A stretch of 64,000 nucleotides of DNA from Bacillota bacterium (GCA_013178125.1 JABLXJ010000054.1:1-64000); one strand, 5' to 3'. Counted from the stretch's first letter, positions 1 through 64,000 are shown. The notes: generated by a model from the letters alone, not told the origin. Translations and numbers: made by a program.

Positions 1-894
1 GCCAGGAGCTCCAGTATCCGATTCCCGGTGGGGGCCGTGGTCTTCACTCCCCCAGCTACCACCATGTGGCTGCCCTCAGTTTCTAAGGCCTTCCGTACCC
101 TTCGTTGCAATATCCGGTGTATCAAAAGCGCCAAGAGTAGAACATATGCCAGCGCCTCTATCCTGCTCTCCTTCTTCAGATAAATCGCATCAAGATATGT
201 CGGATCCTTCAGGAATTTAAAAGTTGTTTCTACCCCTATCTGCTCCTTATACTCCCGTAACACATCAGGAGGCTTCATTTGCAAATCATTCGTTATCAGC
301 ACAAAGCAGTTATTGCGTTCCCTTGCCCGCTTTACCGCAGACTCGCTGAGTGCCCCGATGACTGGCTGAATCCTATAGACTGTTTCCAGTTCCACAACTT
401 CGTCTTTCTTGGGCCGTCCCTGTTATGTCGGTATTCGCCATAGACGGAAATGGAGGTTGTGTCTGCGTGAATCCGGGTCAGCAGAATGTCCTCTATGGTC
501 AGAGCGTTTAACATGATGGTTGAGGTAACCTTCTTGGGATTAGCTTCAAAAAGCATATCCAAAGCCCTGGCAAGACAATCATCATTTAAGTCTTCATGAG
601 TAACTCCTTGACCCAGGAGATTCTCCGTATCCTGGAACTTGAAGAACCGTTCAACGTTGTAGAGTGGCGTTTTGCCGGCAAGGATGTTTATCACAAGAGC
701 CTTAATACGTATAGATGGAGGCAGCTTACACTGAGTCTCGTCCCAGCAAGGACAGAATCCAGAGTCTTACTGATCCCAAGGGCATCGAACAATGCCGAGA
801 TAAGAGGAGCGGGCCCAGCGTGAAATATCTTCAAGGATGGGACCATAGGAAACACCCCCGCCTCCATTGTACATAAAAGCAGGGGAAAGTACAA
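1..894 (-). pseudogene. Decayed IS1634-type (DUF4277) transposase, runs off the window edge
   Basis: Three reading-frame pieces on the minus strand give parts of one transposase. Positions 691-894 carry the N-terminal DUF4277-like start (GPAPLISALFDALGI). Positions 332-694 continue with TPLYNVERFF, a LNDDCLARALDMLFEANP stretch and HADTTSISVYGEY. In a different frame, positions 1 to about 385 give the C-terminal part (FVLITND, YKEQIGVETTFKFLKDP, RIEALAYVLLLALL). The junction near 390 jumps from the GEY motif almost directly to the C-terminal FVLITND region, so most of the catalytic middle (including a DDE residue) appears to be deleted, and there are at least two frame changes. It is a dead element. 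Family assignment is from motif recall; the frame breaks are seen directly. Confidence 0.8.
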
Positions 895-993
895 GTAAAT
901 ATATACCAGATAACCCTATAAGTGTATAATTGTCACTAAAATGTTTCATCTTTACATGCGACCTCAAAAAATGTCACCGCGCGCCCATGAGGG

Positions 994-1455
994 GTGCGAA
1001 ATGTACGTATCAGGTTGGGAACCGTGTCTCTTTTAGTTGGGCTTGACATTCAGAGTGGTGTAATCCACGGTCTTGTCAGGGAGCGCCACCGGAGCAGAGA
1101 ATTCATCGAGCTTCTGGAGAAGATTGATACATACTATCCCCAAGATTGGATCATCAAGGTTATTTGCGACAATCACTCTGCTCACATCTCCAAGGAAACC
1201 CGGGCCTATCTCAAAGGACACCAGGGACGCTTTGAGTTTGTTTTCACTCCTAAACATGCTTCCTGGTTGAACATCATAGAAGTGCTCTTTAGCAAGATGT
1301 CACGCACGGTCCTACGGAGCATCAGAGCAGATTCTGTTGAAGAATTCTGCAGACGGATTGAAACCTATTGGGCTCAACTAAATGAAGAACCTGTGGTATT
1401 CCGTTGGCGTTACGAGGTTGGACAGGTTGATGAAGACCTATCTGCCATAGGATAG
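994..1455 (+). pseudogene. IS630-type transposase, C-terminal fragment
   Basis: The 153-residue frame matches the DDE half of IS630/Tc1-mariner-like transposases: LGTVSLLVGLDIQSG, then the second acidic motif VICDNHSAH, then TPKHASWLNIIEVLFSKM with the third acidic residue, and a closing EEPVVFRWRYE. The upstream HTH half and the first catalytic Asp segment are missing; the region before 994 is the edge of the IS1634 remnant. It is therefore a truncated, inactive piece, probably joined to the neighbour by a rearrangement. No clear terminal inverted repeats could be paired. Confidence 0.82.
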
Positions 1456-1813
1456 CAGTATGACAATTTATTTGAGGAACGCTATACTAGTTATCCCTGT
1501 CTAGATTAAAGCTCCTAAATCCTTGCTCCTTCTGAGCCCAGTGCCGGATAGCTGTGGTAACATGCGGGATGTAAATGCCAGAAAGCCATGGGAGACCAAC
1601 TTAGTTCGCGATGGGCATGGGTTATGAATATAGACCGGACCGCAACTTGCATTAGGGGTTGTTGTTTTTTAAGCTACAAGCCATTATTATGAGCCATTAT
1701 TCCTCTTAAAGCTATTAATTTACAGAAGGAGGCGAGCCCTATGTACCAGGATGACTGCCTGGCCGCTATAGGGGTCACCTCCTAATTTGCTTCTACTGAG
1801 TTATTGCGGGTAG
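1456..1813. other. Intergenic: no conserved gene; SD-led 14-codon frame lying on a hairpin
   Basis: No recognisable protein is encoded here. On the plus strand a strong ribosome site (AAGGAGG at about 1726-1732) is followed at 1741 by ATG and a 14-codon frame, MYQDDCLAAIGVTS, ending at 1785. The same bases form an interrupted inverted repeat: CCCTAT (1737-1742) and CCAGG (1746-1750) pair with CCTGG (1758-1762) and ATAGGG (1768-1773). The hairpin lies just past the 3' end of the minus-strand thioredoxin reductase, but no T-tract follows in that direction, so a terminator is unproven. A truncated gene start, a leader peptide or chance all remain possible. Confidence 0.3.
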
Positions 1814-2824
1814 CTATGCGAGCGCATCTATATACTTCTCGGCCTCGACCGCCGCGATCGCTCCATCCGAAACAGCCGTGACGATCTGCCTGAGCCCCTT
1901 TTGCCGGACATCGCCGGCGGCAAAAAGCCCGGGCACATTGGTCCTCATGGCTTCGTCCGTGATTATATAACCGCGCTCGTCGAGCTTAACCTGGGGCTGC
2001 AGCCCGACCTGCGCTGGGCCGGGGTTGTCACCACCGGGTCCCCCCATAAGAAAGCCGGTATTCGGGCGACTCCCGACATATATGAACACCCCATCGGCCG
2101 GGAGCTCCTTGACCTCGCCGGTCTTTGTGCTGCGCAGGCGAACCCCCTCCACCCGGTTCTCCCCGGTGATCTCCCCGACAACATGGCTCCATTCAAAGGC
2201 TATCTTGGGATTCGCGAAAGCCCGCTCCTGGACGACCTTGGTCGCCCTGAGGGCATCGCGCCTGTGGACCACGGTCACCGCGCTCGCGAATCGCGTAAGG
2301 AATATGGCCTCCTCTATAGCCGAATCGCCGCCACCCACCACGATGACATGCTTGTCCCGGAAAAACGCTCCATCGCAAGTGGCGCAGTACGATACCCCAC
2401 GCCCCCTGAATTCTTCCTCGCCGGGCACCCCCAGTTTCATCGGTTCGGTCCCGGTAGCGACGATAACGGCCCTCGCTATCCGCTTGCCACCCGAGGTTAT
2501 GACGGCGAAAGACCCGTCCAGCTCTGACCCGCCCGGCCCACCAAGTCCACCTGGCCCCTCGAGTCCCGTTATATCAGCCTGCTCGATTTCGGCCCCAAAC
2601 TTCCTCGCCTGTTCCTCCATGCGCTGCATGAGGTCCGGCCCGGCTATGCTCTCCGGGAAACCCGGGTAATTATCTATATGAAACGTCGTGATGGCCAACC
2701 CCCCGATGGCACCCCGCTCCAAGACAAGCGTCCTGAGCCGCGCCCGCCCGCCGTAAATAGCCGCGGAAAGCCCTGCAGGCCCACCACCGACAATTATTAA
2801 GTCGTATAAGTCGTAGTCTTCCAA
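1814..2824 (-). CDS. trxB: Thioredoxin reductase (NADPH, FAD)
   Basis: Cytoplasmic flavoenzyme that passes electrons from NADPH to thioredoxin. The FAD-binding IIVGGGPAGLSAAIY lies at the N-terminus, the redox-active pair is in CATC (about residues 147-150), NADP binding is by GGGDSA and HRRDALRA, and the C-terminal FAD motif is PGLFAAGDV. The frame is open from a GTG at 2845, but GAGGTG sits six bases before TTG at 2824, which gives a normal N-terminus and is preferred (336 aa). Two Gly/Pro-rich inserts are unusual for this family: GPGGLGGPGG around residues 90-103, and MGGPGGDNPGPAQ before the last FAD segment. It stands alone in the same orientation as the two genes after it; no thioredoxin gene is in the window. 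Confidence 0.93.
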   Translation of the reverse strand: MEDYDLYDLIIVGGGPAGLSAAIYGGRARLRTLVLERGAIGGLAITTFHIDNYPGFPESIAGPDLMQRMEEQARKFGAEIEQADITGLEGPGGLGGPGGSELDGSFAVITSGGKRIARAVIVATGTEPMKLGVPGEEEFRGRGVSYCATCDGAFFRDKHVIVVGGGDSAIEEAIFLTRFASAVTVVHRRDALRATKVVQERAFANPKIAFEWSHVVGEITGENRVEGVRLRSTKTGEVKELPADGVFIYVGSRPNTGFLMGGPGGDNPGPAQVGLQPQVKLDERGYIITDEAMRTNVPGLFAAGDVRQKGLRQIVTAVSDGAIAAVEAEKYIDALA

Positions 2825-3067
2825 TATTATCACCTCTCTCTGCACCCAATTCTAGTATTTCCCCGGCCGCCAGGCAATACCCAAGCGCTACCCAGGACAA
2901 CAGGACAAAGCCTTAGGGAAAGACCTCGCCCCGGAAGCTAACCCCCAGATAGGATCCTAAATGTCTTAGACTCGGAATCAACTCTTGCTTAAACTTCGGT
3001 CAACCCTGATACCGCATGGAATATCTTACCATTAGACCCTGGACACCATACGAACATCCCAATCCCC

Positions 3068-4225
3068 TTAGTTTCCTTGCCGAATCGTGAAGCTCTCCAT
3101 GATCTGATCAAAGACATTCGTGCGCTCCCCGAATCCACTTTCAGGGTAAAGCACTATCGCCTCATAACCCCTGCTGCCATTCTGAACGAGCATGATGGTC
3201 TCGCGCCACGCGATGCCATCCCCATCCTGCCAACCCACAGAGGTTATGGCACCGGGGCAACCATCACGCGTCAGCGCCGCCGGCTCGCTGTAGAGCTTGT
3301 AGCCGGGCCATTCTTCCTTGCCCCTCCCGGTGAAGTCCTGCAGCTTCTCGAGCGGGGTCGTCTTATCGGCTGGGTCGATATCGTATGCGGCGACCTGGAG
3401 GTTCCCCCAGCCGCCTATCTCAACGAAAAGGCTCTCAGCCTGGTTATCGGTTTCAGTTTTCAGCCAGAGCGCCGGGACCTTGATCATGTACTCACCCGCC
3501 GGGTCGTTGAACTCCTTCAGGCCAAGCATTCTAAGGGTTAGAGCCGGCACACCGCCCTTCGGAGCCGGGCCATATGAAAAATCCTTGAATAGTTGCATCA
3601 TGGCTTCCCGCCTGCTATCGTAGATATCCCTGGGGGCGCAATATTGGACCGCATAATTGAGGCCCTCATGCTGCGCGTAAAGCCCGGCCTCTATGACATC
3701 GACGCCATCCTGATCCAGGTATTCATACTCAGTCAGGAAGCCCTGCACCCCTGCATTCTCAAAGGGCTTAGGATCGCTGATCACGGTGAACCCTTCCTGG
3801 CTCTCCTTTGCATAATCGAGAAAACTATCGACAAAGGCCTCGGCACTCGTCTCTCCCTGGTCCGGGTGGAGCACGTGGATGAATACAGCCTCCCCCTTCG
3901 CTGGCCCATAGAAAATCGTCGAAGTGATCGTCATCTCATCAACGCCCTTGTCCCAGCCCTGCGGCAGCTTTATGGTGAATCGCATCGCAGGGTCAACATA
4001 CAACCTCTGGAGCTCAGTCAGACCCGAGCTTGCACCTGCGCTATCTATGCTGCCGCTAGCGCTATCTATGCTGCCACCAGCCACACCGCTGCCGGCAGGC
4101 ACGGCATCGTCCGCAAAAGCCACCGCAGGGGCCCAAAACAGCGACACTGACAATGCCCCCAGCATTATGAACACTATAAGCGCTCCAAATCCGATCATAG
4201 CAGACTCAGATATCCTATACCGCAT
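3068..4225 (-). CDS. Secreted protein with two PsbP/DcrB-like repeats
   Basis: 385 aa. ATG at 4225 has AAGGGGA ten bases upstream. Residues about 10-38 form a hydrophobic signal (or anchor) ending AVAFADD, then a short Gly/Ser/Asp linker made of two copies of SIDSA(S/G)G. Two homologous halves follow. Each starts with F-T/M-I-K-(L/V)-P-x2-W: MRFTIKLPQGW and EYMIKVPALWLK. Each ends with a strand and helix resembling 'YEAIVLYPESGF...FDQIMESFTI'. This layout recalls the MOG1/PsbP/DcrB fold found in exported bacterial proteins of unknown role. No catalytic motif is visible. It is probably extracytoplasmic. Function is not known; the repeat is seen, the fold is inferred. Confidence 0.7.
   Translation of the reverse strand: MRYRISESAMIGFGALIVFIMLGALSVSLFWAPAVAFADDAVPAGSGVAGGSIDSASGSIDSAGASSGLTELQRLYVDPAMRFTIKLPQGWDKGVDEMTITSTIFYGPAKGEAVFIHVLHPDQGETSAEAFVDSFLDYAKESQEGFTVISDPKPFENAGVQGFLTEYEYLDQDGVDVIEAGLYAQHEGLNYAVQYCAPRDIYDSRREAMMQLFKDFSYGPAPKGGVPALTLRMLGLKEFNDPAGEYMIKVPALWLKTETDNQAESLFVEIGGWGNLQVAAYDIDPADKTTPLEKLQDFTGRGKEEWPGYKLYSEPAALTRDGCPGAITSVGWQDGDGIAWRETIMLVQNGSRGYEAIVLYPESGFGERTNVFDQIMESFTIRQGN
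4030..4080. repeat. 21-bp in-frame duplication in the secreted-protein linker
   Basis: GCGCTATCTATGCTGCC occurs at 4038-4054 and again at 4059-4075, a 21-bp period that duplicates seven residues (SIDSASG / SIDSAGA) of the linker following the signal peptide. Confidence 0.85.
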
Positions 4226-4456
4226 TTTTCGTATATCCCCTTTCTTCTTTTCCCTTTTTCCCTTACCTCTTCATCTTTCCCTTGCTCCGCCTGGAGTTCG
4301 GATGCCGTGGACGATTTGGGCAAGGCGTTCAGGGTCAAGCACAGACCAGTCTAGCGGCCAGCCAATTTTCGTGTAGACCGTTAGAACATTCGCCATGAAC
4401 CTTCAAAAACCTTCATCTATATGGATAAATAGGACATAAAATAAACGGGCTCCCCC

Positions 4457-5923
4457 CTATTCACCGCATCCGCCGGGTGGTGGGGGTGGGCGGGAGAGAA
4501 GCACGTCCACCTGAGAATGAGTCCAGGAGGTTACGCGAAGATGTTCCAGGGAATTGTGCGATGGTGTTGTTGGAAGATATGTTATGGCTGGGATACGGCC
4601 GGCAGCCCATCCCGGCGGCCCGCCATTCCCCAGCCTAGGGATCTCAGATGTCCTCGCTCCAGGTGCCCTCGGTGCGTGATTCCTGAATCGCGATTTTATA
4701 TATTCCAGGAACACCCTTAAAGGCGTCCTCCTGGCGACGCCCTCTCCCGCGATAAGGTCCACCCATGCGATCTCGTCAGCATCGTAGATCACTGCAAGGC
4801 GCCCGACCACGCTCCCCTTTCGCACCGGGGCCTCGATGTTCTCATCCAGTATGACCTTCTGCTGCAGGAGACTGCGTTCATTCTTCCGTATAATTACATC
4901 GAGGTCCCGCGCCGCAAGCAGTGGAACATCATGCTTCATCCCCTTCTCCACAGGGGTCTCGACCACCAACTTACCGGCCCTCACGATCGGAACAACGTCG
5001 AATTCATTGAACGCGTATTCAAGGAGCCGCGCAGAATCGCTCCACCGCGCGGCGCTGTTGAGCACGACCGATATGAATTGGCACCCCTTACGCGTAGCGG
5101 AAGCCACGAGGCAGTATCCGGCAGCAGAGGTTGTCCCCGTCTTTACACCATCAGCGCCATCGAAGCTCCACAGGAGGCTGTTTGTATTTGCAAGCATCCT
5201 CTTCTCCTTCCGCTCCTTGTCGCCCAGCTCGATCTCGGCCTCTCTGGTCCGGACGATCTCCGCGAACTTGGGGTATTTAAGACCATATCGCGCCATCAAG
5301 GCAAGGTCAAACGCGCTCGAATAGTGCGCGGGATGGTGGAGACCATGAGGGTTCCGAAACTGGGTGTGCCAGGCTCCAAGCTTCTGGGCCTTGACGTTCA
5401 TCATCTCCACGAAGGCTTCCTCTGAGCCAGCTATGTGCTCAGCAATGGCGGTACACCCATCATTGCCCGACCTCAACATGACGCCCTTCAGGAGATCCTC
5501 AAGGCGGATCTTATCTCCGGGTCTAAGCCAAAGGGATGACCCTCCGATGCTCGCCGCGCGCTTGCTAACCGTCACAATAGAATCCAGATCACCGTGCTCT
5601 ATGGCTAGAATCGCCGTCATAATCTTCGTGGTACTTGCAGGGGGGCGCCGCTGGTGCTCATTCTTGGCGTACAGGACCGTCCCCGTCCTACTTTCCATCA
5701 GGATCGCCGAAGCGGCGGAAATGTAGGGCCCGGAAGTATAATTCGGCACATATACAACCTCGGGGTAGCTGCGGGTTTGGGAATATCTCCTGGCGATGGT
5801 CCTTATCGAGAAATCCGGCCCGATAAGACTGCGCACAAGCGATATGAAGATAAGGCAAATGGTAGTCACAGAGATGAGCAACAAGGCGAGCAGGACCACC
5901 AGGGAGCGCCTGGGTATGAACAT
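4457..5923 (-). CDS. D-alanyl-D-alanine carboxypeptidase (PBP5/DacF type)
   Basis: Penicillin-binding protein that trims the terminal D-Ala of peptidoglycan stem peptides outside the cytoplasmic membrane. Residues 8-35 are a signal/anchor segment. The three S11 serine-peptidase motifs are intact: SxxK in ASTTKIM (S97, K100), SGN in RSGNDG (152-154) and KTG in DGVKTGTT (261-263). A PBP5 C-terminal domain follows. GAGGAG lies eight bases before ATG 5923, so this start is preferred over GTG 5932. Oddity: after the usual end (about VFLEYIKSRF) there is a roughly 75-residue Pro/Arg-rich tail ending in PPPPPGGCGE, in place of the amphipathic anchor helix common in this family. It may be an extension read into former non-coding DNA. 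Confidence 0.9.
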   Translation of the reverse strand: MFIPRRSLVVLLALLLISVTTICLIFISLVRSLIGPDFSIRTIARRYSQTRSYPEVVYVPNYTSGPYISAASAILMESRTGTVLYAKNEHQRRPPASTTKIMTAILAIEHGDLDSIVTVSKRAASIGGSSLWLRPGDKIRLEDLLKGVMLRSGNDGCTAIAEHIAGSEEAFVEMMNVKAQKLGAWHTQFRNPHGLHHPAHYSSAFDLALMARYGLKYPKFAEIVRTREAEIELGDKERKEKRMLANTNSLLWSFDGADGVKTGTTSAAGYCLVASATRKGCQFISVVLNSAARWSDSARLLEYAFNEFDVVPIVRAGKLVVETPVEKGMKHDVPLLAARDLDVIIRKNERSLLQQKVILDENIEAPVRKGSVVGRLAVIYDADEIAWVDLIAGEGVARRTPLRVFLEYIKSRFRNHAPRAPGARTSEIPRLGNGGPPGWAAGRIPAITYLPTTPSHNSLEHLRVTSWTHSQVDVLLSRPPPPPGGCGE

Positions 5924-6149
5924 GATCGCCACTCCTCGTATGCATTAGAAAACCCGTTTCGCCGGCCCGAACCACAGCCCCACGGCAGGGAATGATTGGC
6001 CGGTGAGATGGAAAGCAAGAAACAATAGAAGAGCCAGAAGGACCCGCACCAAATCCGGTAGATCCAATTCTGATGTATAGATATTCCCTAGGCCTCCACT
6101 GCAGACCAGTAGAAAATCACCCACGAATTCAAACTTTAGTTGGAAGGAA

Positions 6150-6839
6150 ATGGTGGTCAACGAGGCGAATCATCCTCACCATGAATTCCAATTAATGGGG
6201 GTATGCATCGTGAGATTAAATTTCAGATTCGAAGGCTCCGACCTCGCTCGTAAACCTGAACCCGGACCTGGACTAGGGCACGCCTTTGTGCCCATGGCGG
6301 CAGCTCTCTCCTTCTCGATGGCTGCTATCCTCGTGGCTATCCTCATCCTGGTTGTACTGGCCCTCCCTGTAGGAGCGGCCCCGTCATCGAGTCAGACCAT
6401 GTCAGTCACATGCACCATTGCAAACGCGCTGGAGGCTTCATTTCCGGCAAGCATCAACCTGGGCGAATTAACGCCCTCGTCTACATTCTTTGAATCACCT
6501 GAGGGGATCATTACCGTCTGGAGCAACGCACCATGGGGCATTAAGATTAAATCCGATAATGCCGCTGGCCGGCTGGCGGAATGGAATGGTACGAGTTACG
6601 TATCGCCGGGCGGCAAGACCCTCGCGCAACCCATCGAATGGAGAGGACCGGCCGGTGATTATATCCCCCTCTCGGGCACTGAGGCTTCAATCGTGACCGG
6701 GCAGGCGCCCACACCGGATACAGGGCAAACTATTGCCATACGCTTCAGACAGCACGTGACCTATTCCGACGCACCGCTCGGCACCGCAGGCAACAAGTAC
6801 CGTATAGCTGTCATCCTGACCGCAAGTCAGGGTTACTGA
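6150..6839 (+). CDS. Small exported beta-rich protein, shares a module with the giant surface protein
   Basis: 229 aa as drawn. A membrane segment (about residues 49-75, SMAAILVAILILVVLALPVGA) is followed by a domain of roughly 150 aa. The domain has INLGELTPSSTFFESP, VWSNAPWGIKI, IPLSGTEA and a closing YRIAVILTASQGY. The same pattern (DFGELTPEGSPYIFP, LNGWSISTRA, VNLVYTASPGY) recurs at the start of the protein encoded at 8907-14393, so the two share one module. The short beta domain behind a signal is reminiscent of pilin or spore-coat-U-like subunits, but no family is recognised. The start is uncertain: ATG 6150 has a close GGAAGGA; GTG 6210 with GGGGG eight bases upstream is an alternative. 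It is first in a three-gene plus-strand operon. Confidence 0.6.
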   Translation: MVVNEANHPHHEFQLMGVCIVRLNFRFEGSDLARKPEPGPGLGHAFVPMAAALSFSMAAILVAILILVVLALPVGAAPSSSQTMSVTCTIANALEASFPASINLGELTPSSTFFESPEGIITVWSNAPWGIKIKSDNAAGRLAEWNGTSYVSPGGKTLAQPIEWRGPAGDYIPLSGTEASIVTGQAPTPDTGQTIAIRFRQHVTYSDAPLGTAGNKYRIAVILTASQGY

Positions 6840-6932
6840 GGTTATCAACTATCAACCCATTCTCTTCATTATCATTATCATTCAACTCATTCAACTCGTT
6901 CTCTGATTCTCTTGAGGAGGGAGTCAATCGCC

Positions 6933-8843
6933 ATGCGACATTTGATGTCTCACGTGACGCCTCACGCAGCTATTTCACCGGCGTATGGGCAGGCCCATAC
7001 GCGACCGCCGTCGTATGCCTACTCTGCTTCTTTCGCCTACTCCACACCAAGATTACATGAATTACATATTTGCTCTGCGCCAACGTTGCGCGCTCACCAT
7101 ATGCTAAAGCGGCACACTTACCCTGTGCGGGGGTTACACCCTTACTATGCCCATGCTTACCCTTGCCCTGCATACCGCATCCATATAATAGCTGCCCAGA
7201 CCACGGCTGCGCTGCTGGCCCTCGTGGTAGCTCTCGCGGCGATTGCGTTGTGCCCGGGCGGCCTGGGGGGCAGCAGCAGTGCGGAGGCAGCCTCGATAGC
7301 GATAAACCCGGCCAGGATAGAACAGGTCGCGAAAGATGGGGATAAGCTCACGCCCATAGCTATTTCAAACCGTGGGAGCTCGAAAGTCCTTGTGCGTGTA
7401 TCGGTCGAGGAGGGTGGCCATGACTTGAACGGCATGCTCATCTCCAGACCCCTGCCGCGCCAGGTCCCGGCAATCCGCGGAGCCGATGGCATGGCAGGCG
7501 AGCTAGTTCGCATAACTGCTGGACCTCCCCGCGCCGGCGAACCCGCCCATGCAAGCGGCGTGTCAGCCCATGGCGATGGGCCCGCTCATCCAAATACACC
7601 CACCCTCGTAGTGGAACCTGAGCATTTCACGCTCGGCCCGGGGGAGACAAGGTTCGTTTCAGGGGTGATCAACATACCCAGGGGTTTCCGCGGTGGCTTC
7701 TATCCTGTCGTGGTATTTGAGTGCTCAGATATCCGGCCCGGGGACGGCGATAAAGGCGATAAGATAAATAGCCCAAATGCAAAGAATGATGCCCGGGGGG
7801 ATTTCTCCCCCATTTCCCGGGTCGCGGCAATTACACTGCTCACTGTTGCGGGATTCCGCGAGGCGGGCGGGAAGCCCGGTGGACCGGGGGAGCCAGGCGC
7901 ACCTGGCGAGCCGGATAGGCCAGATAGGTCGGATGGGCCGGATAGGCCGGGCGGACTGAACTGGCCAGGTGGGTCAGGGGAGATCACGGCCGTAAATATT
8001 ACGCAAGACTATGCGGGGGCGCCTGTGACCATAGTATACACGTTCAAGAATACAGGCAACATCCATGCTGTACCCGCAGGCTCAGTAATTGTGAGCACAG
8101 TCGACGGGACCAACCTCGCCAGCATACCACTCGAGCCGGCGGTCGTGCTGCCAGGTTACAGCAGGAACCTGACGGCGCGTTGGTGCCCGGATACCCTGGC
8201 CGCCGGTGAGTATTTCATCTACCCAAGGATCATGGTAGCGGCGAAGCAGATAACGGGGCCGCGTACAGCGTTCACGGTCATCCGTCCGTATGAGCTTGCG
8301 AGGCTCGCAGGGGAGATCGTGGAGCTGAAAATAAACCGTGGAGTCTCATTAGATGGGGAGCCGGCGCCGGCGGTCTCGGCCCTCTTCCATAACTCTGGAA
8401 ACCTGGATTTCAAGCCCAGGACAATCGTAGAGATTTACTCAAGAGGTGAACCCGGGGGCGAACCTGGGGCTCCGCCCAGGCTGATTCGCCGTAAGGAAAT
8501 AGGATCGAGGGAACAAAGCCCGGTAATCCCGGCTGGTGGCAGTTATCCAATCGAATGCTCGCTAATGGAGCTCCTGCCTGCCGGCTCGCCTGATCCCCCG
8601 GCCACTCCACCAGGGATAGAATCGTATACAGCGGTGGTCACAATTCTGGGCGGTGACAGGGTCGTAGCCGCGGCAAAGGTCGATTTCAAGCTCCGGGGCA
8701 ACGAAATCGCACTTGCTTCATCGTCACCATCATTACCACTGTCGCCTTTGTCATCGTCATCTTCGTCTCCGCCACCTGGTTCATCGTCATCTTCCTTATT
8801 GTCATCTTCTTCATCCGGCACGTCATCCGGCAAAGCCTTGTAA
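6933..8843 (+). CDS. Exported protein with PapD-like Ig domain and repeated Ig-type domains
   Basis: 636 aa. GAGGAGGGAG nine bases before ATG 6933 sets the start. About 85 residues rich in His, Tyr, Ala and Pro precede a membrane segment (TTAALLALVVALAAIAL), which is odd for a signal peptide. The exported part begins AASIAINPARIEQV and has a strand pattern like pilus chaperones and COG1470/NEW3-type domains (ISNRGSSKVLVRVSV, then VVEPEHFTLGPGETRFVSGV and a Y-P-V-V-V-F strand). Two further Ig-like domains start at NITQDYAGAPVTIVYTFKN and at LFHNSGNLDFKP. Between them is a collagen-like Gly/Pro tract (GGPGEPGAPGEPDRP). The C-terminus is a Ser/Pro run. The role is unknown; the context suggests assembly or display of the neighbouring surface proteins. 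Confidence 0.6.
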   Translation: MRHLMSHVTPHAAISPAYGQAHTRPPSYAYSASFAYSTPRLHELHICSAPTLRAHHMLKRHTYPVRGLHPYYAHAYPCPAYRIHIIAAQTTAALLALVVALAAIALCPGGLGGSSSAEAASIAINPARIEQVAKDGDKLTPIAISNRGSSKVLVRVSVEEGGHDLNGMLISRPLPRQVPAIRGADGMAGELVRITAGPPRAGEPAHASGVSAHGDGPAHPNTPTLVVEPEHFTLGPGETRFVSGVINIPRGFRGGFYPVVVFECSDIRPGDGDKGDKINSPNAKNDARGDFSPISRVAAITLLTVAGFREAGGKPGGPGEPGAPGEPDRPDRSDGPDRPGGLNWPGGSGEITAVNITQDYAGAPVTIVYTFKNTGNIHAVPAGSVIVSTVDGTNLASIPLEPAVVLPGYSRNLTARWCPDTLAAGEYFIYPRIMVAAKQITGPRTAFTVIRPYELARLAGEIVELKINRGVSLDGEPAPAVSALFHNSGNLDFKPRTIVEIYSRGEPGGEPGAPPRLIRRKEIGSREQSPVIPAGGSYPIECSLMELLPAGSPDPPATPPGIESYTAVVTILGGDRVVAAAKVDFKLRGNEIALASSSPSLPLSPLSSSSSSPPPGSSSSSLLSSSSSGTSSGKAL

Positions 8844-8906
8844 GGCGGCGTGGCAAAGGGCGCGGAAAAGAGCGCTTACGGCTAGTAGCAGACTGGAGGG
8901 CCTGGT

Positions 8907-11900
8907 ATGTCTCTCGTTGGTATGCCAATTACAGTTGAGCATCGTTGTGGAAGGGATCATTGTATGCTCAAACCACCATGTAGGCTCGAATCACCATTCT
9001 CAGGGAAGGATTTCAAGAAGGGAATTTTCCAGAAAGCCTTCCAGACGAAGACTCTCAAGACGAAGACTCTCCAGCCCATGCTAGCCATCTGGACATTGAT
9101 TTGGGTATTGATCGTTTTAGTTGTGGCGAGCCCTGCTATCTACGCATATTCGCTGGGTCTCGATATCGACAAGGTTCACGCGGATTTCGGGGAACTCACC
9201 CCTGAGGGCTCGCCCTATATCTTCCCATGCGCAGCGGAGCTATCAGTAATCTCTACCCTGAACGGGTGGAGCATATCGACCCGTGCCGAAGGAAATCTTG
9301 CGGCATCAGGGCTTCCGGGCCTGCCGGTCGAGAGGTTGAAATGGGCCTTCCACTCCAGCGAAGGGACACCTGTATGGATGCCCTTCACTGAGAGCGATAC
9401 GCCCGTTCTCGTAAACCAGCCCGCTACATCCACCAAAGGTAGAGCTATACCGCTGGATTATCGCCTTGATATCAGCTGGCAAGACCCACTGACTACGCCG
9501 ACATCAGGCCCGTACAAGGTGAATCTGGTATATACGGCAAGCCCTGGATATCTGGCAATGTCATATGCCAGTCCGAACCCTTTCAATCCTGAGATTCACG
9601 GGAATATAACTATCGGCTTCTACGTCCCAGGTAGAGTGCCCCCCGTCCCCGAGCTGGCCGGCATATCTATCTTCGATGCCAGCGGAAACCTGGCCAGCAA
9701 GATTACAGGGAATATGATCAACCCCAACACATGGGATTCCTTCGCCTGGAACGGCACAGGGATTTCAGGTGAATCCTTACCTGACGGAACCTATACCTAC
9801 GTTATTGCAACCCATGCCGGCAGGTGGCTGGCATCCGGTCTGATAATCATAGACAGGACGGCCAGCGCGGGTGGAGAAGCCGGGGCTGCAAGCATCTCCG
9901 GCACCGTAAGGGATAGCATCTCAGGGGCAGGCCTCGCCAGCGCCGGGGTGCGCCTTTATAAGGCTTCCGGCCGGCAGGTATCCCAGGCCAGGGCGGGTGA
10001 AGGCGGGATATTCACGTTCAGCGGTATCCCGCAGGGCAGATATTTTATCGAGGGCCGGCACGAGGGATATATACCGTCCAGGACCCGGGAATTTTATGTG
10101 GAGACGGCCGGTGCTATCTCACGAAACATCGAGCTCAGGCCGAATACAGATATTTTCGTAGGGGCAACGCTGTCTCCAGGGATCGCGAGCGCCGGAGACA
10201 TAGTGACATTGACCGTGCACGTCAAAAACATGGGACCTGAACTCTTTAACAATGTAGTTGTGAAAGTCGCCCCTGCCCGAGGCCTCTATTATCTAGCCAG
10301 CACCTCACGCCTTTTAGAAAACGGGCGCAGCAATGGTAGGAGGAGTAACGGTGGCAGCGGGAATCTCACCGAACATGGTAACAGGCAAAATAAAAATACC
10401 CGCGCAACCGTAACAAGCCCCCAGCTAAATGCCCTGGTCCGGTCAAATGGCGCAACCCTTGAGTGGTTGATCGGGGCTCTCCCGCCCGGTGAACAGCGGA
10501 CCCTCGTATGCAAGGTTGCCGTGGGCATGGACGCCCGGATGAACGCCCGGGAATCCGAACCTAGTATCGTGACGCGCGTCAGCGCATGTGGCTACAGCCC
10601 CACTCGTAGAGTCGACTCCATTCCCGTGACAGCGCCTCTTCGAGTTGCCAGGGGCGTCGTATCGCCGGATGGCACAATAGTCGGCCACCTGTTTCATGAT
10701 GCAAACGGCGATGGGCAGCGGCAACCGGCCGAAGAACCCATCAAAAATGCTGCTGTCATGCTGGAGGATGGTTCGACTGCCAGAACTGACAATAATGGGA
10801 TATTTGTGTTCCGCAACGTGGTGCCCGGCACTCATGCATTGCAGCTGCAAACAGGGGATATATTGCAGCTGCGAACAGCGGATCCGGGAACCGGCAGAAT
10901 CGAGGCATGGAAAAGCGCGTGTATCATCTGGGGTCACGGCGGCCATACAGGCGGCCGCCATACAGGTAACCCTACGAGCATAAATGATAGCCGGGGGGAT
11001 GGTGGCAATAACGGCATTAGGCCGGCCAGGAATTCTATGTTCGCAAATGTCTCTCCGGGCGGGACCGCCCTTGTAGATTTCGCGATCACCGGGCCTTTTG
11101 TAGCGCCTGAGACCGCACCTGAGCCTGAGCATGGGCCCGAGCCTGAGACCAAGCCTGGGCTTCGCGGACTTCGCGAACTTTACGCGCTTCACGCGCGCGA
11201 TTTGCACGACCCATGCGGGTGCCATATCAAAAATCTCTTCGGCCTCGCCTCTATAGAAGCCACCTTCCCAACTGGCGACTGGGGCGAAACCGGGGATGGG
11301 CCCGGGCTTGGCGCAGCTGAAATCCCTACAATTCCAATCAAAACGCGCCTTGCGCTGGATCTCGGTATCGCCATCGCCGATACCCCCTGGCTTTATCGGG
11401 GAATACCTCAAGAAACATCTCAGACAGTACCATCCTTGAACAACACCACACCTGATGATAGCAGCCAGATGGCGCCCAACCAGGGCCTTGGACTCATATC
11501 TCATGTCTCGTTAGATACAGCAAAGCCAGGAGCGGGCATAGCAGGGGAGCTGCAGGCCAGGACCCAGAACAGCAAATTCGAATTGCGCTTCGGGGAATTC
11601 CCAACACAGGGCGGTTCAATAAGGGGCGGGATAGGCTCATACAGGTTTCAGTCTCGTGTCCAACCTTGGCTCACGCCTACACCTTCGCCCGAATCGAATC
11701 CGGAATCTGAGCCGAAGCCGGCGCCTGAGCCGACGCCCGATACGCAGCTCACGGTCTTTCACGGGCTGCGATCAACTGTCCGGCAGCATGATCTGATCAA
11801 GGGAGCAAATATATCGGGCCCCTACCAGCTCAAGCAGGGGGCCATAATCCCGGGAACTGAGGAAATCTCTCTCGAGGTCCGCCCGAGGGACGGCGGCGGC

Positions 11901-14393
11901 ATCATAGAACGGAGATCAGATATCCTCTATTCTATCGACTATGACCGCGGCATCTTGACGTTCGAGGAGATCATCCCTGAATTCGACGTCCGCGGCAACC
12001 CGGTCTACATTAACGCAAGCTATGAATTCAGGCCAGCCTCCGTTGACAAGGGGGGAATATCGGGCATCGGCGTCGCCGCAAGACTCAACGGTGGTCTCAC
12101 GGGTGGAGCTGTATATGTCTGGGGTGCGAGCACCCGAGATGAAAACGCAGCTCAAGGCGCGGCTCAGGGCATGGATGCCGCTCCAGCCCGGGCTCTCCTT
12201 ACAGGTATATCCCTGAGGCCTTCCGACGTGTTTCAGCTCGCAGGCCGGTATGCCATAACATCCAGCCCGGCGGCATCGGCGGCATCATGCTCTGCGTCAG
12301 GCTTTACACCAGGCCTTACATCAGGCTCTGCAGGCTCCACAGGCTCTGCATCCATCTTTGCATCGGGCTTCGATATCCGGGCCGATCTTAATCTGCCGCC
12401 TTTGACAGGATCAATCGCCTATCGCGCCCTGGAGCCGGGCTTCGATAGAGATAATCTCCTCGGGGGGATACCCGAGGAATTTGGAGGCGTGGGCGGGGAT
12501 ATAAATCAGGCTCCAAGCTGGGGCTATAGCATAATCCCCTATTATACAAGCGAAGATCGGAATACTACAAAGGAGGCCTCCCTGTCACTCATGTACGATC
12601 TTCCTGGTGATCCCGCCGGTCCCAATCTCCTCACAAATCCCAACCGCTCTATGAGCAGGGGCTCTACGAGCAAGGATTCGGATAACGGCCTGAGCTCCTC
12701 ACGCCCAGGCCTATCAGCCCCCTGCCTTTTACGCCCGGCACTTTCGCTAGGTTATAAGATGAAGTACGTGGAGTATGCGGCGAGCCCTGCCGCGATAGAA
12801 GATGGGGTGGAAGATAAGGTTGAAGGCGGCGGAACCGGCGAAGAAGAAATAGCCGGCACCACTGAAACGACAGAATCCATTGTAGCGACGGCGTCCTGTG
12901 ATATCGCGTCCCTCAAGCTCCAGGTGGAGGCCGAGACCGGCAATATGTTGCGATATCGACACAGCAGTCCGGCGGCAGGACCAACAGGCGATAACGGCGA
13001 TGGTAAGACTACCTATTTACCTACGCCGGCCTCGCCTATTTCAGCCTTACCCATGTCAGCCGCCAGCCTAGGCGCTTCCAACTCAGGCTCTTCCAGCTCG
13101 CGCGCCTTCACAGCATTGAGCTGTACCATCGACTACCCAGGCAGCGCGCTGGCGCCGGTATCGAAAGGCGCACCAAACAGCTCTGCACCAAACGGCTTGT
13201 CCTTTCGCATCAAAATCGGGTCGCGCATCACGACCTATCCCGGGCCGGGCCATATAGACTCCTCGAGCACGGGCACGGCCCTCGGATCGGGAGGTAGTGC
13301 CCATCAACCTGGCTGTGGGGAGCACGGGATGGCCTTCAGAGAGCCCTTTAGAGAGCGCGAGAACACCCTTGAACTCCAGGCCCGGAAGCCACTCCGCCCC
13401 TGGCTCGCGGCGAACCTGGTACAGAGGTGGGAAGCGAGGCGCGGGGCTCACACATCCCTCACCGCTCTCGGCCTGGATGTGACACCCAGCCCCCGTGTCA
13501 CCGCGGCCATGCGCTACGAGATGGAAGCCCAAAACCCCGCCGCAGGACCAGGATCCAAGCAACAGGGGCAATGTGATGAGTCCCCATCCAATAGTACGGC
13601 CCACTTTCGTGATACCCTGCGAGTAAAGGTGACTGCAAAAGACAGCACCAGAAGCGGGATAGAAGCCAGAATCGAAGGTTCCATAACAAGATCGCGAAAA
13701 TCAGGGACGCCAGCTCCGGCACCGGCACCGGGATACGGCACCAGTGGCACCAGCGGCATCAGTGATATCAATGACATTCAAGAGCCGTGCAATATACAGG
13801 ACCCTTCCGGGGCTGAGGTCGACCTCTCCGCGGCCGTCGAATACATTCCTTCCGGGTCGGGCGATTTATATGCCTCGGCTTCCCTGGGGTACAGGCTCAG
13901 GCCGGACCTCGAGCGGCGTTCATTTGCCCGCATCGAAGGCGCGGCCCACCCAACGCCAAGGCTAACCCTGAGTGCAAAATATATATACAAATTAGTAGAG
14001 GACTTAGAAGCCTTGACAGGGGACCCAACCCCCGAGATATCTAAAGGTAGTGAATACCATAAAGGCTACGGAACCCATGGAATTTACGGCGGAACCTACG
14101 GAAAAACCTACAGAGGCTGGGGGAACCCCACGGTCCTCACGACCGCTTGCTTGGCCCGCGCGGATTACAGAATCTCGAGGGATGTTGCCCTGGCCGGCGA
14201 ATATCGCCTCGCATCCCAGATACCGACCCAGGGCAGCGCGGCAAACCTCTGTCTCGAAACCATACTGGATAGGTGGGACCCCTTCAGGGTGATCATAGGA
14301 TATGCCTCCCTGCGGGGTGAAGGCTCAATTGCCCCTGAATACCTCCGCCCCGAGGGATTTTATCTCAATCTCTTCCTAGGGCTCAGTCACTGA
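8907..14393 (+). CDS. Giant multidomain surface / putative outer-membrane protein
   Basis: 1828 aa; GGAGGG six bases before ATG 8907. A membrane segment is at about residues 59-80. The order after it is: the FGELTP module shared with the 6150-6839 product; a FlgD-type Ig domain (SPNPFNPEIHG, then NGTGISGESLPDGTYTYVI); a carboxypeptidase-regulatory-like domain (SISGTVRDSISGAGLASAGV); a DUF11-type domain (VHVKNMGPELFNNVVVKVAP); an SdrD-B-like domain (LFHDANGDGQRQPAEEPI); then from about residue 950 a long beta region. This last part contains ISGPYQLKQGAIIPGTEEI, YSIDYDRGILTFEEIIPEFD and NPVYINASYEF, a pattern found in outer-membrane-barrel proteins, and it ends with an amphipathic strand (GFYLNLFLGLSH). 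Many Ser/Gly/Pro inserts interrupt it. No TonB box or plug domain is seen. Confidence 0.7.
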   Translation: MSLVGMPITVEHRCGRDHCMLKPPCRLESPFSGKDFKKGIFQKAFQTKTLKTKTLQPMLAIWTLIWVLIVLVVASPAIYAYSLGLDIDKVHADFGELTPEGSPYIFPCAAELSVISTLNGWSISTRAEGNLAASGLPGLPVERLKWAFHSSEGTPVWMPFTESDTPVLVNQPATSTKGRAIPLDYRLDISWQDPLTTPTSGPYKVNLVYTASPGYLAMSYASPNPFNPEIHGNITIGFYVPGRVPPVPELAGISIFDASGNLASKITGNMINPNTWDSFAWNGTGISGESLPDGTYTYVIATHAGRWLASGLIIIDRTASAGGEAGAASISGTVRDSISGAGLASAGVRLYKASGRQVSQARAGEGGIFTFSGIPQGRYFIEGRHEGYIPSRTREFYVETAGAISRNIELRPNTDIFVGATLSPGIASAGDIVTLTVHVKNMGPELFNNVVVKVAPARGLYYLASTSRLLENGRSNGRRSNGGSGNLTEHGNRQNKNTRATVTSPQLNALVRSNGATLEWLIGALPPGEQRTLVCKVAVGMDARMNARESEPSIVTRVSACGYSPTRRVDSIPVTAPLRVARGVVSPDGTIVGHLFHDANGDGQRQPAEEPIKNAAVMLEDGSTARTDNNGIFVFRNVVPGTHALQLQTGDILQLRTADPGTGRIEAWKSACIIWGHGGHTGGRHTGNPTSINDSRGDGGNNGIRPARNSMFANVSPGGTALVDFAITGPFVAPETAPEPEHGPEPETKPGLRGLRELYALHARDLHDPCGCHIKNLFGLASIEATFPTGDWGETGDGPGLGAAEIPTIPIKTRLALDLGIAIADTPWLYRGIPQETSQTVPSLNNTTPDDSSQMAPNQGLGLISHVSLDTAKPGAGIAGELQARTQNSKFELRFGEFPTQGGSIRGGIGSYRFQSRVQPWLTPTPSPESNPESEPKPAPEPTPDTQLTVFHGLRSTVRQHDLIKGANISGPYQLKQGAIIPGTEEISLEVRPRDGGGIIERRSDILYSIDYDRGILTFEEIIPEFDVRGNPVYINASYEFRPASVDKGGISGIGVAARLNGGLTGGAVYVWGASTRDENAAQGAAQGMDAAPARALLTGISLRPSDVFQLAGRYAITSSPAASAASCSASGFTPGLTSGSAGSTGSASIFASGFDIRADLNLPPLTGSIAYRALEPGFDRDNLLGGIPEEFGGVGGDINQAPSWGYSIIPYYTSEDRNTTKEASLSLMYDLPGDPAGPNLLTNPNRSMSRGSTSKDSDNGLSSSRPGLSAPCLLRPALSLGYKMKYVEYAASPAAIEDGVEDKVEGGGTGEEEIAGTTETTESIVATASCDIASLKLQVEAETGNMLRYRHSSPAAGPTGDNGDGKTTYLPTPASPISALPMSAASLGASNSGSSSSRAFTALSCTIDYPGSALAPVSKGAPNSSAPNGLSFRIKIGSRITTYPGPGHIDSSSTGTALGSGGSAHQPGCGEHGMAFREPFRERENTLELQARKPLRPWLAANLVQRWEARRGAHTSLTALGLDVTPSPRVTAAMRYEMEAQNPAAGPGSKQQGQCDESPSNSTAHFRDTLRVKVTAKDSTRSGIEARIEGSITRSRKSGTPAPAPAPGYGTSGTSGISDINDIQEPCNIQDPSGAEVDLSAAVEYIPSGSGDLYASASLGYRLRPDLERRSFARIEGAAHPTPRLTLSAKYIYKLVEDLEALTGDPTPEISKGSEYHKGYGTHGIYGGTYGKTYRGWGNPTVLTTACLARADYRISRDVALAGEYRLASQIPTQGSAANLCLETILDRWDPFRVIIGYASLRGEGSIAPEYLRPEGFYLNLFLGLSH

Positions 14394-14493
14394 ACTACGA
14401 TTATACGATTGACAGAGGTCCGCGAGCACAGGACATTGCCAGTCCTTAAGGTATATAGAGGTATATAAAAGGACAAACATGGGTTAAAAAGAT

Positions 14494-14522
14494 TTGACAG
14501 GGATAAATAAAGAAATTATAAT
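14494..14522 (+). promoter_or_regulatory. Consensus sigma-A promoter for the toxin-antitoxin pair
   Basis: TTGACA (14494-14499) and TATAAT (14517-14522) are separated by exactly 17 bp. The expected transcript start is near 14529, so the leader before ATG 14546 is only about 17 nt and contains little more than the ribosome site AAAGGAGGTGG. Confidence 0.85.
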
Positions 14523-14545
14523 TATCTTTAAAGGAGGTGGCTTAG

Positions 14546-14860
14546 ATGGATAGGCTATTGACGCCTGAAGAAGTTGCGAAGCGTCTCGCTGTTAGCCCTA
14601 AGAGCATTCGTGAGTGGCTCAGAAATGGCAAGCTCAGAGGGGTTAAAGTGGGGAGACTCTGGAGAATAAGCCCACAAGCCCTAGATAGGTTTTTGAATAA
14701 CCCCGATATGTCATATGATGCAGAAAAGGGAACAGAACGAAAAATGGTTGAGGCTGGCCACTTCCGGGAATATACGCGTAAAGAGATTCGCGATTTTTTG
14801 AAGGCAGATAAGATCGGCCCCGAGATCGCCCGTAAAGTGGAGAAATTACTCGAGCCATGA
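14546..14860 (+). CDS. Excisionase-family HTH protein, probable antitoxin
   Basis: 104 aa. The N-terminal 52 residues are a MerR/excisionase-type winged helix (LLTPEEVAKRLAVSPKSIRE, then GVKVGRLWRISPQALDRFL). A C-terminal segment with FREYTRKEIRDFLKADKIGPEIA may be the part that contacts the toxin. AAAGGAGGTGG precedes the ATG. It overlaps the PIN gene by four bases (ATGA), the usual arrangement of a translationally coupled toxin-antitoxin pair. It would be expected to bind its own promoter (14494-14522), though no operator repeat is obvious. Antitoxin role is inferred from the neighbour. Confidence 0.75.
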   Translation: MDRLLTPEEVAKRLAVSPKSIREWLRNGKLRGVKVGRLWRISPQALDRFLNNPDMSYDAEKGTERKMVEAGHFREYTRKEIRDFLKADKIGPEIARKVEKLLEP

Positions 14861-15324
14861 CTCAGAAATCAAACCACAAGAGGCTCAGGGTGTTCTTGGA
14901 TGCAAGCTGCTGGGTGGCGGCAGCTGGCTCTCCTACTGGAGGCTCCGCCCTCATTCTCAAACTGGCGCGACGTGGGTATTTACAAATTATAGCCACTAAG
15001 AGGATACTACTTGAAGCAGAGCGCAACATAAATAGCAAGATGGCCGCAAAAGCCTTGTTACGTTATTATCAGGAGCTGGGAGCTACAGAAATCGAGCTCA
15101 CAGACCCTCCAACCACAGAAGAGGAAGCTCGATGGCGACATCTGGTTGATGAAAAGGATTGCCATGTGCTGGCTGGGGCGTTCAGAGCTCATGCAGATGT
15201 ATTAGTTAGTCTAGATAGGCGGCATATATTGACGGAAAAGGTGGAAAAGGGATTTCCTGTAACCGTCATGGGTACCAATAGCTTTTTGAGGAGATTCGTA
15301 GATGAAATAAGCAGGTTAAAATGA
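14857..15324 (+). CDS. PIN-domain ribonuclease, probable toxin
   Basis: 155 aa. The four acidic positions expected in PIN nucleases can be placed: D in VFLDASCW near residue 15, E in RILLEAERN, D in VDEKDCHVLAGA and D in VLVSLDRRH. These coordinate divalent metal for RNA cleavage in the family. ATG 14857 overlaps the stop of the HTH gene. VapC-type toxins are usually 120-145 aa, so this one is slightly long. No terminator is seen after it. Which RNA it cuts cannot be said. Confidence 0.8.
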   Translation: MTQKSNHKRLRVFLDASCWVAAAGSPTGGSALILKLARRGYLQIIATKRILLEAERNINSKMAAKALLRYYQELGATEIELTDPPTTEEEARWRHLVDEKDCHVLAGAFRAHADVLVSLDRRHILTEKVEKGFPVTVMGTNSFLRRFVDEISRLK

Positions 15325-15585
15325 ACAGGCATGAATTACCCGCCCGAATCGGATGAGAGCATACCGAGGAACGGAAGTCTTCCACCCACAGGCCTGTTAG
15401 AATAGGCATTGCTGCGGTCAGGGGGATTGGTTGCAGGACTCGCACTAGCCGCATGCCCTGGCCGCAGCTGCGAGCATATTTCTAATTTCTAGATCGTCTA
15501 TGATCGTGAGACCAGCCTCTATCAAGAATTTTATATCTAACAGGGTAGCGTTAGGCGCAAGATATTATCCACTCCTGACCTAACC

Positions 15586-16488
15586 CTACGCCTTCACTTC
15601 GATTTGAGCAAGCTTCTCATAGAAATTGACAATAGCGCCGTGATCGTTCGAGCCCTTGCCATCCACCTTTAGAGCTTGGAGGATCTCCATAACAGCCGCC
15701 GTCAGGGGCACGGGCACTCCAACCTGGTGAGCGGTCTCGAGCACATTCGCCAAGTCTTTGATATGGAGGTCGATCTTGAAGCCGGGGTCAAATTTGCGCG
15801 CCATCATGAGGGGGGCCTTGGTATCAAGCACGTTGCTGCCAGCAAGGCCTCCACGGATGGCATCATATACAAGCTTTGGCGATACCCCGGCCTTTGTGGC
15901 CAGCACGAGCGCCTCCGATACGGCGGCGATATTCAACGCAACGATGATCTGGTTGGCCAATTTAGTGGTGTTGCCGCTCCCGATATCCCCAACGCGCACC
16001 ACGCTCTTGCCCATGCACAACAGCATGTCGCGATATTCCTCAAAGTCCTTCTCATCACCGCCGACCATTATCGAGAGCGTGCCCGCTATCGCCCCCGGCT
16101 CACCACCGCTCACAGGAGCATCCATCATCCTGATGCCCTTCTCCTTGGCCTTGGCTGCAACTTCCACGGATACCAGAGGGGCTTTTGAGCTCATATCGAT
16201 GATGATCGAGCCCGGCTTCGCCCCCTCCAAAACCCCGTTCTCACCGAGCACCACCTGCTTGACGTGGGGTGAATTCGGGAGCATCGTTATAATAACCTCG
16301 GTCTTCTGGGCGACTTCCTTGGGGGACTTTGCCGCCTCCGCGCCCAGCGAAACAAGTTCCTGGACAGGGGCAGGGTTGATATCATATAATACGAGTTTAT
16401 ACCCTGCCTTGATAAGGTTCTTCGCCATCGGCTTCCCCATGATCCCGAGCCCAATGAAGCCGACTTTGGAGTTTATTGTTGGTGACAT
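15586..16488 (-). CDS. 2-hydroxy-3-oxopropionate (tartronate semialdehyde) reductase family, copy 1
   Basis: 300 aa member of the beta-hydroxyacid dehydrogenase family (GarR/GlxR/MmsB), which reduces a small 2- or 3-oxo acid with NAD(P)H. Seen: Rossmann motif GFIGLGIMGKPMAKNL, substrate-binding MDAPVSGGEPGA, the catalytic Lys segment GNTTKLANQII, and the C-terminal IDLHIKDLANVLE. GGGGGA lies six bases before the ATG. It is the last gene of the catabolic run and follows the YHAH protein copy 1 by 78 bp. A similar pair occurs at 21088-23050. Substrate cannot be fixed; tartronate semialdehyde would fit the aldolases upstream. Confidence 0.85.
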   Translation of the reverse strand: MSPTINSKVGFIGLGIMGKPMAKNLIKAGYKLVLYDINPAPVQELVSLGAEAAKSPKEVAQKTEVIITMLPNSPHVKQVVLGENGVLEGAKPGSIIIDMSSKAPLVSVEVAAKAKEKGIRMMDAPVSGGEPGAIAGTLSIMVGGDEKDFEEYRDMLLCMGKSVVRVGDIGSGNTTKLANQIIVALNIAAVSEALVLATKAGVSPKLVYDAIRGGLAGSNVLDTKAPLMMARKFDPGFKIDLHIKDLANVLETAHQVGVPVPLTAAVMEILQALKVDGKGSNDHGAIVNFYEKLAQIEVKA

Positions 16489-16566
16489 CCGTATTCCCCC
16501 GCAGTACTTTGTTACATGTATTATACGGTCCCCAAAGCCCTAAACCGCCCTTGGGAGTATGAATTA

Positions 16567-17433
16567 TTACTTAAATGCAGCGACTACCTCTTTCACCTCG
16601 TCATCGGTCAGTGGCTGGAAGTTCCCATCAGCAAGAACTTTATCATACATAGGCCACGTCCAGAGATCGAAGCCCGGTGTTCCAAGGACCCATACATCTT
16701 CGCTCGGCTTTATCGTGACGTTCGGGTTGTAAACCCAGCCGATATCAAACATCTTTTCAGGGTTGCCGATCAGGTAAACGATCTTGCCCCTGTATTCGCC
16801 GTGGACGTCGAAGACGCAAGGTACAACCTTCTCCACCGTCCAGCCGATCTTGGCCAGGGCCTCATTCGCAAGAAGCTCGAGGATCTTGGGATCGAAGTTG
16901 ATCTCAACATACCCGTGGCAATGCGTGACGTTATCATCCACGGTATACTCCAGAGTCTTCTTCCAGTGCCTCGAAAGGAAGTAATTGCGGATTTCCTTCT
17001 CTTCACGCGGCCCTACGCACTTGAAATTGAATTTGCTCAGGAAATTATCCTGATAGCTCTTACCCCATGAGAGGAGATTTGACCCGTGCTCGGCCTCTTT
17101 GGCCGTCGGCGGCATGGGCTCCAGCACCGCATTGGGGTTGAATCGGAAGAAGAAATCAAAGTGCGGCATACCAAAAGGATGAATTCCATGAAGGCCCGCG
17201 ACGTTCGGCTTGGGCGATGTCAGGTCGATCTTACGATCGAGGTCCCACCCCTTAGCCTTGAAGTACCCCTCCATAACCTTCATTAAAGAATCAGGGTGGA
17301 TAGAAGTATCGACATAGACATGGGCGTGGTAAATCTCTTCCTTAGGCTCCATTAGGTGTCCAGTAATGAAAGTGTTCCACTGTTCGCCATTGAAATAATC
17401 GACGACACCCTTTACTACATCCTTCCTCGACAT
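16567..17433 (-). CDS. Uncharacterised YHAH protein, copy 1 (DOPA 4,5-dioxygenase-like?)
   Basis: 288 aa, GGAGGT nine bases before ATG. No sure family. The N-terminal part has YHAHVYVDTSIHPDSL and, about 45 residues later, LHGIHPFGMPHFDFFFRF. This spacing and wording resemble the YHAHVYF...GPHP...F core of DOPA 4,5-dioxygenase-like proteins. A second half looks like a repeat of the fold: HCHGYVEINFDPKILE with GEYRGKIVYLI. Between them is WGKSYQDNFLSKFNFKCVGP. The conserved His residues suggest metal binding. A paralogue lies at 22163-23050, and each copy is followed by a GarR-type reductase, so the pair likely act together. No signal peptide is seen; cytoplasmic. Enzyme role is inference. Confidence 0.5.
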   Translation of the reverse strand: MSRKDVVKGVVDYFNGEQWNTFITGHLMEPKEEIYHAHVYVDTSIHPDSLMKVMEGYFKAKGWDLDRKIDLTSPKPNVAGLHGIHPFGMPHFDFFFRFNPNAVLEPMPPTAKEAEHGSNLLSWGKSYQDNFLSKFNFKCVGPREEKEIRNYFLSRHWKKTLEYTVDDNVTHCHGYVEINFDPKILELLANEALAKIGWTVEKVVPCVFDVHGEYRGKIVYLIGNPEKMFDIGWVYNPNVTIKPSEDVWVLGTPGFDLWTWPMYDKVLADGNFQPLTDDEVKEVVAAFK

Positions 17434-17475
17434 TGCCTTTCTACCTCCTATTTTCCATAATCTTGACTTTGATTC

Positions 17476-18384
17476 TTATGACCCTACAACCACGGAGAGA
17501 CCCAACTCTTTCAGGATTTCAATCAGCTTAACCCTCGCTTCACCAGCTATCCTGCCCACGGGGCTGCGCGCCGGCCCGGATGGCCAACCTATCAGGTTCA
17601 TGGCTTCCTTTACCACTACGGGGAAAGACGCTAAGCCAAAGGCATTCCTCAAGGGAGCCAGCGTTCGCTGGGCCCGCAGTGCCCCCTCTATATCCCCCTT
17701 GATAAAACGCTCATAGATTTCTACGACAAGCCTAGGGGCCACATTAGCAGTGGCCGCGACCGCCCCCTTACCGCCATATACAAGCACAGCCAGGATCTGA
17801 GTATCTCGCCCGGCCAAAACTGCGAAGTCATCGCCGGTGAGGCGGATGAGCTCCGAGGTCTGGCCTAAATCCCCGCTGCTATCTTTTATGCCTATTATGT
17901 TATCTATCTTAGAGAGCCGCTTCACGGTCTCAGGCTTGAGGTTTACTCCTCCAGTGCGTCCTGGGTTATTGTAGAGTATTATAGGGAGGGCTGTCGCCCC
18001 AGCTATGGCCGTATAATGTTCATATAATTCATCCTGAGATGGATATATGTAGTAGGGGGTGATCACGGAAACGCAATCTACTCCGATTGATTCGGCCATC
18101 TTGGTAAGCTTGATCGCCTCCCGGGTCGTGGCGCCCCCAGTCCCAGCGTAGACGGGCACCTGGCCCCCAACCTCCTCAACGGCTATTTCGAGAATCCTGC
18201 GCTTCTCCTCCATATCAAAGGCCCAAAACTCCCCCTGGCTCCCCAGCGGAAAGATGCCGTGGACGCCGGCATCAATCATGAGATTGCATACCCGGCGCAG
18301 ACCTTGTTCATCAAGTTCTTCACTATCAGTCAGGGGGGTAACGATAGGCGGGATTATCCCTTTGATCTCCAGCTTCCCTCTCAT
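17476..18384 (-). CDS. DapA/NanA-family lyase or aldolase
   Basis: 302 aa TIM-barrel enzyme that works through a Schiff base on a 2-oxo acid. Seen: GIIPPIVTPL, the GxxGE motif as PLGSQGEFW, the tyrosine region ITPYYIYPSQDELYEHY, the YNNPGRTG segment and the Schiff-base lysine in IGIKDSSGD. AGGAGG is ten bases before ATG 18384, better than the TTG at 18393 which touches the ribosome site. Neighbours are a cyclase-family hydrolase and a hydroxyacid dehydrogenase rather than lysine genes, so a catabolic 2-oxo-acid aldolase or a 5-dehydro-4-deoxyglucarate dehydratase-like role is more likely than dihydrodipicolinate synthase. Confidence 0.82.
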   Translation of the reverse strand: MRGKLEIKGIIPPIVTPLTDSEELDEQGLRRVCNLMIDAGVHGIFPLGSQGEFWAFDMEEKRRILEIAVEEVGGQVPVYAGTGGATTREAIKLTKMAESIGVDCVSVITPYYIYPSQDELYEHYTAIAGATALPIILYNNPGRTGGVNLKPETVKRLSKIDNIIGIKDSSGDLGQTSELIRLTGDDFAVLAGRDTQILAVLVYGGKGAVAATANVAPRLVVEIYERFIKGDIEGALRAQRTLAPLRNAFGLASFPVVVKEAMNLIGWPSGPARSPVGRIAGEARVKLIEILKELGLSVVVGS

Positions 18385-18419
18385 TGATTGCAAGCCTCCT
18401 GATATGTCTTGTAGAGCCT

Positions 18420-19076
18420 CTACCTTTCCTCGATCGCAATAGCCCTAACGGGGGAGCTATCGAGGCCCTTAATCTTGAGTGGAAGCGCTATAAAATAACA
18501 TTGCTTCTTCCTTAGCTCGTTCATATTCCCAAGGACTTCTATCAAAAGCACATCCTTGCTCAAAAGCACATCATGTGCCTCGCGCGCGGCTCCCTTGCCA
18601 TCCCCCGTGCAGAACGATGTATCAAAGCCGAACATCTTGACCTTCTTATCAACAAGCCACTTGGCCGCCTCGAGCGTTAGGTAATGGCGCTCGGCCGGCA
18701 CCGAGGGCTCAGGACGCTTGCGCGCCAGGTTGCGCAAGAGCACGACCTCTGTCTCGCCGATGACGTCACCTATCGCGGCCTCAAAGACTGCAGGGGTTAT
18801 CGGCTGGTGATAATCTGGAAAGTCGATATCCACCACCGCGGCCCTGCCCATATAGTGGGTGACGTCTAGATCCGTAACATCCTTCCATTCCGCCACGAAA
18901 TGCGAGGGGGCCTCGACGTGAGTACCGATATGGCTCATGGTATCGATCTCGAACATATAGGTATCATCGGCTTCTATGGTTTTCCGCCGTATCTCCATAC
19001 GCCGCTTTTCCTGGCCTGGCACGACCATAACTGAGAGATCAACTACCCTGTATTTTGCCAAGTCTATGTTAAACAT
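18420..19076 (-). CDS. Cyclase / kynurenine-formamidase-like metal hydrolase
   Basis: 218 aa, AGGAGGC six bases before the ATG. It belongs to the cyclase family (PF04199): DLSVMV near the start and the metal motif HxGTHxDxPxH present as SHIGTHVEAPSHF, where the usual Asp is Glu. A second conserved region is FGFDTSFC. Members hydrolyse formamides, lactams or lactones and often sit in small catabolic operons. Here it lies between the DapA-like lyase and the hydroxyacid dehydrogenase with gaps of about 30 bp, so one transcript is expected. The Glu for Asp change may affect metal or substrate choice. Substrate unknown. Confidence 0.78.
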   Translation of the reverse strand: MFNIDLAKYRVVDLSVMVVPGQEKRRMEIRRKTIEADDTYMFEIDTMSHIGTHVEAPSHFVAEWKDVTDLDVTHYMGRAAVVDIDFPDYHQPITPAVFEAAIGDVIGETEVVLLRNLARKRPEPSVPAERHYLTLEAAKWLVDKKVKMFGFDTSFCTGDGKGAAREAHDVLLSKDVLLIEVLGNMNELRKKQCYFIALPLKIKGLDSSPVRAIAIEER

Positions 19077-19105
19077 CTACCTGCCTCCTAAATACCTATA
19101 AGTAT

Positions 19106-20098
19106 CTATGGGACATGCCTGGTCTGTTCATTCCACCCCTTAAATACCTGGGGGTTGACCACAAATTGCGGCCTCTTGCCAAGGAGCACATCCCTGACTC
19201 CCTCCGCCGCCCCCGTGGCCATCCTGATAACCGCCTCCTGCGTAAGGGCTCCCGAATGAGGTGTGAGGATCACGTTATCCAGTTTGAGCAACGGGTTATC
19301 GGGGTCAGGTGGCTCTTTTTCGAAGACATCCAGCGCCGCCCCGGCGATCCGCCGGTTGGTCAGGGCATCTATAAGAGCAGCCTCCTCAACGGCCCCACCG
19401 CGCGCAGCATTTATCAAAAATGCGGTTGGCTTCATAAGGGCAAGCTCACGTCCTCCGATGAGATTGCGCGTCTCATCCGTCAGAGGGAGGTGCAATGATA
19501 CAAAATCGGATTCTCTTAAGAGCTCGTCAAGGTCGTTGCACGGGGTGGCACCTATCTCAGAGATTTTCTCCGCTGGGACGTACGGGTCGTATGCCAGGAC
19601 TCTCATATCAAAGGCTGCCATACACTTCTTACAGAGCAGCCCCCCGATGCGCCCGACCCCAACTATTCCTAATGTCTTTCCATTGATATCGACCGCCCGG
19701 TATTCATTGCGAACGCCAAAATTGTCCTCACGCGTAGCTTTATCATAAGGCAGCAACACCTTAGCGAGGGCACCCATAAACATGATGACATGCTCAACTA
19801 CGGAGACTGCGTTTGCATTAGGTGTATATACCACGGGGATGCCCCTGGACGTAGCTGCTTCGACATCTATGTTATCGACGCCAACGCCGTGACGCGCTAT
19901 GACCTCGAGGTCTCTCGCTTTGTCAATTACCTCCGCCGGGAATGGCGCGGTCCGCACGATGGCGCCGTGGGCCCCATCTATCTCCCTCAACAGGGTTGGA
20001 ATAGATGGATCTGAAGCAACCTTAACATCAAAATATGGCTCAAGAACCTCGACGCCGCTTTCATGAATGGGTTGGACTATTAGAACCTTTTTTTTCAT
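19106..20098 (-). CDS. D-isomer-specific 2-hydroxyacid dehydrogenase (SerA-like)
   Basis: About 330 aa if started at ATG 20098 (MKKKVLIVQP). The frame is open to 20158, but the extra 20 residues are not family-like. Seen: ARHGVGVDNID, NAD-binding GIVGVGRIGG, catalytic Arg in INAARGGAV, Glu in FEKEPP and His in LTPHSGAL. Such enzymes interconvert 2-oxo and D-2-hydroxy acids with NAD(H). It has no C-terminal ACT domain, so a catabolic role is more likely than serine synthesis. It lies in the middle of the catabolic run, next to the cyclase and the IclR regulator. Confidence 0.85.
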   Translation of the reverse strand: MKKKVLIVQPIHESGVEVLEPYFDVKVASDPSIPTLLREIDGAHGAIVRTAPFPAEVIDKARDLEVIARHGVGVDNIDVEAATSRGIPVVYTPNANAVSVVEHVIMFMGALAKVLLPYDKATREDNFGVRNEYRAVDINGKTLGIVGVGRIGGLLCKKCMAAFDMRVLAYDPYVPAEKISEIGATPCNDLDELLRESDFVSLHLPLTDETRNLIGGRELALMKPTAFLINAARGGAVEEAALIDALTNRRIAGAALDVFEKEPPDPDNPLLKLDNVILTPHSGALTQEAVIRMATGAAEGVRDVLLGKRPQFVVNPQVFKGWNEQTRHVP

Positions 20099-20184
20099 AT
20101 TCTTTTCCAATGCTCCCATCGTAGTTGTGTGCTGCTGTGCCAGGTGACCCGTCCACAATAGCCCGCGATAGTTCCCAATAACCG

Positions 20185-21000
20185 CTAATAATCGCTATAG
20201 AACCCCATGACATGGGATATGCTATTCGCTGTCTCCCGTAACCGCACAGAGGCCTCTTTAAGTTCTTCGAGACTTATGTGAATCTCAAATGCGCTGAGGC
20301 TTACGCTCGCGATTATCCTCCTCGCACCATCCCTAATGGGGGCAGCGACGCAGTTGACGCCCGGTATATGTTCCTCGATATCCCACGCCAGTCCCTCATG
20401 GCGGACCTTTTCGAGTTCCTTCTTCAGCTCCTCGAGGGTGGAGATGGTCTTCTCGGTGTATTTCTTCAGGCCCCTAGTGTTTACTACACTCTCCAATTCC
20501 GCATCATCCAGCTCCGATATCAGGATCTTGCCAACACCTGTAGCATGAGCCGGTAACCTTCTACCTATATGGAAATACGTCCTTGGGACCTTCTCGCTTT
20601 CAAACCTTGCGATAGAGATTACTTCGCCCTGCTCGTATACGGCAAGGTTAACGTTTGCGGCGCGATACTCTCGCGATAAAGCCTCAAGGTAAGGCATGGA
20701 CTGCCTTCTTATCTCCATGGCATTAAGGGCGACCCTGCTGAGCTGGAGGACCTTTAGTGTGAGCTGGAACTTATTTGTAGACGGGTCCTGGGAGATGTAG
20801 CCTGCCTTTTCCATCGTCATCAGGAGCCTGAAAGCCATATTAGAGTTAATCCCTAGTTTATTGCATACCTCAGTGACGCCGATCTGCGGCCCATTCTCCC
20901 AGAAGCAGTCCAGTATCTGAAATGCCCTTTCAACTGTCTTTACCGTGTACTTATCTATGTCTTTTATGTCCTTATCCAGATCAATTGCCTGTTCCAACAC
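20185..21000 (-). CDS. IclR-family transcriptional regulator
   Basis: 271 aa from GTG 21000, where GGAGG is eight bases upstream; the frame is open to 21048. The N-terminal winged helix is VERAFQILDCFWENGPQIG with LGINSNMAFRLLMTMEKAG. The effector domain carries the usual HATGVGKILIS and GVNCVAAPIRD. IclR proteins usually control the catabolic genes next to them in response to an aromatic or hydroxy-acid ligand. Here it sits inside the cluster, between the second GarR-type gene and the hydroxyacid dehydrogenase, in the same orientation, so it could govern the 15586-20098 half. No operator could be assigned with confidence. Confidence 0.85.
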   Translation of the reverse strand: MLEQAIDLDKDIKDIDKYTVKTVERAFQILDCFWENGPQIGVTEVCNKLGINSNMAFRLLMTMEKAGYISQDPSTNKFQLTLKVLQLSRVALNAMEIRRQSMPYLEALSREYRAANVNLAVYEQGEVISIARFESEKVPRTYFHIGRRLPAHATGVGKILISELDDAELESVVNTRGLKKYTEKTISTLEELKKELEKVRHEGLAWDIEEHIPGVNCVAAPIRDGARRIIASVSLSAFEIHISLEELKEASVRLRETANSISHVMGFYSDY

Positions 21001-21087
21001 AAAGCCTTCCTCCCATGATATTTCGAGCATGGTCGCCCTGAGCTGCATTTCTACTTGTTATTTCCCATTTGTTTCTTCTCACTTGCC

Positions 21088-21996
21088 TTACTTGCTTCGC
21101 TTACGCACCTCTACCCCGGCGACCTGCTCAAATACTTTAATAATAGCGGATGCATCCTGCCGCCCGAGCCCCATCGCATTGGCCCACAAGAACACTTCGC
21201 GCGCGACAGCGCTCGTGAAGAGCGGCACATTTAACTCCTTGCCCGTCATCAAACAGATGTTAAGATCTTTGATCTGTATATCCAGAGCCCCCCTCGTGGA
21301 GAAATCCCCCTCCAGAATCGTGGGCATCTTGTCCTCAAACATCCAGCAGTTGCCCGCGCTCTTCCTGATGACCTCATACATGATCTCAGGATCGGCCCCT
21401 GCCTTGGTGCCGAGGACCATGGCCTCGCCGATGGCAACGAGGTGGACTGAAACGAGGAGCTGATTTGCAGCCTTCACGACCTGCCCGATTCCAATCTCAT
21501 TGCCGACCTTAATGGTGTTAGACCCAACTGCAAAAAGCGCGTCCTTGCAGGCCTCAAAGACATCATCGGACCCGGCGACCATCATGGTCAACGTGCCTGC
21601 CGCCGCGCCTCTCGCCCCGCCGCTTACAGGCGAGTCAAGGACGTTTACGCCCTTCGCTGCCGCGGCCTCAGCCACCTTTTTGATCTCCGATGGAGCAATC
21701 GTGCTCGTAACGATCAGGGTGCTACCCGGCTTCATCCCGGCCAGGACTCCGTCATCTCCGAAAGTGCACGATTCAACCTGGGGGAAATTGAGAACCATCA
21801 CGAATATTATATCAGATTTGGCTCCCACTTCCCTGGGGCTTGCTGCCCCACTCGCGCCGAGGCCTTTCAGCTCCTCCACGGGCTCCAGCCTGATATCATA
21901 GACTGTTAGGGGGAACCCTGCCTTCAAGAGATTTTTGGCCATCGATTTACCCATCGAGCCAAGGCCAATGAAGCCTATATTCTCTTTTATACTCAT
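21088..21996 (-). CDS. 2-hydroxy-3-oxopropionate reductase family, copy 2
   Basis: 302 aa, a paralogue of the 15586-16488 product. Seen: NIGFIGLGSMGKSMAKNLL, LDSPVSGGARGA, and the lysine segment GQVVKAANQLLV, followed by LDIQIKDLNICL. GAGGT lies seven bases before the ATG. The two copies differ through most of their length, so this is an old duplication or two independent acquisitions rather than a recent copy. It follows YHAH protein copy 2 with a 166-bp gap, repeating the gene order at the other end of the island. NAD(P)H-dependent reduction of a semialdehyde is the expected reaction. Confidence 0.85.
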   Translation of the reverse strand: MSIKENIGFIGLGSMGKSMAKNLLKAGFPLTVYDIRLEPVEELKGLGASGAASPREVGAKSDIIFVMVLNFPQVESCTFGDDGVLAGMKPGSTLIVTSTIAPSEIKKVAEAAAAKGVNVLDSPVSGGARGAAAGTLTMMVAGSDDVFEACKDALFAVGSNTIKVGNEIGIGQVVKAANQLLVSVHLVAIGEAMVLGTKAGADPEIMYEVIRKSAGNCWMFEDKMPTILEGDFSTRGALDIQIKDLNICLMTGKELNVPLFTSAVAREVFLWANAMGLGRQDASAIIKVFEQVAGVEVRKRSK

Positions 21997-22162
21997 AGGG
22001 TCTACCTCGCGCTCCCCTCTTTCAGGCCCGGTACGGGGGTATTATGTCCAATTGGCATACCCCGCCGCGATGCCTCTTAATTTACTCGTGTATGTTTTCA
22101 CCGCCAACAATACATAGTGCCAACGTGCATAGCGTTATTAAATAAATGAAATGGCTCCGGAC

Positions 22163-23050
22163 CTATTTGAACGAGTCTATCACAGCCTGGATTTCGACAT
22201 CCGAGAGCTTGATATATTCCCCGCCGCGAACCGCTGTGTCATCGAACATCTTTACCGTCCAGATATCAAACTCAGGATCATCCGTAAAGACGAACGTCTC
22301 GGTGCTGGGGCGGATCACGACATCGGGATTGAATTTCCAGGAGATATCAAATACCTCCTCGGGGTGGGCGAGGGAGTATGTGATCTTCCCGCGATACTCG
22401 TTACCGACCTTATAAACGCACGGAGTCGCGTTGCAGATCGTCCACCCGATCTCCTTCATGGCCTGGCGGGCGAATATGTCGAACACCTTAGGGTCGAAAT
22501 TGATCTCGGTATTGGTGTGGAAGTGCGAGATACCTTCCTTTTCCATATTCTCCAGGAGGTAGACCATCTTCTTCCATTGCCTACTATTCTTTATCCAGTT
22601 CAAGATCTCCTCTTCTTCATAAGGCCCCACACACTTGAATTCAAACTGTTTGAACCACTCATCCATATAGGACTTGCCCCACCAGATGAGGTTCTTCCCG
22701 CCTTCGCCCTGCGCGGGATCCATCGGCTTCAGCACCACATCACTGCTATACTTCCAGAACCAGTCGACCAGCGGCATGAAGCCTCTTGATCCAGGGTGTA
22801 TGCCGTGAAGGGCTGCCCTCCCGGGGCCCGGTCCAACATGGTCGATCTCACGATCCAGGATGAGCCCGTTCGCCTCGAGGTTAGCCTCGACAATGGGCTG
22901 GAGGCACCTGTAATCAACCTGGTTATCAACAAAGGCGTGGGCGTGATACACGGGCTCATCGGGGTTCTTCCACAGCTTGATGATTCCTTGCCAGTGGGGC
23001 GACTTGAAATAATCACCTATCTCCTTGACAATCGACTCGCGGCTTCGCAT
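22163..23050 (-). CDS. Uncharacterised YHAH protein, copy 2 (DOPA 4,5-dioxygenase-like?)
   Basis: 295 aa; GGAGG ten bases before ATG. Clearly homologous to the 16567-17433 product. Shared blocks are YHAH(V/A), LHGIHP, NL-x-x-WGKSY, F-FKCVGP-x-EE-x-EI, H-(C/F)-H then EINFDPK, IGWT, PCV and EYRGKI. The 'HIS' pattern YHAHAFVDNQVDYRCLQ plus ALHGIHPGSRGFMP resembles the DOPA 4,5-dioxygenase core. It differs in that the GIHP block is followed by VDWFWKYSSD rather than a string of Phe. Followed by GarR-type copy 2, preceded by tctA. Function unknown; co-occurrence with a reductase twice suggests sequential steps. Confidence 0.5.
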   Translation of the reverse strand: MRSRESIVKEIGDYFKSPHWQGIIKLWKNPDEPVYHAHAFVDNQVDYRCLQPIVEANLEANGLILDREIDHVGPGPGRAALHGIHPGSRGFMPLVDWFWKYSSDVVLKPMDPAQGEGGKNLIWWGKSYMDEWFKQFEFKCVGPYEEEEILNWIKNSRQWKKMVYLLENMEKEGISHFHTNTEINFDPKVFDIFARQAMKEIGWTICNATPCVYKVGNEYRGKITYSLAHPEEVFDISWKFNPDVVIRPSTETFVFTDDPEFDIWTVKMFDDTAVRGGEYIKLSDVEIQAVIDSFK

Positions 23051-23126
23051 TTCTGCATTACCTCCATTTTTGCACCCTATTTTGACCCTATTTTGCTCCT
23101 TATGTAGCTACCTATAGCTACCTCGA

Positions 23127-23149
23127 TATAGCTATCTGGGATAGCTATA
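23127..23149. promoter_or_regulatory. Perfect inverted repeat between tctA and YHAH copy 2
   Basis: TATAGCTATC (23127-23136) and GATAGCTATA (23140-23149) are a perfect 10-bp inverted repeat with a 3-bp loop. The flanking 23100-23126 contains two more TAGCTACC units, so the dyad is set in a short degenerate repeat. It could be an operator or an mRNA hairpin that separates transporter from enzyme expression. No T-tract follows. Confidence 0.4.
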
Positions 23150-23237
23150 TTCAACGCCTGGAATCAAACATCGCAGATTCTAATTGCAGATTCTGGTTGT
23201 AATCTGAATACGGCATTGCGACCCAGCTCCAACCCAC

Positions 23238-24761
23238 TCAGGCTTCGGCATTTGCGTGGCCGAACCTACGCCTTACAGCTTCGATGATTCTACCCGTCAC
23301 CTTCGTCTGGCTCAATATGGCGTAAAGGATCAAAATATCTATGGCGATCGAAAGTGGCCTCGTGAAGAAGGGTAACAGGCTCCCGTTCGATGCAAGTAAC
23401 GTGCGCCGGAAATTCGTGTCGGCAAGGGGACCTAAAATTATCCCCAGCACAGTTGGTGCAACGGGGTACTTCATCCTGTCCATGAAATATCCTATTATAC
23501 CGAAAGCGAACATCACATAGAGATCGAACATATTGATATTTAACGCATAACTACCAATGACTGACAGGACTGCCACGATTGGCATCAGCATAAAGGCAGG
23601 GACTTGAAGCACCTTAGGCGCGACCTTGCAGATCAACCACCCAAAGAACCTCATGGTGAATGCCGCCAGTAGCAGCAGTGCACTCATATAGGAAATAAAC
23701 GTCGGGAACTCGAATGTCAGCATGGGACCTGGCCGAATTCCGTGAAGCCAAAGTGCCCCGAGGAGAACTGCAGTCGGTGCGCTTCCCGGGATAGCGAGGC
23801 TCAATAGGGGGATAAGGGCCCCACCTATAGCGGAATTATTACCAGTCTCGGGTGCCACCACGCCCTCATAGTCGCCCTTCCCGAATCTCTCAGGGTGTTT
23901 GCTGCTCCTGCGGGCTAGATCATACGACATCCATGCCGCTACATCTTCGCCGACCCCCGGGATCGCGCCAATCCAGACGCCAAGGAGGCCTGATCTCAGT
24001 ATCGTCGCGAGGTATCTCCTCAAGAGCATCATAACCGATGCGCCGCCCTTACCGACGCTCGCTACCCTGGCAGCCGCGTTTACCTTAGCCAATTCCGAAA
24101 GTATGCTGGGAATGCCAAACATCCCAATCATCGCCGGTACGAAAGCGAGGCCGCCCATGAGGCCAACGCTCCCGAAGGTGTAACGCGGGTACCCGTGAAT
24201 CCCCTCTAATCCTACACATGATGCTGCAAGGCCGATGAACCCCGCTATCCATCCCTTTAGGGGGATGCCTTGTGCCGTCAGGGAGCCACAGATCATAACA
24301 CCAAAGACAGCCAGTAGGAAGAATTCCGGGGATGTAAAATCCAGTGCGATTCTCTGTAAGAGCGGCGTGAAGCCCGCAAGGCAAACCATGCCAAACAACG
24401 TCCCCAGGAAAGAAGCGATAGTTGCCAGGCCTAGCGCTGTCCCACCCTCACCCTTCAAGGCCAGCGGGTGCCCGTCAAGCACTGTTGCTGCGGCGGACCC
24501 GGTACCAGGTATCCCAATCAAGACAGCCGATATAGATCCTCCGTAGATGGCTCCGACATAGATTCCCATCAGGACCACCAGGGCTGCGTCGGTCGACATC
24601 CCATATGTAAGCCCTGTTAAGAGGGCTATACCCATAGTGGCCGTCAGCCCGGGGAGGGCGCCGATAATTATGCCTGCTGTGGTGCTCACGGAGAGTAAAA
24701 GAATATTCTGCAGGGTTATTAGCTTCAAAAGCTCAGTGAATAGTGTTATTATCGCCGTCAT
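23238..24761 (-). CDS. tctA: Tripartite tricarboxylate transporter, large permease TctA
   Basis: 507 aa, about 11-12 hydrophobic segments, in the inner membrane. Family marks: LPGLTATMGIALLTGLTYGM, YGGSISAVLIGIPGTGSAAATVLDGHPLA near the N-terminus, the repeat-like PGVGEDVAAWMSYD and the later LAIPGSAPTAVLLGAL. TctA forms the channel for secondary uptake of carboxylates (citrate, tartrate, aromatic acids and others) delivered by a periplasmic or extracytoplasmic TctC. It follows tctB by 17 bp. Substrate is not readable from the permease. Confidence 0.93.
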   Translation of the reverse strand: MTAIITLFTELLKLITLQNILLLSVSTTAGIIIGALPGLTATMGIALLTGLTYGMSTDAALVVLMGIYVGAIYGGSISAVLIGIPGTGSAAATVLDGHPLALKGEGGTALGLATIASFLGTLFGMVCLAGFTPLLQRIALDFTSPEFFLLAVFGVMICGSLTAQGIPLKGWIAGFIGLAASCVGLEGIHGYPRYTFGSVGLMGGLAFVPAMIGMFGIPSILSELAKVNAAARVASVGKGGASVMMLLRRYLATILRSGLLGVWIGAIPGVGEDVAAWMSYDLARRSSKHPERFGKGDYEGVVAPETGNNSAIGGALIPLLSLAIPGSAPTAVLLGALWLHGIRPGPMLTFEFPTFISYMSALLLLAAFTMRFFGWLICKVAPKVLQVPAFMLMPIVAVLSVIGSYALNINMFDLYVMFAFGIIGYFMDRMKYPVAPTVLGIILGPLADTNFRRTLLASNGSLLPFFTRPLSIAIDILILYAILSQTKVTGRIIEAVRRRFGHANAEA

Positions 24762-24778
24762 ACGGTTGCTTCACCCCC

Positions 24779-25306
24779 CTACGGTAACGGTATCCTGGCG
24801 AATTTCGAAAAACCATAGCCGACCGCAACAGCCACCAAGACGGAGATTATCGCTATCTTCACGAGCGACGTCTTCCTGTCCCGGAAGATGGCCATGGTTG
24901 CAAACAAGAATATGAAGGTCGCGACCTCATATCGAATACGGCCCAGCATACCGAAGATATAAAGCACGATTAATGCAAGGGCGATAATCAGCCTCTGGAA
25001 TTCCTTCCCTCTGAAATATGCGGCCGCTCCCCTTAAATCCTCTCTTATAATACCACCGGATTCTAAGAGCCCGACCCGGAAAAGTAGCACAGCCTCCAGC
25101 ATGATGATGATCCCCACAAACGCAGGGAAAATGCCCGGGGCGGTATACATCCCCGCACGCGTTCCTGTGTACCGGACAAACTCTGCAACCGGCATCTTCA
25201 AGGCGCCTATAAGGAAGAGAAGTCCGAAGATGAACAAGAATACGCTCGTTACCAGATCGGCTTTTCGAAGCTTCCTGACATCCTCTTTATTCCCCACATT
25301 CTCCAT
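24779..25306 (-). CDS. tctB: Tripartite tricarboxylate transporter, small permease TctB
   Basis: About 175 aa with four hydrophobic segments (LVTSVFLFIFGLLFLIGAL; GIFPAFVGIIIMLEAVLLF; LIIALALIVLYIFGM; then FIFLFATMAIF and IISVLVAVAVGYGFSKF). GAGGTGG lies before ATG 25306. The longer frame, open to 25531, would overlap tctC and encodes nothing family-like, so it is rejected. TctB is poorly conserved but sits between TctC and TctA in these operons and ends in the typical LGxxLP-like FARIPLP. Confidence 0.85.
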   Translation of the reverse strand: MENVGNKEDVRKLRKADLVTSVFLFIFGLLFLIGALKMPVAEFVRYTGTRAGMYTAPGIFPAFVGIIIMLEAVLLFRVGLLESGGIIREDLRGAAAYFRGKEFQRLIIALALIVLYIFGMLGRIRYEVATFIFLFATMAIFRDRKTSLVKIAIISVLVAVAVGYGFSKFARIPLP

Positions 25307-25448
25307 GATGCCACCTCGCCTCATGTTTCTTTCGGGGTGCATTAAGGTCGATAAACCGGCCAGCTGGACTAGACAAGACCACCAGACCATTAGGAGAAGG
25401 CGACCGAGGTCGATTGTGAGGCCCCGGTCGCCCCCTGTGGCAGCCTCA

Positions 25449-26468
25449 CTAAGGTCTAGGTATGTTGAACTCTTCAGGTGATTTCTGCGCGAATCCCGCA
25501 TCATATAGAGTCCACGAGAAGACCGAGTCAAGCTGCTTCTGTAAGCTCTTCACCTTATCACCGTGTAGTCCGAACAATTTAAAGCCCATATTCTTCGCAA
25601 CATCAACAACCTCTTTGGATTTCATTGCTTTATCAAATGCGGCATGGTAAGCAGCTTTGATATCTTCAGGCGTATCATTTGGTAAAGCAATCCCGACCCA
25701 CTGCATAATGATAGGAAGCTTTTTGAAATCGGGATAGAAGTCGGCGATCGATGGAATATGCCCGTAACCTTCCAGGTCGGCACCTTCCCTCTCGATGATC
25801 GCAAGTGGACGCAGCTTCTTGGCAAGGATGTATTCCCTCTGCTCTGCAAGGGCGGTCAGGACGCAATCAACCTCATTGGAAAGCGCTGCGACCTGCGACG
25901 GGTGACTCCCCTCATAAGGTAGACGGTGGAACTTGACCCCTGCAGCCTCCTGGACCTGGATGAGCTTCAAGCTCCAGACGCTACCGGCCTGCGAGGCTGC
26001 TGCCTTTATGGTCTTTTTCTTAGCCGCATCGATGAGGTCCTGGAATGTCTTATAGGGTGATGACGCAGGCACTGATATGACGCCAGGGCTCCCCATTATC
26101 ATGAAGAGATCCCATACTGATGATGGTTTGTCAAAGACCCCGAGGACCGCCACGCCGTGGACCGTCTCAGATACCCCAAGAATCGTGTAGCCATCGCGTT
26201 TCTGGTTCCAGACATGGTTGGCGGCGACACCGCCTGAACCCCCGAGCATGTTCACGACCTGAAATGGAACACCCATCTCCTTCTGGAGTGCCTGGGCTAT
26301 CGCACGATTTGAAAGGTCTGTGGCCCCGCCCGCGCCGGCCCAGCATACAATCGTTACCGGACGGGTCGGTTTCCACGTCGCTGCGGAGGCAATGCCGAAG
26401 GCTGCAAGTATTAAGTCAACACAGATAAACAATCCGAACACAACTTTCTGATTAACGCTTCTGAACAA
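25449..26468 (-). CDS. tctC: Tripartite tricarboxylate transporter substrate-binding protein TctC
   Basis: 339 aa from TTG 26468, chosen because AGGAGG lies nine bases upstream (the frame is open to 26537). Residues about 7-29 form a signal peptide (VVFGLFICVDLILAAFGIASAA). The mature start WKPTRPVTIVCWAGAGGATD, then NMLGGSGGVAANHVWNQKRDG, then YEGSHPSQVAALSNEVD match the Bug/TctC solute-binding family. These proteins bind carboxylates through main-chain contacts and hand them to TctAB. It is the first transporter gene; a long leader of about 250 nt carries a promoter-like motif at 26717-26746. Confidence 0.9.
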   Translation of the reverse strand: MFRSVNQKVVFGLFICVDLILAAFGIASAATWKPTRPVTIVCWAGAGGATDLSNRAIAQALQKEMGVPFQVVNMLGGSGGVAANHVWNQKRDGYTILGVSETVHGVAVLGVFDKPSSVWDLFMIMGSPGVISVPASSPYKTFQDLIDAAKKKTIKAAASQAGSVWSLKLIQVQEAAGVKFHRLPYEGSHPSQVAALSNEVDCVLTALAEQREYILAKKLRPLAIIEREGADLEGYGHIPSIADFYPDFKKLPIIMQWVGIALPNDTPEDIKAAYHAAFDKAMKSKEVVDVAKNMGFKLFGLHGDKVKSLQKQLDSVFSWTLYDAGFAQKSPEEFNIPRP

Positions 26469-27051
26469 TTTGCCACTCCTCCTATCCGGGTTATTGATAG
26501 CTAGTACCCCACGCTGTGCCGGTTTGACATGGCACACTCCGGCAGTCTATCCACTTCTAGCCCCACCTACCACCCCCTTAAGGACGCGAATATAAAGCTC
26601 AAACTGCTGCCATCCACGCTTCCAAGTGATCCCCATGGGAAATGTCTACAAAGGTTCTATATCCCACGAAAGATTACCTATAACTCTTATATATAACTCT
26701 CGTCATTTCGAGATAATATTTCTATAAGTATTATAAAATTCCTGCCAAAAAGGTAAAAAAATTAAGGGGCATTTAATTAATCGATCCTATCCCAGCATCC
26801 ACTGTTGACCCGCTCCTACTGCCCCAAGATATCTACCATAGGATTCACTCTATATCATCTCTTTGCGATCAACTCCGGGTCATCCAACCCGATGACGGAC
26901 GCCCGACCTGGCGCATTCAGCCCTTCAAACACCCGAACACCTGAAGCTATAATTTATACTCTTCTAGACCCCAAAGTCGCCCCCGTGCAAGCTTAACAGA
27001 GACGACCTAGCCCGCTCGCTAACTGCCGGCTCACTTCCATCGCCGGCACCC
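26469..27051. other. Intergenic region before tctC
   Basis: No gene was found. The part near 26690-26770 is AT-rich and contains GGCAGGAATTT followed after 11 bases by TAGAAATA (minus strand, 26746 to 26717), a block that recurs in front of gntR and deoR. The rest (26780-27051) shows no conserved coding or RNA structure that I can recognise. Confidence 0.5.
26717..26746 (-). promoter_or_regulatory. Promoter-like block, copy 1 (before tctC)
   Basis: Minus strand GGCAGGAATTT, 11 bases, then TAGAAATA. The spacer contains TATAAT. Similar blocks with the same 11-base spacing stand at 28972-29001 and 61333-61362. Confidence 0.45.
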
Positions 27052-27831
27052 CTACCTCCCCAAGATCTGCTCTATATCTGCCACTTGCTTTGAAGCTATA
27101 TCGACTATCATGTTTATATCACTGGAGTAGGCTATAAGCCTCATGCCGGCCCCAACCCACTCCTTCACATCCTCCAGATTGAAGAGGTGCATGCCGGGAG
27201 CCACGCCGTATTTGTTGCAGACCTCAATCAGACGCCTGTAGGCTGCAACCATCTTGGGGTGCTTTATCTGGCCGGGAATGCCGTATGACTGCGACATGTC
27301 ATTCGGCCCGATGAAAGCGGCATCAACCCCCTGGATGTTCACCAGCTCATCCAGGTGTTCTATCGCACGCTCGCTCTCTATCTGGATGACTACAAGGGCT
27401 TCCTCGTTTGCGTGCCCCGTGTATTCAACGGTATCCACCTTCCTGTAGTCGCTGTGGAGGCGCCTCAAGGCGCACCCCCGCTCACCAAGCGGGTAATACC
27501 GCGTCTCCCTTACGATAGCCTCGACCTCTTCCCTCGTTTCAACCTGCGGGACCAGAATCCCGTCCGACCCCGCATCCAGCGGGCGGGAGAGCGAGCACCG
27601 CTCCATGCCTGGCGTCCTCACAATGGATTGGATGCCGGCCGCCCTGCATGCCAGGATCATATCCTGGACTGTCTCCATATTGAACGCTGAATGCTCCATG
27701 TCTATGAATATAAACTGGTATCCCGCCGTCGCCATCATCTGCGCGATGGCTGGAGTCCTCACCTCCGATACCATCGTCCCGATTACAACCTCGCCGTTTC
27801 TAAGCGCCTGCTTGATCTTGTTCTCACGCAT
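27052..27831 (-). CDS. HpcH/HpaI-family class II aldolase
   Basis: 259 aa; GGGGG nine bases before ATG. A metal-dependent (Mg/Mn) aldolase of the 2,4-dihydroxyhept-2-enedioate / 2-keto-3-deoxyglucarate aldolase type, which splits a 2-oxo-4-hydroxy acid to pyruvate and an aldehyde. Seen: FIFIDMEHSAFN, the arginine in VRTPG, metal-binding Glu in IQIESERAIE and Asp in FIGPNDMSQS. The residue block usually LVPQVETxEEA is present as ILVPQVETREEVEA. It lies between the GntR gene and tctC. If the aldehyde is tartronate semialdehyde, the GarR-type enzymes downstream would reduce it; succinate semialdehyde is the alternative for an aromatic pathway. Confidence 0.88.
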   Translation of the reverse strand: MRENKIKQALRNGEVVIGTMVSEVRTPAIAQMMATAGYQFIFIDMEHSAFNMETVQDMILACRAAGIQSIVRTPGMERCSLSRPLDAGSDGILVPQVETREEVEAIVRETRYYPLGERGCALRRLHSDYRKVDTVEYTGHANEEALVVIQIESERAIEHLDELVNIQGVDAAFIGPNDMSQSYGIPGQIKHPKMVAAYRRLIEVCNKYGVAPGMHLFNLEDVKEWVGAGMRLIAYSSDINMIVDIASKQVADIEQILGR

Positions 27832-27931
27832 ATGATATAGCCCCCTTGATTATGCGTGCGTAGCCGTATCTCATAGCTTCTATTACCTCCAAGGCCTCCA
27901 CGCCGCCTGAGGCAGCAACCACTAGAGGATA

Positions 27932-27956
27932 AAAGTGACCTTTTTAAAGTCACTTT
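27932..27956. promoter_or_regulatory. Inverted repeat between gntR and the aldolase gene
   Basis: AAAGTGAC (27932-27939) and GTCACTTT (27949-27956) flank the 9-bp AT-rich spacer CTTTTTAAA. Read on the minus strand the second arm is followed by TTTATCC, so a weak terminator of gntR is possible. An operator for the aldolase gene, about 100 bp before its ATG, is equally possible. Confidence 0.4.
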
Positions 27957-28089
27957 ATAGAGTCATCTATAACCTATATCCGCCTCTGCCTGCTTGCACC
28001 CGCCTATAGACAACCCCACCATTATTGTCATTGATCTATTATGATATTGAAAGGTATCGAAGGGTTCCCAACCCAATTCTCCGGGCGAC

Positions 28090-28797
28090 TCACAAATGAG
28101 CCGCTGGTGCCCTTCTCTTCCCCGCCTCTCTCATCTTCAGGAACTCAACCAGGGCATTAGCCGGGCGATTGGTATGCTCCATGAGGATCCTCTCTGCAGT
28201 ATCCGGATCACCATCGCGGATAGCCTTTATGATCCCTCTGTGCTCGGCCAAGGATACCTCCGGTTTACCCTTTAAAACCGTGCCTAGGGCCCTATAATAC
28301 TTACACTGCTCCCAGAGGTTTGTAAGGATCTGGGCAAGCTTATCGTTATCGGCCGCCTCAAATAGGGCAAAATGAAACTCGTCATTCTTTTCCTGGAAGA
28401 GTCCGTCCTCCCCGCGTTTCATCAAGACCTCAGCCTCCTCCACGATTCGCTCCAGCTCCTTGATCTGATTCTCAGTTATATTGAGGCAGGCCTTCCGGAT
28501 GGCGAACGCCTCCAGCACCCGGCGAATCTCATATATCCTCTCGATGTCCTCTGGCGAGAGATCGGCGACCACCGCCTCTTTATGCGGTGAGGAGAAGACA
28601 AACCCCTCTGCCTCCAGGCGCTTCAGCGCCTCACGCACGGGCATGCGGCTCACGCCCATCTCCTCTGCGATCTGCAAAGCCACCAGCTTCTGCCCGGGTT
28701 CCAGCCTGCCCTCGAGAATGGCTTGCTTCAACCTGTTATACACCACGGAGGAAAGCGTATTGTAAGATTCTAATTTACCCAATCCAAGCCAGCTCAC
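28090..28797 (-). CDS. GntR-family (FadR subfamily) regulator
   Basis: 235 aa from GTG 28797, which has AGGAGG about 11 bases upstream. The frame is open to 28941, but that stretch overlaps the likely operator and is not protein-like. The N-terminal winged helix is VVYNRLKQAILEGRLEPGQKL with EEMGVSRMPVREALKRLEAEGFV. The all-helical FCD effector domain follows (YEIRRVLEAFAIRKA, DEFHFALFEAADND, EHRGIIKAIRDGD), including His residues that bind metal or a carboxylate in this family. It is the first gene of the catabolic run and most likely controls it and itself. Confidence 0.88.
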   Translation of the reverse strand: MSWLGLGKLESYNTLSSVVYNRLKQAILEGRLEPGQKLVALQIAEEMGVSRMPVREALKRLEAEGFVFSSPHKEAVVADLSPEDIERIYEIRRVLEAFAIRKACLNITENQIKELERIVEEAEVLMKRGEDGLFQEKNDEFHFALFEAADNDKLAQILTNLWEQCKYYRALGTVLKGKPEVSLAEHRGIIKAIRDGDPDTAERILMEHTNRPANALVEFLKMREAGKRRAPAAHL

Positions 28798-28930
28798 AGT
28801 ATCCTGATCCTCCTGCTGAATTCTGACCGGGTTGACTGGGGAAACCGGTCGAATCCTGAAAATTGGGTGGATAATCGGATAAGTGGAGACTAATGATAGA
28901 GTAGTTATATTAATAGTCGGATTCCGGGAT

Positions 28931-28942
28931 ATTGTATCCAAT
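28931..28942. promoter_or_regulatory. Candidate GntR/FadR operator
   Basis: ATTGTATCCAAT is a near-perfect palindrome of the ATTG-TATA-CAAT type recognised by FadR-subfamily GntR proteins. It lies between the promoter-like block at 28972-29001 and the gntR start at 28797, which suits autorepression. Confidence 0.45.
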
Positions 28943-28971
28943 ATGTTAGATGCTGTATTTCTATAACAGTA

Positions 28972-29001
28972 TTATACGACGCCATAGGACAAATTCCTGC
29001 C
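28972..29001 (-). promoter_or_regulatory. Promoter-like block, copy 2 (before gntR)
   Basis: Minus strand GGCAGGAATTT, 11 bases, then TCGTATAAT, followed by ACTGTTATAGAAATA, which repeats the wording of copy 1. The conserved spacing suggests one kind of RNA polymerase holoenzyme or one activator reads both. Confidence 0.45.
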
Positions 29002-29198
29002 ATAAAATCCAAAACAGAGAAGAAATAAAAACAGCGCCATATCACTGGTAGACTACGGCGCCATCCTTCCCTGGCTCATCACACCATCTATGATCTATAT
29101 TACACATCATCCACACTGATCTTGCGGTGCTCACCCTTCTTTCCCCACATCCCGGCTCCCACACCATATCCTGACTATATCCTGCACCGAAATGCCCC

Positions 29199-31025
29199 TC
29201 ATTCATCATCTGGCCCCGGGACCATAACCTTGCCTCCGAAAAAGCGGATCAGCTCATTGATCTCATTTCGCCCGGACCAAAGATAACCCCTCTTCCAGAT
29301 CAGGTTTATGGCTTCCTTGGTAAATCCCCCAGTTGACACAAACCACAATATTACATCGGCAAGCTGCTTCTCCGCTTTGATCGCTGCCGCAGCAGCCTCC
29401 AATTTCTCTACTTCCTGCTTTCCCATGGGCCGAGTGCGATTCTTGCACTCAGCAACCCATGCGGACATCCCGGCGACAGTCCTATATACCGCAATGGCAT
29501 CCACCTGGTACTCCCGCTCTGATTCTGCCTTCACCACGGTATCGTACGCCTGGATGATCACGGGGAGAACGAATTCCCCCTCCCGGCCAAACAACCGCCC
29601 ATCCACCTTCTGCCCGTGAAACTTATAGAGCAGGTTTTCAACCTGTAATTCAAGATATCTGCCTTTAGATAGGTCCTCCGTTACTGGAATTCTAACTTGT
29701 TTTCTATCAACATCTTCTACATACTTACCATATACCTGATAAATATACCGGGCGAGCATCTTATCAGTGAGTCCCCGGTAGGAATAAGGGCCAACCCTTT
29801 CCACCAGATCTGCCTCACTGAGCTTCTGAAGCTTGCGCGCAACCACCTCAGGAGTGATCCCCAGGCTGTTTGCGATTTCCATCTCTTCAACTGTCCTACC
29901 TTGGTACTTGAGAAGATAATATATTATCCTTTTACCGATCCCGGGGTCAGGGTCATCATTTATAGTATTCTCGTAGTTCATAAAATGAGTGGACCAGAAT
30001 CCTCCAATCACGCCGTTCTGAAGTTCCCACTCCACCGCGGCCTCTATCTCGCTTCTGGTGGCGAAGGTTTCGAAGGGACCCTCAGTATTGGCGACACAGT
30101 ACACATAATAAGGATGCCCCCCTACTAGCTCACTTAGATAGAGAGCAAGTTCATCAGAGATGGGAATGCCCCTCCCAGCCAGAATAGTCTTGGCGAGCTC
30201 TGCTCCATCTGCTATTGACAGGGGGCCGAGTTTTTTCACTGTGAAGCGCCCACCCAGAGGACCTCCCATTACCGTTCGGAATATCATCGTTACGGCAGAT
30301 CCGCTCACAAGCATAGGCGCATGGGTGCTCTGGCTCATTCGATCGTAAGTTGCCGTCAGGTCCGTGGGCATGTCTCTACCCGGCACGACTGTATTGACAT
30401 CCTCCGCGTCGTAGATATAAGACTTCATATCTTGAAACTCATCTATTATTACAGCCACCTTCATACCGGTAAGGACTGCTATCCGCTCAGGATACGTTAT
30501 AGCTTCCTCCCACAGTAGCCGGGCATCCCTGGTATCTTTGTATCTCAGGAACATCTCTATCTGTTCCCTAACTATATCTATTATCCTTATCCGTCCATCG
30601 CCATAACTATCACCCTCATCGATGGCTACATCCAGACCGGCTAAATCCTTGAGCTTATACTTGTTAATCACGATGCTAGGATCCTTCAAGATATACCCCA
30701 TAAAGTACTGGAAGAAGGCCTCAATGTATTCCTCGGTAAACTCCCTCAGAGTAGTCTCCTCGCGCTTTACCTTGAAGTAAAAAGGGACAACCCCGTAATC
30801 CCGCCAGAACATAACGTTGACAAGGCGGTCCAGCACTGCTGTCTTTCCCATACGTCTCGGGGATATCAAAGCCTTACTTCGGGAACGCCTGGAAGCTATA
30901 TTTCTAAACCATTCTTCAAGATAGCGCAGTATATCATCCCTGTCTATGAATTCCTCTGGAGGCATCATTTCAGTCACGGGGTTTATGGGGTGGATCAGCG
31001 CAAATTCCTGAGACGGCAAATCCAT
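29199..31025 (-). CDS. AAA ATPase with C-terminal nuclease-like domain
   Basis: 608 aa from ATG 31025 (GAGAGG six bases upstream). The N-terminal part is an archaeal-type ATPase (PF01637-like): PRRMGKTAVL as Walker A (near residues 55-62) and VAVIIDEFQDM as Walker B (D195, E196), with a sensor-like MLVSGSAVTMIF. A winged-helix part follows (EEMEIANSLGITPEVVARKL). The last 130 residues have EYQVDAIAVYR and WVAECKNRTR, an order (D, then E-x-K) typical of PD-(D/E)xK nuclease folds as in DUF234-like tails. It begins only 45 bp after ilvD with no terminator between, so it probably shares the branched-chain amino acid transcript. Role unknown; maintenance or defence is possible. Confidence 0.7.
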   Translation of the reverse strand: MDLPSQEFALIHPINPVTEMMPPEEFIDRDDILRYLEEWFRNIASRRSRSKALISPRRMGKTAVLDRLVNVMFWRDYGVVPFYFKVKREETTLREFTEEYIEAFFQYFMGYILKDPSIVINKYKLKDLAGLDVAIDEGDSYGDGRIRIIDIVREQIEMFLRYKDTRDARLLWEEAITYPERIAVLTGMKVAVIIDEFQDMKSYIYDAEDVNTVVPGRDMPTDLTATYDRMSQSTHAPMLVSGSAVTMIFRTVMGGPLGGRFTVKKLGPLSIADGAELAKTILAGRGIPISDELALYLSELVGGHPYYVYCVANTEGPFETFATRSEIEAAVEWELQNGVIGGFWSTHFMNYENTINDDPDPGIGKRIIYYLLKYQGRTVEEMEIANSLGITPEVVARKLQKLSEADLVERVGPYSYRGLTDKMLARYIYQVYGKYVEDVDRKQVRIPVTEDLSKGRYLELQVENLLYKFHGQKVDGRLFGREGEFVLPVIIQAYDTVVKAESEREYQVDAIAVYRTVAGMSAWVAECKNRTRPMGKQEVEKLEAAAAAIKAEKQLADVILWFVSTGGFTKEAINLIWKRGYLWSGRNEINELIRFFGGKVMVPGPDDE

Positions 31026-31070
31026 CACCATCCTCTCTATCACTGCGACCGCCCCTCGACCGCGCTCGCG

Positions 31071-32744
31071 CTACGCCCGCCCCTCAACCACGGCTCCCTG
31101 GCTCGCCGACGAGACGATCCTAGCGTACCGGGCCAGGTAGCCCTTCTTCACCCTCGGCTCGGGCGCCCTCCACCCGGCGCGGCGCACATCGAGCTCCGCA
31201 TCGCTTACCTCCAGGTCGAGCCGCTTATTTGGAATGTCGATCGAGATGATATCGCCGTCCCTAATAAGGGCTATCGGCCCTCCCTCCGCAGCCTCCGGCG
31301 AGACATGGCCTATAGCGGCGCCCCGCGTCGCGCCTGAGAACCTGCCGTCCGTGATCAAGGCAACGCTGTCGTCCAGGCCCATGCCGGCTATCACCGATGT
31401 AGGGCCGAGCATCTCACGCATCCCGGGCCCCCCCTTGGGACCTTCATACCGGATCACCACAACGTCGCCGGGCTTTATGGCCCCGCCCATGATGGCCCTG
31501 TTGGCATCCTCCTCCGAATCGAAGACCCTGGCCGGCCCCCTGTGAACCAGCATCTCATCCTTGACAGCCGATTTCTTGACGATCGCCCCATCAGGTGCCA
31601 GGCTGCCCTTGAGCGCCGCAAGCCCACCATCCATATGGTAAGGCCGGTCAGCCCCCCTTATGACATCGGAGTCCGCCCTGCGCCCCGGGGCCCCGTCAAG
31701 CACCTCGCCCAGGGGCGCCCCGGTCGCAGTCAGGACATCCAGGTGAAGCAGGCCCTTGCCCGCCAGCTCCTTCATAACCGCCGGTATGCCCCCCGCCTCG
31801 TCCAGATCCTGGATGTGATAAGGCCCAGCCGGCCTCAGACTGCAAAGATGGGGCGTCCTCCCACTTATGTCGTTGATCATGTCGAGGTCGATCCTGATCC
31901 CAACCTCATTGGCGATCGCGGGCAGGTGCAGCGCCGTATTGGTCGAGCACCCCATCGCCATGTCCACGGTAAGGGCGTTCTCAAAAGCGGCCCTGGTCAG
32001 TATCATGCTCGGGGTGATCCCGCGCTCGAGAAGCTCCATCACCTTTGCGCCGGCCCGCTTCGCGAGCCTCCGCCGCGCGGCCGACACCGCCGGGATGGTC
32101 CCGTTGCCGGGCAGGCCGATGCCCAGCGCCTCGACGAGGCAATTCATCGAATTCGCCGTGAACATGCCTGAGCACGACCCGCACCCGGGGCACGCCACGT
32201 CCTCCATCCTGGCGAGCTCCTCCCCGGTCATCTTGCCGGCGGCCACAGCCCCCACGCCCTCGTACATGCTGTTAAGGTCGATGTTCTTCCCCTCGTACCG
32301 GCCAGCCAGCATCGGCCCGCCGCTCACCACAATCGCCGGCAGGTCCAGCCTGGCCGCGGCCATCAGCATGCCGGGCACGATCTTGTCACAATTGGGGACG
32401 AGCACGACGGCGTCAAACCCGTGGGCCCGCACCATGCACTCCACGGAATCCGCAATCAACTCGCGAGTCGCAAGCGAATACTTCATGCCCTCATGCCCCA
32501 TGGCGATGCCGTCGCAGACCCCTATAGCCGGGAACTCCACAGGCGTGCCGCCCGCCGCCCGGATGCCGGCCTTCACGCCCTCGACTATATCGTCGAGGTG
32601 AATATGGCCCGGGATGATCTCGCTCGCCGCGTTGACCACAGCCACCAGGGGCCTTTCCAATTCCTCGTCAGTGTATCCCATCGCCTTGAACAGCGACCTG
32701 TGAGGGGCCCGTTCAAGGCCTTTCTTAACCATATCGCTCCGCAT
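31071..32744 (-). CDS. ilvD: Dihydroxy-acid dehydratase
   Basis: 557 aa; GGAGGG seven bases before ATG. Iron-sulphur enzyme that converts 2,3-dihydroxy-isovalerate and -methylvalerate to the 2-oxo acids, the shared step of valine, leucine and isoleucine synthesis. Cluster-binding cysteines are seen in [20 protein letters not shown] and [18 protein letters not shown]. The C-terminal [22 protein letters not shown] is intact. It follows cimA by 22 bp and is the eighth enzyme gene of the operon. It departs slightly from the family at the N-terminal [10 protein letters not shown], where NSxxEIxPGH is common. Confidence 0.96.
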
Positions 32745-32766
32745 ATAAATGCCCTCCAGTTCCTAC

Positions 32767-34383
32767 CTACTTAATGGGGCCCAGCCCTGGCTCAATCTCA
32801 ACCTCCGTCTCCGCCGGGCCTATGGCGTATAGCAGGCCGTATTCGATGCTATCGACGAGCGCGCGCCAGCTCGCCTCGATGATATTGGTCGAGACACCTA
32901 CCGTCCCCCATGTACGCCGCTCGTTGGTGGATTCGATGAGAACCCTGACCTTGGCCGAGGTGCCCGACGCCTCATCTATCACCCGCACCTTGTAGTCTGT
33001 GAGTTTGATATTCTTCAATTCAGGGTAGACATCCTCGAGCGCCTTGCGCAGTGCCCCATCCAGGGCGTTGACGGGCCCATTCCCCTCGGCGACCGTGTGG
33101 AGCAGCCTGTCGCCTACCCGCAACTTTATGCTGGCCTCAGCGACGGGTTCCCCGTTTGATTCACGCTTCTCGACGATCAACCGGAAGCCCTCGAGCTCAA
33201 ACAGGCTCCTATGCATCCCGAAGGTCTTCTTCAAAAGAAGTTCAAAGGATGCCTCCGCCCCCTCAAACTGGTAGCCTTGATGCTCGAGCTCCTTGACGGC
33301 GTTGATCACCGCCTTCGTCCCTGTTGACTTGCGCTCGAGCGGGATCGAGTACTCCTGGGCCTTATAGGCTATATTGCTCGCCCCTGCGAGCTCCGAAACC
33401 ACCACGCGTCTCCTGTTTCCAACCAGCTCCGGCTCTATATGCTCGTACGTCTCCGGGTGTTTCATCAGGGCGCTGACATGGATCCCACCTTTATGCGTGA
33501 ACACGCTCCGGCCGACAAAGGGCCGTTGTGTATTGGGCCGCATATTCGCCACTTCATCCACGAATCGCGAGAGCCCCGTCAGCTCGGCAAGCTGCTCGTC
33601 CGTAAGGCATTCTATCCCCATCTTCAACCTCAAGGCGGGGATTACTGAACATAAATCCGCATTCCCGCAGCGTTCCCCGTACCCGTTGATAGTCCCCTGC
33701 ACATGGTTCACTCCGAGCCCCACGGCAATCAAGGTGTTGGCGACGGCAACGCCAGAGTCATTGTGTGCGTGGATCCCAATGGGCCCAGAGATGTTATTCA
33801 AGACATCCCGGATGATCTCGTCGATCTCCATGGGAAGCGTCCCGCCGTTTGTATCGCAAAGGACGATCACGTCGGCCCCGGCCTCACAGGCCGCACCGAT
33901 GGTCTTCATCGCATAATCCCGGTCCGCCTTGTAGCCATCGAAGAAATGCTCGGCGTCGTAGACTACCTCGAGACCGTTGCGCTTCAAGAACCTTACGGAA
34001 TCCTCGATCATGCGGAGGTTCTCCTCAAGCGTGGTTCCGAGGGCGTGGGTTACATGGAAATCCCAGCTCTTCCCGAAGACCGCGACCGCCCTCACACCGG
34101 ACTTGAGCACCGCCGCGAGGTTCGCGTCATCCTCGGCGGCCACGCCGGCCCTCCGGGTGCTGCAGAATGCCGATATCACGGCATTGTGGAGCTTAAGAGA
34201 CTTCGCATACTCAAAAAACTCAACATCCTTGGGGTTAGAGCCCGGCCAGCCGCCCTCGATGTAGTCCACGCCGAACTCATCCAGGCGCTGGGCTATGCGA
34301 ATCTTATCCTCAACTGAGAAGGAAATACCCTCCATCTGGGCACCGTCCCTCAATGTGGTATCATACAGCTTGACCTGCCGCAC
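32767..34383 (-). CDS. cimA: (R)-citramalate synthase
   Basis: 538 aa; AAGGAGGTG seven bases before GTG. It condenses pyruvate and acetyl-CoA to citramalate, which LeuCD and LeuB-type enzymes turn into 2-oxobutyrate for isoleucine without threonine. Seen: [21 protein letters not shown] at the start, the metal-binding [12 protein letters not shown], and [17 protein letters not shown] (residues about 178-182), [14 protein letters not shown] and a LeuA-type allosteric domain at the C-terminus, including the feedback-binding region, mark it as CimA rather than LeuA. It lies between leuD and ilvD, in place of the usual leuB. Confidence 0.93.
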
Positions 34384-34487
34384 CGCGCCCCACCTCCTTT
34401 ACAGTCGCAGTGTGAAATGCAGGCCGGCATCCCGCCGGGCGGAACAGAGGCGCGCCGTCCACCGGCCAGCTAACGCAACGTGCAAAG

Positions 34488-34994
34488 CTACGCCTCGCCC
34501 GCGAGCCTTTCCCTCACATACTGGGTCAGCCCGCCCGCATTGATGATCTTCTGCATAAAGGGCGGGAATTCCGGTACGCGGTAGCACCGCCCCCTGGTCA
34601 CGTTGACTATCGTCCCCTCTTCGGGATTGATGCGAATCGTATCCCCTGCCGCCGCGTCATCCACAGCCTCGGGGCATTCGAAAATAGGCAGCCCTATATT
34701 TATCGCATTCCTGAAGAATATGCGGGCAAAGGACTTGGCGATGACGCACGATATCCCGGCCGCCTTGATAGATACCGGCGCGTGCTCGCGCGAGCTGCCG
34801 CATCCGAAGTTGGTGCCCGCCACGATAATATCCCCCGCGGCGATCTTTTTCGTAAATTCGGGGTCCGCATCCTCCATGCAATGCTGGGCGAGCTCCGCGG
34901 GATCCGAGGTATTCAGGTACCTCGCCGGGATGATCACATCAGTGTCGATATTATCCCCAAATCTCCAGGCTCTCCCTGCAAACTCCTGTCGCAC
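34488..34994 (-). CDS. leuD: 3-isopropylmalate dehydratase small subunit
   Basis: 168 aa; GTG start with GAGGAGG ten bases upstream; that ribosome site overlaps the end of leuC. The short archaeal/Clostridial form: DNIDTDVIIPARYLNT, GTNFGCGSSREHAP, KSFARIFFRNAINIGLP. With LeuC it isomerises 2- to 3-isopropylmalate, and probably citramalate as well, since CimA is in the same operon. The gap to leuC is two bases, so the subunits are made together. Confidence 0.95.
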   Translation of the reverse strand: MRQEFAGRAWRFGDNIDTDVIIPARYLNTSDPAELAQHCMEDADPEFTKKIAAGDIIVAGTNFGCGSSREHAPVSIKAAGISCVIAKSFARIFFRNAINIGLPIFECPEAVDDAAAGDTIRINPEEGTIVNVTRGRCYRVPEFPPFMQKIINAGGLTQYVRERLAGEA

Positions 34995-34996
34995 TG

Positions 34997-36274
34997 CTAC
35001 GCCACCTCCTCAGGGCTAGCTATTCTCCCGAGCACCGCGGACGCCGCAGCGACCGCCGGGTTTGCCAGGTATACCTCACTCTCGGGGTGACCCATCCGCC
35101 CGACGAAATTCCGGTTGGTCGTCGAGATGGCGCGCTCCCCCTTTGCCAGGATTCCCATATGTCCGCCGAGGCACGGGCCGCATGTGGGTGTGCTCACGGC
35201 GGCGCCCGAATCTATGAAGATGCTTATGAGCCCTTCATCGAGGGCCTGCCGGTAGACCGCCTGGGTCCCGGGGATGACTATGAGCCGCACATCCCTATGC
35301 ACCTGCCTGCCCTTCAAGACCTCCGCCGCGAGCCTGAGGTCGGTGATCCGCCCATTGGTGCACGACCCTATTATCGCCTGGTCGATTCGGACATCGCCGG
35401 CCTCGCTTACCGGCCTGGCATTCTCGGGGAGGTGAGGGAATGCAACCTGCGGCTCGATCTCGCTCACGTCAAATTCATAAACCTTCTCATACCGGGCATC
35501 CGGGTCGCTGTGATAAAGCTCATACTCGCGGACGGCCCTCGGCCGCACGTATTCCAGGGCAACCTCGTCGGGATCGAATATCCCGCTCTTCGCCCCGGCC
35601 TCGATAGCCATATTGGCCATGGTGAACCGGTCGTCGATGGAGAGGCTCTTCACAACCTCGCCCGTGAATTCCATGGCCCTGTAAAGCGCTCCATCCACAC
35701 CGATCTTACCTATAGTATACAGGATAAGGTCCTTTCCACCAACCCACTTCCCGCGCTTTCCGTGGTAGACGAACTTCAAACTCAGGGGCACCTTCAGCCA
35801 TATCTCACCTAGAGCCATGGCCGCCGCCATATCGGTGCTCCCGACGCCCGTCGAGAACGCCCCGATCGCGCCATACGTGCACGTATGAGAATCCGCACCT
35901 ATTACAACGTCCCCTGGAAGCACGAGGCCCAGCTCAGGCAGGATGACATGCTCTATCCCCATCCTGCCGACCTCGAAGAAGTACTTTATCCCCTGCTTCC
36001 TCGCGAACTCACGTATGAGCTTGCTATTCTCGGCGGATTTTATATCCTTGTTGGGCACAAAGTGATCCGGCACCAGGGCCACCCGCTCCGGGTCAAACAC
36101 GTTCTTTGCGCCCATCTTCTCAAACTCCCTGATCGCCGGGGGCGCTGTCACGTCGTTGGCGAGGACGAAATCCACCCTCGCGTTAATGAACTCGCCCGGC
36201 TCCACGCGATCCTTGCCACTATGTTTTGCAAGAATCTTCTCGGTAATGGTCATCCCACTAACACTGGCATCCAT
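34997..36274 (-). CDS. leuC: 3-isopropylmalate dehydratase large subunit
   Basis: 425 aa aconitase-type protein of the shorter archaeal/Clostridial class. Cysteines for the [4Fe-4S] cluster are seen in [13 protein letters not shown] and the pair [34 protein letters not shown] is present. The start at ATG 36274 is used, although ATG 36253 ([11 protein letters not shown]) gives the family-like N-terminus. Between it and leuA (36275-36430) are two small hairpins. Confidence 0.94.
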
Positions 36275-36386
36275 CCTGCTAGATCACTCCACTCCCGATC
36301 CTATTTCCAAATCCTATTCGCCCCTAATTCACCATGGTGCCAAAGCTGGTCAAAATCCACTCTGGCACTAAAGCTAACGAACCAAC

Positions 36387-36420
36387 CGTGAGGCCTCACG
36401 CCTCCGGACTTTAGCCGGGG
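36387..36420. other. Palindrome and small hairpin between leuA and leuC
   Basis: CGTGAGGCCTCACG (36387-36400) is a perfect 14-bp palindrome. It is followed by CCGGACTTTAGCCGG, a second small stem. The wording (GGCTAAAGTCCGG then GTGAGGCCTCACGG on the minus strand) recalls ends of IS200/IS605 elements, but no transposase is near. It may instead be an mRNA processing or attenuation structure within the operon. Confidence 0.35.
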
Positions 36421-36430
36421 GTGTTGATGA

Positions 36431-37960
36431 TTAAGATTTTGAGCTGGCCAGATCCCTGCTAAAAAGCATCTTATTTATGGCGTTTATATAAGCCAGGGCG
36501 CTGGCCTCGATGATGTCCGTGCTCACGCCGCGGCCGGTGAAGGTATTCCCGTTATCGCGGATCCTCACCGTGACCTCGCCCAGGGCGTCCTTGCCGCCCG
36601 TCACCGCGCGAATCGAGTACTCCTCGAGATCGGTGCGCTCGCCGGTTATCCTGTCTATAGCCTTGTAGGTCGCATCGACCGGGCCATCCCCGCAGGCAGC
36701 CTCCTCGACCAGCTCACCATCCTTGTAGAGCCGGACCGTCGCCGTGGGGACCGTTTTGTTGCCGCTAACGACATTCAGGTACTCCAGGGAGAATCTCTCG
36801 GCCGCCTTCCCGTGCCGGCCCTCGACTATGGCCTCGATATCCTTGTCGGAGACGTCCTTCTTCTTATCAGCGAGGGCGATAAATTCATCAAAAGCCCTGT
36901 TGACCTCGTCATCAGGCAGCGCGTAGCCGAGCTCTTTTAGCCTCTCCTTGAAGGCGTGCCTCCCGGAGTGTTTCCCCAGGACGAGCCTGCTCTTTGCAAG
37001 ACCGATCGACTCCGGGGTCATTATCTCGTAAGTGGTCCGCTCCTTGAGGACACCATCCTGGTGTATCCCCGCCTCATGCGCGAAGGCGTTGTCGCCGACT
37101 ATGGCCTTGTTGGTCTGCACGGCCATCCCCGTGAGCGTGCTGACCATCCGGCTGCTCCGGTAGATCTGCTCCGTCACGACCGCAGTGATCGCGTCGTAAT
37201 AATCCCGCCTGGTCGCGAGCGCCATGACTATCTCCTCGAGCGCCGCATTGCCGGCCCGCTCCCCGATCCCATTGATGGTGCACTCCACCTGCCCCACGCC
37301 GCACTCTACGGCGGCAAGCGAATTCGCAACGGCGAGGCCCAGGTCGTTGTGGCAATGCACGCTCAGGGTCACGCCCTCGATGCCGCGCACATTCTCCTCG
37401 AGGTAGCGAATCAGCTCTGCAAATTCCCTGGGCGTCGTGTAGCCCACAGTATCAGGCACATTCAAAACGGTAGCGCCGGCATCGATGGCCGTCTCGAACA
37501 CAACCCGGAGAAACTCTCGGTTGCTCCGCGTGGCATCTTCAGCCGAAAACTCGACGTCCGGGACGTAGGACTTCGCATGCTGCACGGCCGCCGCCACCAT
37601 CTCGAGAACCTGAGCGGGCTCTTTCCTCAATTTATATTTCATGTGGATATCGGACGTGGCTATGAAGGTGTGAATCCTCGGCCGCCTGGCATGCCGCAGG
37701 GCCTCCCAGGCCCGGTCTATATCTCCCTTCACAGCCCTTGCAAGGGCCGCTATGACCGGGCCGGTGACCTCCTTTGCAACCGCCGTAACGGCCTCGAAAT
37801 CACCAGGTGAGGCTATCGGAAAGCCAGCTTCGATTACGTCCACGTTCAGGCGTGAAAGCTGCCGGGCTATCTCCAGTTTCTCCTTTACATTCAGGCTCAC
37901 GCCCGGCGACTGCTCGCCATCCCTCAGGGTCGTATCAAACACCTGAATGACGCGAGGCAT
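36431..37960 (-). CDS. leuA: 2-isopropylmalate synthase
   Basis: 509 aa; GGGGGG seven bases before ATG. It joins acetyl-CoA and 2-oxoisovalerate, the first leucine-specific step. Seen: [18 protein letters not shown], the [15 protein letters not shown] metal site, [18 protein letters not shown] and [20 protein letters not shown], then the C-terminal regulatory domain that binds leucine ([33 protein letters not shown]). GEQSPG, against GAQMEG in the neighbour, separates this LeuA from CimA. First leucine gene after ilvC. Confidence 0.95.
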
Positions 37961-38009
37961 TTACGATCCCCCCAGTTCTCGCTCAACCTCAATCCCGACT
38001 AAATCCCGG

Positions 38010-39011
38010 CTACCTCTTGCCCTTTGAGAGCCAGGGCATCATCGCGCGGAGCTTCTTTCCAACAACCTCTATGGGATGCTCCGCCTCCCGCCTCTTGATA
38101 GCGTTGTAGACGGGCCGGCCGGCGCGGTTCTCGAGGATCCAGTTCTTCGCGAACTCCCCATTCTGGATATCCTCGAGCAGCTTCCTCATCGCGGCCCGGG
38201 TCTCCTGGGTGATTATCTTCTTACCACAGACCATATCCCCGTATTCCGCAGTATCGCTGATGGAATACCGCATCCAGCTTATGCCGCCCTCGTACATCAG
38301 GTCGACTATCAGCTTGAGCTCGTGCAGGCACTCAAAATATGCGATCTCCGGCTGGTAGCCCGCCTCAACGAGGGTATCGAACCCCGCCCTCACAAGCTCC
38401 GTCACCCCGCCGCAGAGGACGGCCTGCTCGCCGAAGAGGTCTGTCTCTGTCTCCTCTTTAAAAGTCGTCTCAATAACCCCCGCTCTCGTCGAGCCGATGC
38501 CCCTGGCATAGGCAAGGGCAATCTGCTTCGCCATCCCCGTGAAATCCTGGTAGACGGCGATCAGCGAGGGGACTCCAAAGCCTTCCTGGTACATCCTCCG
38601 GACCAGGTGCCCCGGGCTCTTGGGCGCCACCATCACAACGTCGATATTCTTCGGCGGGACGACCTGGTTGTAGTGAATGTTGAAGCCATGCGAGAACATC
38701 AGGACCTTCCCCTCTGTCATATGGGGCGCGATCTCCTCGGCATAGATCTGGGCCTGCTTCTCATCGGGGACAAGCATCTGGATGATATCGGCCACAGCCG
38801 CCGCCTCGGAAGCCGGGACCGGGTTGAACCCGTCCTTGATGGCCTGCTGCCCGTTGGGGCTCTCCCTCCTGTTGCTGACGATCACGTCAAGACCGCTGTC
38901 GCGCAGGTTCTGAGCCTGAGCATGCCCCTGGCTGCCGTAGCCTATGATAGCTATCTTCTTTCCCTTCAGGATCCCGAGATCTGCATCCCTGTCATAGTAG
39001 ATCGTTGCCAT
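38010..39011 (-). CDS. ilvC: Ketol-acid reductoisomerase
   Basis: 333 aa from ATG 39011 (AGGAGG 11 bases before; the frame is open to 39050, overlapping the end of ilvN). Isomerises and reduces acetolactate or acetohydroxybutyrate. Seen: [36 protein letters not shown], the metal-binding [16 protein letters not shown] and the short class I C-terminal domain with [11 protein letters not shown]. The coenzyme loop after strand 2 reads SNRRESPNG, an Arg-rich form that favours NADPH, although its preference cannot be settled by reading. Confidence 0.95.
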
Positions 39012-39052
39012 ATCGATCAAGACCTCCTCAAGTATGTTATATACGGCCAAAT

Positions 39053-39643
39053 CTAAACCTGCCTATCATTCCCAACCCTGGCCTTCATCGCGCGAATCTT
39101 CTCCAGGTCCGGCAAGTCGCATTGATCACGTTGCCTCCTCCTGGCCTCGTCTACGGCCGCGGTCTGCTGTTCCCCCCTGACCATGGCTATGCGGCCCGTC
39201 CTGACAAGCTCCTTTATCCCGCATGGGCGGACAAGCTCAATAAAGGCGTTGATCTTGTCCTCGCTGCCTGTCACCTCCGCAACCACCGCCTTGCGGCTCA
39301 CATCTACGATGCTGGCACGGAATATATCCACGATCTGGAGGACCTGGGCCCTGTCAGCACCCGCTGCGCTTATCTTCACAAGGGCAAGCTCCCGGTCAAC
39401 AGACTCCTCGGCCTTGAGCTCCTGGACCTTTATGACGTCGATAAGCTTGTTGAGCTGCTTTGTTATCTGCTCCAGGGTATCCTCGTCCGCCTCAACTACA
39501 ATGGTCATCCTCGAGACTTCCTTATTTTGAGTCGTGCTCACCGCAATGCTCTCAATATTGAACCCGCGCCTGGCGAAAAGCCCTGAAACACGCGCGAGGA
39601 CACCGGGATGGTTCATGACCAGCACTGCAAGCGTATGGCGCAT
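39053..39643 (-). CDS. ilvN: Acetolactate synthase small (regulatory) subunit
   Basis: 196 aa. ATG 39643 overlaps the ilvB stop by one base (TGATG); GGGGGTGA is just upstream. A GTG at 39646 is also possible. N-terminal ACT domain ([26 protein letters not shown]) and the ALS_ss C-terminal domain ([25 protein letters not shown]). It binds branched-chain amino acids and lowers IlvB activity. The last about 30 residues are an Arg-rich extension beyond the usual end, and no function is known for them. Confidence 0.94.
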
Positions 39644-41313
39644 CACGCTTCACCCCCAATCATCTTGCTGATCGGCGCATTCGGCGGAACCATGGGCAAT
39701 ACATTCTCCTCGGGAGCGACCCTGAAATCCATCACCACGACATTGGGAGTCCGGATAGCCTCCTCAATCGCGGGCCGCACATCGGCGGGATCCGTTATTC
39801 GCATCCCGACGGCGCCGTAAGCCTCGGCAAGCTTAACGAAATCTGGTATCCCGCCGATGGAGGTGTGGGAATAGCGCCTGTCGTAGAACACCTCCTGCCA
39901 CTGCCGGACCATCCCAAGATATCCGTTGTTGAGAATCGCTATCTTGACGGGCAGATTGTATGTGACAGCCGTCGCTAGTTCCTGGATATTCATCTGGATG
40001 GACCCATCTCCAGCGATGTCAAAGACAAGCCTGTCAGGGCAACCGGCCTGCGCACCTATGGCGGCGGGAAAGCCATAACCCATCGTGCCGAGCCCGCCCG
40101 ATGAGATAAAGCTCCGCGGCCTGGTGAACTTGCAGTATTGGGCGGCCCACATCTGATTTTGGCCCACCTCTGTGGCGATGATGGCCTCGCCGCCGGTCGC
40201 TTCGCTGATCTGCTCGACAACGTACTGGGGTTTGAGACTGCCATCCTTCTCATAGGAGAGGGGCATTCTCCTCTTGAGACCGTCGACTATATCATTCCAC
40301 TCTCGCCCTGTTGCTGGATTCACTAATGGAATAATCTCGGTCAATACGTGCCTCACATCACCAACTACGGGGATATCAACCTTGACGTTTTTCCCTATCT
40401 CCGCGGGATCGATGTCTACGTGAATGATCTTTGCCTTTGGAGCAAAATCCTCAATCCTCCCGGTGGTGCGGTCCGAGAATCTGGCCCCCAGGGCGATGAG
40501 GAGATCACACTCTGTCACAGCCAGATTCGCATACGCCGTCCCATGCATCCCAAGAAGCCCAAGAAACAACGGGTGATTGCTGGGGAAGGCGCCGAGCCCC
40601 ATCAAGGTGGTAACCACCGGTATGCTCGCCTTCTCAGCCAGCGTCCTCAATTCATCTGAAGCACACGACCCCAGCACGCCGCCGCCAGCGTAGATCACGG
40701 GCCTGCTCGCCTCGTTGATCGCCGCGGCCGCCTCGCGAATTTGCTTCACATGCCCTTTGTAGGTTGGTTTATAGCCGGGCAGGTCGATGCTGGCCAGGTA
40801 CCTGGGCTCGGACTGCATCGTCATGACGTCTTTGGGCATATCGATGAGCACTGGCCCGGGCCTGCCCGTGGTGGCAATGTAAAATGCCTCTTTGACAATA
40901 CGCGGTATATCCTTGACATCCTTGATCAGGTAGTTGTGTTTCGTAATCGGGATCGTCACGCCCGTAATGTCGGCTTCCTGAAAGGAATCCCTGCCGAGCA
41001 GCGACGTGGCGACCTGCCCCGTTACGGCGACCACCGGCACGGAATCCATGTATGCCGTGGCAATGCCCGTAACGAGGTTGGTCGCACCGGGACCGGAGGT
41101 GGCCATGCAAACCCCGGGCTTGCCAGTAGCCCTCGCGTACCCGTCTGCGGCGTGGGCGGCGCCCTGCTCGTGCCTGGTCAGGATGTGCCTTATCTTTGAG
41201 TCATAAAGGACATCGTAGATCGGCAGCACAGCCCCGCCGGGGTATCCGAATATAGTATCAACGCCCTCCTGTATCAGGGCTTGAATCAAGATTTCCGCAC
41301 CGCTCGCCTTCAC
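39643..41313 (-). CDS. ilvB: Acetolactate synthase large (catalytic) subunit
   Basis: 556 aa from GTG 41313, chosen since GGAGGG lies six bases upstream; the frame is open to 41340. Thiamine-diphosphate/FAD enzyme: the Glu of [14 protein letters not shown]-type N-terminus, [22 protein letters not shown], the FAD-binding middle, and the thiamine motif [23 protein letters not shown]. First enzyme gene of the operon. The T-box leader described separately sits directly upstream, 118 bp from the terminator to the start. Confidence 0.96.
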
Positions 41314-41431
41314 CTGCACCCCTCCAATCGACATAACCAATTAATCAAACCAATTAACCGGACTAATCTAATCGAACCAATTTAATCGAACCAGTTATCC
41401 AGGAATCGAACCAGTCACCCAGGCAATTATA
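41314..41431 (-). other. Post-terminator spacer with repeated AATCGAACCA
   Basis: Between the T-box terminator and ilvB lie degenerate repeats of (T)AATCGAACCA (about 41341-41430), four to six copies in 90 bp. No gene. Confidence 0.5.
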
Positions 41432-41505
41432 TAAAAACCTCCCGCCTTTGACATATCTGCTCATATCTATCTACAAAGTGAGATATGTCTAAAGGACGAG
41501 AGGAT
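41432..41505 (-). terminator. T-box attenuator terminator
   Basis: Minus strand: the left arm CCTCTCGTCCTTTAGACATATCT pairs with AGATATGTCAAAGGCGGGAGG (about 20 bp, one or two mismatches), followed by TTTTTAT at 41437-41431. It ends transcription unless uncharged tRNA stabilises the competing T-box antiterminator. Confidence 0.85.
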
Positions 41506-41506
41506 A

Positions 41507-41765
41507 ACCTTCGCGGTACCACCTTTATTCGTCTTTGCCTCGCAGCAAAAACCTCTTCGGGTACTTACATACCCTAGCGCGTTAACGGGCGCAGGGAACC
41601 CGGCACAGCCTACTAAATCAATGATCAATGATTAATAAGATCAATACAATCTACGATCAATGACTAATTAATGCATTGATCTTTCAGCCTGCGGTTCGGG
41701 GGTGAGATTCAACCTCTTGGCAGGCACCGCATCTCAGCACCCGCGGCTCTCTGTGGCTCACCTTG
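41507..41765 (-). promoter_or_regulatory. T-box riboswitch leader, leucine-type specifier
   Basis: Minus strand, starting with AGAGAGCC and GGGTGCTGAGA (Stem I, near 41750-41725), then GGTTGAATCTCACC, in which CTC (41706-41704) sits where the specifier codon is expected, i.e. a leucine codon. The 14-base T-box core AAGGTGGTACCGCGAA is at about 41525-41509 (TGGTACCGCG conserved). It senses uncharged tRNA-Leu and lets the ilv-leu genes be read when leucine is short. B. subtilis ilv-leu uses the same codon, which is background knowledge. Confidence 0.88.
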
Positions 41766-41849
41766 CAGGTCTACTAGCCCCGTCATTACCTTTCAAACCC
41801 ATATTCTAAGTTACTTTCCAGGTGTATTGTTTTGGGTGTATTGCTTTGA

Positions 41850-41878
41850 AGTGTATCATGTCAGCGCTGGATTGTCAA
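41850..41878 (-). promoter_or_regulatory. Consensus sigma-A promoter of the ilv-leu operon
   Basis: Minus strand: TTGACA (41878-41873), 17 bp, TACACT (41855-41850). The transcript should begin near 41843, giving a leader of about 530 nt to ilvB that contains the T-box. Confidence 0.85.
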
Positions 41879-42146
41879 GTGCCGGCTCAACTTCTCAACT
41901 CCTCAACTTTCCCCATAGGATGGATGATGGGAGGTCCCCCGGGGTTGCGGGCAGCGGGATAATCAAGTGCAATTAAGTATATGCAACTGAAGATTATTGT
42001 AATATAACTGGAAGTATAGTAGGATTATGTTTGACCTAATCACGTTTGTAGGGAACCACGAGATGGCAGATGCGATAATTACCAATTTACGATGATTACA
42101 GTGACAACGAGTCCGAATTACATTGACGGACGGGGGAAATGGAGCG
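41879..42146. other. Intergenic region between divergent ilv operon and sigma-54 regulator
   Basis: Contains the upstream part of the ilv promoter and an AT-rich stretch (41965-42110). No clear promoter for the plus-strand regulator or gene was seen. Confidence 0.4.
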
Positions 42147-43559
42147 ATGTATGAAGGCGCTGTGCTCATCGTGGATGACGACGAAGGGATGAGAAAAAGC
42201 CTCGCCGTTACATTAAGGCATGACGGATACAAGGTTTACTGCGCCGAGAATGGGATGGCCGCCCTGGAAAAGGTCAAGGATGAGGAAGTTCAAATTGTGA
42301 TACTCGATCTCAAAATGCCCGGCCCGGATGGCCTGGAAACCCTGAAAAGGATCAAGGCCTTTCGCAACAATATCCCTGTTATCATGATAACGGGATTCGG
42401 TAGCATCGAAACCGCAGTAGAGGCCATGAAGCTCGGCGCCTTCGACTATGTCACCAAACCTTTCGAGACGACACAAATAAAGGCCATCGTCAAAAATGCC
42501 CTCAAGCTTCAAGCCCTTGCTAAGGAAAATGAATACCTGAAGGGCGCCCTCCAGGAAAGGTTTCAGTTCGGCAGCATCATCGGCAAGAGCCCCAAAATGC
42601 AGGAAATCTACGATCTAATCGACAAGGTCGCACCGACGGACGCGACCGTGGTGTTGCTTGGCGAAAGCGGTACAGGTAAAGAACTTGTAGCAAAGTGCAT
42701 CCATTACAACAGCCCGAGAAGGAACGGGCCGTTCATCAAATTGAACTGCGCCGCCCTTCCCGAGGGCGTCCTGGATAGCGAGCTCTTCGGCCACGAAAAG
42801 GGCGCCTTTACAGGGGCTACAGTTCAAAGGCTGGGGCGTTTCGAGCTTGCTCACGGGGGAACGATTTTTCTTGATGAAATAGGAGATATCAGCCCCGCCA
42901 CGCAGGTCAGGCTCCTCCGCGTGCTCCAGGAGCGCGAATTTGAACGCGTCGGCGGCACCCAGACCATCAAGACTGATGCCCGGATAATAGTTGCTACAAA
43001 TAAAGATTTGGAAAAGGAGATGCTGGCGGGGAGATTCCGTGAGGATCTCTATTACCGCCTCAACGTGATCCGCATATTCATGCCTCCTCTCCGGGACCGC
43101 ATGGAGGATATTCCCCTCCTCGTGGATTATTTTCTGAAGGAATTTTGCGCGCTTCACCAGAAGCATGTTACCCAGGTCGCGCCCGATGCCATGAAAGCCC
43201 TTATGTCATACCGGTGGCCCGGAAACATAAGGGAGCTGAGAAACGTTATAGAGAGGGGCGTCGTCCTTGCCACAGGCGATTTAGTTACAGTCGATCTTTT
43301 GCCGGAAGAGATAACCACCAGCTGCCCGAATGGCCGCAGGCATCGTTTTGAGCATGGAAAAAGCCTCAAGGACGTGGTTGATGATGTGGTGGAGGAGGTC
43401 GAGCGGGAGGTCATCCTGGATGCCCTGTCTAAATGCGACTGGAGACAGGCGAAGGTCGCCGGACTCCTGGGGATAAGCGAAAAGACGCTTTACAATAAGA
43501 TGCAAAAATATCATATAAGGCAGGAGAGGAATGAAATTCGATGCCATGGCCCGTCTTAA
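42147..43559 (+). CDS. Sigma-54-dependent response regulator (NtrC/AtoC type)
   Basis: 470 aa from ATG 42147; the frame is open to TTG 42123, but that start has no ribosome site. Receiver domain residues 1-120 with phospho-acceptor D54 (VILDLKMPG), T at ITGFGS and K104. Central AAA+ domain: Walker A GESGTGKE (172-179), the sigma-54 contact loop GAFTGA (219-224), Walker B FLDE (241-244), the Arg finger region REDLYYRLN. The C-terminal Fis-type HTH is [20 protein letters not shown]. It partners the kinase encoded next (19-bp overlap) and should act on the -24/-12 promoter at 45914-45929 in front of the sugar ABC importer. Confidence 0.93.
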
Positions 43560-45757
43560 AGTTAAGGCCGGTCTTGAAGCTGAAATACCAGCTCGTCCTG
43601 GTTATGACCATTCTTGTCCTGACGCCAATGTTATCGTCGGCCCTGGTCGTAAGCAATCTCGTTAGAAACCAAAACGAAAAGAACGCCCGCCAGCGGATAT
43701 CGGATGTCGCAAATAAGTTGGCTTACAGTCTAACAACCCTCGAAACTGAATATCTTGCAAAGGTCAAAGCCTTCGCTACTACGGAAGAAGTTGTCTACTC
43801 CACTTACGTACTGTTTCAATACGGGGATGTCTTCTCTGATCGAACAAAGTTGAATATAGTCCAGCCCCTCAGAAACTCCCTGCTTTTTTATAAGGCGAGC
43901 CTTGAGGCGGACACCATCGATCTCATAGACGCAAAAGGGCGAATGCTTGCCTCCGTCGGGCCCGGGGATGACATCGAAACCCTGAGGGATCTGGAGGAGA
44001 AGTCAAGCAAGGATATTTTCAGAATCCCGTCAGGGCTCCCGCTAAAGGCGCCGTTTACCATGCCTCGCGAGGCCGGGGTTCGCTTCCAGACTCAGGGCAC
44101 CAATCTCCTGCTCATTGCTGAAGCGCCAATTACGCATAAATCTCGAACTGTTGGAGCTGTCATCTTTCGTAAAAGCTTTGACAGCAACTTCGCAACCGAA
44201 ATGGCAAAAACCACGGGAACCGACCTTGCATTTTTCACGGCGGGTAAGTATGTGATGGGAACTTTGCCTCCTTTCACGATCCCGGCGGAGATCCTCGCTG
44301 ACGCGCGGAATAAGTCAGGACTTATCACAACTCAGCTTTGTATCGACAATAACCCCTACAACCTCGCCGTCTATCCCTTGCAACGCGGCCGGCCACGGAG
44401 CCCCATGATAGTAGTGGGGATCTCAAACGTTGATACTATCCAAAACACGCGCCAGACCGTCCGGGCAATCTTTCTGGTGGCATTTCTCGGGATAATCATA
44501 AGCACCATATTCACATATATTTGGGCCGGAAACGTGACTGAGCCCATAAATATGCTTGTGAAGAGCACAAAGAAAGTGGCGGCTGGCAAGCTCGACGAAC
44601 AAATCGAGACCGGCCGGCGGGATGAGCTGGGCGAATTGGCGACGCAGTTTAATATGATGACGCGCTCCCTGAAGCAAAATACGGATGAACTCTCGTATCT
44701 TAAGGAACTAAATCAAAACATAGTCGAAAGTATAGCCGTGGGGCTCCTGGTCATCGATAGCAGCGCGAGGGTGCTTACCACCAATGCCGCGCTCGAACGC
44801 CGCTTTAACCTCAGGAAGGACTCCCTGATCGGTAAGGATGTCTCATCGCTGTTCGGGCCGGATGAGGACGCGAGATTTAAAGATATCCTGCTGGAAATCG
44901 CCCGGGCACCCGGGCACAGGGAGATCAATGACGTATCCAGAAAGATCGGCGATGAGGTTCAAATATATAACATCGAAGCCTCCCCGCTGCGCGACAGGTT
45001 TGGCAAAATATCAGGGAAGATAATCCTTATCGATGACGTTACCGAACGGGCCCAACTGGTCGAGCAGCTCATACGATCGGAGAAGCTAGCCTCGGTCGGC
45101 AAGCTTGCGGCGGGCCTCGCACATGAGATCAATAACCCGCTGGGCACGATAATAAACTACGTCCAGACGCTCCTCCTGGACGAGGACGATGCGGAAGCGC
45201 GCGAGTATCTTAGGAGCGTTGAAACTGAAACGAGACGCATATCCCACATTGTGAGAGATCTGCTGAATTTTGCAAGGCAGTCACCGCCGCACTATGACGC
45301 CGTCGATATTCACAATGTGCTCGATGAGTCGCTGAGGCTCGTCGAATATCAACATTTGCCGGAGACGATTACCATCATTCGCAAATATTACGATTCACCC
45401 CTTACCGCACTTGGCGACGCGAATCAATTGAAACAGGCGTTCCTCAACCTTGCCATTAATGCATTTCAAGCGATGCAACACGGGGGGACTCTCGTCGTCA
45501 CAACAAGCCTGAGTGAAGACGAGGATCATCGCAAGGTTTGCCACATTGCGTTTAGTGATACCGGCACGGGCATCCCCGACGAGCATCTCAGGTATATTTT
45601 CGACCCGTTTTTCACTACAAAAGAGGTTGGCCAGGGGACAGGCCTCGGCCTCTTTGTAACCTTCGGCATCGTCCAGGCGCATGGCGGCACCATAAACGTG
45701 AATACACGCGTCGGTCACGGGACAACCTTCACTATAATCTTACCAGTAATCCAGTAA
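43541..45757 (+). CDS. Sensor histidine kinase of the sigma-54 system
   Basis: 738 aa, membrane protein. TM1 near residues 13-37 (LVLVMTILVLTPMLSSALVV), a 270-residue extracytoplasmic sensor (Cache-like) part, TM2 (IFLVAFLGIIISTIFTYIWAG), HAMP (NVTEPINMLVKSTKKVAAGK), a PAS domain (NIVESIAVGLLVIDSSARVL, then DVTERAQL), a HisKA domain with the phospho-His in LAHEINNPLGTIINY, and an HATPase domain (NQLKQAFLNLAINAFQAM; DTGTGIPDE; GTGLGLFV). It starts inside the end of the regulator gene, with translation coupling likely. The ligand is unknown; the downstream importer suggests a sugar or related small molecule. Confidence 0.93.
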   Translation: MPWPVLKLRPVLKLKYQLVLVMTILVLTPMLSSALVVSNLVRNQNEKNARQRISDVANKLAYSLTTLETEYLAKVKAFATTEEVVYSTYVLFQYGDVFSDRTKLNIVQPLRNSLLFYKASLEADTIDLIDAKGRMLASVGPGDDIETLRDLEEKSSKDIFRIPSGLPLKAPFTMPREAGVRFQTQGTNLLLIAEAPITHKSRTVGAVIFRKSFDSNFATEMAKTTGTDLAFFTAGKYVMGTLPPFTIPAEILADARNKSGLITTQLCIDNNPYNLAVYPLQRGRPRSPMIVVGISNVDTIQNTRQTVRAIFLVAFLGIIISTIFTYIWAGNVTEPINMLVKSTKKVAAGKLDEQIETGRRDELGELATQFNMMTRSLKQNTDELSYLKELNQNIVESIAVGLLVIDSSARVLTTNAALERRFNLRKDSLIGKDVSSLFGPDEDARFKDILLEIARAPGHREINDVSRKIGDEVQIYNIEASPLRDRFGKISGKIILIDDVTERAQLVEQLIRSEKLASVGKLAAGLAHEINNPLGTIINYVQTLLLDEDDAEAREYLRSVETETRRISHIVRDLLNFARQSPPHYDAVDIHNVLDESLRLVEYQHLPETITIIRKYYDSPLTALGDANQLKQAFLNLAINAFQAMQHGGTLVVTTSLSEDEDHRKVCHIAFSDTGTGIPDEHLRYIFDPFFTTKEVGQGTGLGLFVTFGIVQAHGGTINVNTRVGHGTTFTIILPVIQ

Positions 45758-45760
45758 CCG

Positions 45761-45771
45761 ATTTCGGAAAT
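45761..45771. promoter_or_regulatory. Candidate enhancer site (weak)
   Basis: ATTTCGGAAAT is an 11-base perfect palindrome about 145 bp before the sigma-54 promoter, a distance typical for an NtrC-type upstream activator site. Only one clear copy is seen, so this is tentative. Confidence 0.3.
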
Positions 45772-45913
45772 GTTTTACCGGAATCCACCTTTAACTCAGA
45801 ATAGTCAAAGATAAATTAAATATCCTTATAAGGCCTTGAAGGCTGAATAATCAGGGATTTCTATCCCCGTTGACGCTTGTTGACTCTTGCCGTGAATCTG
45901 ATCACCACTTACC

Positions 45914-45929
45914 CGGCACGAACCTTGCT
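45914..45929 (+). promoter_or_regulatory. Sigma-54 (-24/-12) promoter
   Basis: CGGCACGAACCTTGCT matches the consensus TGGCAC-N5-TTGC-W, with GG at 45915-45916 and GC at 45927-45928, exactly 12 bp apart. A transcript would start about 12 bp later (near 45940). The ribosome site GGAGGTG (45950-45956) and ATG 45965 follow directly. It faces the ABC importer, not the regulator. Confidence 0.85.
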
Positions 45930-45964
45930 CTTAAATGTAAATGGTAAATGGAGGTGAAGCCCCT

Positions 45965-47008
45965 ATGGAACTGGCCCGTGCCCAGGCGCCCGGGAAACAG
46001 GCGAGACGCTCATTTAAAATGATAAGGGAGGTAAACGTCCTAATCGCCCTTATCGTTCTGAGCACTATAATAGCCGTCTTAAACCCCAGATTCCTGTCAC
46101 CCTACAATATCCAGATCCTCATCAGGCAGATCGCTCTTTTCGCAGTGATAGCCGTCGGTGAAACGTTCGTCATCATCACGGGGGGCATCGACCTCTCGCC
46201 GGGCTCGATGACGGCCCTTTCCGGGATAATCTGCACGCTTGCGATGGCTAACGGGTGGTCCGTAACCCTTGCCATCATAGCTACACTCGCGATGTCCGCT
46301 CTGGTCGGATTGGGTCACGGGCTCGCAGTGACTCGCCTCGGAATCCCTCCATTCATAATCACACTCGGCACTTACAGCATAGCACGAGGCGCGGCCGCCG
46401 TCATCACGAAAGGTTGGCCTATAGTCAATATACCGGCATCATTTCTCTTCCTGGGCCAGGGCATCATACTCGGCATCCCCGTTCCCGTCATAATAGCTGT
46501 GATCGTGGCCGTCTTTGCCACGTATATCCTCCGCTTCAGCGTTATCGGCAGGCATATTTACGCAATTGGCGGGAATATCGAGGCTGCACGACTATCAGGA
46601 ATAGATGTGAATCGAAGGATCACGTTTTGTTTCATAACAAGCGCGGTCCTGGCTGGCGTCACAGGCATCGTGGTGGCGTCACGCCTTGGCCAGGGCCAAC
46701 CGGCTGTAGGCACTGAATATGAGCTGATCGCCATAGCTTCCTCCGTCATCGGAGGGACGAGCCTGCAGGGGGGATCCGGCACGGTCCTCGGCGCCTTGAT
46801 AGGCGCCAGCATTCTAAGTGTTTTAAATAACGGCCTCGTCTTGCTCGAGGTTTCAGCGTACTGGCATCAGATCGCCGTAGGCTGCGTGGTTGTCATAGCC
46901 GTGCTATCTGATGTCCTGCAACGAAGGGCGGGGGTGCGAAGGGCCCTAATCGCTAAACTCATAACAACGAGAAATCCGGGAGGAGGTGTGAGCGCTGGGT
47001 TAAAGTAG
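45965..47008 (+). CDS. ABC transporter permease, ribose/galactose type
   Basis: 347 aa, about ten membrane segments; start set by GGAGGTG eight bases before ATG 45965 (the frame opens at 45941). The family marks of RbsC/BPD_transp_2 are seen: NPRFLSPYNIQILIRQIALF, GETFVIITGGIDLSPGS near residue 70, and the RLSGIDVNRR and VIGGTSLQGGSGTVLGALIGA blocks. It forms the membrane channel for a sugar importer. First gene after the sigma-54 promoter, so nitrogen- or stress-like sigma-54 control of sugar uptake is expected. It differs from the usual order in having the permease first, before the binding protein and ATPase. Confidence 0.92.
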   Translation: MELARAQAPGKQARRSFKMIREVNVLIALIVLSTIIAVLNPRFLSPYNIQILIRQIALFAVIAVGETFVIITGGIDLSPGSMTALSGIICTLAMANGWSVTLAIIATLAMSALVGLGHGLAVTRLGIPPFIITLGTYSIARGAAAVITKGWPIVNIPASFLFLGQGIILGIPVPVIIAVIVAVFATYILRFSVIGRHIYAIGGNIEAARLSGIDVNRRITFCFITSAVLAGVTGIVVASRLGQGQPAVGTEYELIAIASSVIGGTSLQGGSGTVLGALIGASILSVLNNGLVLLEVSAYWHQIAVGCVVVIAVLSDVLQRRAGVRRALIAKLITTRNPGGGVSAGLK

Positions 47009-47067
47009 GACTGGTATCCAGACTGAGTTTTAAAAACCTTTATTTCTTTCAAGGAGGGCTGGCTTCA

Positions 47068-48039
47068 ATGAAAAGACTGATTGCTATCTGCTTATTCCTG
47101 ATGCTTTTGGTTGCCCTCGGAGTGCCCACCATGGCTGCAGAGCAGATAAAGCTCGCAGTTTTAGGTAAGTCCGTCCACCCCTACTGGAGCGAGGTCGAGC
47201 TCGGTGTCAAGGCTGCCGCCAAGGCATACGGCATCGACGCCACGTTCTTTGTGCCGCCGCGCGAAGATATAGCTCGACAGGTAACGGCCATGGAGGGGTT
47301 TATAGCTCAGGGCGTCAAGGGAATATCATTTGCGGCTTCCGACCCTGACGCCTTGAAGGCCGTAGCAAAGAAGGCGCTCCAGGAGGGCATACCCCTGGTT
47401 ACCCTTGATACGGACTCTCCGGATAGTGGACGCTATATCTATATAGGAACCGATAACTATTCGGCCGGCAAGGAAGCCGGGGAGCAAATGGTAAAGATCC
47501 TCAACGGGAACGGCAAAGTAGCTATCCTCACCGGCTCCCTTACCGCGCGAAACTCTCTCGAACGCATTCAAGGTTTCAAGGATGCCGTTGCGAAGCATCC
47601 GGGGATCAAGATCGTCACGATTCAATCCGATAATGAGGACGCCCAGAAAGCTCTGGCCCTCGCGGAATCAGTCCTCCAAACCTACCCTGATTTAAACGCG
47701 ATCTTCGGTGTGTATGCCTACAACGGCCCCTCGGCTGCGAGCGCTATAAAAACCGCGGGAAAGGCCGGCAAGGTGCATGTGGTTTGTTTTGATACCACCC
47801 CTGATATTATAAAATGGATCAAGGAAGGGGTAATCGACGCAACCATCGGGCAGAGGCCATACATGATGGGGTACCTGAGCGTCGCGGTTCTCTACAATAT
47901 GCACAAAATCGGCGTTAAGAATACGCTCCAGATGCTTCCGAAGACGAACATCGATACCGGCGTGGATGTCGTTACCAGGGCAAACCTCGAGGAATATAAG
48001 AAGCTTCTAAAAGACCTGGGGATCCCCGTTAAATGGTAA
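47068..48039 (+). CDS. ABC transporter sugar-binding protein (RbsB type)
   Basis: 323 aa; AGGAGGG nine bases before ATG. A Sec signal (LIAICLFLMLLVALGVPTMAAEQ) precedes a two-lobed pentose/hexose-binding fold: IKLAVLGKSVHPYWSEVELG, AASDPDALK, TLDTDSPDSGRYIYIGTDNY, NAIFGVYAYNGPSAASAI, and GQRPYMMGY near the end. The absence of a lipobox Cys means the mature protein is probably free outside the cytoplasmic membrane, which fits a diderm, or it is held another way. It sits between the permease and the ATPase and likely feeds both. Confidence 0.9.
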   Translation: MKRLIAICLFLMLLVALGVPTMAAEQIKLAVLGKSVHPYWSEVELGVKAAAKAYGIDATFFVPPREDIARQVTAMEGFIAQGVKGISFAASDPDALKAVAKKALQEGIPLVTLDTDSPDSGRYIYIGTDNYSAGKEAGEQMVKILNGNGKVAILTGSLTARNSLERIQGFKDAVAKHPGIKIVTIQSDNEDAQKALALAESVLQTYPDLNAIFGVYAYNGPSAASAIKTAGKAGKVHVVCFDTTPDIIKWIKEGVIDATIGQRPYMMGYLSVAVLYNMHKIGVKNTLQMLPKTNIDTGVDVVTRANLEEYKKLLKDLGIPVKW

Positions 48040-48067
48040 ATCCACCTACACGCTTCGACAGGTTCCA

Positions 48068-48110
48068 GGCACCGGTGCGGGGATTATACTTGCGGTCCTG
48101 CACCGGTGCC
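48068..48110. repeat. Paired GCACCGGTGC palindromes between the binding-protein and ATPase genes
   Basis: GCACCGGTGC occurs at 48069-48078 and 48100-48109, 31 bp apart. With neighbours, the arms GGCACCGGTGC and GCACCGGTGCC form an 11-bp perfect inverted repeat with a 21-base loop. As RNA it can fold into a hairpin that would protect the mRNA of the abundant binding protein; as DNA it could be two operators, three helical turns apart. Confidence 0.6.
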
Positions 48111-48173
48111 CCAATAGATACAACTTCACGGGCCTCACTACTGGTGAGAGAAGGATGGGTAGATGGCTTTATG

Positions 48174-49676
48174 ATGCAACCGGGGGATGGACTAAAGAAA
48201 GAGCCTGTCCTCGTGATGAGAGGAATCTCGAAAGTATTTCCAGGCGTTCAGGCCCTGGATGATGTGGAGTTTGAGGTCTTTCCCGGGGAAATTCTCTGCC
48301 TGGTGGGCGAGAACGGTGCCGGCAAATCGACGTTAATGAAGGTACTATCCGGGGTGCATGCCAGGGATTCCGGCACCATTATTTTCAACGGCAGGGAAGT
48401 GGATTTTAAAACCCCGCAGCAAGCTATTCAAAGCGGAATCACCATGATATACCAGGAGTTCAATCTAGCGCCCAACCTTACCGTTGCCGCCAATATATTC
48501 CTGGGTAAGGAGCTCACGAAAGGTCGCCTTCATACCATCGATAACGCCTCCATGGCTCAAAAGACCGGGGCGCTCCTATCACGCCTGGGGGTAAGGGTTA
48601 GCCCCAATGCGTTTGTTAAAGATCTGAGCGTCGCTGAACAGCAAATGGTTGAAATAGCAAAGGCTTTATCGCAGGATGCAAAGCTCATTATCATGGATGA
48701 ACCTACAGCGACCCTGACAAGCAGAGAGACAGAAATTCTGTTTCAAACGATGCGAAGGCTCAGGGACCAGGGGATCGCCATCGTTTTCGTCTCCCACCGG
48801 CTTGAGGAGGTATTCATGATAGGTGACAGGATCATCGTAATGCGCGATGGCAAACGCGTAGGAGAGTTGATCCCGTCGAAATCGAGCATAGGAGATGTCG
48901 TGAAGCTGATGGTCGGGCGTCCCCTCAAGGAATTCCCGAAACAGGAAGCCAAGATATCCGGCACCGTCCTAGAGGTGAGATATATCACAACCGACCGGAT
49001 CAAAGACGTCAGCCTCACGTTGAGAAGAGGAGAGATCCTTGGGTTTGCCGGCCTCGTCGGAGCGGGGCGCACGGAGCTCATCCGCGCGATCTTTGGCATT
49101 GACCGCAAGATCACCGGCGAAATTTATATAGAGGGCCGCAAGGTAGATATCCGTTCCCCAAAGGATGCCGTAGCCTCAGGCTTGGGGCTCGTCCCTGAAG
49201 ATAGAAAGTTACAAGGTCTCGTGCTCCAAATGGCTGTCCGGGAGAACATAAGCCTCGCTGGGGTCGAGAGAAATGCCCGCAGCTTTTCGCGGCTCAACTG
49301 GCAATGGGAAAGACAGGCTGCCCGGGAGTTTATTGAGAGGCTCAGGATCCAGACCCCGGGGCCCGAGCAGATAACAGCGAACCTGAGCGGCGGGAACCAA
49401 CAAAAGGTCGTGCTCGCGAAATGGTTGACACTCCATCCCAAGGTCCTGATCCTCGATGAGCCAACCCGTGGGATCGACGTCGGAGCTAAAACCGAGGTGC
49501 ATTCCCTGATCAGCCGACTGGCCCAGGAAGGGCTGGGCATAATTCTGATCTCATCTGAACTCCCTGAAATCCTCGGTATGAGCGATCGCATTATGGTGAT
49601 GTCCAATGGACGAATAGTTGCCGAATTTTCCCGGGAAGAAGCGACGCAAGAAAAGATCATGGCCTGCGCGATCTAA
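48174..49676 (+). CDS. ABC transporter ATP-binding protein, ribose/galactose type (two ATPase domains)
   Basis: 500 aa from ATG 48174, the usual length for RbsA/MglA; the frame is open back to 48033, but that stretch crosses the hairpin at 48068-48110 and is not conserved. Domain 1: Walker A GENGAGKST, Walker B LIIMDEPTATL. Domain 2 has a degenerate Walker A (GLVGAGRTEL) and LSGGNQQKVVLAKWL, with Walker B VLILDEPTRGIDVG. This is the known pattern of sugar-importer ATPases of the CUT2 type. It energises the permease encoded upstream. The weak ribosome site suggests coupling to upstream translation. Confidence 0.92.
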   Translation: MQPGDGLKKEPVLVMRGISKVFPGVQALDDVEFEVFPGEILCLVGENGAGKSTLMKVLSGVHARDSGTIIFNGREVDFKTPQQAIQSGITMIYQEFNLAPNLTVAANIFLGKELTKGRLHTIDNASMAQKTGALLSRLGVRVSPNAFVKDLSVAEQQMVEIAKALSQDAKLIIMDEPTATLTSRETEILFQTMRRLRDQGIAIVFVSHRLEEVFMIGDRIIVMRDGKRVGELIPSKSSIGDVVKLMVGRPLKEFPKQEAKISGTVLEVRYITTDRIKDVSLTLRRGEILGFAGLVGAGRTELIRAIFGIDRKITGEIYIEGRKVDIRSPKDAVASGLGLVPEDRKLQGLVLQMAVRENISLAGVERNARSFSRLNWQWERQAAREFIERLRIQTPGPEQITANLSGGNQQKVVLAKWLTLHPKVLILDEPTRGIDVGAKTEVHSLISRLAQEGLGIILISSELPEILGMSDRIMVMSNGRIVAEFSREEATQEKIMACAI

Positions 49677-49723
49677 GCCAGGGGGAGCGCACCCACCCCC
49701 GACCCACCCAGGCGAATACTGAA

Positions 49724-49852
49724 CTATTCAGCCATCTCATGGAGCGATAAGTTGGCCTCGGCCTTGCCGAGCTCGACCTGGGCCCCTGCGACCTCTGATT
49801 CAGCAGCGATTACGTCCAGCCTAAGTAGGATATTCATTTCCCCGTTGATTTC
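49724..49852 (-). pseudogene. 3' remnant of a TolC-like outer-membrane efflux gene
   Basis: Minus strand, 42 residues ending at a stop: EINGEMNILLRLDV, then IAAESEVAGAQVELGKAEAN, then LSLHEMAE. This matches the C-terminal repeat of TolC/OEP proteins (GEi-x-LL-LDV-IxAxxxVAxAqxxLxxAxANL). An in-frame stop precedes it and no further part of the gene is seen upstream, so it is a relic. Its presence supports an outer membrane in the ancestor. Confidence 0.6.
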
Positions 49853-50000
49853 TTACAAATCTCCCCGGCGATTAATTGCAATTCCCGCGATGATTAATTA
49901 CATTTTACCACCGATGTTGACACGTGCACCCCCTCAACTAAAATTTAAGACGCCTTTCGAGAGCTTCCCTTATTCCCTCCCGCAGCTCAGCATCTCCCTT

Positions 50001-50030
50001 TTGACATAAAGGGCGCTGGGGTTCTATAAT
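50001..50030 (+). promoter_or_regulatory. Consensus sigma-A promoter for the YchF-like gene
   Basis: TTGACA (50001-50006), 18 bp, TATAAT (50025-50030). About 150 nt of untranslated leader would precede ATG 50187. Confidence 0.8.
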
Positions 50031-50186
50031 CTCGATGGGAACCATGGGGACCCGGTTTCCCGCTCTGACCTATCCTTCTGGCCAGCTAACTATTAAGGAC
50101 ATGATGATGCTACGATAGATGATTACGATAGATAATGCTATGCTACAATAAATGGAAGATTTTAAGGGTAAAGGAGCAGGACTCTT

Positions 50187-51332
50187 ATGCAAATCGGAAT
50201 TGTGGGACTGCCGATGGCCGGTAAAACTACGGTATTTAACCTACTTACGGGAATGGGGGCGCCAGCGGGCCCGGGGGCCGATTTCCCGGGAAATAGGGAC
50301 GAGGGCACTATAGGTATGGCCAAGGTGCCGGATGAGAGAATCGACTACCTGCATAATATGTTCAAACCCAGGAAAACCACGTACGCCCAGATTCGCGTAA
50401 CGGACCTCCCCGGCCTCGTGCGCTCGGCTGGCGTAAAAGGGGATAACGCTCGGGGCCAGGCCAATATGTTTCTCAAATCGATCCAGGGTGTCGATGCTGT
50501 AGTTCACGTCATACGGGCTTTCCCTTCGCCAGATATTCCACACATGGATGGCAGCGTGGACCCGGTCCGGGATTTCGATGCCGTGAATATGGAGCTGATT
50601 CTATCCGACCTGGAGATAGTTTACAAGACCCTCGAACGAGTAAATGGTGGAGGGGGTGGCGCCGGGCGCGGGCCAGCTGGCCCGCGGAAAAAGATTAAGC
50701 TGGAGCCGGGCCAGCTTGAGGCGCTTGAGAAATGCCGGGTTGCGCTAGAAGCCGAAAAGCCGGTCCGGGATGCCTCACTCACCGGCGAAGAGTTTCTCTT
50801 GCTGAAGGGCTTTGGATTTCTCACGGCAAAGCCCCTCGTAACCGTAATAAATATGGGCGAGGAACATCTCAAGACGGGCGATTACCCTGGCCGGGCTGAA
50901 CTCAGACTGCGGGCCGCGAACGCGAGGTCGCCGCTGGTGGAGCTCTCGGCGCGGATCGAGGCCGAGATCGCGAGCCTCGACGATGAAGACGACCAGGCCG
51001 CCTTTATGCAGGATTTCGGGATAAGTGAGCCCGGTATTAGGAAACTCGCGCGGGCCTGTTACGACGCCCTCGGACTCATATCATTCTTCACCGTGGGGGA
51101 GGATGAGGTCAAGGCATGGACGATAAAGAATGGCACGACGGCAAAAGCGGCGGCTGGCAAGATACATTCAGATATTGAAAAGGGCTTCATCAGGGCCGAG
51201 GTGGCTGGCTTCGATGACCTGAAACTCCACGGCTCCATCGCGGCGCTGAAGGAAAAAGGACTCTACCGGCTGGAGGGCAAGGATTATATCGTGGCGGACG
51301 GGGACATCATTAGCTTCCGGTTCAACGTATAA
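50187..51332 (+). CDS. YchF/Obg-like P-loop NTPase with TGS domain
   Basis: 381 aa; AAGGAG ten bases before ATG. G1 motif is GLPMAGKTTV (instead of GLPNVGKST); G3 is DLPGLVRSAG; G4 is in VTVINMGEEHL, i.e. NxxE instead of NKxD, the change that in YchF/OLA1 shifts specificity to ATP. A C-terminal TGS domain is present (SFFTVGEDEVKAWTIKNGTTA ... DYIVADGDIISFRFNV). Gly/Pro-rich inserts occur after G1 (GAPAGPGADFPGNRDEG) and before the helical domain (NGGGGGAGRGPAGPRKK). Expected to bind ribosomes or regulate stress, as known for the family. It stands alone under its own promoter. Confidence 0.88.
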   Translation: MQIGIVGLPMAGKTTVFNLLTGMGAPAGPGADFPGNRDEGTIGMAKVPDERIDYLHNMFKPRKTTYAQIRVTDLPGLVRSAGVKGDNARGQANMFLKSIQGVDAVVHVIRAFPSPDIPHMDGSVDPVRDFDAVNMELILSDLEIVYKTLERVNGGGGGAGRGPAGPRKKIKLEPGQLEALEKCRVALEAEKPVRDASLTGEEFLLLKGFGFLTAKPLVTVINMGEEHLKTGDYPGRAELRLRAANARSPLVELSARIEAEIASLDDEDDQAAFMQDFGISEPGIRKLARACYDALGLISFFTVGEDEVKAWTIKNGTTAKAAAGKIHSDIEKGFIRAEVAGFDDLKLHGSIAALKEKGLYRLEGKDYIVADGDIISFRFNV

Positions 51333-51491
51333 CCGCGCGGCCGCGCCTTGCGCTCAGCTTAGCGGGCGAGTCTCCCCTGGCCCGCGTCTCCTGAGCGAGC
51401 AGGTTACTTGCTAACCTCCACCAGCAGGATGCTCTCGAGATTACAGAGCGGCCCGCCCTATAGCCGCGTCCGCCGGGCGAAAAGAGGCCGT

Positions 51492-51508
51492 ACCTGCCCG
51501 GCAGGTAT
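51492..51508. other. Palindrome between convergent genes
   Basis: TACCTGCC-C-GGCAGGTA is a perfect 17-base inverted repeat. It lies between the converging ychF-like and amidohydrolase genes, where a two-way terminator would be useful, but it lacks a T-tract. Confidence 0.4.
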
Positions 51509-51589
51509 GCCTGATACTTACCGCCATCATCGTGCGGTCTTTTAGCGGAGGGTGGGTCGAAAAGCGACCGCCTTCTGGCGCAAATGGGT

Positions 51590-52849
51590 CTAAAGTGTAT
51601 ACAGCTCCTCCGCGTTTGTGCGAAGAAGCCTCTTAGCGACATCGAGGGCGGTCTCCATGTCGAAATAACCGCCGGCCGCCTTATCTGCCAGGGCCTGAGC
51701 TATCACATGCTTTGCAGCGATTACCGCCCCGAAGCACTCCTCGACGGTCCAAGTATCGCCGCCCCATGAGATCCTATCTATCGTCTGAGCGACCTCCAGC
51801 CACTCGCTTAACGCCATTCTCGCCGCGCATGGTGAGATCAGAGGCAACCAAACCAGATCCAGGTAAACATTTTTGTAATTATGAGCGAGGCCCCCGCACT
51901 CGTGGAACCAGGGGTAACCCCCGTGGAACAATACAAACTTCGTTTCGGGGTGGCGCTCAATCACGGGAACAAGGTTCATCGGGTTGGAACCCCATATCTT
52001 GCCCAGGCCGGTATGGCACTGCAGCGGGAGTCCATACTCTGCGGCCTTTTCGCAGATAAAATGAAAGATATAATCACCAAAAGCCTTCTCATCGCAAGGC
52101 GAAATGCTTGCGTCATCCATTTCAAACACCTTCGCAGCCCTGTCGCGGGCTATATAGTCGAAGTCCAGGCCCCTATCGTAGGCCAGGGCCGACTTCAATG
52201 CGACAGCGCCGCCCTCCTTGGCCCTTCTGATAGCAAAGTCGACGAAAGCCAGGTAGCTCTCGAAATCCGCAATCTCGACCCCATACCTCCGGGCAAACTG
52301 GAAGGGATTGTTGCCGTTATGATCAGCGGCCTTCCTTTTATAGCCAAATAAAAACATGTTAATCCTGAAGGTGGGCGAAAAAACCTCGGGATGCCTGTTA
52401 TCGCTCCCCGGGTCCCAGTATGCATCCAGGATGGCCCGTCCTATCCGGCACTTCTCCGTGAGCACCTTGAACTTCCAACCAGGATCGGCATGCGCCGCCC
52501 TGATACGGGCGGAGATTTCATCCCAGTTGTCCGCCGTGATCTCGCCCTCGAATCCGTAGAGCTGCTGGAGCGAGCGGAGGAGCCAGCGAAAGTATGAATT
52601 AACCCGCACCTTCTCGAGAAACCGGGCCCGCGCAGCGCGGTCGCTCCCTTTCAATTCAACTCCACACCAGTCGACATAGCTGTTTTTCAGGACCTTCTCA
52701 AGGTCTATGTCCTGGTAGAAATCATCAGGCCTCAAATGCTCATGCGTATCGGTGATCCTCATAGCTTCAGTTTCAAGATTGGCGCTTATTTCACTGAAAG
52801 CGTTATAAACCGCGTTATAATCCTTATAATCATGATCCCTATAATCCAA
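51590..52849 (-). CDS. Amidohydrolase-fold enzyme, uronate-isomerase-like
   Basis: 419 aa; TTG start with GAGG nearby. A TIM-barrel metal enzyme: DTHEHLRPDD supplies the first His pair, AVALKSALAY holds a candidate carbamylated Lys, and LQCHTGLGK, VLFHGGYPW and ISWGGDTWTV supply His and Asp ligands. The overall wording (EHLRPDDFY, and the tail AKRLLRTNAEELY) suits the amidohydrolase_2/uronate isomerase group. It would suit hydrolysis or isomerisation of a sugar-acid substrate, in keeping with the dehydrogenases and transporter downstream on the same strand. The substrate is unknown. Confidence 0.72.
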   Translation of the reverse strand: MDYRDHDYKDYNAVYNAFSEISANLETEAMRITDTHEHLRPDDFYQDIDLEKVLKNSYVDWCGVELKGSDRAARARFLEKVRVNSYFRWLLRSLQQLYGFEGEITADNWDEISARIRAAHADPGWKFKVLTEKCRIGRAILDAYWDPGSDNRHPEVFSPTFRINMFLFGYKRKAADHNGNNPFQFARRYGVEIADFESYLAFVDFAIRRAKEGGAVALKSALAYDRGLDFDYIARDRAAKVFEMDDASISPCDEKAFGDYIFHFICEKAAEYGLPLQCHTGLGKIWGSNPMNLVPVIERHPETKFVLFHGGYPWFHECGGLAHNYKNVYLDLVWLPLISPCAARMALSEWLEVAQTIDRISWGGDTWTVEECFGAVIAAKHVIAQALADKAAGGYFDMETALDVAKRLLRTNAEELYTL

Positions 52850-53053
52850 TGGTCCTCACCCCACCGCGCTTGCCTACTGCTTACCTCCAGGCGCCTCCCG
52901 GCACCATGGCTCCCGGCCCATGACTTCCGGCCCTGTGACTCCCGGCTCCCCGAAGAAGGCCGGCCCTTTCAGGAGGCCGGCCTCATTCAACGGCCTAACT
53001 CAACCATCTATGCACATCTATCTATGCGCATCTATCTATCCACATCTATGCAT
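52850..53053. repeat. Short-period repeats in spacer
   Basis: Positions 52860-52950 hold degenerate CTCCCGGC/CATGGCTCCCGG units; 53000-53056 holds an ATCTATCTATGC/ATCTATG microsatellite-like run. No gene was seen. Confidence 0.6.
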
Positions 53054-54064
53054 CTATGGAGTCACAATGAGCTTCATGTCGGCCCGGCCGCTCGCCATGA
53101 GCTCCAGAGCCGTCGGGAACTCAGGCAGCGGGAATACGCCGCCAATGAGCGGGTCAACCTTGATGTACCCGCTCTCCATCATGCGCAGGGCGGCCAGGTA
53201 TGTCTTCTTGATGGCAAAGGAGCCTATTATCTCGAGATCTCGCTTGTAGATCTCAAAGGGGCTTATGCTTATCCTTCCCTCCGGAGGGCAGACTCCAAAG
53301 ATCAACAGCTTGCCGCTATTCTTAACGTACTGAATAGCGTTCTCAACCACCTTGGGCACGCCGGTGGCATCGATAACGAGATCGTAACCACGGGGCTCCA
53401 CATCCCGCAGGGCCTTTGTGAGATCAGGATCATCCCCCTTGAAGGTGTTGCGCGCACCAAGCGATCTCGCGATCTCGAGCCTGCCGGGCTTCAGGTCCAC
53501 AACGTCTACCGCCGAGGCCCCTGCCTTGAGGGCCACCTGCAAGTGCAGCAGGCCTATAGGCCCGGAACCAAATATCAAAACCGAATCCCCTATGGACATC
53601 CGCGCCCTCTCGTGGCCATAGATCACGCAGGCGAGCGGCTCCACAAAGGCGGCATGTTTTAAGTCCTTGAGCGTGGTTTTAAACAGGTTGGCCTCGGGGA
53701 CCGCGACGAATTCGGCGAAGGCGCCCGCCACGGTGTTTCCAAGGCCATTCCAGTTCTCACAGTGATTCTGTTTGTTCTGAACGCAGAAATAGCAGTTCTC
53801 GCAGAATAGCGACGGATCCACCGCCACGGCATCGCCGGGCTTCACCCTCGTCACCCCGGCGCCAACCTGCTCCACAATGCCCGCGAGCTCGTGCCCGGGG
53901 ATAATGGGATAGGGGGATATGAATTCCCCCTTAAAAATATGCACATCCGTGCCGCACACCCCGCACGCCTTGACCCGCACGAGCGCCTCATTGGGCTTGG
54001 GCATCGGAGTCGGGACTTCCTTCATTTCCAGATCGTTAGGTTTATTTATAACTGCCGCCAGCAC
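53054..54064 (-). CDS. Zn-dependent medium-chain alcohol dehydrogenase, copy 1
   Basis: 336 aa from GTG 54064, six bases after GGAG (the frame is open to 54238 but only residues from 59 on are family-like). Seen: catalytic-zinc CGVCGTDVHIFKGE and GHELAGIVEQVG, structural-zinc cysteines CENCYFCVQNKQNHC, NAD(P)-binding IFGSGPIGLLHLQ. It oxidises a polyol or secondary alcohol, like sorbitol/L-threonine dehydrogenases. Third gene of a run of three related dehydrogenases in the same orientation, so a polyol or sugar-acid pathway is implied. Confidence 0.88.
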   Translation of the reverse strand: MLAAVINKPNDLEMKEVPTPMPKPNEALVRVKACGVCGTDVHIFKGEFISPYPIIPGHELAGIVEQVGAGVTRVKPGDAVAVDPSLFCENCYFCVQNKQNHCENWNGLGNTVAGAFAEFVAVPEANLFKTTLKDLKHAAFVEPLACVIYGHERARMSIGDSVLIFGSGPIGLLHLQVALKAGASAVDVVDLKPGRLEIARSLGARNTFKGDDPDLTKALRDVEPRGYDLVIDATGVPKVVENAIQYVKNSGKLLIFGVCPPEGRISISPFEIYKRDLEIIGSFAIKKTYLAALRMMESGYIKVDPLIGGVFPLPEFPTALELMASGRADMKLIVTP

Positions 54065-54268
54065 AACTATCTCCCCCTGTAATCTTGGTAAAGTATTCAT
54101 AGCCCGCCCCGATCCCAATCCCCATACCAATTTCCGGTTTCTGACCACCCGCCGGCACCAAGGGACTACGGGACTGCGGGACAGGGTATTCGGGACATCC
54201 ACGAATTCCGGCGCACCGGGTAATGTTTGCCTCGGCAAAGTTATCCGGGCTTACGGTAACGACCCGTT

Positions 54269-54307
54269 CTACGGGTTGTCTACGGGTTGACTATAGTCTA
54301 CGGGTTG
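54269..54307. repeat. Tandem copies of the gene end and its stop codon
   Basis: CTACGGGTTG occurs at 54269-54278, 54280-54289 and 54298-54307. The last copy is the stop and final codons (N-P-stop) of the dehydrogenase on the minus strand. The two others lie just past the stop and repeat it, so the 3' end was duplicated by slippage. Confidence 0.8.
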
Positions 54308-55329
54308 ACTATAACCTTTATGGCCTCGTTCTTCTTAGTATCCGCCAGATCAAGGGCCTCTTGCGTCCTTTCAAGCGGGAAATGGTGGGTGATCATGCTC
54401 TTGAGGTCGATCTTACCCGCTGAGACCATGTCTATTGCCTTCCGGTAGACATTCGCATACCTGAAGATCCCAAGCACATCAAGCTCCTTACTCGATACCT
54501 CCACTACATTATAATCCACCATGTCCTTTGCGGAAAGCCCTATAAAGACCACCTTACCGCCCCTCTTCGCGATCTTGGTGGTCATTTGTATCGTCGGGAT
54601 GGCCCCGGCAGCCTCAAAGACCAGGTCCGCTCCCCCGCCGCCCACAGCGTCGAGCACCTTTTCAATAGCCTGCGTATCCCTGGAATCTATTACAAAGTCA
54701 GCCCCAAGCTTTCTCGCCATGTTGAGCCTGAAATCGCTTATATCCAGCACCACTACAGGGCTCGCACCATAGGCCTTCGCCGCCTGCAGCGTCACAAGGC
54801 CGATGGGCCCGGCTCCCAGCACCACAGCGCTGAGCCCGGGCTTCACCCCTGCTCGCTCGGATGCATATACCCCCACGGCGAGCGGCTCGATCAGGGCTCC
54901 CTCATCAAACGATACATTATCGGGCAGCTTAAATGCAAAGTCCTCGGGGAAGGTCACATACTCCACAAAAGCCCCGTCAACGGGCGGGGTGGCCATGAAC
55001 ACAACATCGGGGCAAAGGTTGTACCTGCCCGTCTTGCAAAATACACATTTCCTGCAGGGAATGCCGGGCTCCAGGCTCACCCTGTCGCCAACCCTCAGGG
55101 AACTCACGCCCTCACCGACCTCCGCCACCTCACCCGATGATTCGTGCCCGAGGATGATCGGCTTCTCGACCACATAGGCGCCTATCCTGCCATGCCTGTA
55201 ATAGTGGATATCAGACCCGCAGACACCCACCGATTTGATACGCACCAGGACCTCACCAGGCCCGGGCGAAGGCCTGTCGAGCTCCTCGATCTTGATCACA
55301 CCCGGCCGCTCGAGGACGGCGGCTTTCAT
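54298..55329 (-). CDS. Zn-dependent medium-chain dehydrogenase, copy 2 (sorbitol dehydrogenase-like)
   Basis: 343 aa from ATG 55329 (GGAGA five bases upstream; the frame is open to 55383). Closest in wording to polyol dehydrogenases: VGVCGSDIHYYRHGRIG, GHESSGEVAEVGE, CRKCVFCKTGRYNLCPDVVF, VLGAGPIGLVTLQ, and DISDFRLNMARKLGAD. The HYYxHGRIG segment is typical of sorbitol/xylitol dehydrogenases, so a polyol-to-ketose oxidation is likely. The last codons ATAGTCAACCCGTAG are repeated downstream of the stop (54269-54307). Confidence 0.9.
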   Translation of the reverse strand: MKAAVLERPGVIKIEELDRPSPGPGEVLVRIKSVGVCGSDIHYYRHGRIGAYVVEKPIILGHESSGEVAEVGEGVSSLRVGDRVSLEPGIPCRKCVFCKTGRYNLCPDVVFMATPPVDGAFVEYVTFPEDFAFKLPDNVSFDEGALIEPLAVGVYASERAGVKPGLSAVVLGAGPIGLVTLQAAKAYGASPVVVLDISDFRLNMARKLGADFVIDSRDTQAIEKVLDAVGGGGADLVFEAAGAIPTIQMTTKIAKRGGKVVFIGLSAKDMVDYNVVEVSSKELDVLGIFRYANVYRKAIDMVSAGKIDLKSMITHHFPLERTQEALDLADTKKNEAIKVIVNP

Positions 55330-55524
55330 CTTTCTCTCCATAACTACAATAATAACACCGCAACAGGCATGCCCTATCCCCACGACACTGGCGCCGGCAC
55401 TGCAAGTTGCGGCTTGCCTCCTTTCTCTCTATATAGTATTCACGAAAAGTATTCACTAAGCACTCAACACGCCAAATAGCCAAGACGGGCAGTAGACATG
55501 GTGCCGCCCCATCCCCAATCCACC

Positions 55525-55632
55525 GGGCTATCCGGGGCATCTGGGTCATCTAAACCATCCAGGCCACCAGGGTCAGCCGGGCTATTTAGGCCATCTAGGT
55601 TATCCAGGTTATCCGAGTTATCCAAGCCCTAC
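55525..55632. repeat. Twelve-unit degenerate 9-bp tandem repeat
   Basis: Twelve units of 9 bp run without a gap: gggctatcc, ggggcatct, gggtcatct, aaaccatcc, aggccacca, gggtcagcc, gggctattt, aggccatct, aggttatcc twice, gagttatcc, aagccctac. Read on the minus strand in the correct frame it encodes (D-N/G/A-L/P)n triplets such as DNLDNLDGLNSP. No ribosome site or conserved gene accompanies it. Confidence 0.85.
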
Positions 55633-55676
55633 CACGTCCTACCAGAAACTCTATCATAGCCTACCACCGCAGGCGA

Positions 55677-56807
55677 CTAACGGGGCACCACAACCACCTT
55701 TATTGCACCAGATTTATCTTTCTCCGTCAACATCTCAAATCCCTTCTCTATTTCATCAAGGGATATCTCATGAGTTATAACATGGCTAAATAGGAGCTTG
55801 TGCGCATCCAGCATCTCGAGGGCGATCTCAAACTCCGGTCTCTGCCTGAAATACCCGTAACTATTGGAGCCTATAATCCGGACCTCCTTGGCCATAACTT
55901 CAAATGCCGGTACCAGCTGCAGATCTGTGGCGATTCCGAGCAGCGCCACGCGGCCCAACCTCTCCACGCGCGGGATTAAATCCCTCAGGACCTGGGCACC
56001 GCCACCCACACATTGGAAAACTACATCAAACCGCTTCGCACCACCAGCATTGCCGCAAGGCCGGGCTCCGCCGCCATTATCATGGCTTCCAGCGCCTGCC
56101 TCACCATAACCTGAGACATCATTAGAAACACCGTCCCGTGAAGAGTCTCTCCTGGAGTTTACCGCGCATACCGCGCCCATGGAGGTAGCCTTCCTCAGAT
56201 TGCGGTCATGGTGCCCGACGATGGAGATATCACGGACCCGCATGACATTGAGAACGCCGATTATGCATAATGCCACCGGGCCATCGCCATATACGAGGAC
56301 CCTATCGGATACTCTGACGTCGGTGACATTTACCGCATGCACAGCAACCGCCAGAGGGTCGAGGAGCGATGCCAGGGTGAAGGCAAGTCCCTCGGGGAGG
56401 CGGTAAAGCTTATTAACCGGGGCCACGGTGTATTCGGCGAAGCCGCCAGGGTAGGCTATACCAACGTGCTTCAATGATTCACACAGGTAATAGTACCCGG
56501 TCCTGCAATAAACGCACTCCCCGCAAGTGGTCAGGGGTTCGATACCAACCCGGTCACCTTCAGCTATAGCCGCCCCGCCCCATCGGCCATCTCCCGCTAT
56601 CTCAGTGACAACGCCTGCATTCTCATGCCCGAGGATATGGCCTACAGCGTCCGGGAGAACGGGGTGCTCGCCGCGGATAATATGAAGGTCGGACCCACAA
56701 ATCCCGGCCGCGCCCACCTTCACGCGGGCCCATCCCTCAGGAATCTCAGGAAGGGGGACCTCTCTGATTTCAAAGCGCCCGTTACCTGCGAAAATAGCTG
56801 CTTTCAA
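55677..56807 (-). CDS. Zn-dependent medium-chain dehydrogenase, copy 3, with Gly-rich insert
   Basis: 376 aa from TTG 56807; GAGGGGG eight bases upstream. Seen: AGICGSDLHIIRGEH, GHENAGVVTEIAG, structural cysteines CGECVYCRTGYYYLC, and GDGPVALCIIGVL in place of the usual GAGPIG. Oddity: about residues 220-255 are an insert, SGYGEAGAGSHDNGGG-ARPCGNAGGAK, in the coenzyme-binding domain, where other family members have a short loop. The enzyme may be active or altered; it retains the zinc ligands. It is the first of three dehydrogenases after the ABC transporter permeases. Confidence 0.85.
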   Translation of the reverse strand: MKAAIFAGNGRFEIREVPLPEIPEGWARVKVGAAGICGSDLHIIRGEHPVLPDAVGHILGHENAGVVTEIAGDGRWGGAAIAEGDRVGIEPLTTCGECVYCRTGYYYLCESLKHVGIAYPGGFAEYTVAPVNKLYRLPEGLAFTLASLLDPLAVAVHAVNVTDVRVSDRVLVYGDGPVALCIIGVLNVMRVRDISIVGHHDRNLRKATSMGAVCAVNSRRDSSRDGVSNDVSGYGEAGAGSHDNGGGARPCGNAGGAKRFDVVFQCVGGGAQVLRDLIPRVERLGRVALLGIATDLQLVPAFEVMAKEVRIIGSNSYGYFRQRPEFEIALEMLDAHKLLFSHVITHEISLDEIEKGFEMLTEKDKSGAIKVVVVPR

Positions 56808-56849
56808 CTCATATACCCCCTCGTCTATCTCCGGCTTCTGGCTCCCTTC

Positions 56850-57698
56850 TCACTTGATGGCGCCCATGGTGAGCCCTCTCACGAGGTATTTCCTGATTAG
56901 AAGCGCAGCCGCCAGTATCGGTACGAATATAAGAGTGCCCATGCTCATTACCTGTCCCCAGAGAATCCCGCGCATCGTCATCAGACGAGCGGCTACGACG
57001 GGAAGTGTCTGGCTATCAGCTGCTGTATAGAGCACCGCAAAGGCGTAATCGTTCCATGAGAACATTATCGACAAGATGGCCGTTACAAGCAAGCCCGGAG
57101 TTACCAGCGGGAGGGCCACCCGGTAGAAGGCCTGGAATGGACTGCATCCATCAACAAGGGCGGCCTCCTCAACCTCGCGCGGGATCTCCCTGAAGAAGCC
57201 CATCATAAGCCATATAGCAAATGGCAGATTGAAGGTCGTGTGCGCCACGATCAATGCCTTGATCGTGTTGAGAATGTGGAGGCTCCGGAAAATGATATAG
57301 AGAGGCAAGATTATCGCGGCGATTGGGGCCATACGCGTGGTTATGATCCAGAACGCAATCTGGTTTTTCATCCTCATCCTCCCACGCGCTAATGCATAGC
57401 CACCCAATGACCCAAGGACCATCGCGATAAAAGTCGAGGCAAAAGCCGCTACAGCGCTGTTTTTCACATACTTGAGGATACCTTCGTGGAACATGAAAGT
57501 ATAATTCATTAAAGTGGGTCTAAAGAGGAATTTAGGAGGCATATTAAACATATTCTCCTCTGTCTTAAACGAGGCTAAAACCATCCAGATGATGGGGAGC
57601 CAGGTCCAGATCAAAAAAATCGTTATGAATGCAACAAGCGCCACCTGGCCCCAGGCGATGTCGCGCTTTGCCGTTGGCACTCTGCGAGAACCCTCCAA
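56850..57698 (-). CDS. Carbohydrate ABC transporter permease 2 (MalG type)
   Basis: 282 aa; TTG start with AGGGGTGA six bases upstream. Six membrane helices, with the EAA loop seen as EEAALVDGCSPFQAFYRVALPLVTPGL. The family end is typical (ALLIRKYLVRGLTMGAIK). Pairs with the next permease encoded upstream to form the channel for a CUT1-type sugar importer. Confidence 0.92.
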   Translation of the reverse strand: MEGSRRVPTAKRDIAWGQVALVAFITIFLIWTWLPIIWMVLASFKTEENMFNMPPKFLFRPTLMNYTFMFHEGILKYVKNSAVAAFASTFIAMVLGSLGGYALARGRMRMKNQIAFWIITTRMAPIAAIILPLYIIFRSLHILNTIKALIVAHTTFNLPFAIWLMMGFFREIPREVEEAALVDGCSPFQAFYRVALPLVTPGLLVTAILSIMFSWNDYAFAVLYTAADSQTLPVVAARLMTMRGILWGQVMSMGTLIFVPILAAALLIRKYLVRGLTMGAIK

Positions 57699-57704
57699 AT
57701 CTGA

Positions 57705-58604
57705 TCACCCCTTATCTTCCATTGAAAAGAATTTCACAAAGAAGTTACCCAGAATAATGCTGACAACCAACAGGGTAAGTCCGAGGGCGGACGCGTAGCC
57801 TATGTTAAACTGCCTAAAGCCCTGCTCAAATATTCTGATCGCCAGGATCTTGGTGGCATCGGCCGGGCCCCCGCTCGTGGTTATCATGATCTGATCATAG
57901 AAGCGCACAAGGTCCATCGTCCGGATCAAAAGCGCTACAACCAGCACGGGCTTTAACATCGGAAAGGTTATATATACTAGCCGCTGCCAGTAAGTGGCTC
58001 CATCTATGGATGCAGCCTCGTAAACGTCCTGGGGCAAGGCTTGAAGCCCGGCGATGGTTATGAGCGCGATAAGGGGGGTCCACTCCCAGGTGTCCATTAT
58101 AATGACCGCCGGGAGTGCAGTCCTCAGATCCCCAAAGACGCTGATCCCCCTCAAAAAGCCAAGTTGCCGCAAGAAATATGTAAATATCCCGTAGCTATCA
58201 TGGAGCAAGAAGCGCCAGAGGAGGCCCACCAGGACCGGCGCCAGAAACATGGGCGCGATTATAAGGGTAGTTATGAGGCCCTGGCCGCGCCCTAGCCGCT
58301 CAATAGCTAGAGAAATGCCCACGCCAAGGGTTAGTTGCAGGGCAAGTGCGATGATATAGTATTTTATGGTTACTACCCAGGAAACCCCGACGCCGGGATC
58401 AGATAACATACGCAGCCAGTTACCAAACCCTATAAAAGTAGAGGGCTGGCCTGGCAGCATTGAAAACCTCATGAAGCTCATCCAGATCATGTAAAAGAAC
58501 GGATAAAGGCTAATGATGGCTAACACAACGATGCTGGGCAAAAGCATCCAGGTTTCCGTAGGCACCCTGCCGCTACGGCGGGCTGAAGCTGCGCTCAAAT
58601 TCAT
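57705..58604 (-). CDS. Carbohydrate ABC transporter permease 1 (MalF/UgpA type)
   Basis: 299 aa from ATG 58604 (GGAGGG just upstream; TTG 58598 has a better distance and is an alternative). The frame is open to 58739, where it crosses a hairpin, so the longer form is rejected. Six membrane helices; EAA loop YEAASIDGATYWQRLVYITFPMLKP. Stop to next start is 6 bp, so both permeases are co-translated. Works with the binding protein encoded at 58795-60216; no ATPase is encoded in the window, so a shared MsmK/UgpC-type ATPase is expected. Confidence 0.92.
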   Translation of the reverse strand: MNLSAASARRSGRVPTETWMLLPSIVVLAIISLYPFFYMIWMSFMRFSMLPGQPSTFIGFGNWLRMLSDPGVGVSWVVTIKYYIIALALQLTLGVGISLAIERLGRGQGLITTLIIAPMFLAPVLVGLLWRFLLHDSYGIFTYFLRQLGFLRGISVFGDLRTALPAVIIMDTWEWTPLIALITIAGLQALPQDVYEAASIDGATYWQRLVYITFPMLKPVLVVALLIRTMDLVRFYDQIMITTSGGPADATKILAIRIFEQGFRQFNIGYASALGLTLLVVSIILGNFFVKFFSMEDKG

Positions 58605-58667
58605 TCCCTCCAAACCAGGTATCAAAATCGGCCGAGCCGCCCCCACGATAAAAAGCCGGCCCTTGCA

Positions 58668-58712
58668 GGGCCATCGTATGTGCCTATCCGGGAAGGGCAC
58701 ATACGATGGCCC
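58668..58712. other. 17-bp perfect hairpin between binding-protein and permease genes
   Basis: GGGCCATCGTATGTGCC (58668-58684) pairs with GGCACATACGATGGCCC (58696-58712) around an 11-base loop. Outer GCCGG/CCGGC arms lengthen the stem. It lies 83 bp after the stop of the binding-protein gene on the minus strand. It likely protects the 3' end of that mRNA, or slows permease expression; no T-tract follows. Confidence 0.85.
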
Positions 58713-58794
58713 CCATCCTGTAGGCCCGGCACAGATCACTACCCGGGTTTAAGTTGCTGGTTTAAGTTGCTACCGCCTTAAATTACTGTTATCG

Positions 58795-60216
58795 TTACTT
58801 TTTCATCTTAGCCCAGCCGGTTATCTTGTCGATCTGGGCAGCTGCATCCTTCATAGCCTGCTCAGGCGTTTTCTTGCCCGCCAGCATGTAAGACAGCTCG
58901 GTGAACACGACTGTATTAACCTCAAGCCATTTGGGAGTCTTGGGGCGCAGGAAGATATTCTCGGGTTTCCAGGCCTCCTGTACGGCTTTTAGAGACTCCA
59001 TTACAGGATGCTTTTTCTGCTTGATCCACTGCTGGACCTCAGGATCATTATAAACCGAATACCTCGTCGGCGTAGAGCCGCTCAAGAGGAGTTTCTTCTG
59101 CACCTCGGGGCTTGTCGCCCATACGATAAATAGCCAAGCAGCTTTCTGCTCCTTCTCGGGGGCGTAGGAGTTAATGGAGATATTCGTTCCCCCCCAGATA
59201 TTCTTGCTGCCGTTGGGCCCATGAGGCAGGATGGTCCATCCAACCTTTCCGGCGACCTTGGAACGCTTGGGGTCTTCAAACATGGCTGCGAACTCGTGCC
59301 ACTCAGGGCACATGGCTATCTCGCCGGCAGCGAAGGCTTCAGCGAGGCCGCTCCAATCCCATGATGTGCTGCCTGGATGCGCAATGCTTAACAGCTTCTT
59401 GTAGAACTTCGCGGCCTCAATGGCCTGTGGCGAATCGAGGAGGCACTTACCAGGGAGATCGGTGCCATAGGTCGCTACCTTCGGGTTGGAGAAGTAGGAC
59501 CCGCCAAAGGCAGATAACACGTTGCTGAAGTCACACTGGAGGGAATCATACATCAAGGCCTGGTGCCCGGTGCCGTATTTAACCTCTTTCACATTCTTAT
59601 TGATCCAGTCGGCGATTTCATAGTACTGTTCCCAGCTGAGATTCGGGCCGGGCGTCCAATCATAGCCCTTATCCTTCTTAAATGCATCGCGATATTTATC
59701 GAAGATGTCCTTTCGATAAGCCCATATCATGGTTGGGCAGTCATACGGAATCGCAAGGAGACGGTCAGGGTCGATCATGTAGCCGCCGGCGATTAATTCT
59801 GTCTTAATGAAGTCGTTAAGCCCCTTGGGCAAAGCCGGCAGAGTTGGATCATTCATAAATTTTCTCATATCAGCGAAGTGGCCATACAATGGGGCTAATA
59901 TCTGGTAAGGATCCGCGTAAATCAGCTCTATGTCGCCCGCGCCAGCGGAGAAGTCCATCAGGACCTTGGCAACCACGTCTTCAAGGCGGGTCTGAGTGAT
60001 TTCCACTTTGATCCCTGTTTTCTTTTCAAACTCACCGATGATCGCTTTGATGGCAGCCGTAGGGGGGGTATCCTCGGATAGTAAATGTAGGGTGATGTTG
60101 TCGTTTGCAAACTGGCGCCACTTCTGTTCCTCCGTCATGGCGGCCGCTACGCTCCAGGTAGCAAGCAAGCATACCAGGATTGTAACCGAGAGACAAATAT
60201 GCCATCGACTTTTCAC
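58795..60216 (-). CDS. Extracellular sugar-binding protein (family 1)
   Basis: 473 aa; GTG start with GGGAGGA seven bases upstream. Signal peptide (HICLSVTILVCLLATWSVAAA) then a mature protein of MalE/UgpB type: FEKKTGIKVEITQTRLEDVVAK, DIELIYADPYQ, ATSPEVQKKLLLSGSTPTRYSVY. Near residue 265-310 (SWDWSGLAEAFAAGEIAMCPEW) is the usual hinge pattern. Captures a sugar or oligosaccharide for the two permeases. First gene of the transporter operon. Confidence 0.92.
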   Translation of the reverse strand: MKSRWHICLSVTILVCLLATWSVAAAMTEEQKWRQFANDNITLHLLSEDTPPTAAIKAIIGEFEKKTGIKVEITQTRLEDVVAKVLMDFSAGAGDIELIYADPYQILAPLYGHFADMRKFMNDPTLPALPKGLNDFIKTELIAGGYMIDPDRLLAIPYDCPTMIWAYRKDIFDKYRDAFKKDKGYDWTPGPNLSWEQYYEIADWINKNVKEVKYGTGHQALMYDSLQCDFSNVLSAFGGSYFSNPKVATYGTDLPGKCLLDSPQAIEAAKFYKKLLSIAHPGSTSWDWSGLAEAFAAGEIAMCPEWHEFAAMFEDPKRSKVAGKVGWTILPHGPNGSKNIWGGTNISINSYAPEKEQKAAWLFIVWATSPEVQKKLLLSGSTPTRYSVYNDPEVQQWIKQKKHPVMESLKAVQEAWKPENIFLRPKTPKWLEVNTVVFTELSYMLAGKKTPEQAMKDAAAQIDKITGWAKMKK

Positions 60217-60440
60217 TCAAGATTCCTCCCTCGCTTGACTACAGTTGGTTTGCTTTATGCAATACAAAAGTAATACCATTCTGTCCTTGGAATATAGTCT
60301 TAATCGTCTCACGCCTTACATCTGGATATAGAACGAAGAGGAAAACTTCAGGTTCTTTGCCTCATTGCTTACCCTGTAACCACCCCTTTGCTGGATCATC
60401 GTTTCTGTTAGGTCTCTTTACTGGGTCTCCAAGGCCCCTC

Positions 60441-61253
60441 CTAGCGCCTTAGATACCCTCTCTGCTCGGCCCTGCCGCCCTCTCGGCCGGCGATGATAAC
60501 CTCGCATCCCTCCTTCTCCACGCCGGCGATCACATTTGGCGGCACCCCGTCATCCGTGATCCATCGCGTAATCGCGGATACGGGGCAGATAAAACATGAT
60601 AAAACCTTCCCGACCTTGCTCGAATCCGCCACCAGGATGACCTCGCGGCCGGCGTTGGCCATGACCCGTTTGATCGTGGCCTGCTCCATCCTGCCATCAG
60701 TAAGGCCATCCTTGACCGAGACCCCGAGAGACGAGAGGAAAACCTTGTCCGGACGCACCTCGGCGATGGTTCTCTCAGCTATCACGCCACTTGATGAGAA
60801 TGACTCGTCGGTGAACCCGCCCGTAGTGACCACCAGGATCCCGCGCTTACCGCATAACTCGGCCGCGACCTTGATATCGTTAGTGATGACGGTAACGTTA
60901 TGCCTCCCCTCAAGGTGCCTTGCGATCTGGAGGGTCGTGGTGCCCGAGTCCAGGATGACGGTATCGCCATCCTCGATCATATCGGCCGCCACCATGCCTA
61001 TGATATCCTTCCTCTCACTGGCAAGGGCCGTGCGCGTATTATAATTTACATACTTGGCCTCCAGCGGGCTCACGGTCATAATCGTGGCGCCTCCATAGAC
61101 GCGCCTCAAGTAGCCCTTGGATTCCAGGAAGGTTAAATCCCTCCGCAAGGTGTTTGCCGAGACCCCGAGACTCCGCGCCAGTGTAAGAACATCAATCGTG
61201 CCCTTTTCCTTTAAAGCTTCCAAGATAGCCAGTTGTCTTTCAAATGGCAACAC
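60441..61253 (-). CDS. DeoR-family transcriptional regulator
   Basis: 270 aa from GTG 61253 (AGGA ten bases upstream); the frame is open to ATG 61274, where no ribosome site is seen. N-terminal HTH: RQLAILEALKEKGTIDVLTLARSLGVSANTLRRDL, then the YGGA linker. The effector domain shows DGDTVILDSGTTTLQIARHL, the DeoR sugar-phosphate site. It lies upstream of the transporter-dehydrogenase genes and downstream of the araD-araM pair on the same strand, so it is the best candidate regulator of both. A promoter-like block is at 61333-61362, and a dyad array lies further upstream. Confidence 0.9.
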   Translation of the reverse strand: MLPFERQLAILEALKEKGTIDVLTLARSLGVSANTLRRDLTFLESKGYLRRVYGGATIMTVSPLEAKYVNYNTRTALASERKDIIGMVAADMIEDGDTVILDSGTTTLQIARHLEGRHNVTVITNDIKVAAELCGKRGILVVTTGGFTDESFSSSGVIAERTIAEVRPDKVFLSSLGVSVKDGLTDGRMEQATIKRVMANAGREVILVADSSKVGKVLSCFICPVSAITRWITDDGVPPNVIAGVEKEGCEVIIAGREGGRAEQRGYLRR

Positions 61254-61332
61254 GGAAAGCTGTCCTACTTTCATCGAATTGTCAATGGCAGCGAATTACC
61301 AGTGACAATTTCACTTTACTCTCTCATAGATA

Positions 61333-61362
61333 TAATTCGATATACTTACGAAAATTCCTCCT
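61333..61362 (-). promoter_or_regulatory. Promoter-like block, copy 3 (before deoR)
   Basis: Minus strand AGGAGGAATTT, 11 bases, TCGAATTA. Same spacing as the blocks before tctC and gntR. About 80 nt before the deoR start. Confidence 0.45.
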
Positions 61363-61479
61363 AGAGTCGACCAAACTTTTTCTTAAACTACAAATAATCA
61401 CCATCTATCACCACAAGTTCCCCGGAACCCTCGCCAGATCAGTGTGCTATAGATATTTGCCAATTGGTAAGCGTATCAG

Positions 61480-61747
61480 AATGGCAACAGAGTTGTCATG
61501 ATAAGGCGGGCAGGTGGCAAACATCTTGCCACTCTTCTGCCGCGAGGTGGTAAGATGCTTAGCACCATCATCGGTGGATCATGGTAGGGTGGTAAAAAAG
61601 TTGTCAGAGTAGGCACCGAGGTAGCAAATGACTCGCCACCCCGGCATAAGAAGTGAAAAGATACTTCCCATACTCAACGTGTAGGTGGCAATTAGCTTCC
61701 CAGCTTAGCACGCGAAGTGGAAAAATACTTGCCACTAGGGCTCGCTG
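61480..61747. repeat. Array of about eight degenerate 32-bp dyad units
   Basis: Units begin at 61480, 61512, 61545, 61587, 61619, 61651, 61683 and 61715, mostly 32-33 bp apart (one is 42). Each starts with (A/G)-GTGG-C/T-AA or a variant and contains an imperfect dyad such as GTGGCAA-N5-TTGCCAC (unit 2), AGTGG...CCACT (unit 8), or ATGGCAAC-N3-GTTGTCAT (unit 1). A 32-bp step is three helical turns, so the sites would lie on one face of DNA. It sits between the end of araD and the promoter of deoR. Confidence 0.7.
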
Positions 61748-61750
61748 GGC

Positions 61751-62392
61751 TCATTGCCCGTATTTCTCAATGTACTGCCGGTGCCCCCGTTCGACCTCCT
61801 CAGGAGGTATCTCATCCGGCTGGCCGAGCTGGAGGGCCAGGTGGACGGTGCGGGCTATATCCTCAGCCATCACGGCCGCCTTCAGGGCGGCCGCAGGCGT
61901 TGGGCCGACCGTGAAAACACCGTGATTCTTCATGAGGATGGCTGGGCTCTTGCCGATCGACTCGACGATGACCTGGCCGATCTCCTCGCCCCCTATCTTT
62001 GCGTAACGGCCAACGGGGATCGGGCCGCCGAACTCGTCAGCCATAGCCGTAAGGTAAACAGGAATCGGCCGGCCAAGGGCGGCAAAGGCCGTAGCGTAGG
62101 GCGAATGTGTATGGACAATCCCACCGACCTCCGGCATGTGCCTGTATACATAAAGGTGGGTCGACGTGTCAACAGAGGGCTTGAGACGGCCCTCAATTAC
62201 TTCGCCATCCAGGTTCACCACAACCATATCCTCGGGTTTCAGGTCCTCATACCTCACCCCGCTCGGTTTGATCACGACATAGCCCGTTTCACGGTCGCGG
62301 CCGCTCACGTTGCCGCTTGTCATAGTAACGAGGCCGTTTTTGGGCAGTTCCAGATTCATCCTCCAGACTTCTTCTCGCAGCTTTTCCAGCAT
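61751..62392 (-). CDS. Class II aldolase / L-ribulose-5-phosphate 4-epimerase family
   Basis: 213 aa from ATG 62392, which gives the normal AraD-type N-terminus (MLEKLREEVWRMNLELPKNG) and lies 4 bp from the preceding gene. Seen: TMTSGNVSGRD, the zinc-binding VHTHSPYATAFA and the loop LMKNHGVFTVG; Glu/Asp in MADEFGG. Reaction is either 4-epimerisation of a ketopentose phosphate or aldol cleavage; the sequence is nearer AraD/UlaF than fuculose aldolase. Encoded together with AraM, as in the B. subtilis arabinose operon. Confidence 0.85.
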   Translation of the reverse strand: MLEKLREEVWRMNLELPKNGLVTMTSGNVSGRDRETGYVVIKPSGVRYEDLKPEDMVVVNLDGEVIEGRLKPSVDTSTHLYVYRHMPEVGGIVHTHSPYATAFAALGRPIPVYLTAMADEFGGPIPVGRYAKIGGEEIGQVIVESIGKSPAILMKNHGVFTVGPTPAAALKAAVMAEDIARTVHLALQLGQPDEIPPEEVERGHRQYIEKYGQ

Positions 62393-62396
62393 CCTG

Positions 62397-63893
62397 CTAC
62401 GAACCTCCCTGACTTCTCTTGTATGCTCTGGCACTCGCGATCTCATCCAGGAATCCCAGCAAATCCGCAAAATCCAGGACCGTAAATCTCATCCTCAAGT
62501 CTTTCGCATTCGCCAGGGCCTCCCAGACCCAGTCGCTGCTGAAACCTATAGCCTCCGGCGTGGCGGGCGCGCCCGCCTGCTCCAGGGCATCCCTCACCCG
62601 ATCAGCACCAGGGACGATCTCCCTCAGAGTGTCGCGTATTTCATCCCACCGGGCCAGGACTTCGCGCAGCTTCTTCTCCCTCTCCTCCCAGGGGAGATAC
62701 TTGCCGGCCGTCTCAATGATAGCCTCCCCGGCCATAGGGCCATAAAAGCGCCGTATCCGCGCCTCTCGCTCCTCCCGCGATGGGTGCCTCCTTTTCAGGT
62801 CGGCAAGATCGATCCCCCGGGGATCGCGCCCCAGGATATCGTCGTAAACCCCGGCAATGAGGATTGTGGCCACGCCTACCTTAGTGCCGTGGAAGGGCTG
62901 GGGCCGCCCCTCACGAAGGCTCTTCAGCTCCCAGTAATGTGAAAGATGGTGCTCCGCGCCCGAAGCGGGACGCGAGTTGCCCACCATGAGCATGGCGATC
63001 CCCGACCATATCAGCCCCTCGGTCAAGCTCTTGATGGCACCCTTGGTGTGCGTCCCAATCTCAGAACCCCTCTCCATACATTCAAGGGCAATGGACCTGG
63101 CAAGGTCCGCTGCGAGTTCACAGTAATACTCACCATTGACCAGCCTTGCCAGAACCCAATCCGCACCTGCCATGAGTTTCCCGAGCAGGTCGCCGAATCC
63201 GGCCGCCACCATATTAGAGGGCGCCCGCGAAAGGACGCCAAGATCGGCAAAAACCGCCAGCGGGGGAGCTGCCGGCAAGGTCCTCTTGAAGCCGCCTAGA
63301 AGGAGCGCGGCTACCGACGAAGTATAGCCATCCATCGATGGGGCCGTAGGGACGCTGATATACGGGCAGCCGGCTTTGAAGCTGGCATACTTCACGATAT
63401 CATTGATAGTTCCCGAACCGACCGCAACGGCAAACGTCTTACGGACCGCGGCCGATCCCGCCACCCCGGCTGCCGGTTCGGGCGACTTAGACAACGCCAC
63501 GTCAGATTCAGACCCAGAACCCGAAAGCCGGGCGAGGACGCTTCCTATCGCCTCCTCATCCGCCTCGAGTACGCCCTGGACACAACGCCCATTCCCACCA
63601 TCTTCACCGAGGACGAGGACCTCGACGTCGCAACCGGCGCCCTCGAGGGCGCTCCTTGCGGCATCCCCTGCGGCCGCGTATGTATTCCGGTCCGCCACAA
63701 GGACCGCCCTCGAACCACCCGCCGTGATCCCGGGGCCAGGGCGGGCAACAAACTCGCTCCTGGCGAACTCGCGCATGCGGGCCATCGCGTCATCCCCTAC
63801 AACCACCTGGCGTATGGGCACGTGGTGCTCCCTACCGCAGGTGCAGCGAAATGACCTGCCTAAAAGGTCCATGTCCATATGTCCCAGTTCCAT
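62397..63893 (-). CDS. sn-Glycerol-1-phosphate dehydrogenase (AraM/EgsA family)
   Basis: 498 aa; ATG 63893. Iron/zinc-dependent alcohol-dehydrogenase-fold enzyme that reduces dihydroxyacetone phosphate to glycerol-1-phosphate. Seen: CTCGREHHVPIRQVVVGDDA, VGSGTINDIVKYASFK, SVPTAPSMDGYTSSVAALL, metal ligands Asp in AGFGDLLGK and His in SGAEHHLSHYWE and PFHGTKVGV. It is longer than usual (about 400 aa in bacteria) owing partly to a Ser/Glu/Ala insert (LSGSGSESDVALSKSPEPAA). Next to araD in the same order as B. subtilis araD-L-M. G1P is used for archaeal-type lipids or heptaprenylglyceryl lipids in bacteria. Confidence 0.9.
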   Translation of the reverse strand: MELGHMDMDLLGRSFRCTCGREHHVPIRQVVVGDDAMARMREFARSEFVARPGPGITAGGSRAVLVADRNTYAAAGDAARSALEGAGCDVEVLVLGEDGGNGRCVQGVLEADEEAIGSVLARLSGSGSESDVALSKSPEPAAGVAGSAAVRKTFAVAVGSGTINDIVKYASFKAGCPYISVPTAPSMDGYTSSVAALLLGGFKRTLPAAPPLAVFADLGVLSRAPSNMVAAGFGDLLGKLMAGADWVLARLVNGEYYCELAADLARSIALECMERGSEIGTHTKGAIKSLTEGLIWSGIAMLMVGNSRPASGAEHHLSHYWELKSLREGRPQPFHGTKVGVATILIAGVYDDILGRDPRGIDLADLKRRHPSREEREARIRRFYGPMAGEAIIETAGKYLPWEEREKKLREVLARWDEIRDTLREIVPGADRVRDALEQAGAPATPEAIGFSSDWVWEALANAKDLRMRFTVLDFADLLGFLDEIASARAYKRSQGGS

Positions 63894-64000
63894 CTATTCG
63901 TTCCATACCTCTCATGTCTCTGAATTCGACCGCCGAATCCGTGTCGCCCAATGGATCGACGAGTAACTGAATCGAGTGAATCGACGATTAAACGGACCCG
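63894..64000. other. Upstream of araM, window edge
   Basis: Short spacer with repeated (G)AATCG-type units (63930-63990). No gene seen; continues past the window. Confidence 0.4.

Follow-up and report, generated by a model that had tools for sequence, protein, structure and literature searches.

YHAH, a rare and undescribed family of two-repeat proteins encoded in a putative carboxylate-catabolic cluster of a Bacillota bacterium

Introduction

Among described gene arrangements, the TctABC-type carboxylate catabolic operons come closest to the locus reported here. They bring together the same tripartite tricarboxylate transporter, dehydrogenases, a DHDPS-family enzyme and IclR or GntR regulators; in contrast to the present cluster, they have no known component of the kind that we call YHAH. 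Another described enzyme of the locus is GarR (NF008592; structure 1vpd), which adjoins YHAH in the DNA analysed here but not in Sinorhizobium.

Two protein groups invite comparison with YHAH itself. Members of the vicinal oxygen chelate (VOC) superfamily, such as glyoxalase I, methylmalonyl-CoA epimerase and HPPD, resemble it in their two-fold repeat, in the E-H-E-E-E order predicted, at low confidence, for each module, and in an early His and a late acid per module. However, they carry a single His where YHAH has HxH, YHAH is predicted to have two extra N-terminal helices per module, and there is no sequence similarity. The bacterial DOPA 4,5-dioxygenases (DODA; PF08883, 2nyh and 2peb) share with YHAH a word at the first strand (WHAHVYFD in 2nyh, YHAHVY(V)D in YHAH), a later GxHP-like motif, present in two of the YHAH proteins, and a small-molecule context. 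However, DODA has one module and YHAH two, and YHAH is probably not O2-dependent.

Here we describe two paralogous YHAH genes in a stretch of 64,000 nucleotides from a Bacillota bacterium (GCA_013178125.1 JABLXJ010000054.1:1-64000; hereafter the window), compare them with a relative in Sinorhizobium meliloti, and weigh the possible functions of their products.

Results and Discussion

The YHAH proteins and their distribution

YHAH1 (A; 16567-17433) and YHAH2 (B; 22163-23050) are both encoded on the minus strand, start with ATG and comprise 288 and 295 aa, respectively. As the preliminary description had stated, the two ORFs are paralogous, with 43% identity along their entire length (E = 1e-82). 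An AGGAGG/GGAGG-like ribosome site precedes each of them, their third codon positions are G+C-rich, and their sequences show no obvious secretion signal. Neither protein matched Pfam or NCBIfam at E<=0.1 or the PDB at E<=1, and YHAH1 had no match in PHROGs at E<=1. The matches in PHROGs of YHAH2 (E = 0.22) and of the Sinorhizobium member (E = 0.05) were judged to be chance, as was the sole match of the family profile in the PDB, a GNAT protein at E = 0.15. The earlier suggestion of an undescribed family is thus borne out by the four collections, none of which gave an acceptable match, and YHAH1 is regarded as the founding member of an undescribed two-repeat family.

One further member was found, on the S. 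meliloti megaplasmid pSmeMABNR56a (C below), the only one of 72,556 plasmids to carry a YHAH gene. It shares 38% of its residues with YHAH1 and 31% with YHAH2, in alignments that cover 98% of their length. Searches with profiles or proteins covered 17 genomes of the window's class, 398 sampled from its phylum and 83, 4, 1, 399 and 13 of further classes, and gave credible matches in the window's own genome only. A match in genome G360 at E = 0.0025, short (126-198) and within a 541-aa frame, was gone at E<=1e-5 and was judged to be chance. Genome contigs, by which phyla beyond the window's own were sampled, were scanned with single sequences, which reach close relatives only, and yielded no relatives; none was found in viral contigs or in phages either. 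The YHAH proteins are therefore a real, undescribed and, within the collections sampled, rare protein family. A congeneric genome (G003) has neither YHAH nor TctA, suggesting that YHAH is likely to have been acquired horizontally.

Parts of the DNA flanking the Sinorhizobium gene recur in S. medicae plasmids, but only pSmeMABNR56a matched at least 80% of the query. A transposase-like ORF, IS256-type by eye, lies nearby (L005:19759-20958).

Internal repeat and invariant residues

The preliminary description held that the second half of the protein repeats the first, and both alignments and profiles agree. In YHAH1 the repeats span approximately residues 1-136 and 137-288. Local alignments of the two halves lie 11.4 sd (A) and 12.8 sd (C) above shuffles, with none of 1000 shuffles reaching the observed value, and 4.4 sd above in B, where 3 of 1000 do; a profile-profile comparison of the family halves gives E = 3e-14.

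Alignment of the six half-proteins leaves six invariant residues, as judged from three full sequences, i.e. six modules: H36/H171, H38/H173, G62/G197, P86/P225, D93/D230 and P106/P243 (YHAH1 numbering). Apart from a Gly and two Pro, these make up a His-x-His and an Asp 55-59 residues downstream. The YHAH motif itself is invariant in all three members, whereas the His of the GIHP motif falls outside the invariant set: the Sinorhizobium protein reads GIEP, and the position is Asn, His or Thr in the second repeats. Because two His and one Asp are kept in each repeat while the identity between repeats drops to ~20%, the HxH...D set suggests a candidate symmetric, duplicated metal site. One such set per half also provides defined residues for mutation.

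Gene context in the window and in Sinorhizobium

All genes of the cluster lie on the minus strand, where they are read from 28941 to 15586. The first encodes a GntR/FCD regulator (28090-28941), followed by an HpcH/HpaI-family class II aldolase (27052-27831; PF03328), which is HpaI/GarL-like but below cut-offs; it is located 514 bp upstream of tctC and possibly belongs to the same pathway as the YHAH cluster. Next come the genes of a tripartite tricarboxylate transporter: the solute-binding protein TctC (25449-26537; PF03401), TctB (24779-25531; PF07331) and the large membrane subunit TctA (23238-24761; PF01970, 455 bits). The TTG ORF of tctB overlaps tctC, and its true start probably lies inside that ORF. 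Downstream of TctABC, YHAH2 is followed by GarR2 (21088-21996), an IclR-family regulator (20185-21048; PF01614/PF09339) that is PcaR/KdgR-like but below cut-offs, a PGDH-like D-2-hydroxyacid dehydrogenase (19106-20158; PF02826/PF00389), a PF04199 cyclase/arylformamidase-like metal hydrolase (18420-19076), for which the NCBIfam arylformamidase model is below cut-off, a DHDPS-family lyase/aldolase (17476-18393; PF00701, 286 bits; TIGR00674, 254 bits), YHAH1 and GarR1 (15586-16488). YHAH1 thus lies in a run of closely spaced genes downstream of the transporter, and the intergenic gaps of 26-78 bp from GarR2 through GarR1 are consistent with one operon.

The cluster is bordered upstream by a 614-aa ORF (29199-31043), with an ATPase_2-like N-terminal part (below cut-off) and a C-terminal Mrr_cat-like nuclease domain, which separates it from ilvD. 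The latter is part of a complete-looking branched-chain amino acid operon (31071-41340, minus strand), read by eye from the translations as ilvB, ilvN, ilvC, leuA, leuC, leuD, a citramalate-synthase-like gene and ilvD. On the other side, a PIN-domain ORF (14857-15324) on the plus strand runs towards GarR1, and a perfect sigma-70-type promoter match, TTGACA-17-TATAAT, is found upstream of it at 14494-14522. Farther out, a 1828-aa ORF (8907-14393) contains DUF11/carboxypeptidase-regulatory-like repeats, and its C-terminal stretch recalls by eye an outer-membrane barrel, which would fit a diderm host. A transposase-like ORF at 994-1455 appears by eye to be a DDE-type remnant.

In the Sinorhizobium plasmid, a 49-kb stretch holds relatives of the window's genes within ~22 kb of YHAH: two D-2-hydroxyacid dehydrogenases (37-38% identity), which flank the YHAH gene, TctA (34%), a DHDPS-family protein (27%) and a GntR regulator (30%). 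This conservation concerns one independent locus, and at 27% the similarity of its DHDPS-family protein is low. As controls, eleven 50-kb stretches from elsewhere on that plasmid (550 kb together) were compared: TctA and such D-2-hydroxyacid dehydrogenases are absent from them, DHDPS genes number two and GntR matches three. The Sinorhizobium region also encodes TctB, TctC, an RraA/LigK-like aldolase, an Ldh_2 dehydrogenase, a galactonate-dehydratase-like enzyme and a PCC-domain protein, and an SsuA-like sulfonate transporter adjoins the YHAH gene. Both contexts point to the uptake and degradation of a hydroxy- or oxo-carboxylate. The earlier notion of an enzyme of carboxylate catabolism accordingly gains support as probable, with TctABC, 2-hydroxyacid dehydrogenases and DHDPS-family proteins at both loci.

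The GarR-type neighbours

A 6PGDH/HIBADH-type dehydrogenase follows each YHAH gene on the same strand, as had been noticed: GarR1 starts 78 bp after YHAH1, just outside the range 16567-23050 that the preliminary description covered, and GarR2 166 bp after YHAH2. The arrangement had been read as a duplicated module in which YHAH and GarR form a substrate-product pair. Judged by its scores, GarR1 is a true tartronate-semialdehyde (2-hydroxy-3-oxopropionate) reductase, since it passes the equivalog cut-offs (NF008592, 494 bits against 397; TIGR01505, 433 against 341) and is 66% identical (193/294 residues) to 1vpd, a solved GarR. GarR2, by contrast, belongs to another branch of the HIBADH superfamily. 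It is below every curated cut-off, with 277 of 397 bits for GarR; its best NCBIfam model is L-threonate dehydrogenase (ThreonDh; 294 of 350 bits), and its nearest PDB entry is 3cky, a 2-hydroxymethylglutarate dehydrogenase.

The bit scores are 423 for GarR1 and 1vpd, 233 for GarR2 and 3cky, and 214 for GarR1 and GarR2. Both dehydrogenases thus score higher with a protein from elsewhere than with their counterpart in the cluster, so that YHAH and GarR were not duplicated together and GarR1 and GarR2 were recruited independently. In addition, no GarR homologue was found in the 30.8-kb locus or the 49-kb stretch around the Sinorhizobium gene, the sole independent locus, so that a conserved YHAH-GarR neighbourhood did not emerge. 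The duplicated module was consequently rejected, and the proposed substrate-product pair is left unsupported. Two adjacent gene pairs need not be a duplicated module; here the constant partners of YHAH are other genes.

Proposed function

Building on the paralogy of the two genes, their internal repeat, the HxH...D set invariant in six modules, the operon context and the neighbourhood shared with Sinorhizobium, we propose that YHAH1 and YHAH2 are cytosolic two-repeat metalloenzymes catalysing an O2-independent step on a 2-hydroxy or 2-oxo acid imported by TctABC. We give this proposal slightly less than an even chance; that the proteins bind metal, are catalytic, do without O2 and act on this class of substrate is our inference. 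The family would have arisen by tandem duplication of a module of ~110-140 residues, and the HxH strand motif and downstream Asp of each repeat may bind one divalent metal, or two, at the repeat interface. TctABC would import a small hydroxy- or oxo-carboxylate, and YHAH would act in its catabolism by metal-assisted hydration or dehydration, isomerisation, or C-C or lactone cleavage, all without O2. The D-2-hydroxyacid dehydrogenase might then interconvert the product or substrate of YHAH, the DHDPS-family enzyme might cleave it, and GarR1 would reduce a tartronate-semialdehyde-like end product.

A search for haem-copper oxidase subunit I (COX1, PF00115) matched 8 of 14 control genomes but no genome of the window's class, of which 17 were covered; such an absence does not prove an anaerobe, cytochrome bd being outside the search. 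The absence makes O2-dependent ring opening in this host doubtful. S. meliloti is an aerobe, and with the window's class lacking COX1, an O2-free step would suit both hosts.

Fold and alternative readings

Structure models were made from window sequences only, using a two-sequence alignment for the full-length protein and a four-module alignment for the single module. Their pLDDT values were 46 and 57, respectively, and Foldseek returned no significant match for either. One concrete fold for the proposed metalloenzyme, which we consider unlikely but worth keeping in view, is that of the VOC enzymes, as in glyoxalase I, methylmalonyl-CoA epimerase and HPPD. With the same low probability, YHAH would be a VOC-like epimerase, lyase or dehydratase of an oxo or hydroxy acid, built of two beta-alpha-beta-beta-beta modules whose first strands each supply a His, and whose fourth strands each supply an acidic residue, to a single metal site. 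The full-length model (pLDDT 46) predicts the E-H-E-E-E order in both modules, and VOC enzymes (hydroxymandelate synthase, methylmalonyl-CoA epimerase, glyoxalase I, GLOD4 and HPPD) are frequent among its top 50 PDB matches, all of them weak. However, every one of these fold matches has E>=0.16 and comes from a model of that pLDDT, and the single-module model gave neither VOC matches nor any consistent match. In YHAH, 55-59 residues separate His from Asp, close to the ~50 between His and Glu in each module of glyoxalase I; an hhalign profile comparison with glyoxalase I nevertheless remained within shuffles, and VOC membership by sequence was rejected on this ground.

Compared with the VOC fold, a tandem-duplicated relative of PF08883 is a less probable reading, and a quite unlikely one. 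YHAH would then use O2 to open a catecholic or enediol compound, and GarR would reduce the semialdehyde so formed. Beyond the first-strand word, an hhalign comparison of the N-terminal half with 11 DODA sequences (2nyh, 2peb and nine plasmid homologues) gave a probability of 69% and E = 4.5e-5 for a single comparison, with a score of 33 against a shuffle maximum of 19. The confident match spans just 29 columns around YHAHVY, however, and the family was chosen after the motif had been seen, so that the single-comparison E-value overstates the case. A forced global alignment places GIHP on GPHP, FD on YQ/FE, VLEP on VLxHP and WGKSY on WIGHSH, in the same order. Against this, PF08883 had no match in the Pfam scan, nor in the window's own genome even at E = 10; the best shuffles attain HMMER scores as high as the 7.9 bits of A and the 7.3 bits of C, and no PF08883 profile score exceeded 25 bits. 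The second half has no match to the DODA profile, and 2nyh and 2peb are not among the 50 structure matches listed for the models, whose pLDDT (46 and 57) is too low for a decision on the fold. HxH is invariant but the GxHP His is not, being Glu in the Sinorhizobium member; the absence of haem-copper oxidase in the host class and of GarR beside the Sinorhizobium gene also weighs against this reading. Of the DOPA-dioxygenase resemblance first noticed, the short YHAHVY word stands, PF08883 gives no match and the GIHP His is not conserved; the link is suggestive at best. Kinship of YHAH with DODA is possible on these alignments; ring opening with a semialdehyde passed to GarR is doubtful, given the lack of COX1 in the 17 genomes, and the module argument for it fails at the loci compared.

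Only slightly less probable than the DODA reading is that YHAH has no catalytic role and binds a carboxylate or a metal for the operon, as a sensor, storage protein or chaperone; the lack of any recognised catalytic family would agree with this. However, two HxH...D sets are kept in divergent paralogues, and YHAH sits among enzymes, not beside a regulator. Finally, we regard it as very improbable that YHAH is an unrecognised lyase (C-S or C-C) in a pathway resembling that of sulfolactate, in which the TTT transporter and paired D-/L-hydroxyacid dehydrogenases would act like SlcHFG/SlcC/ComC. The Sinorhizobium locus might recall such a pathway with its 2-hydroxyacid dehydrogenase, RraA-like gene, TctCBA, SsuA-like sulfonate transporter and Ldh_2 enzyme, which among NCBIfam models scores best with L-sulfolactate dehydrogenase (293 bits against a cut-off of 500). 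However, all those models are below curated cut-offs, and dehydrogenase pairs with TctABC are found for many hydroxy acids.

Conclusions

Returning to the proposed metalloenzyme, a bolder form of it is tentative and on balance improbable. YHAH would represent a new family of metalloenzymes whose double HxH...D site is pseudo-symmetric, catalysing an unrecorded O2-independent step on 2-oxo or 2-hydroxy carboxylates, with two specialised paralogues in one operon and rare horizontal spread between distant bacteria. If YHAH is a metalloenzyme, it would account for a step in carboxylate catabolism that has no annotation and escapes present profile libraries altogether, and the candidate substrate class would be small and open to a simple genetic test.
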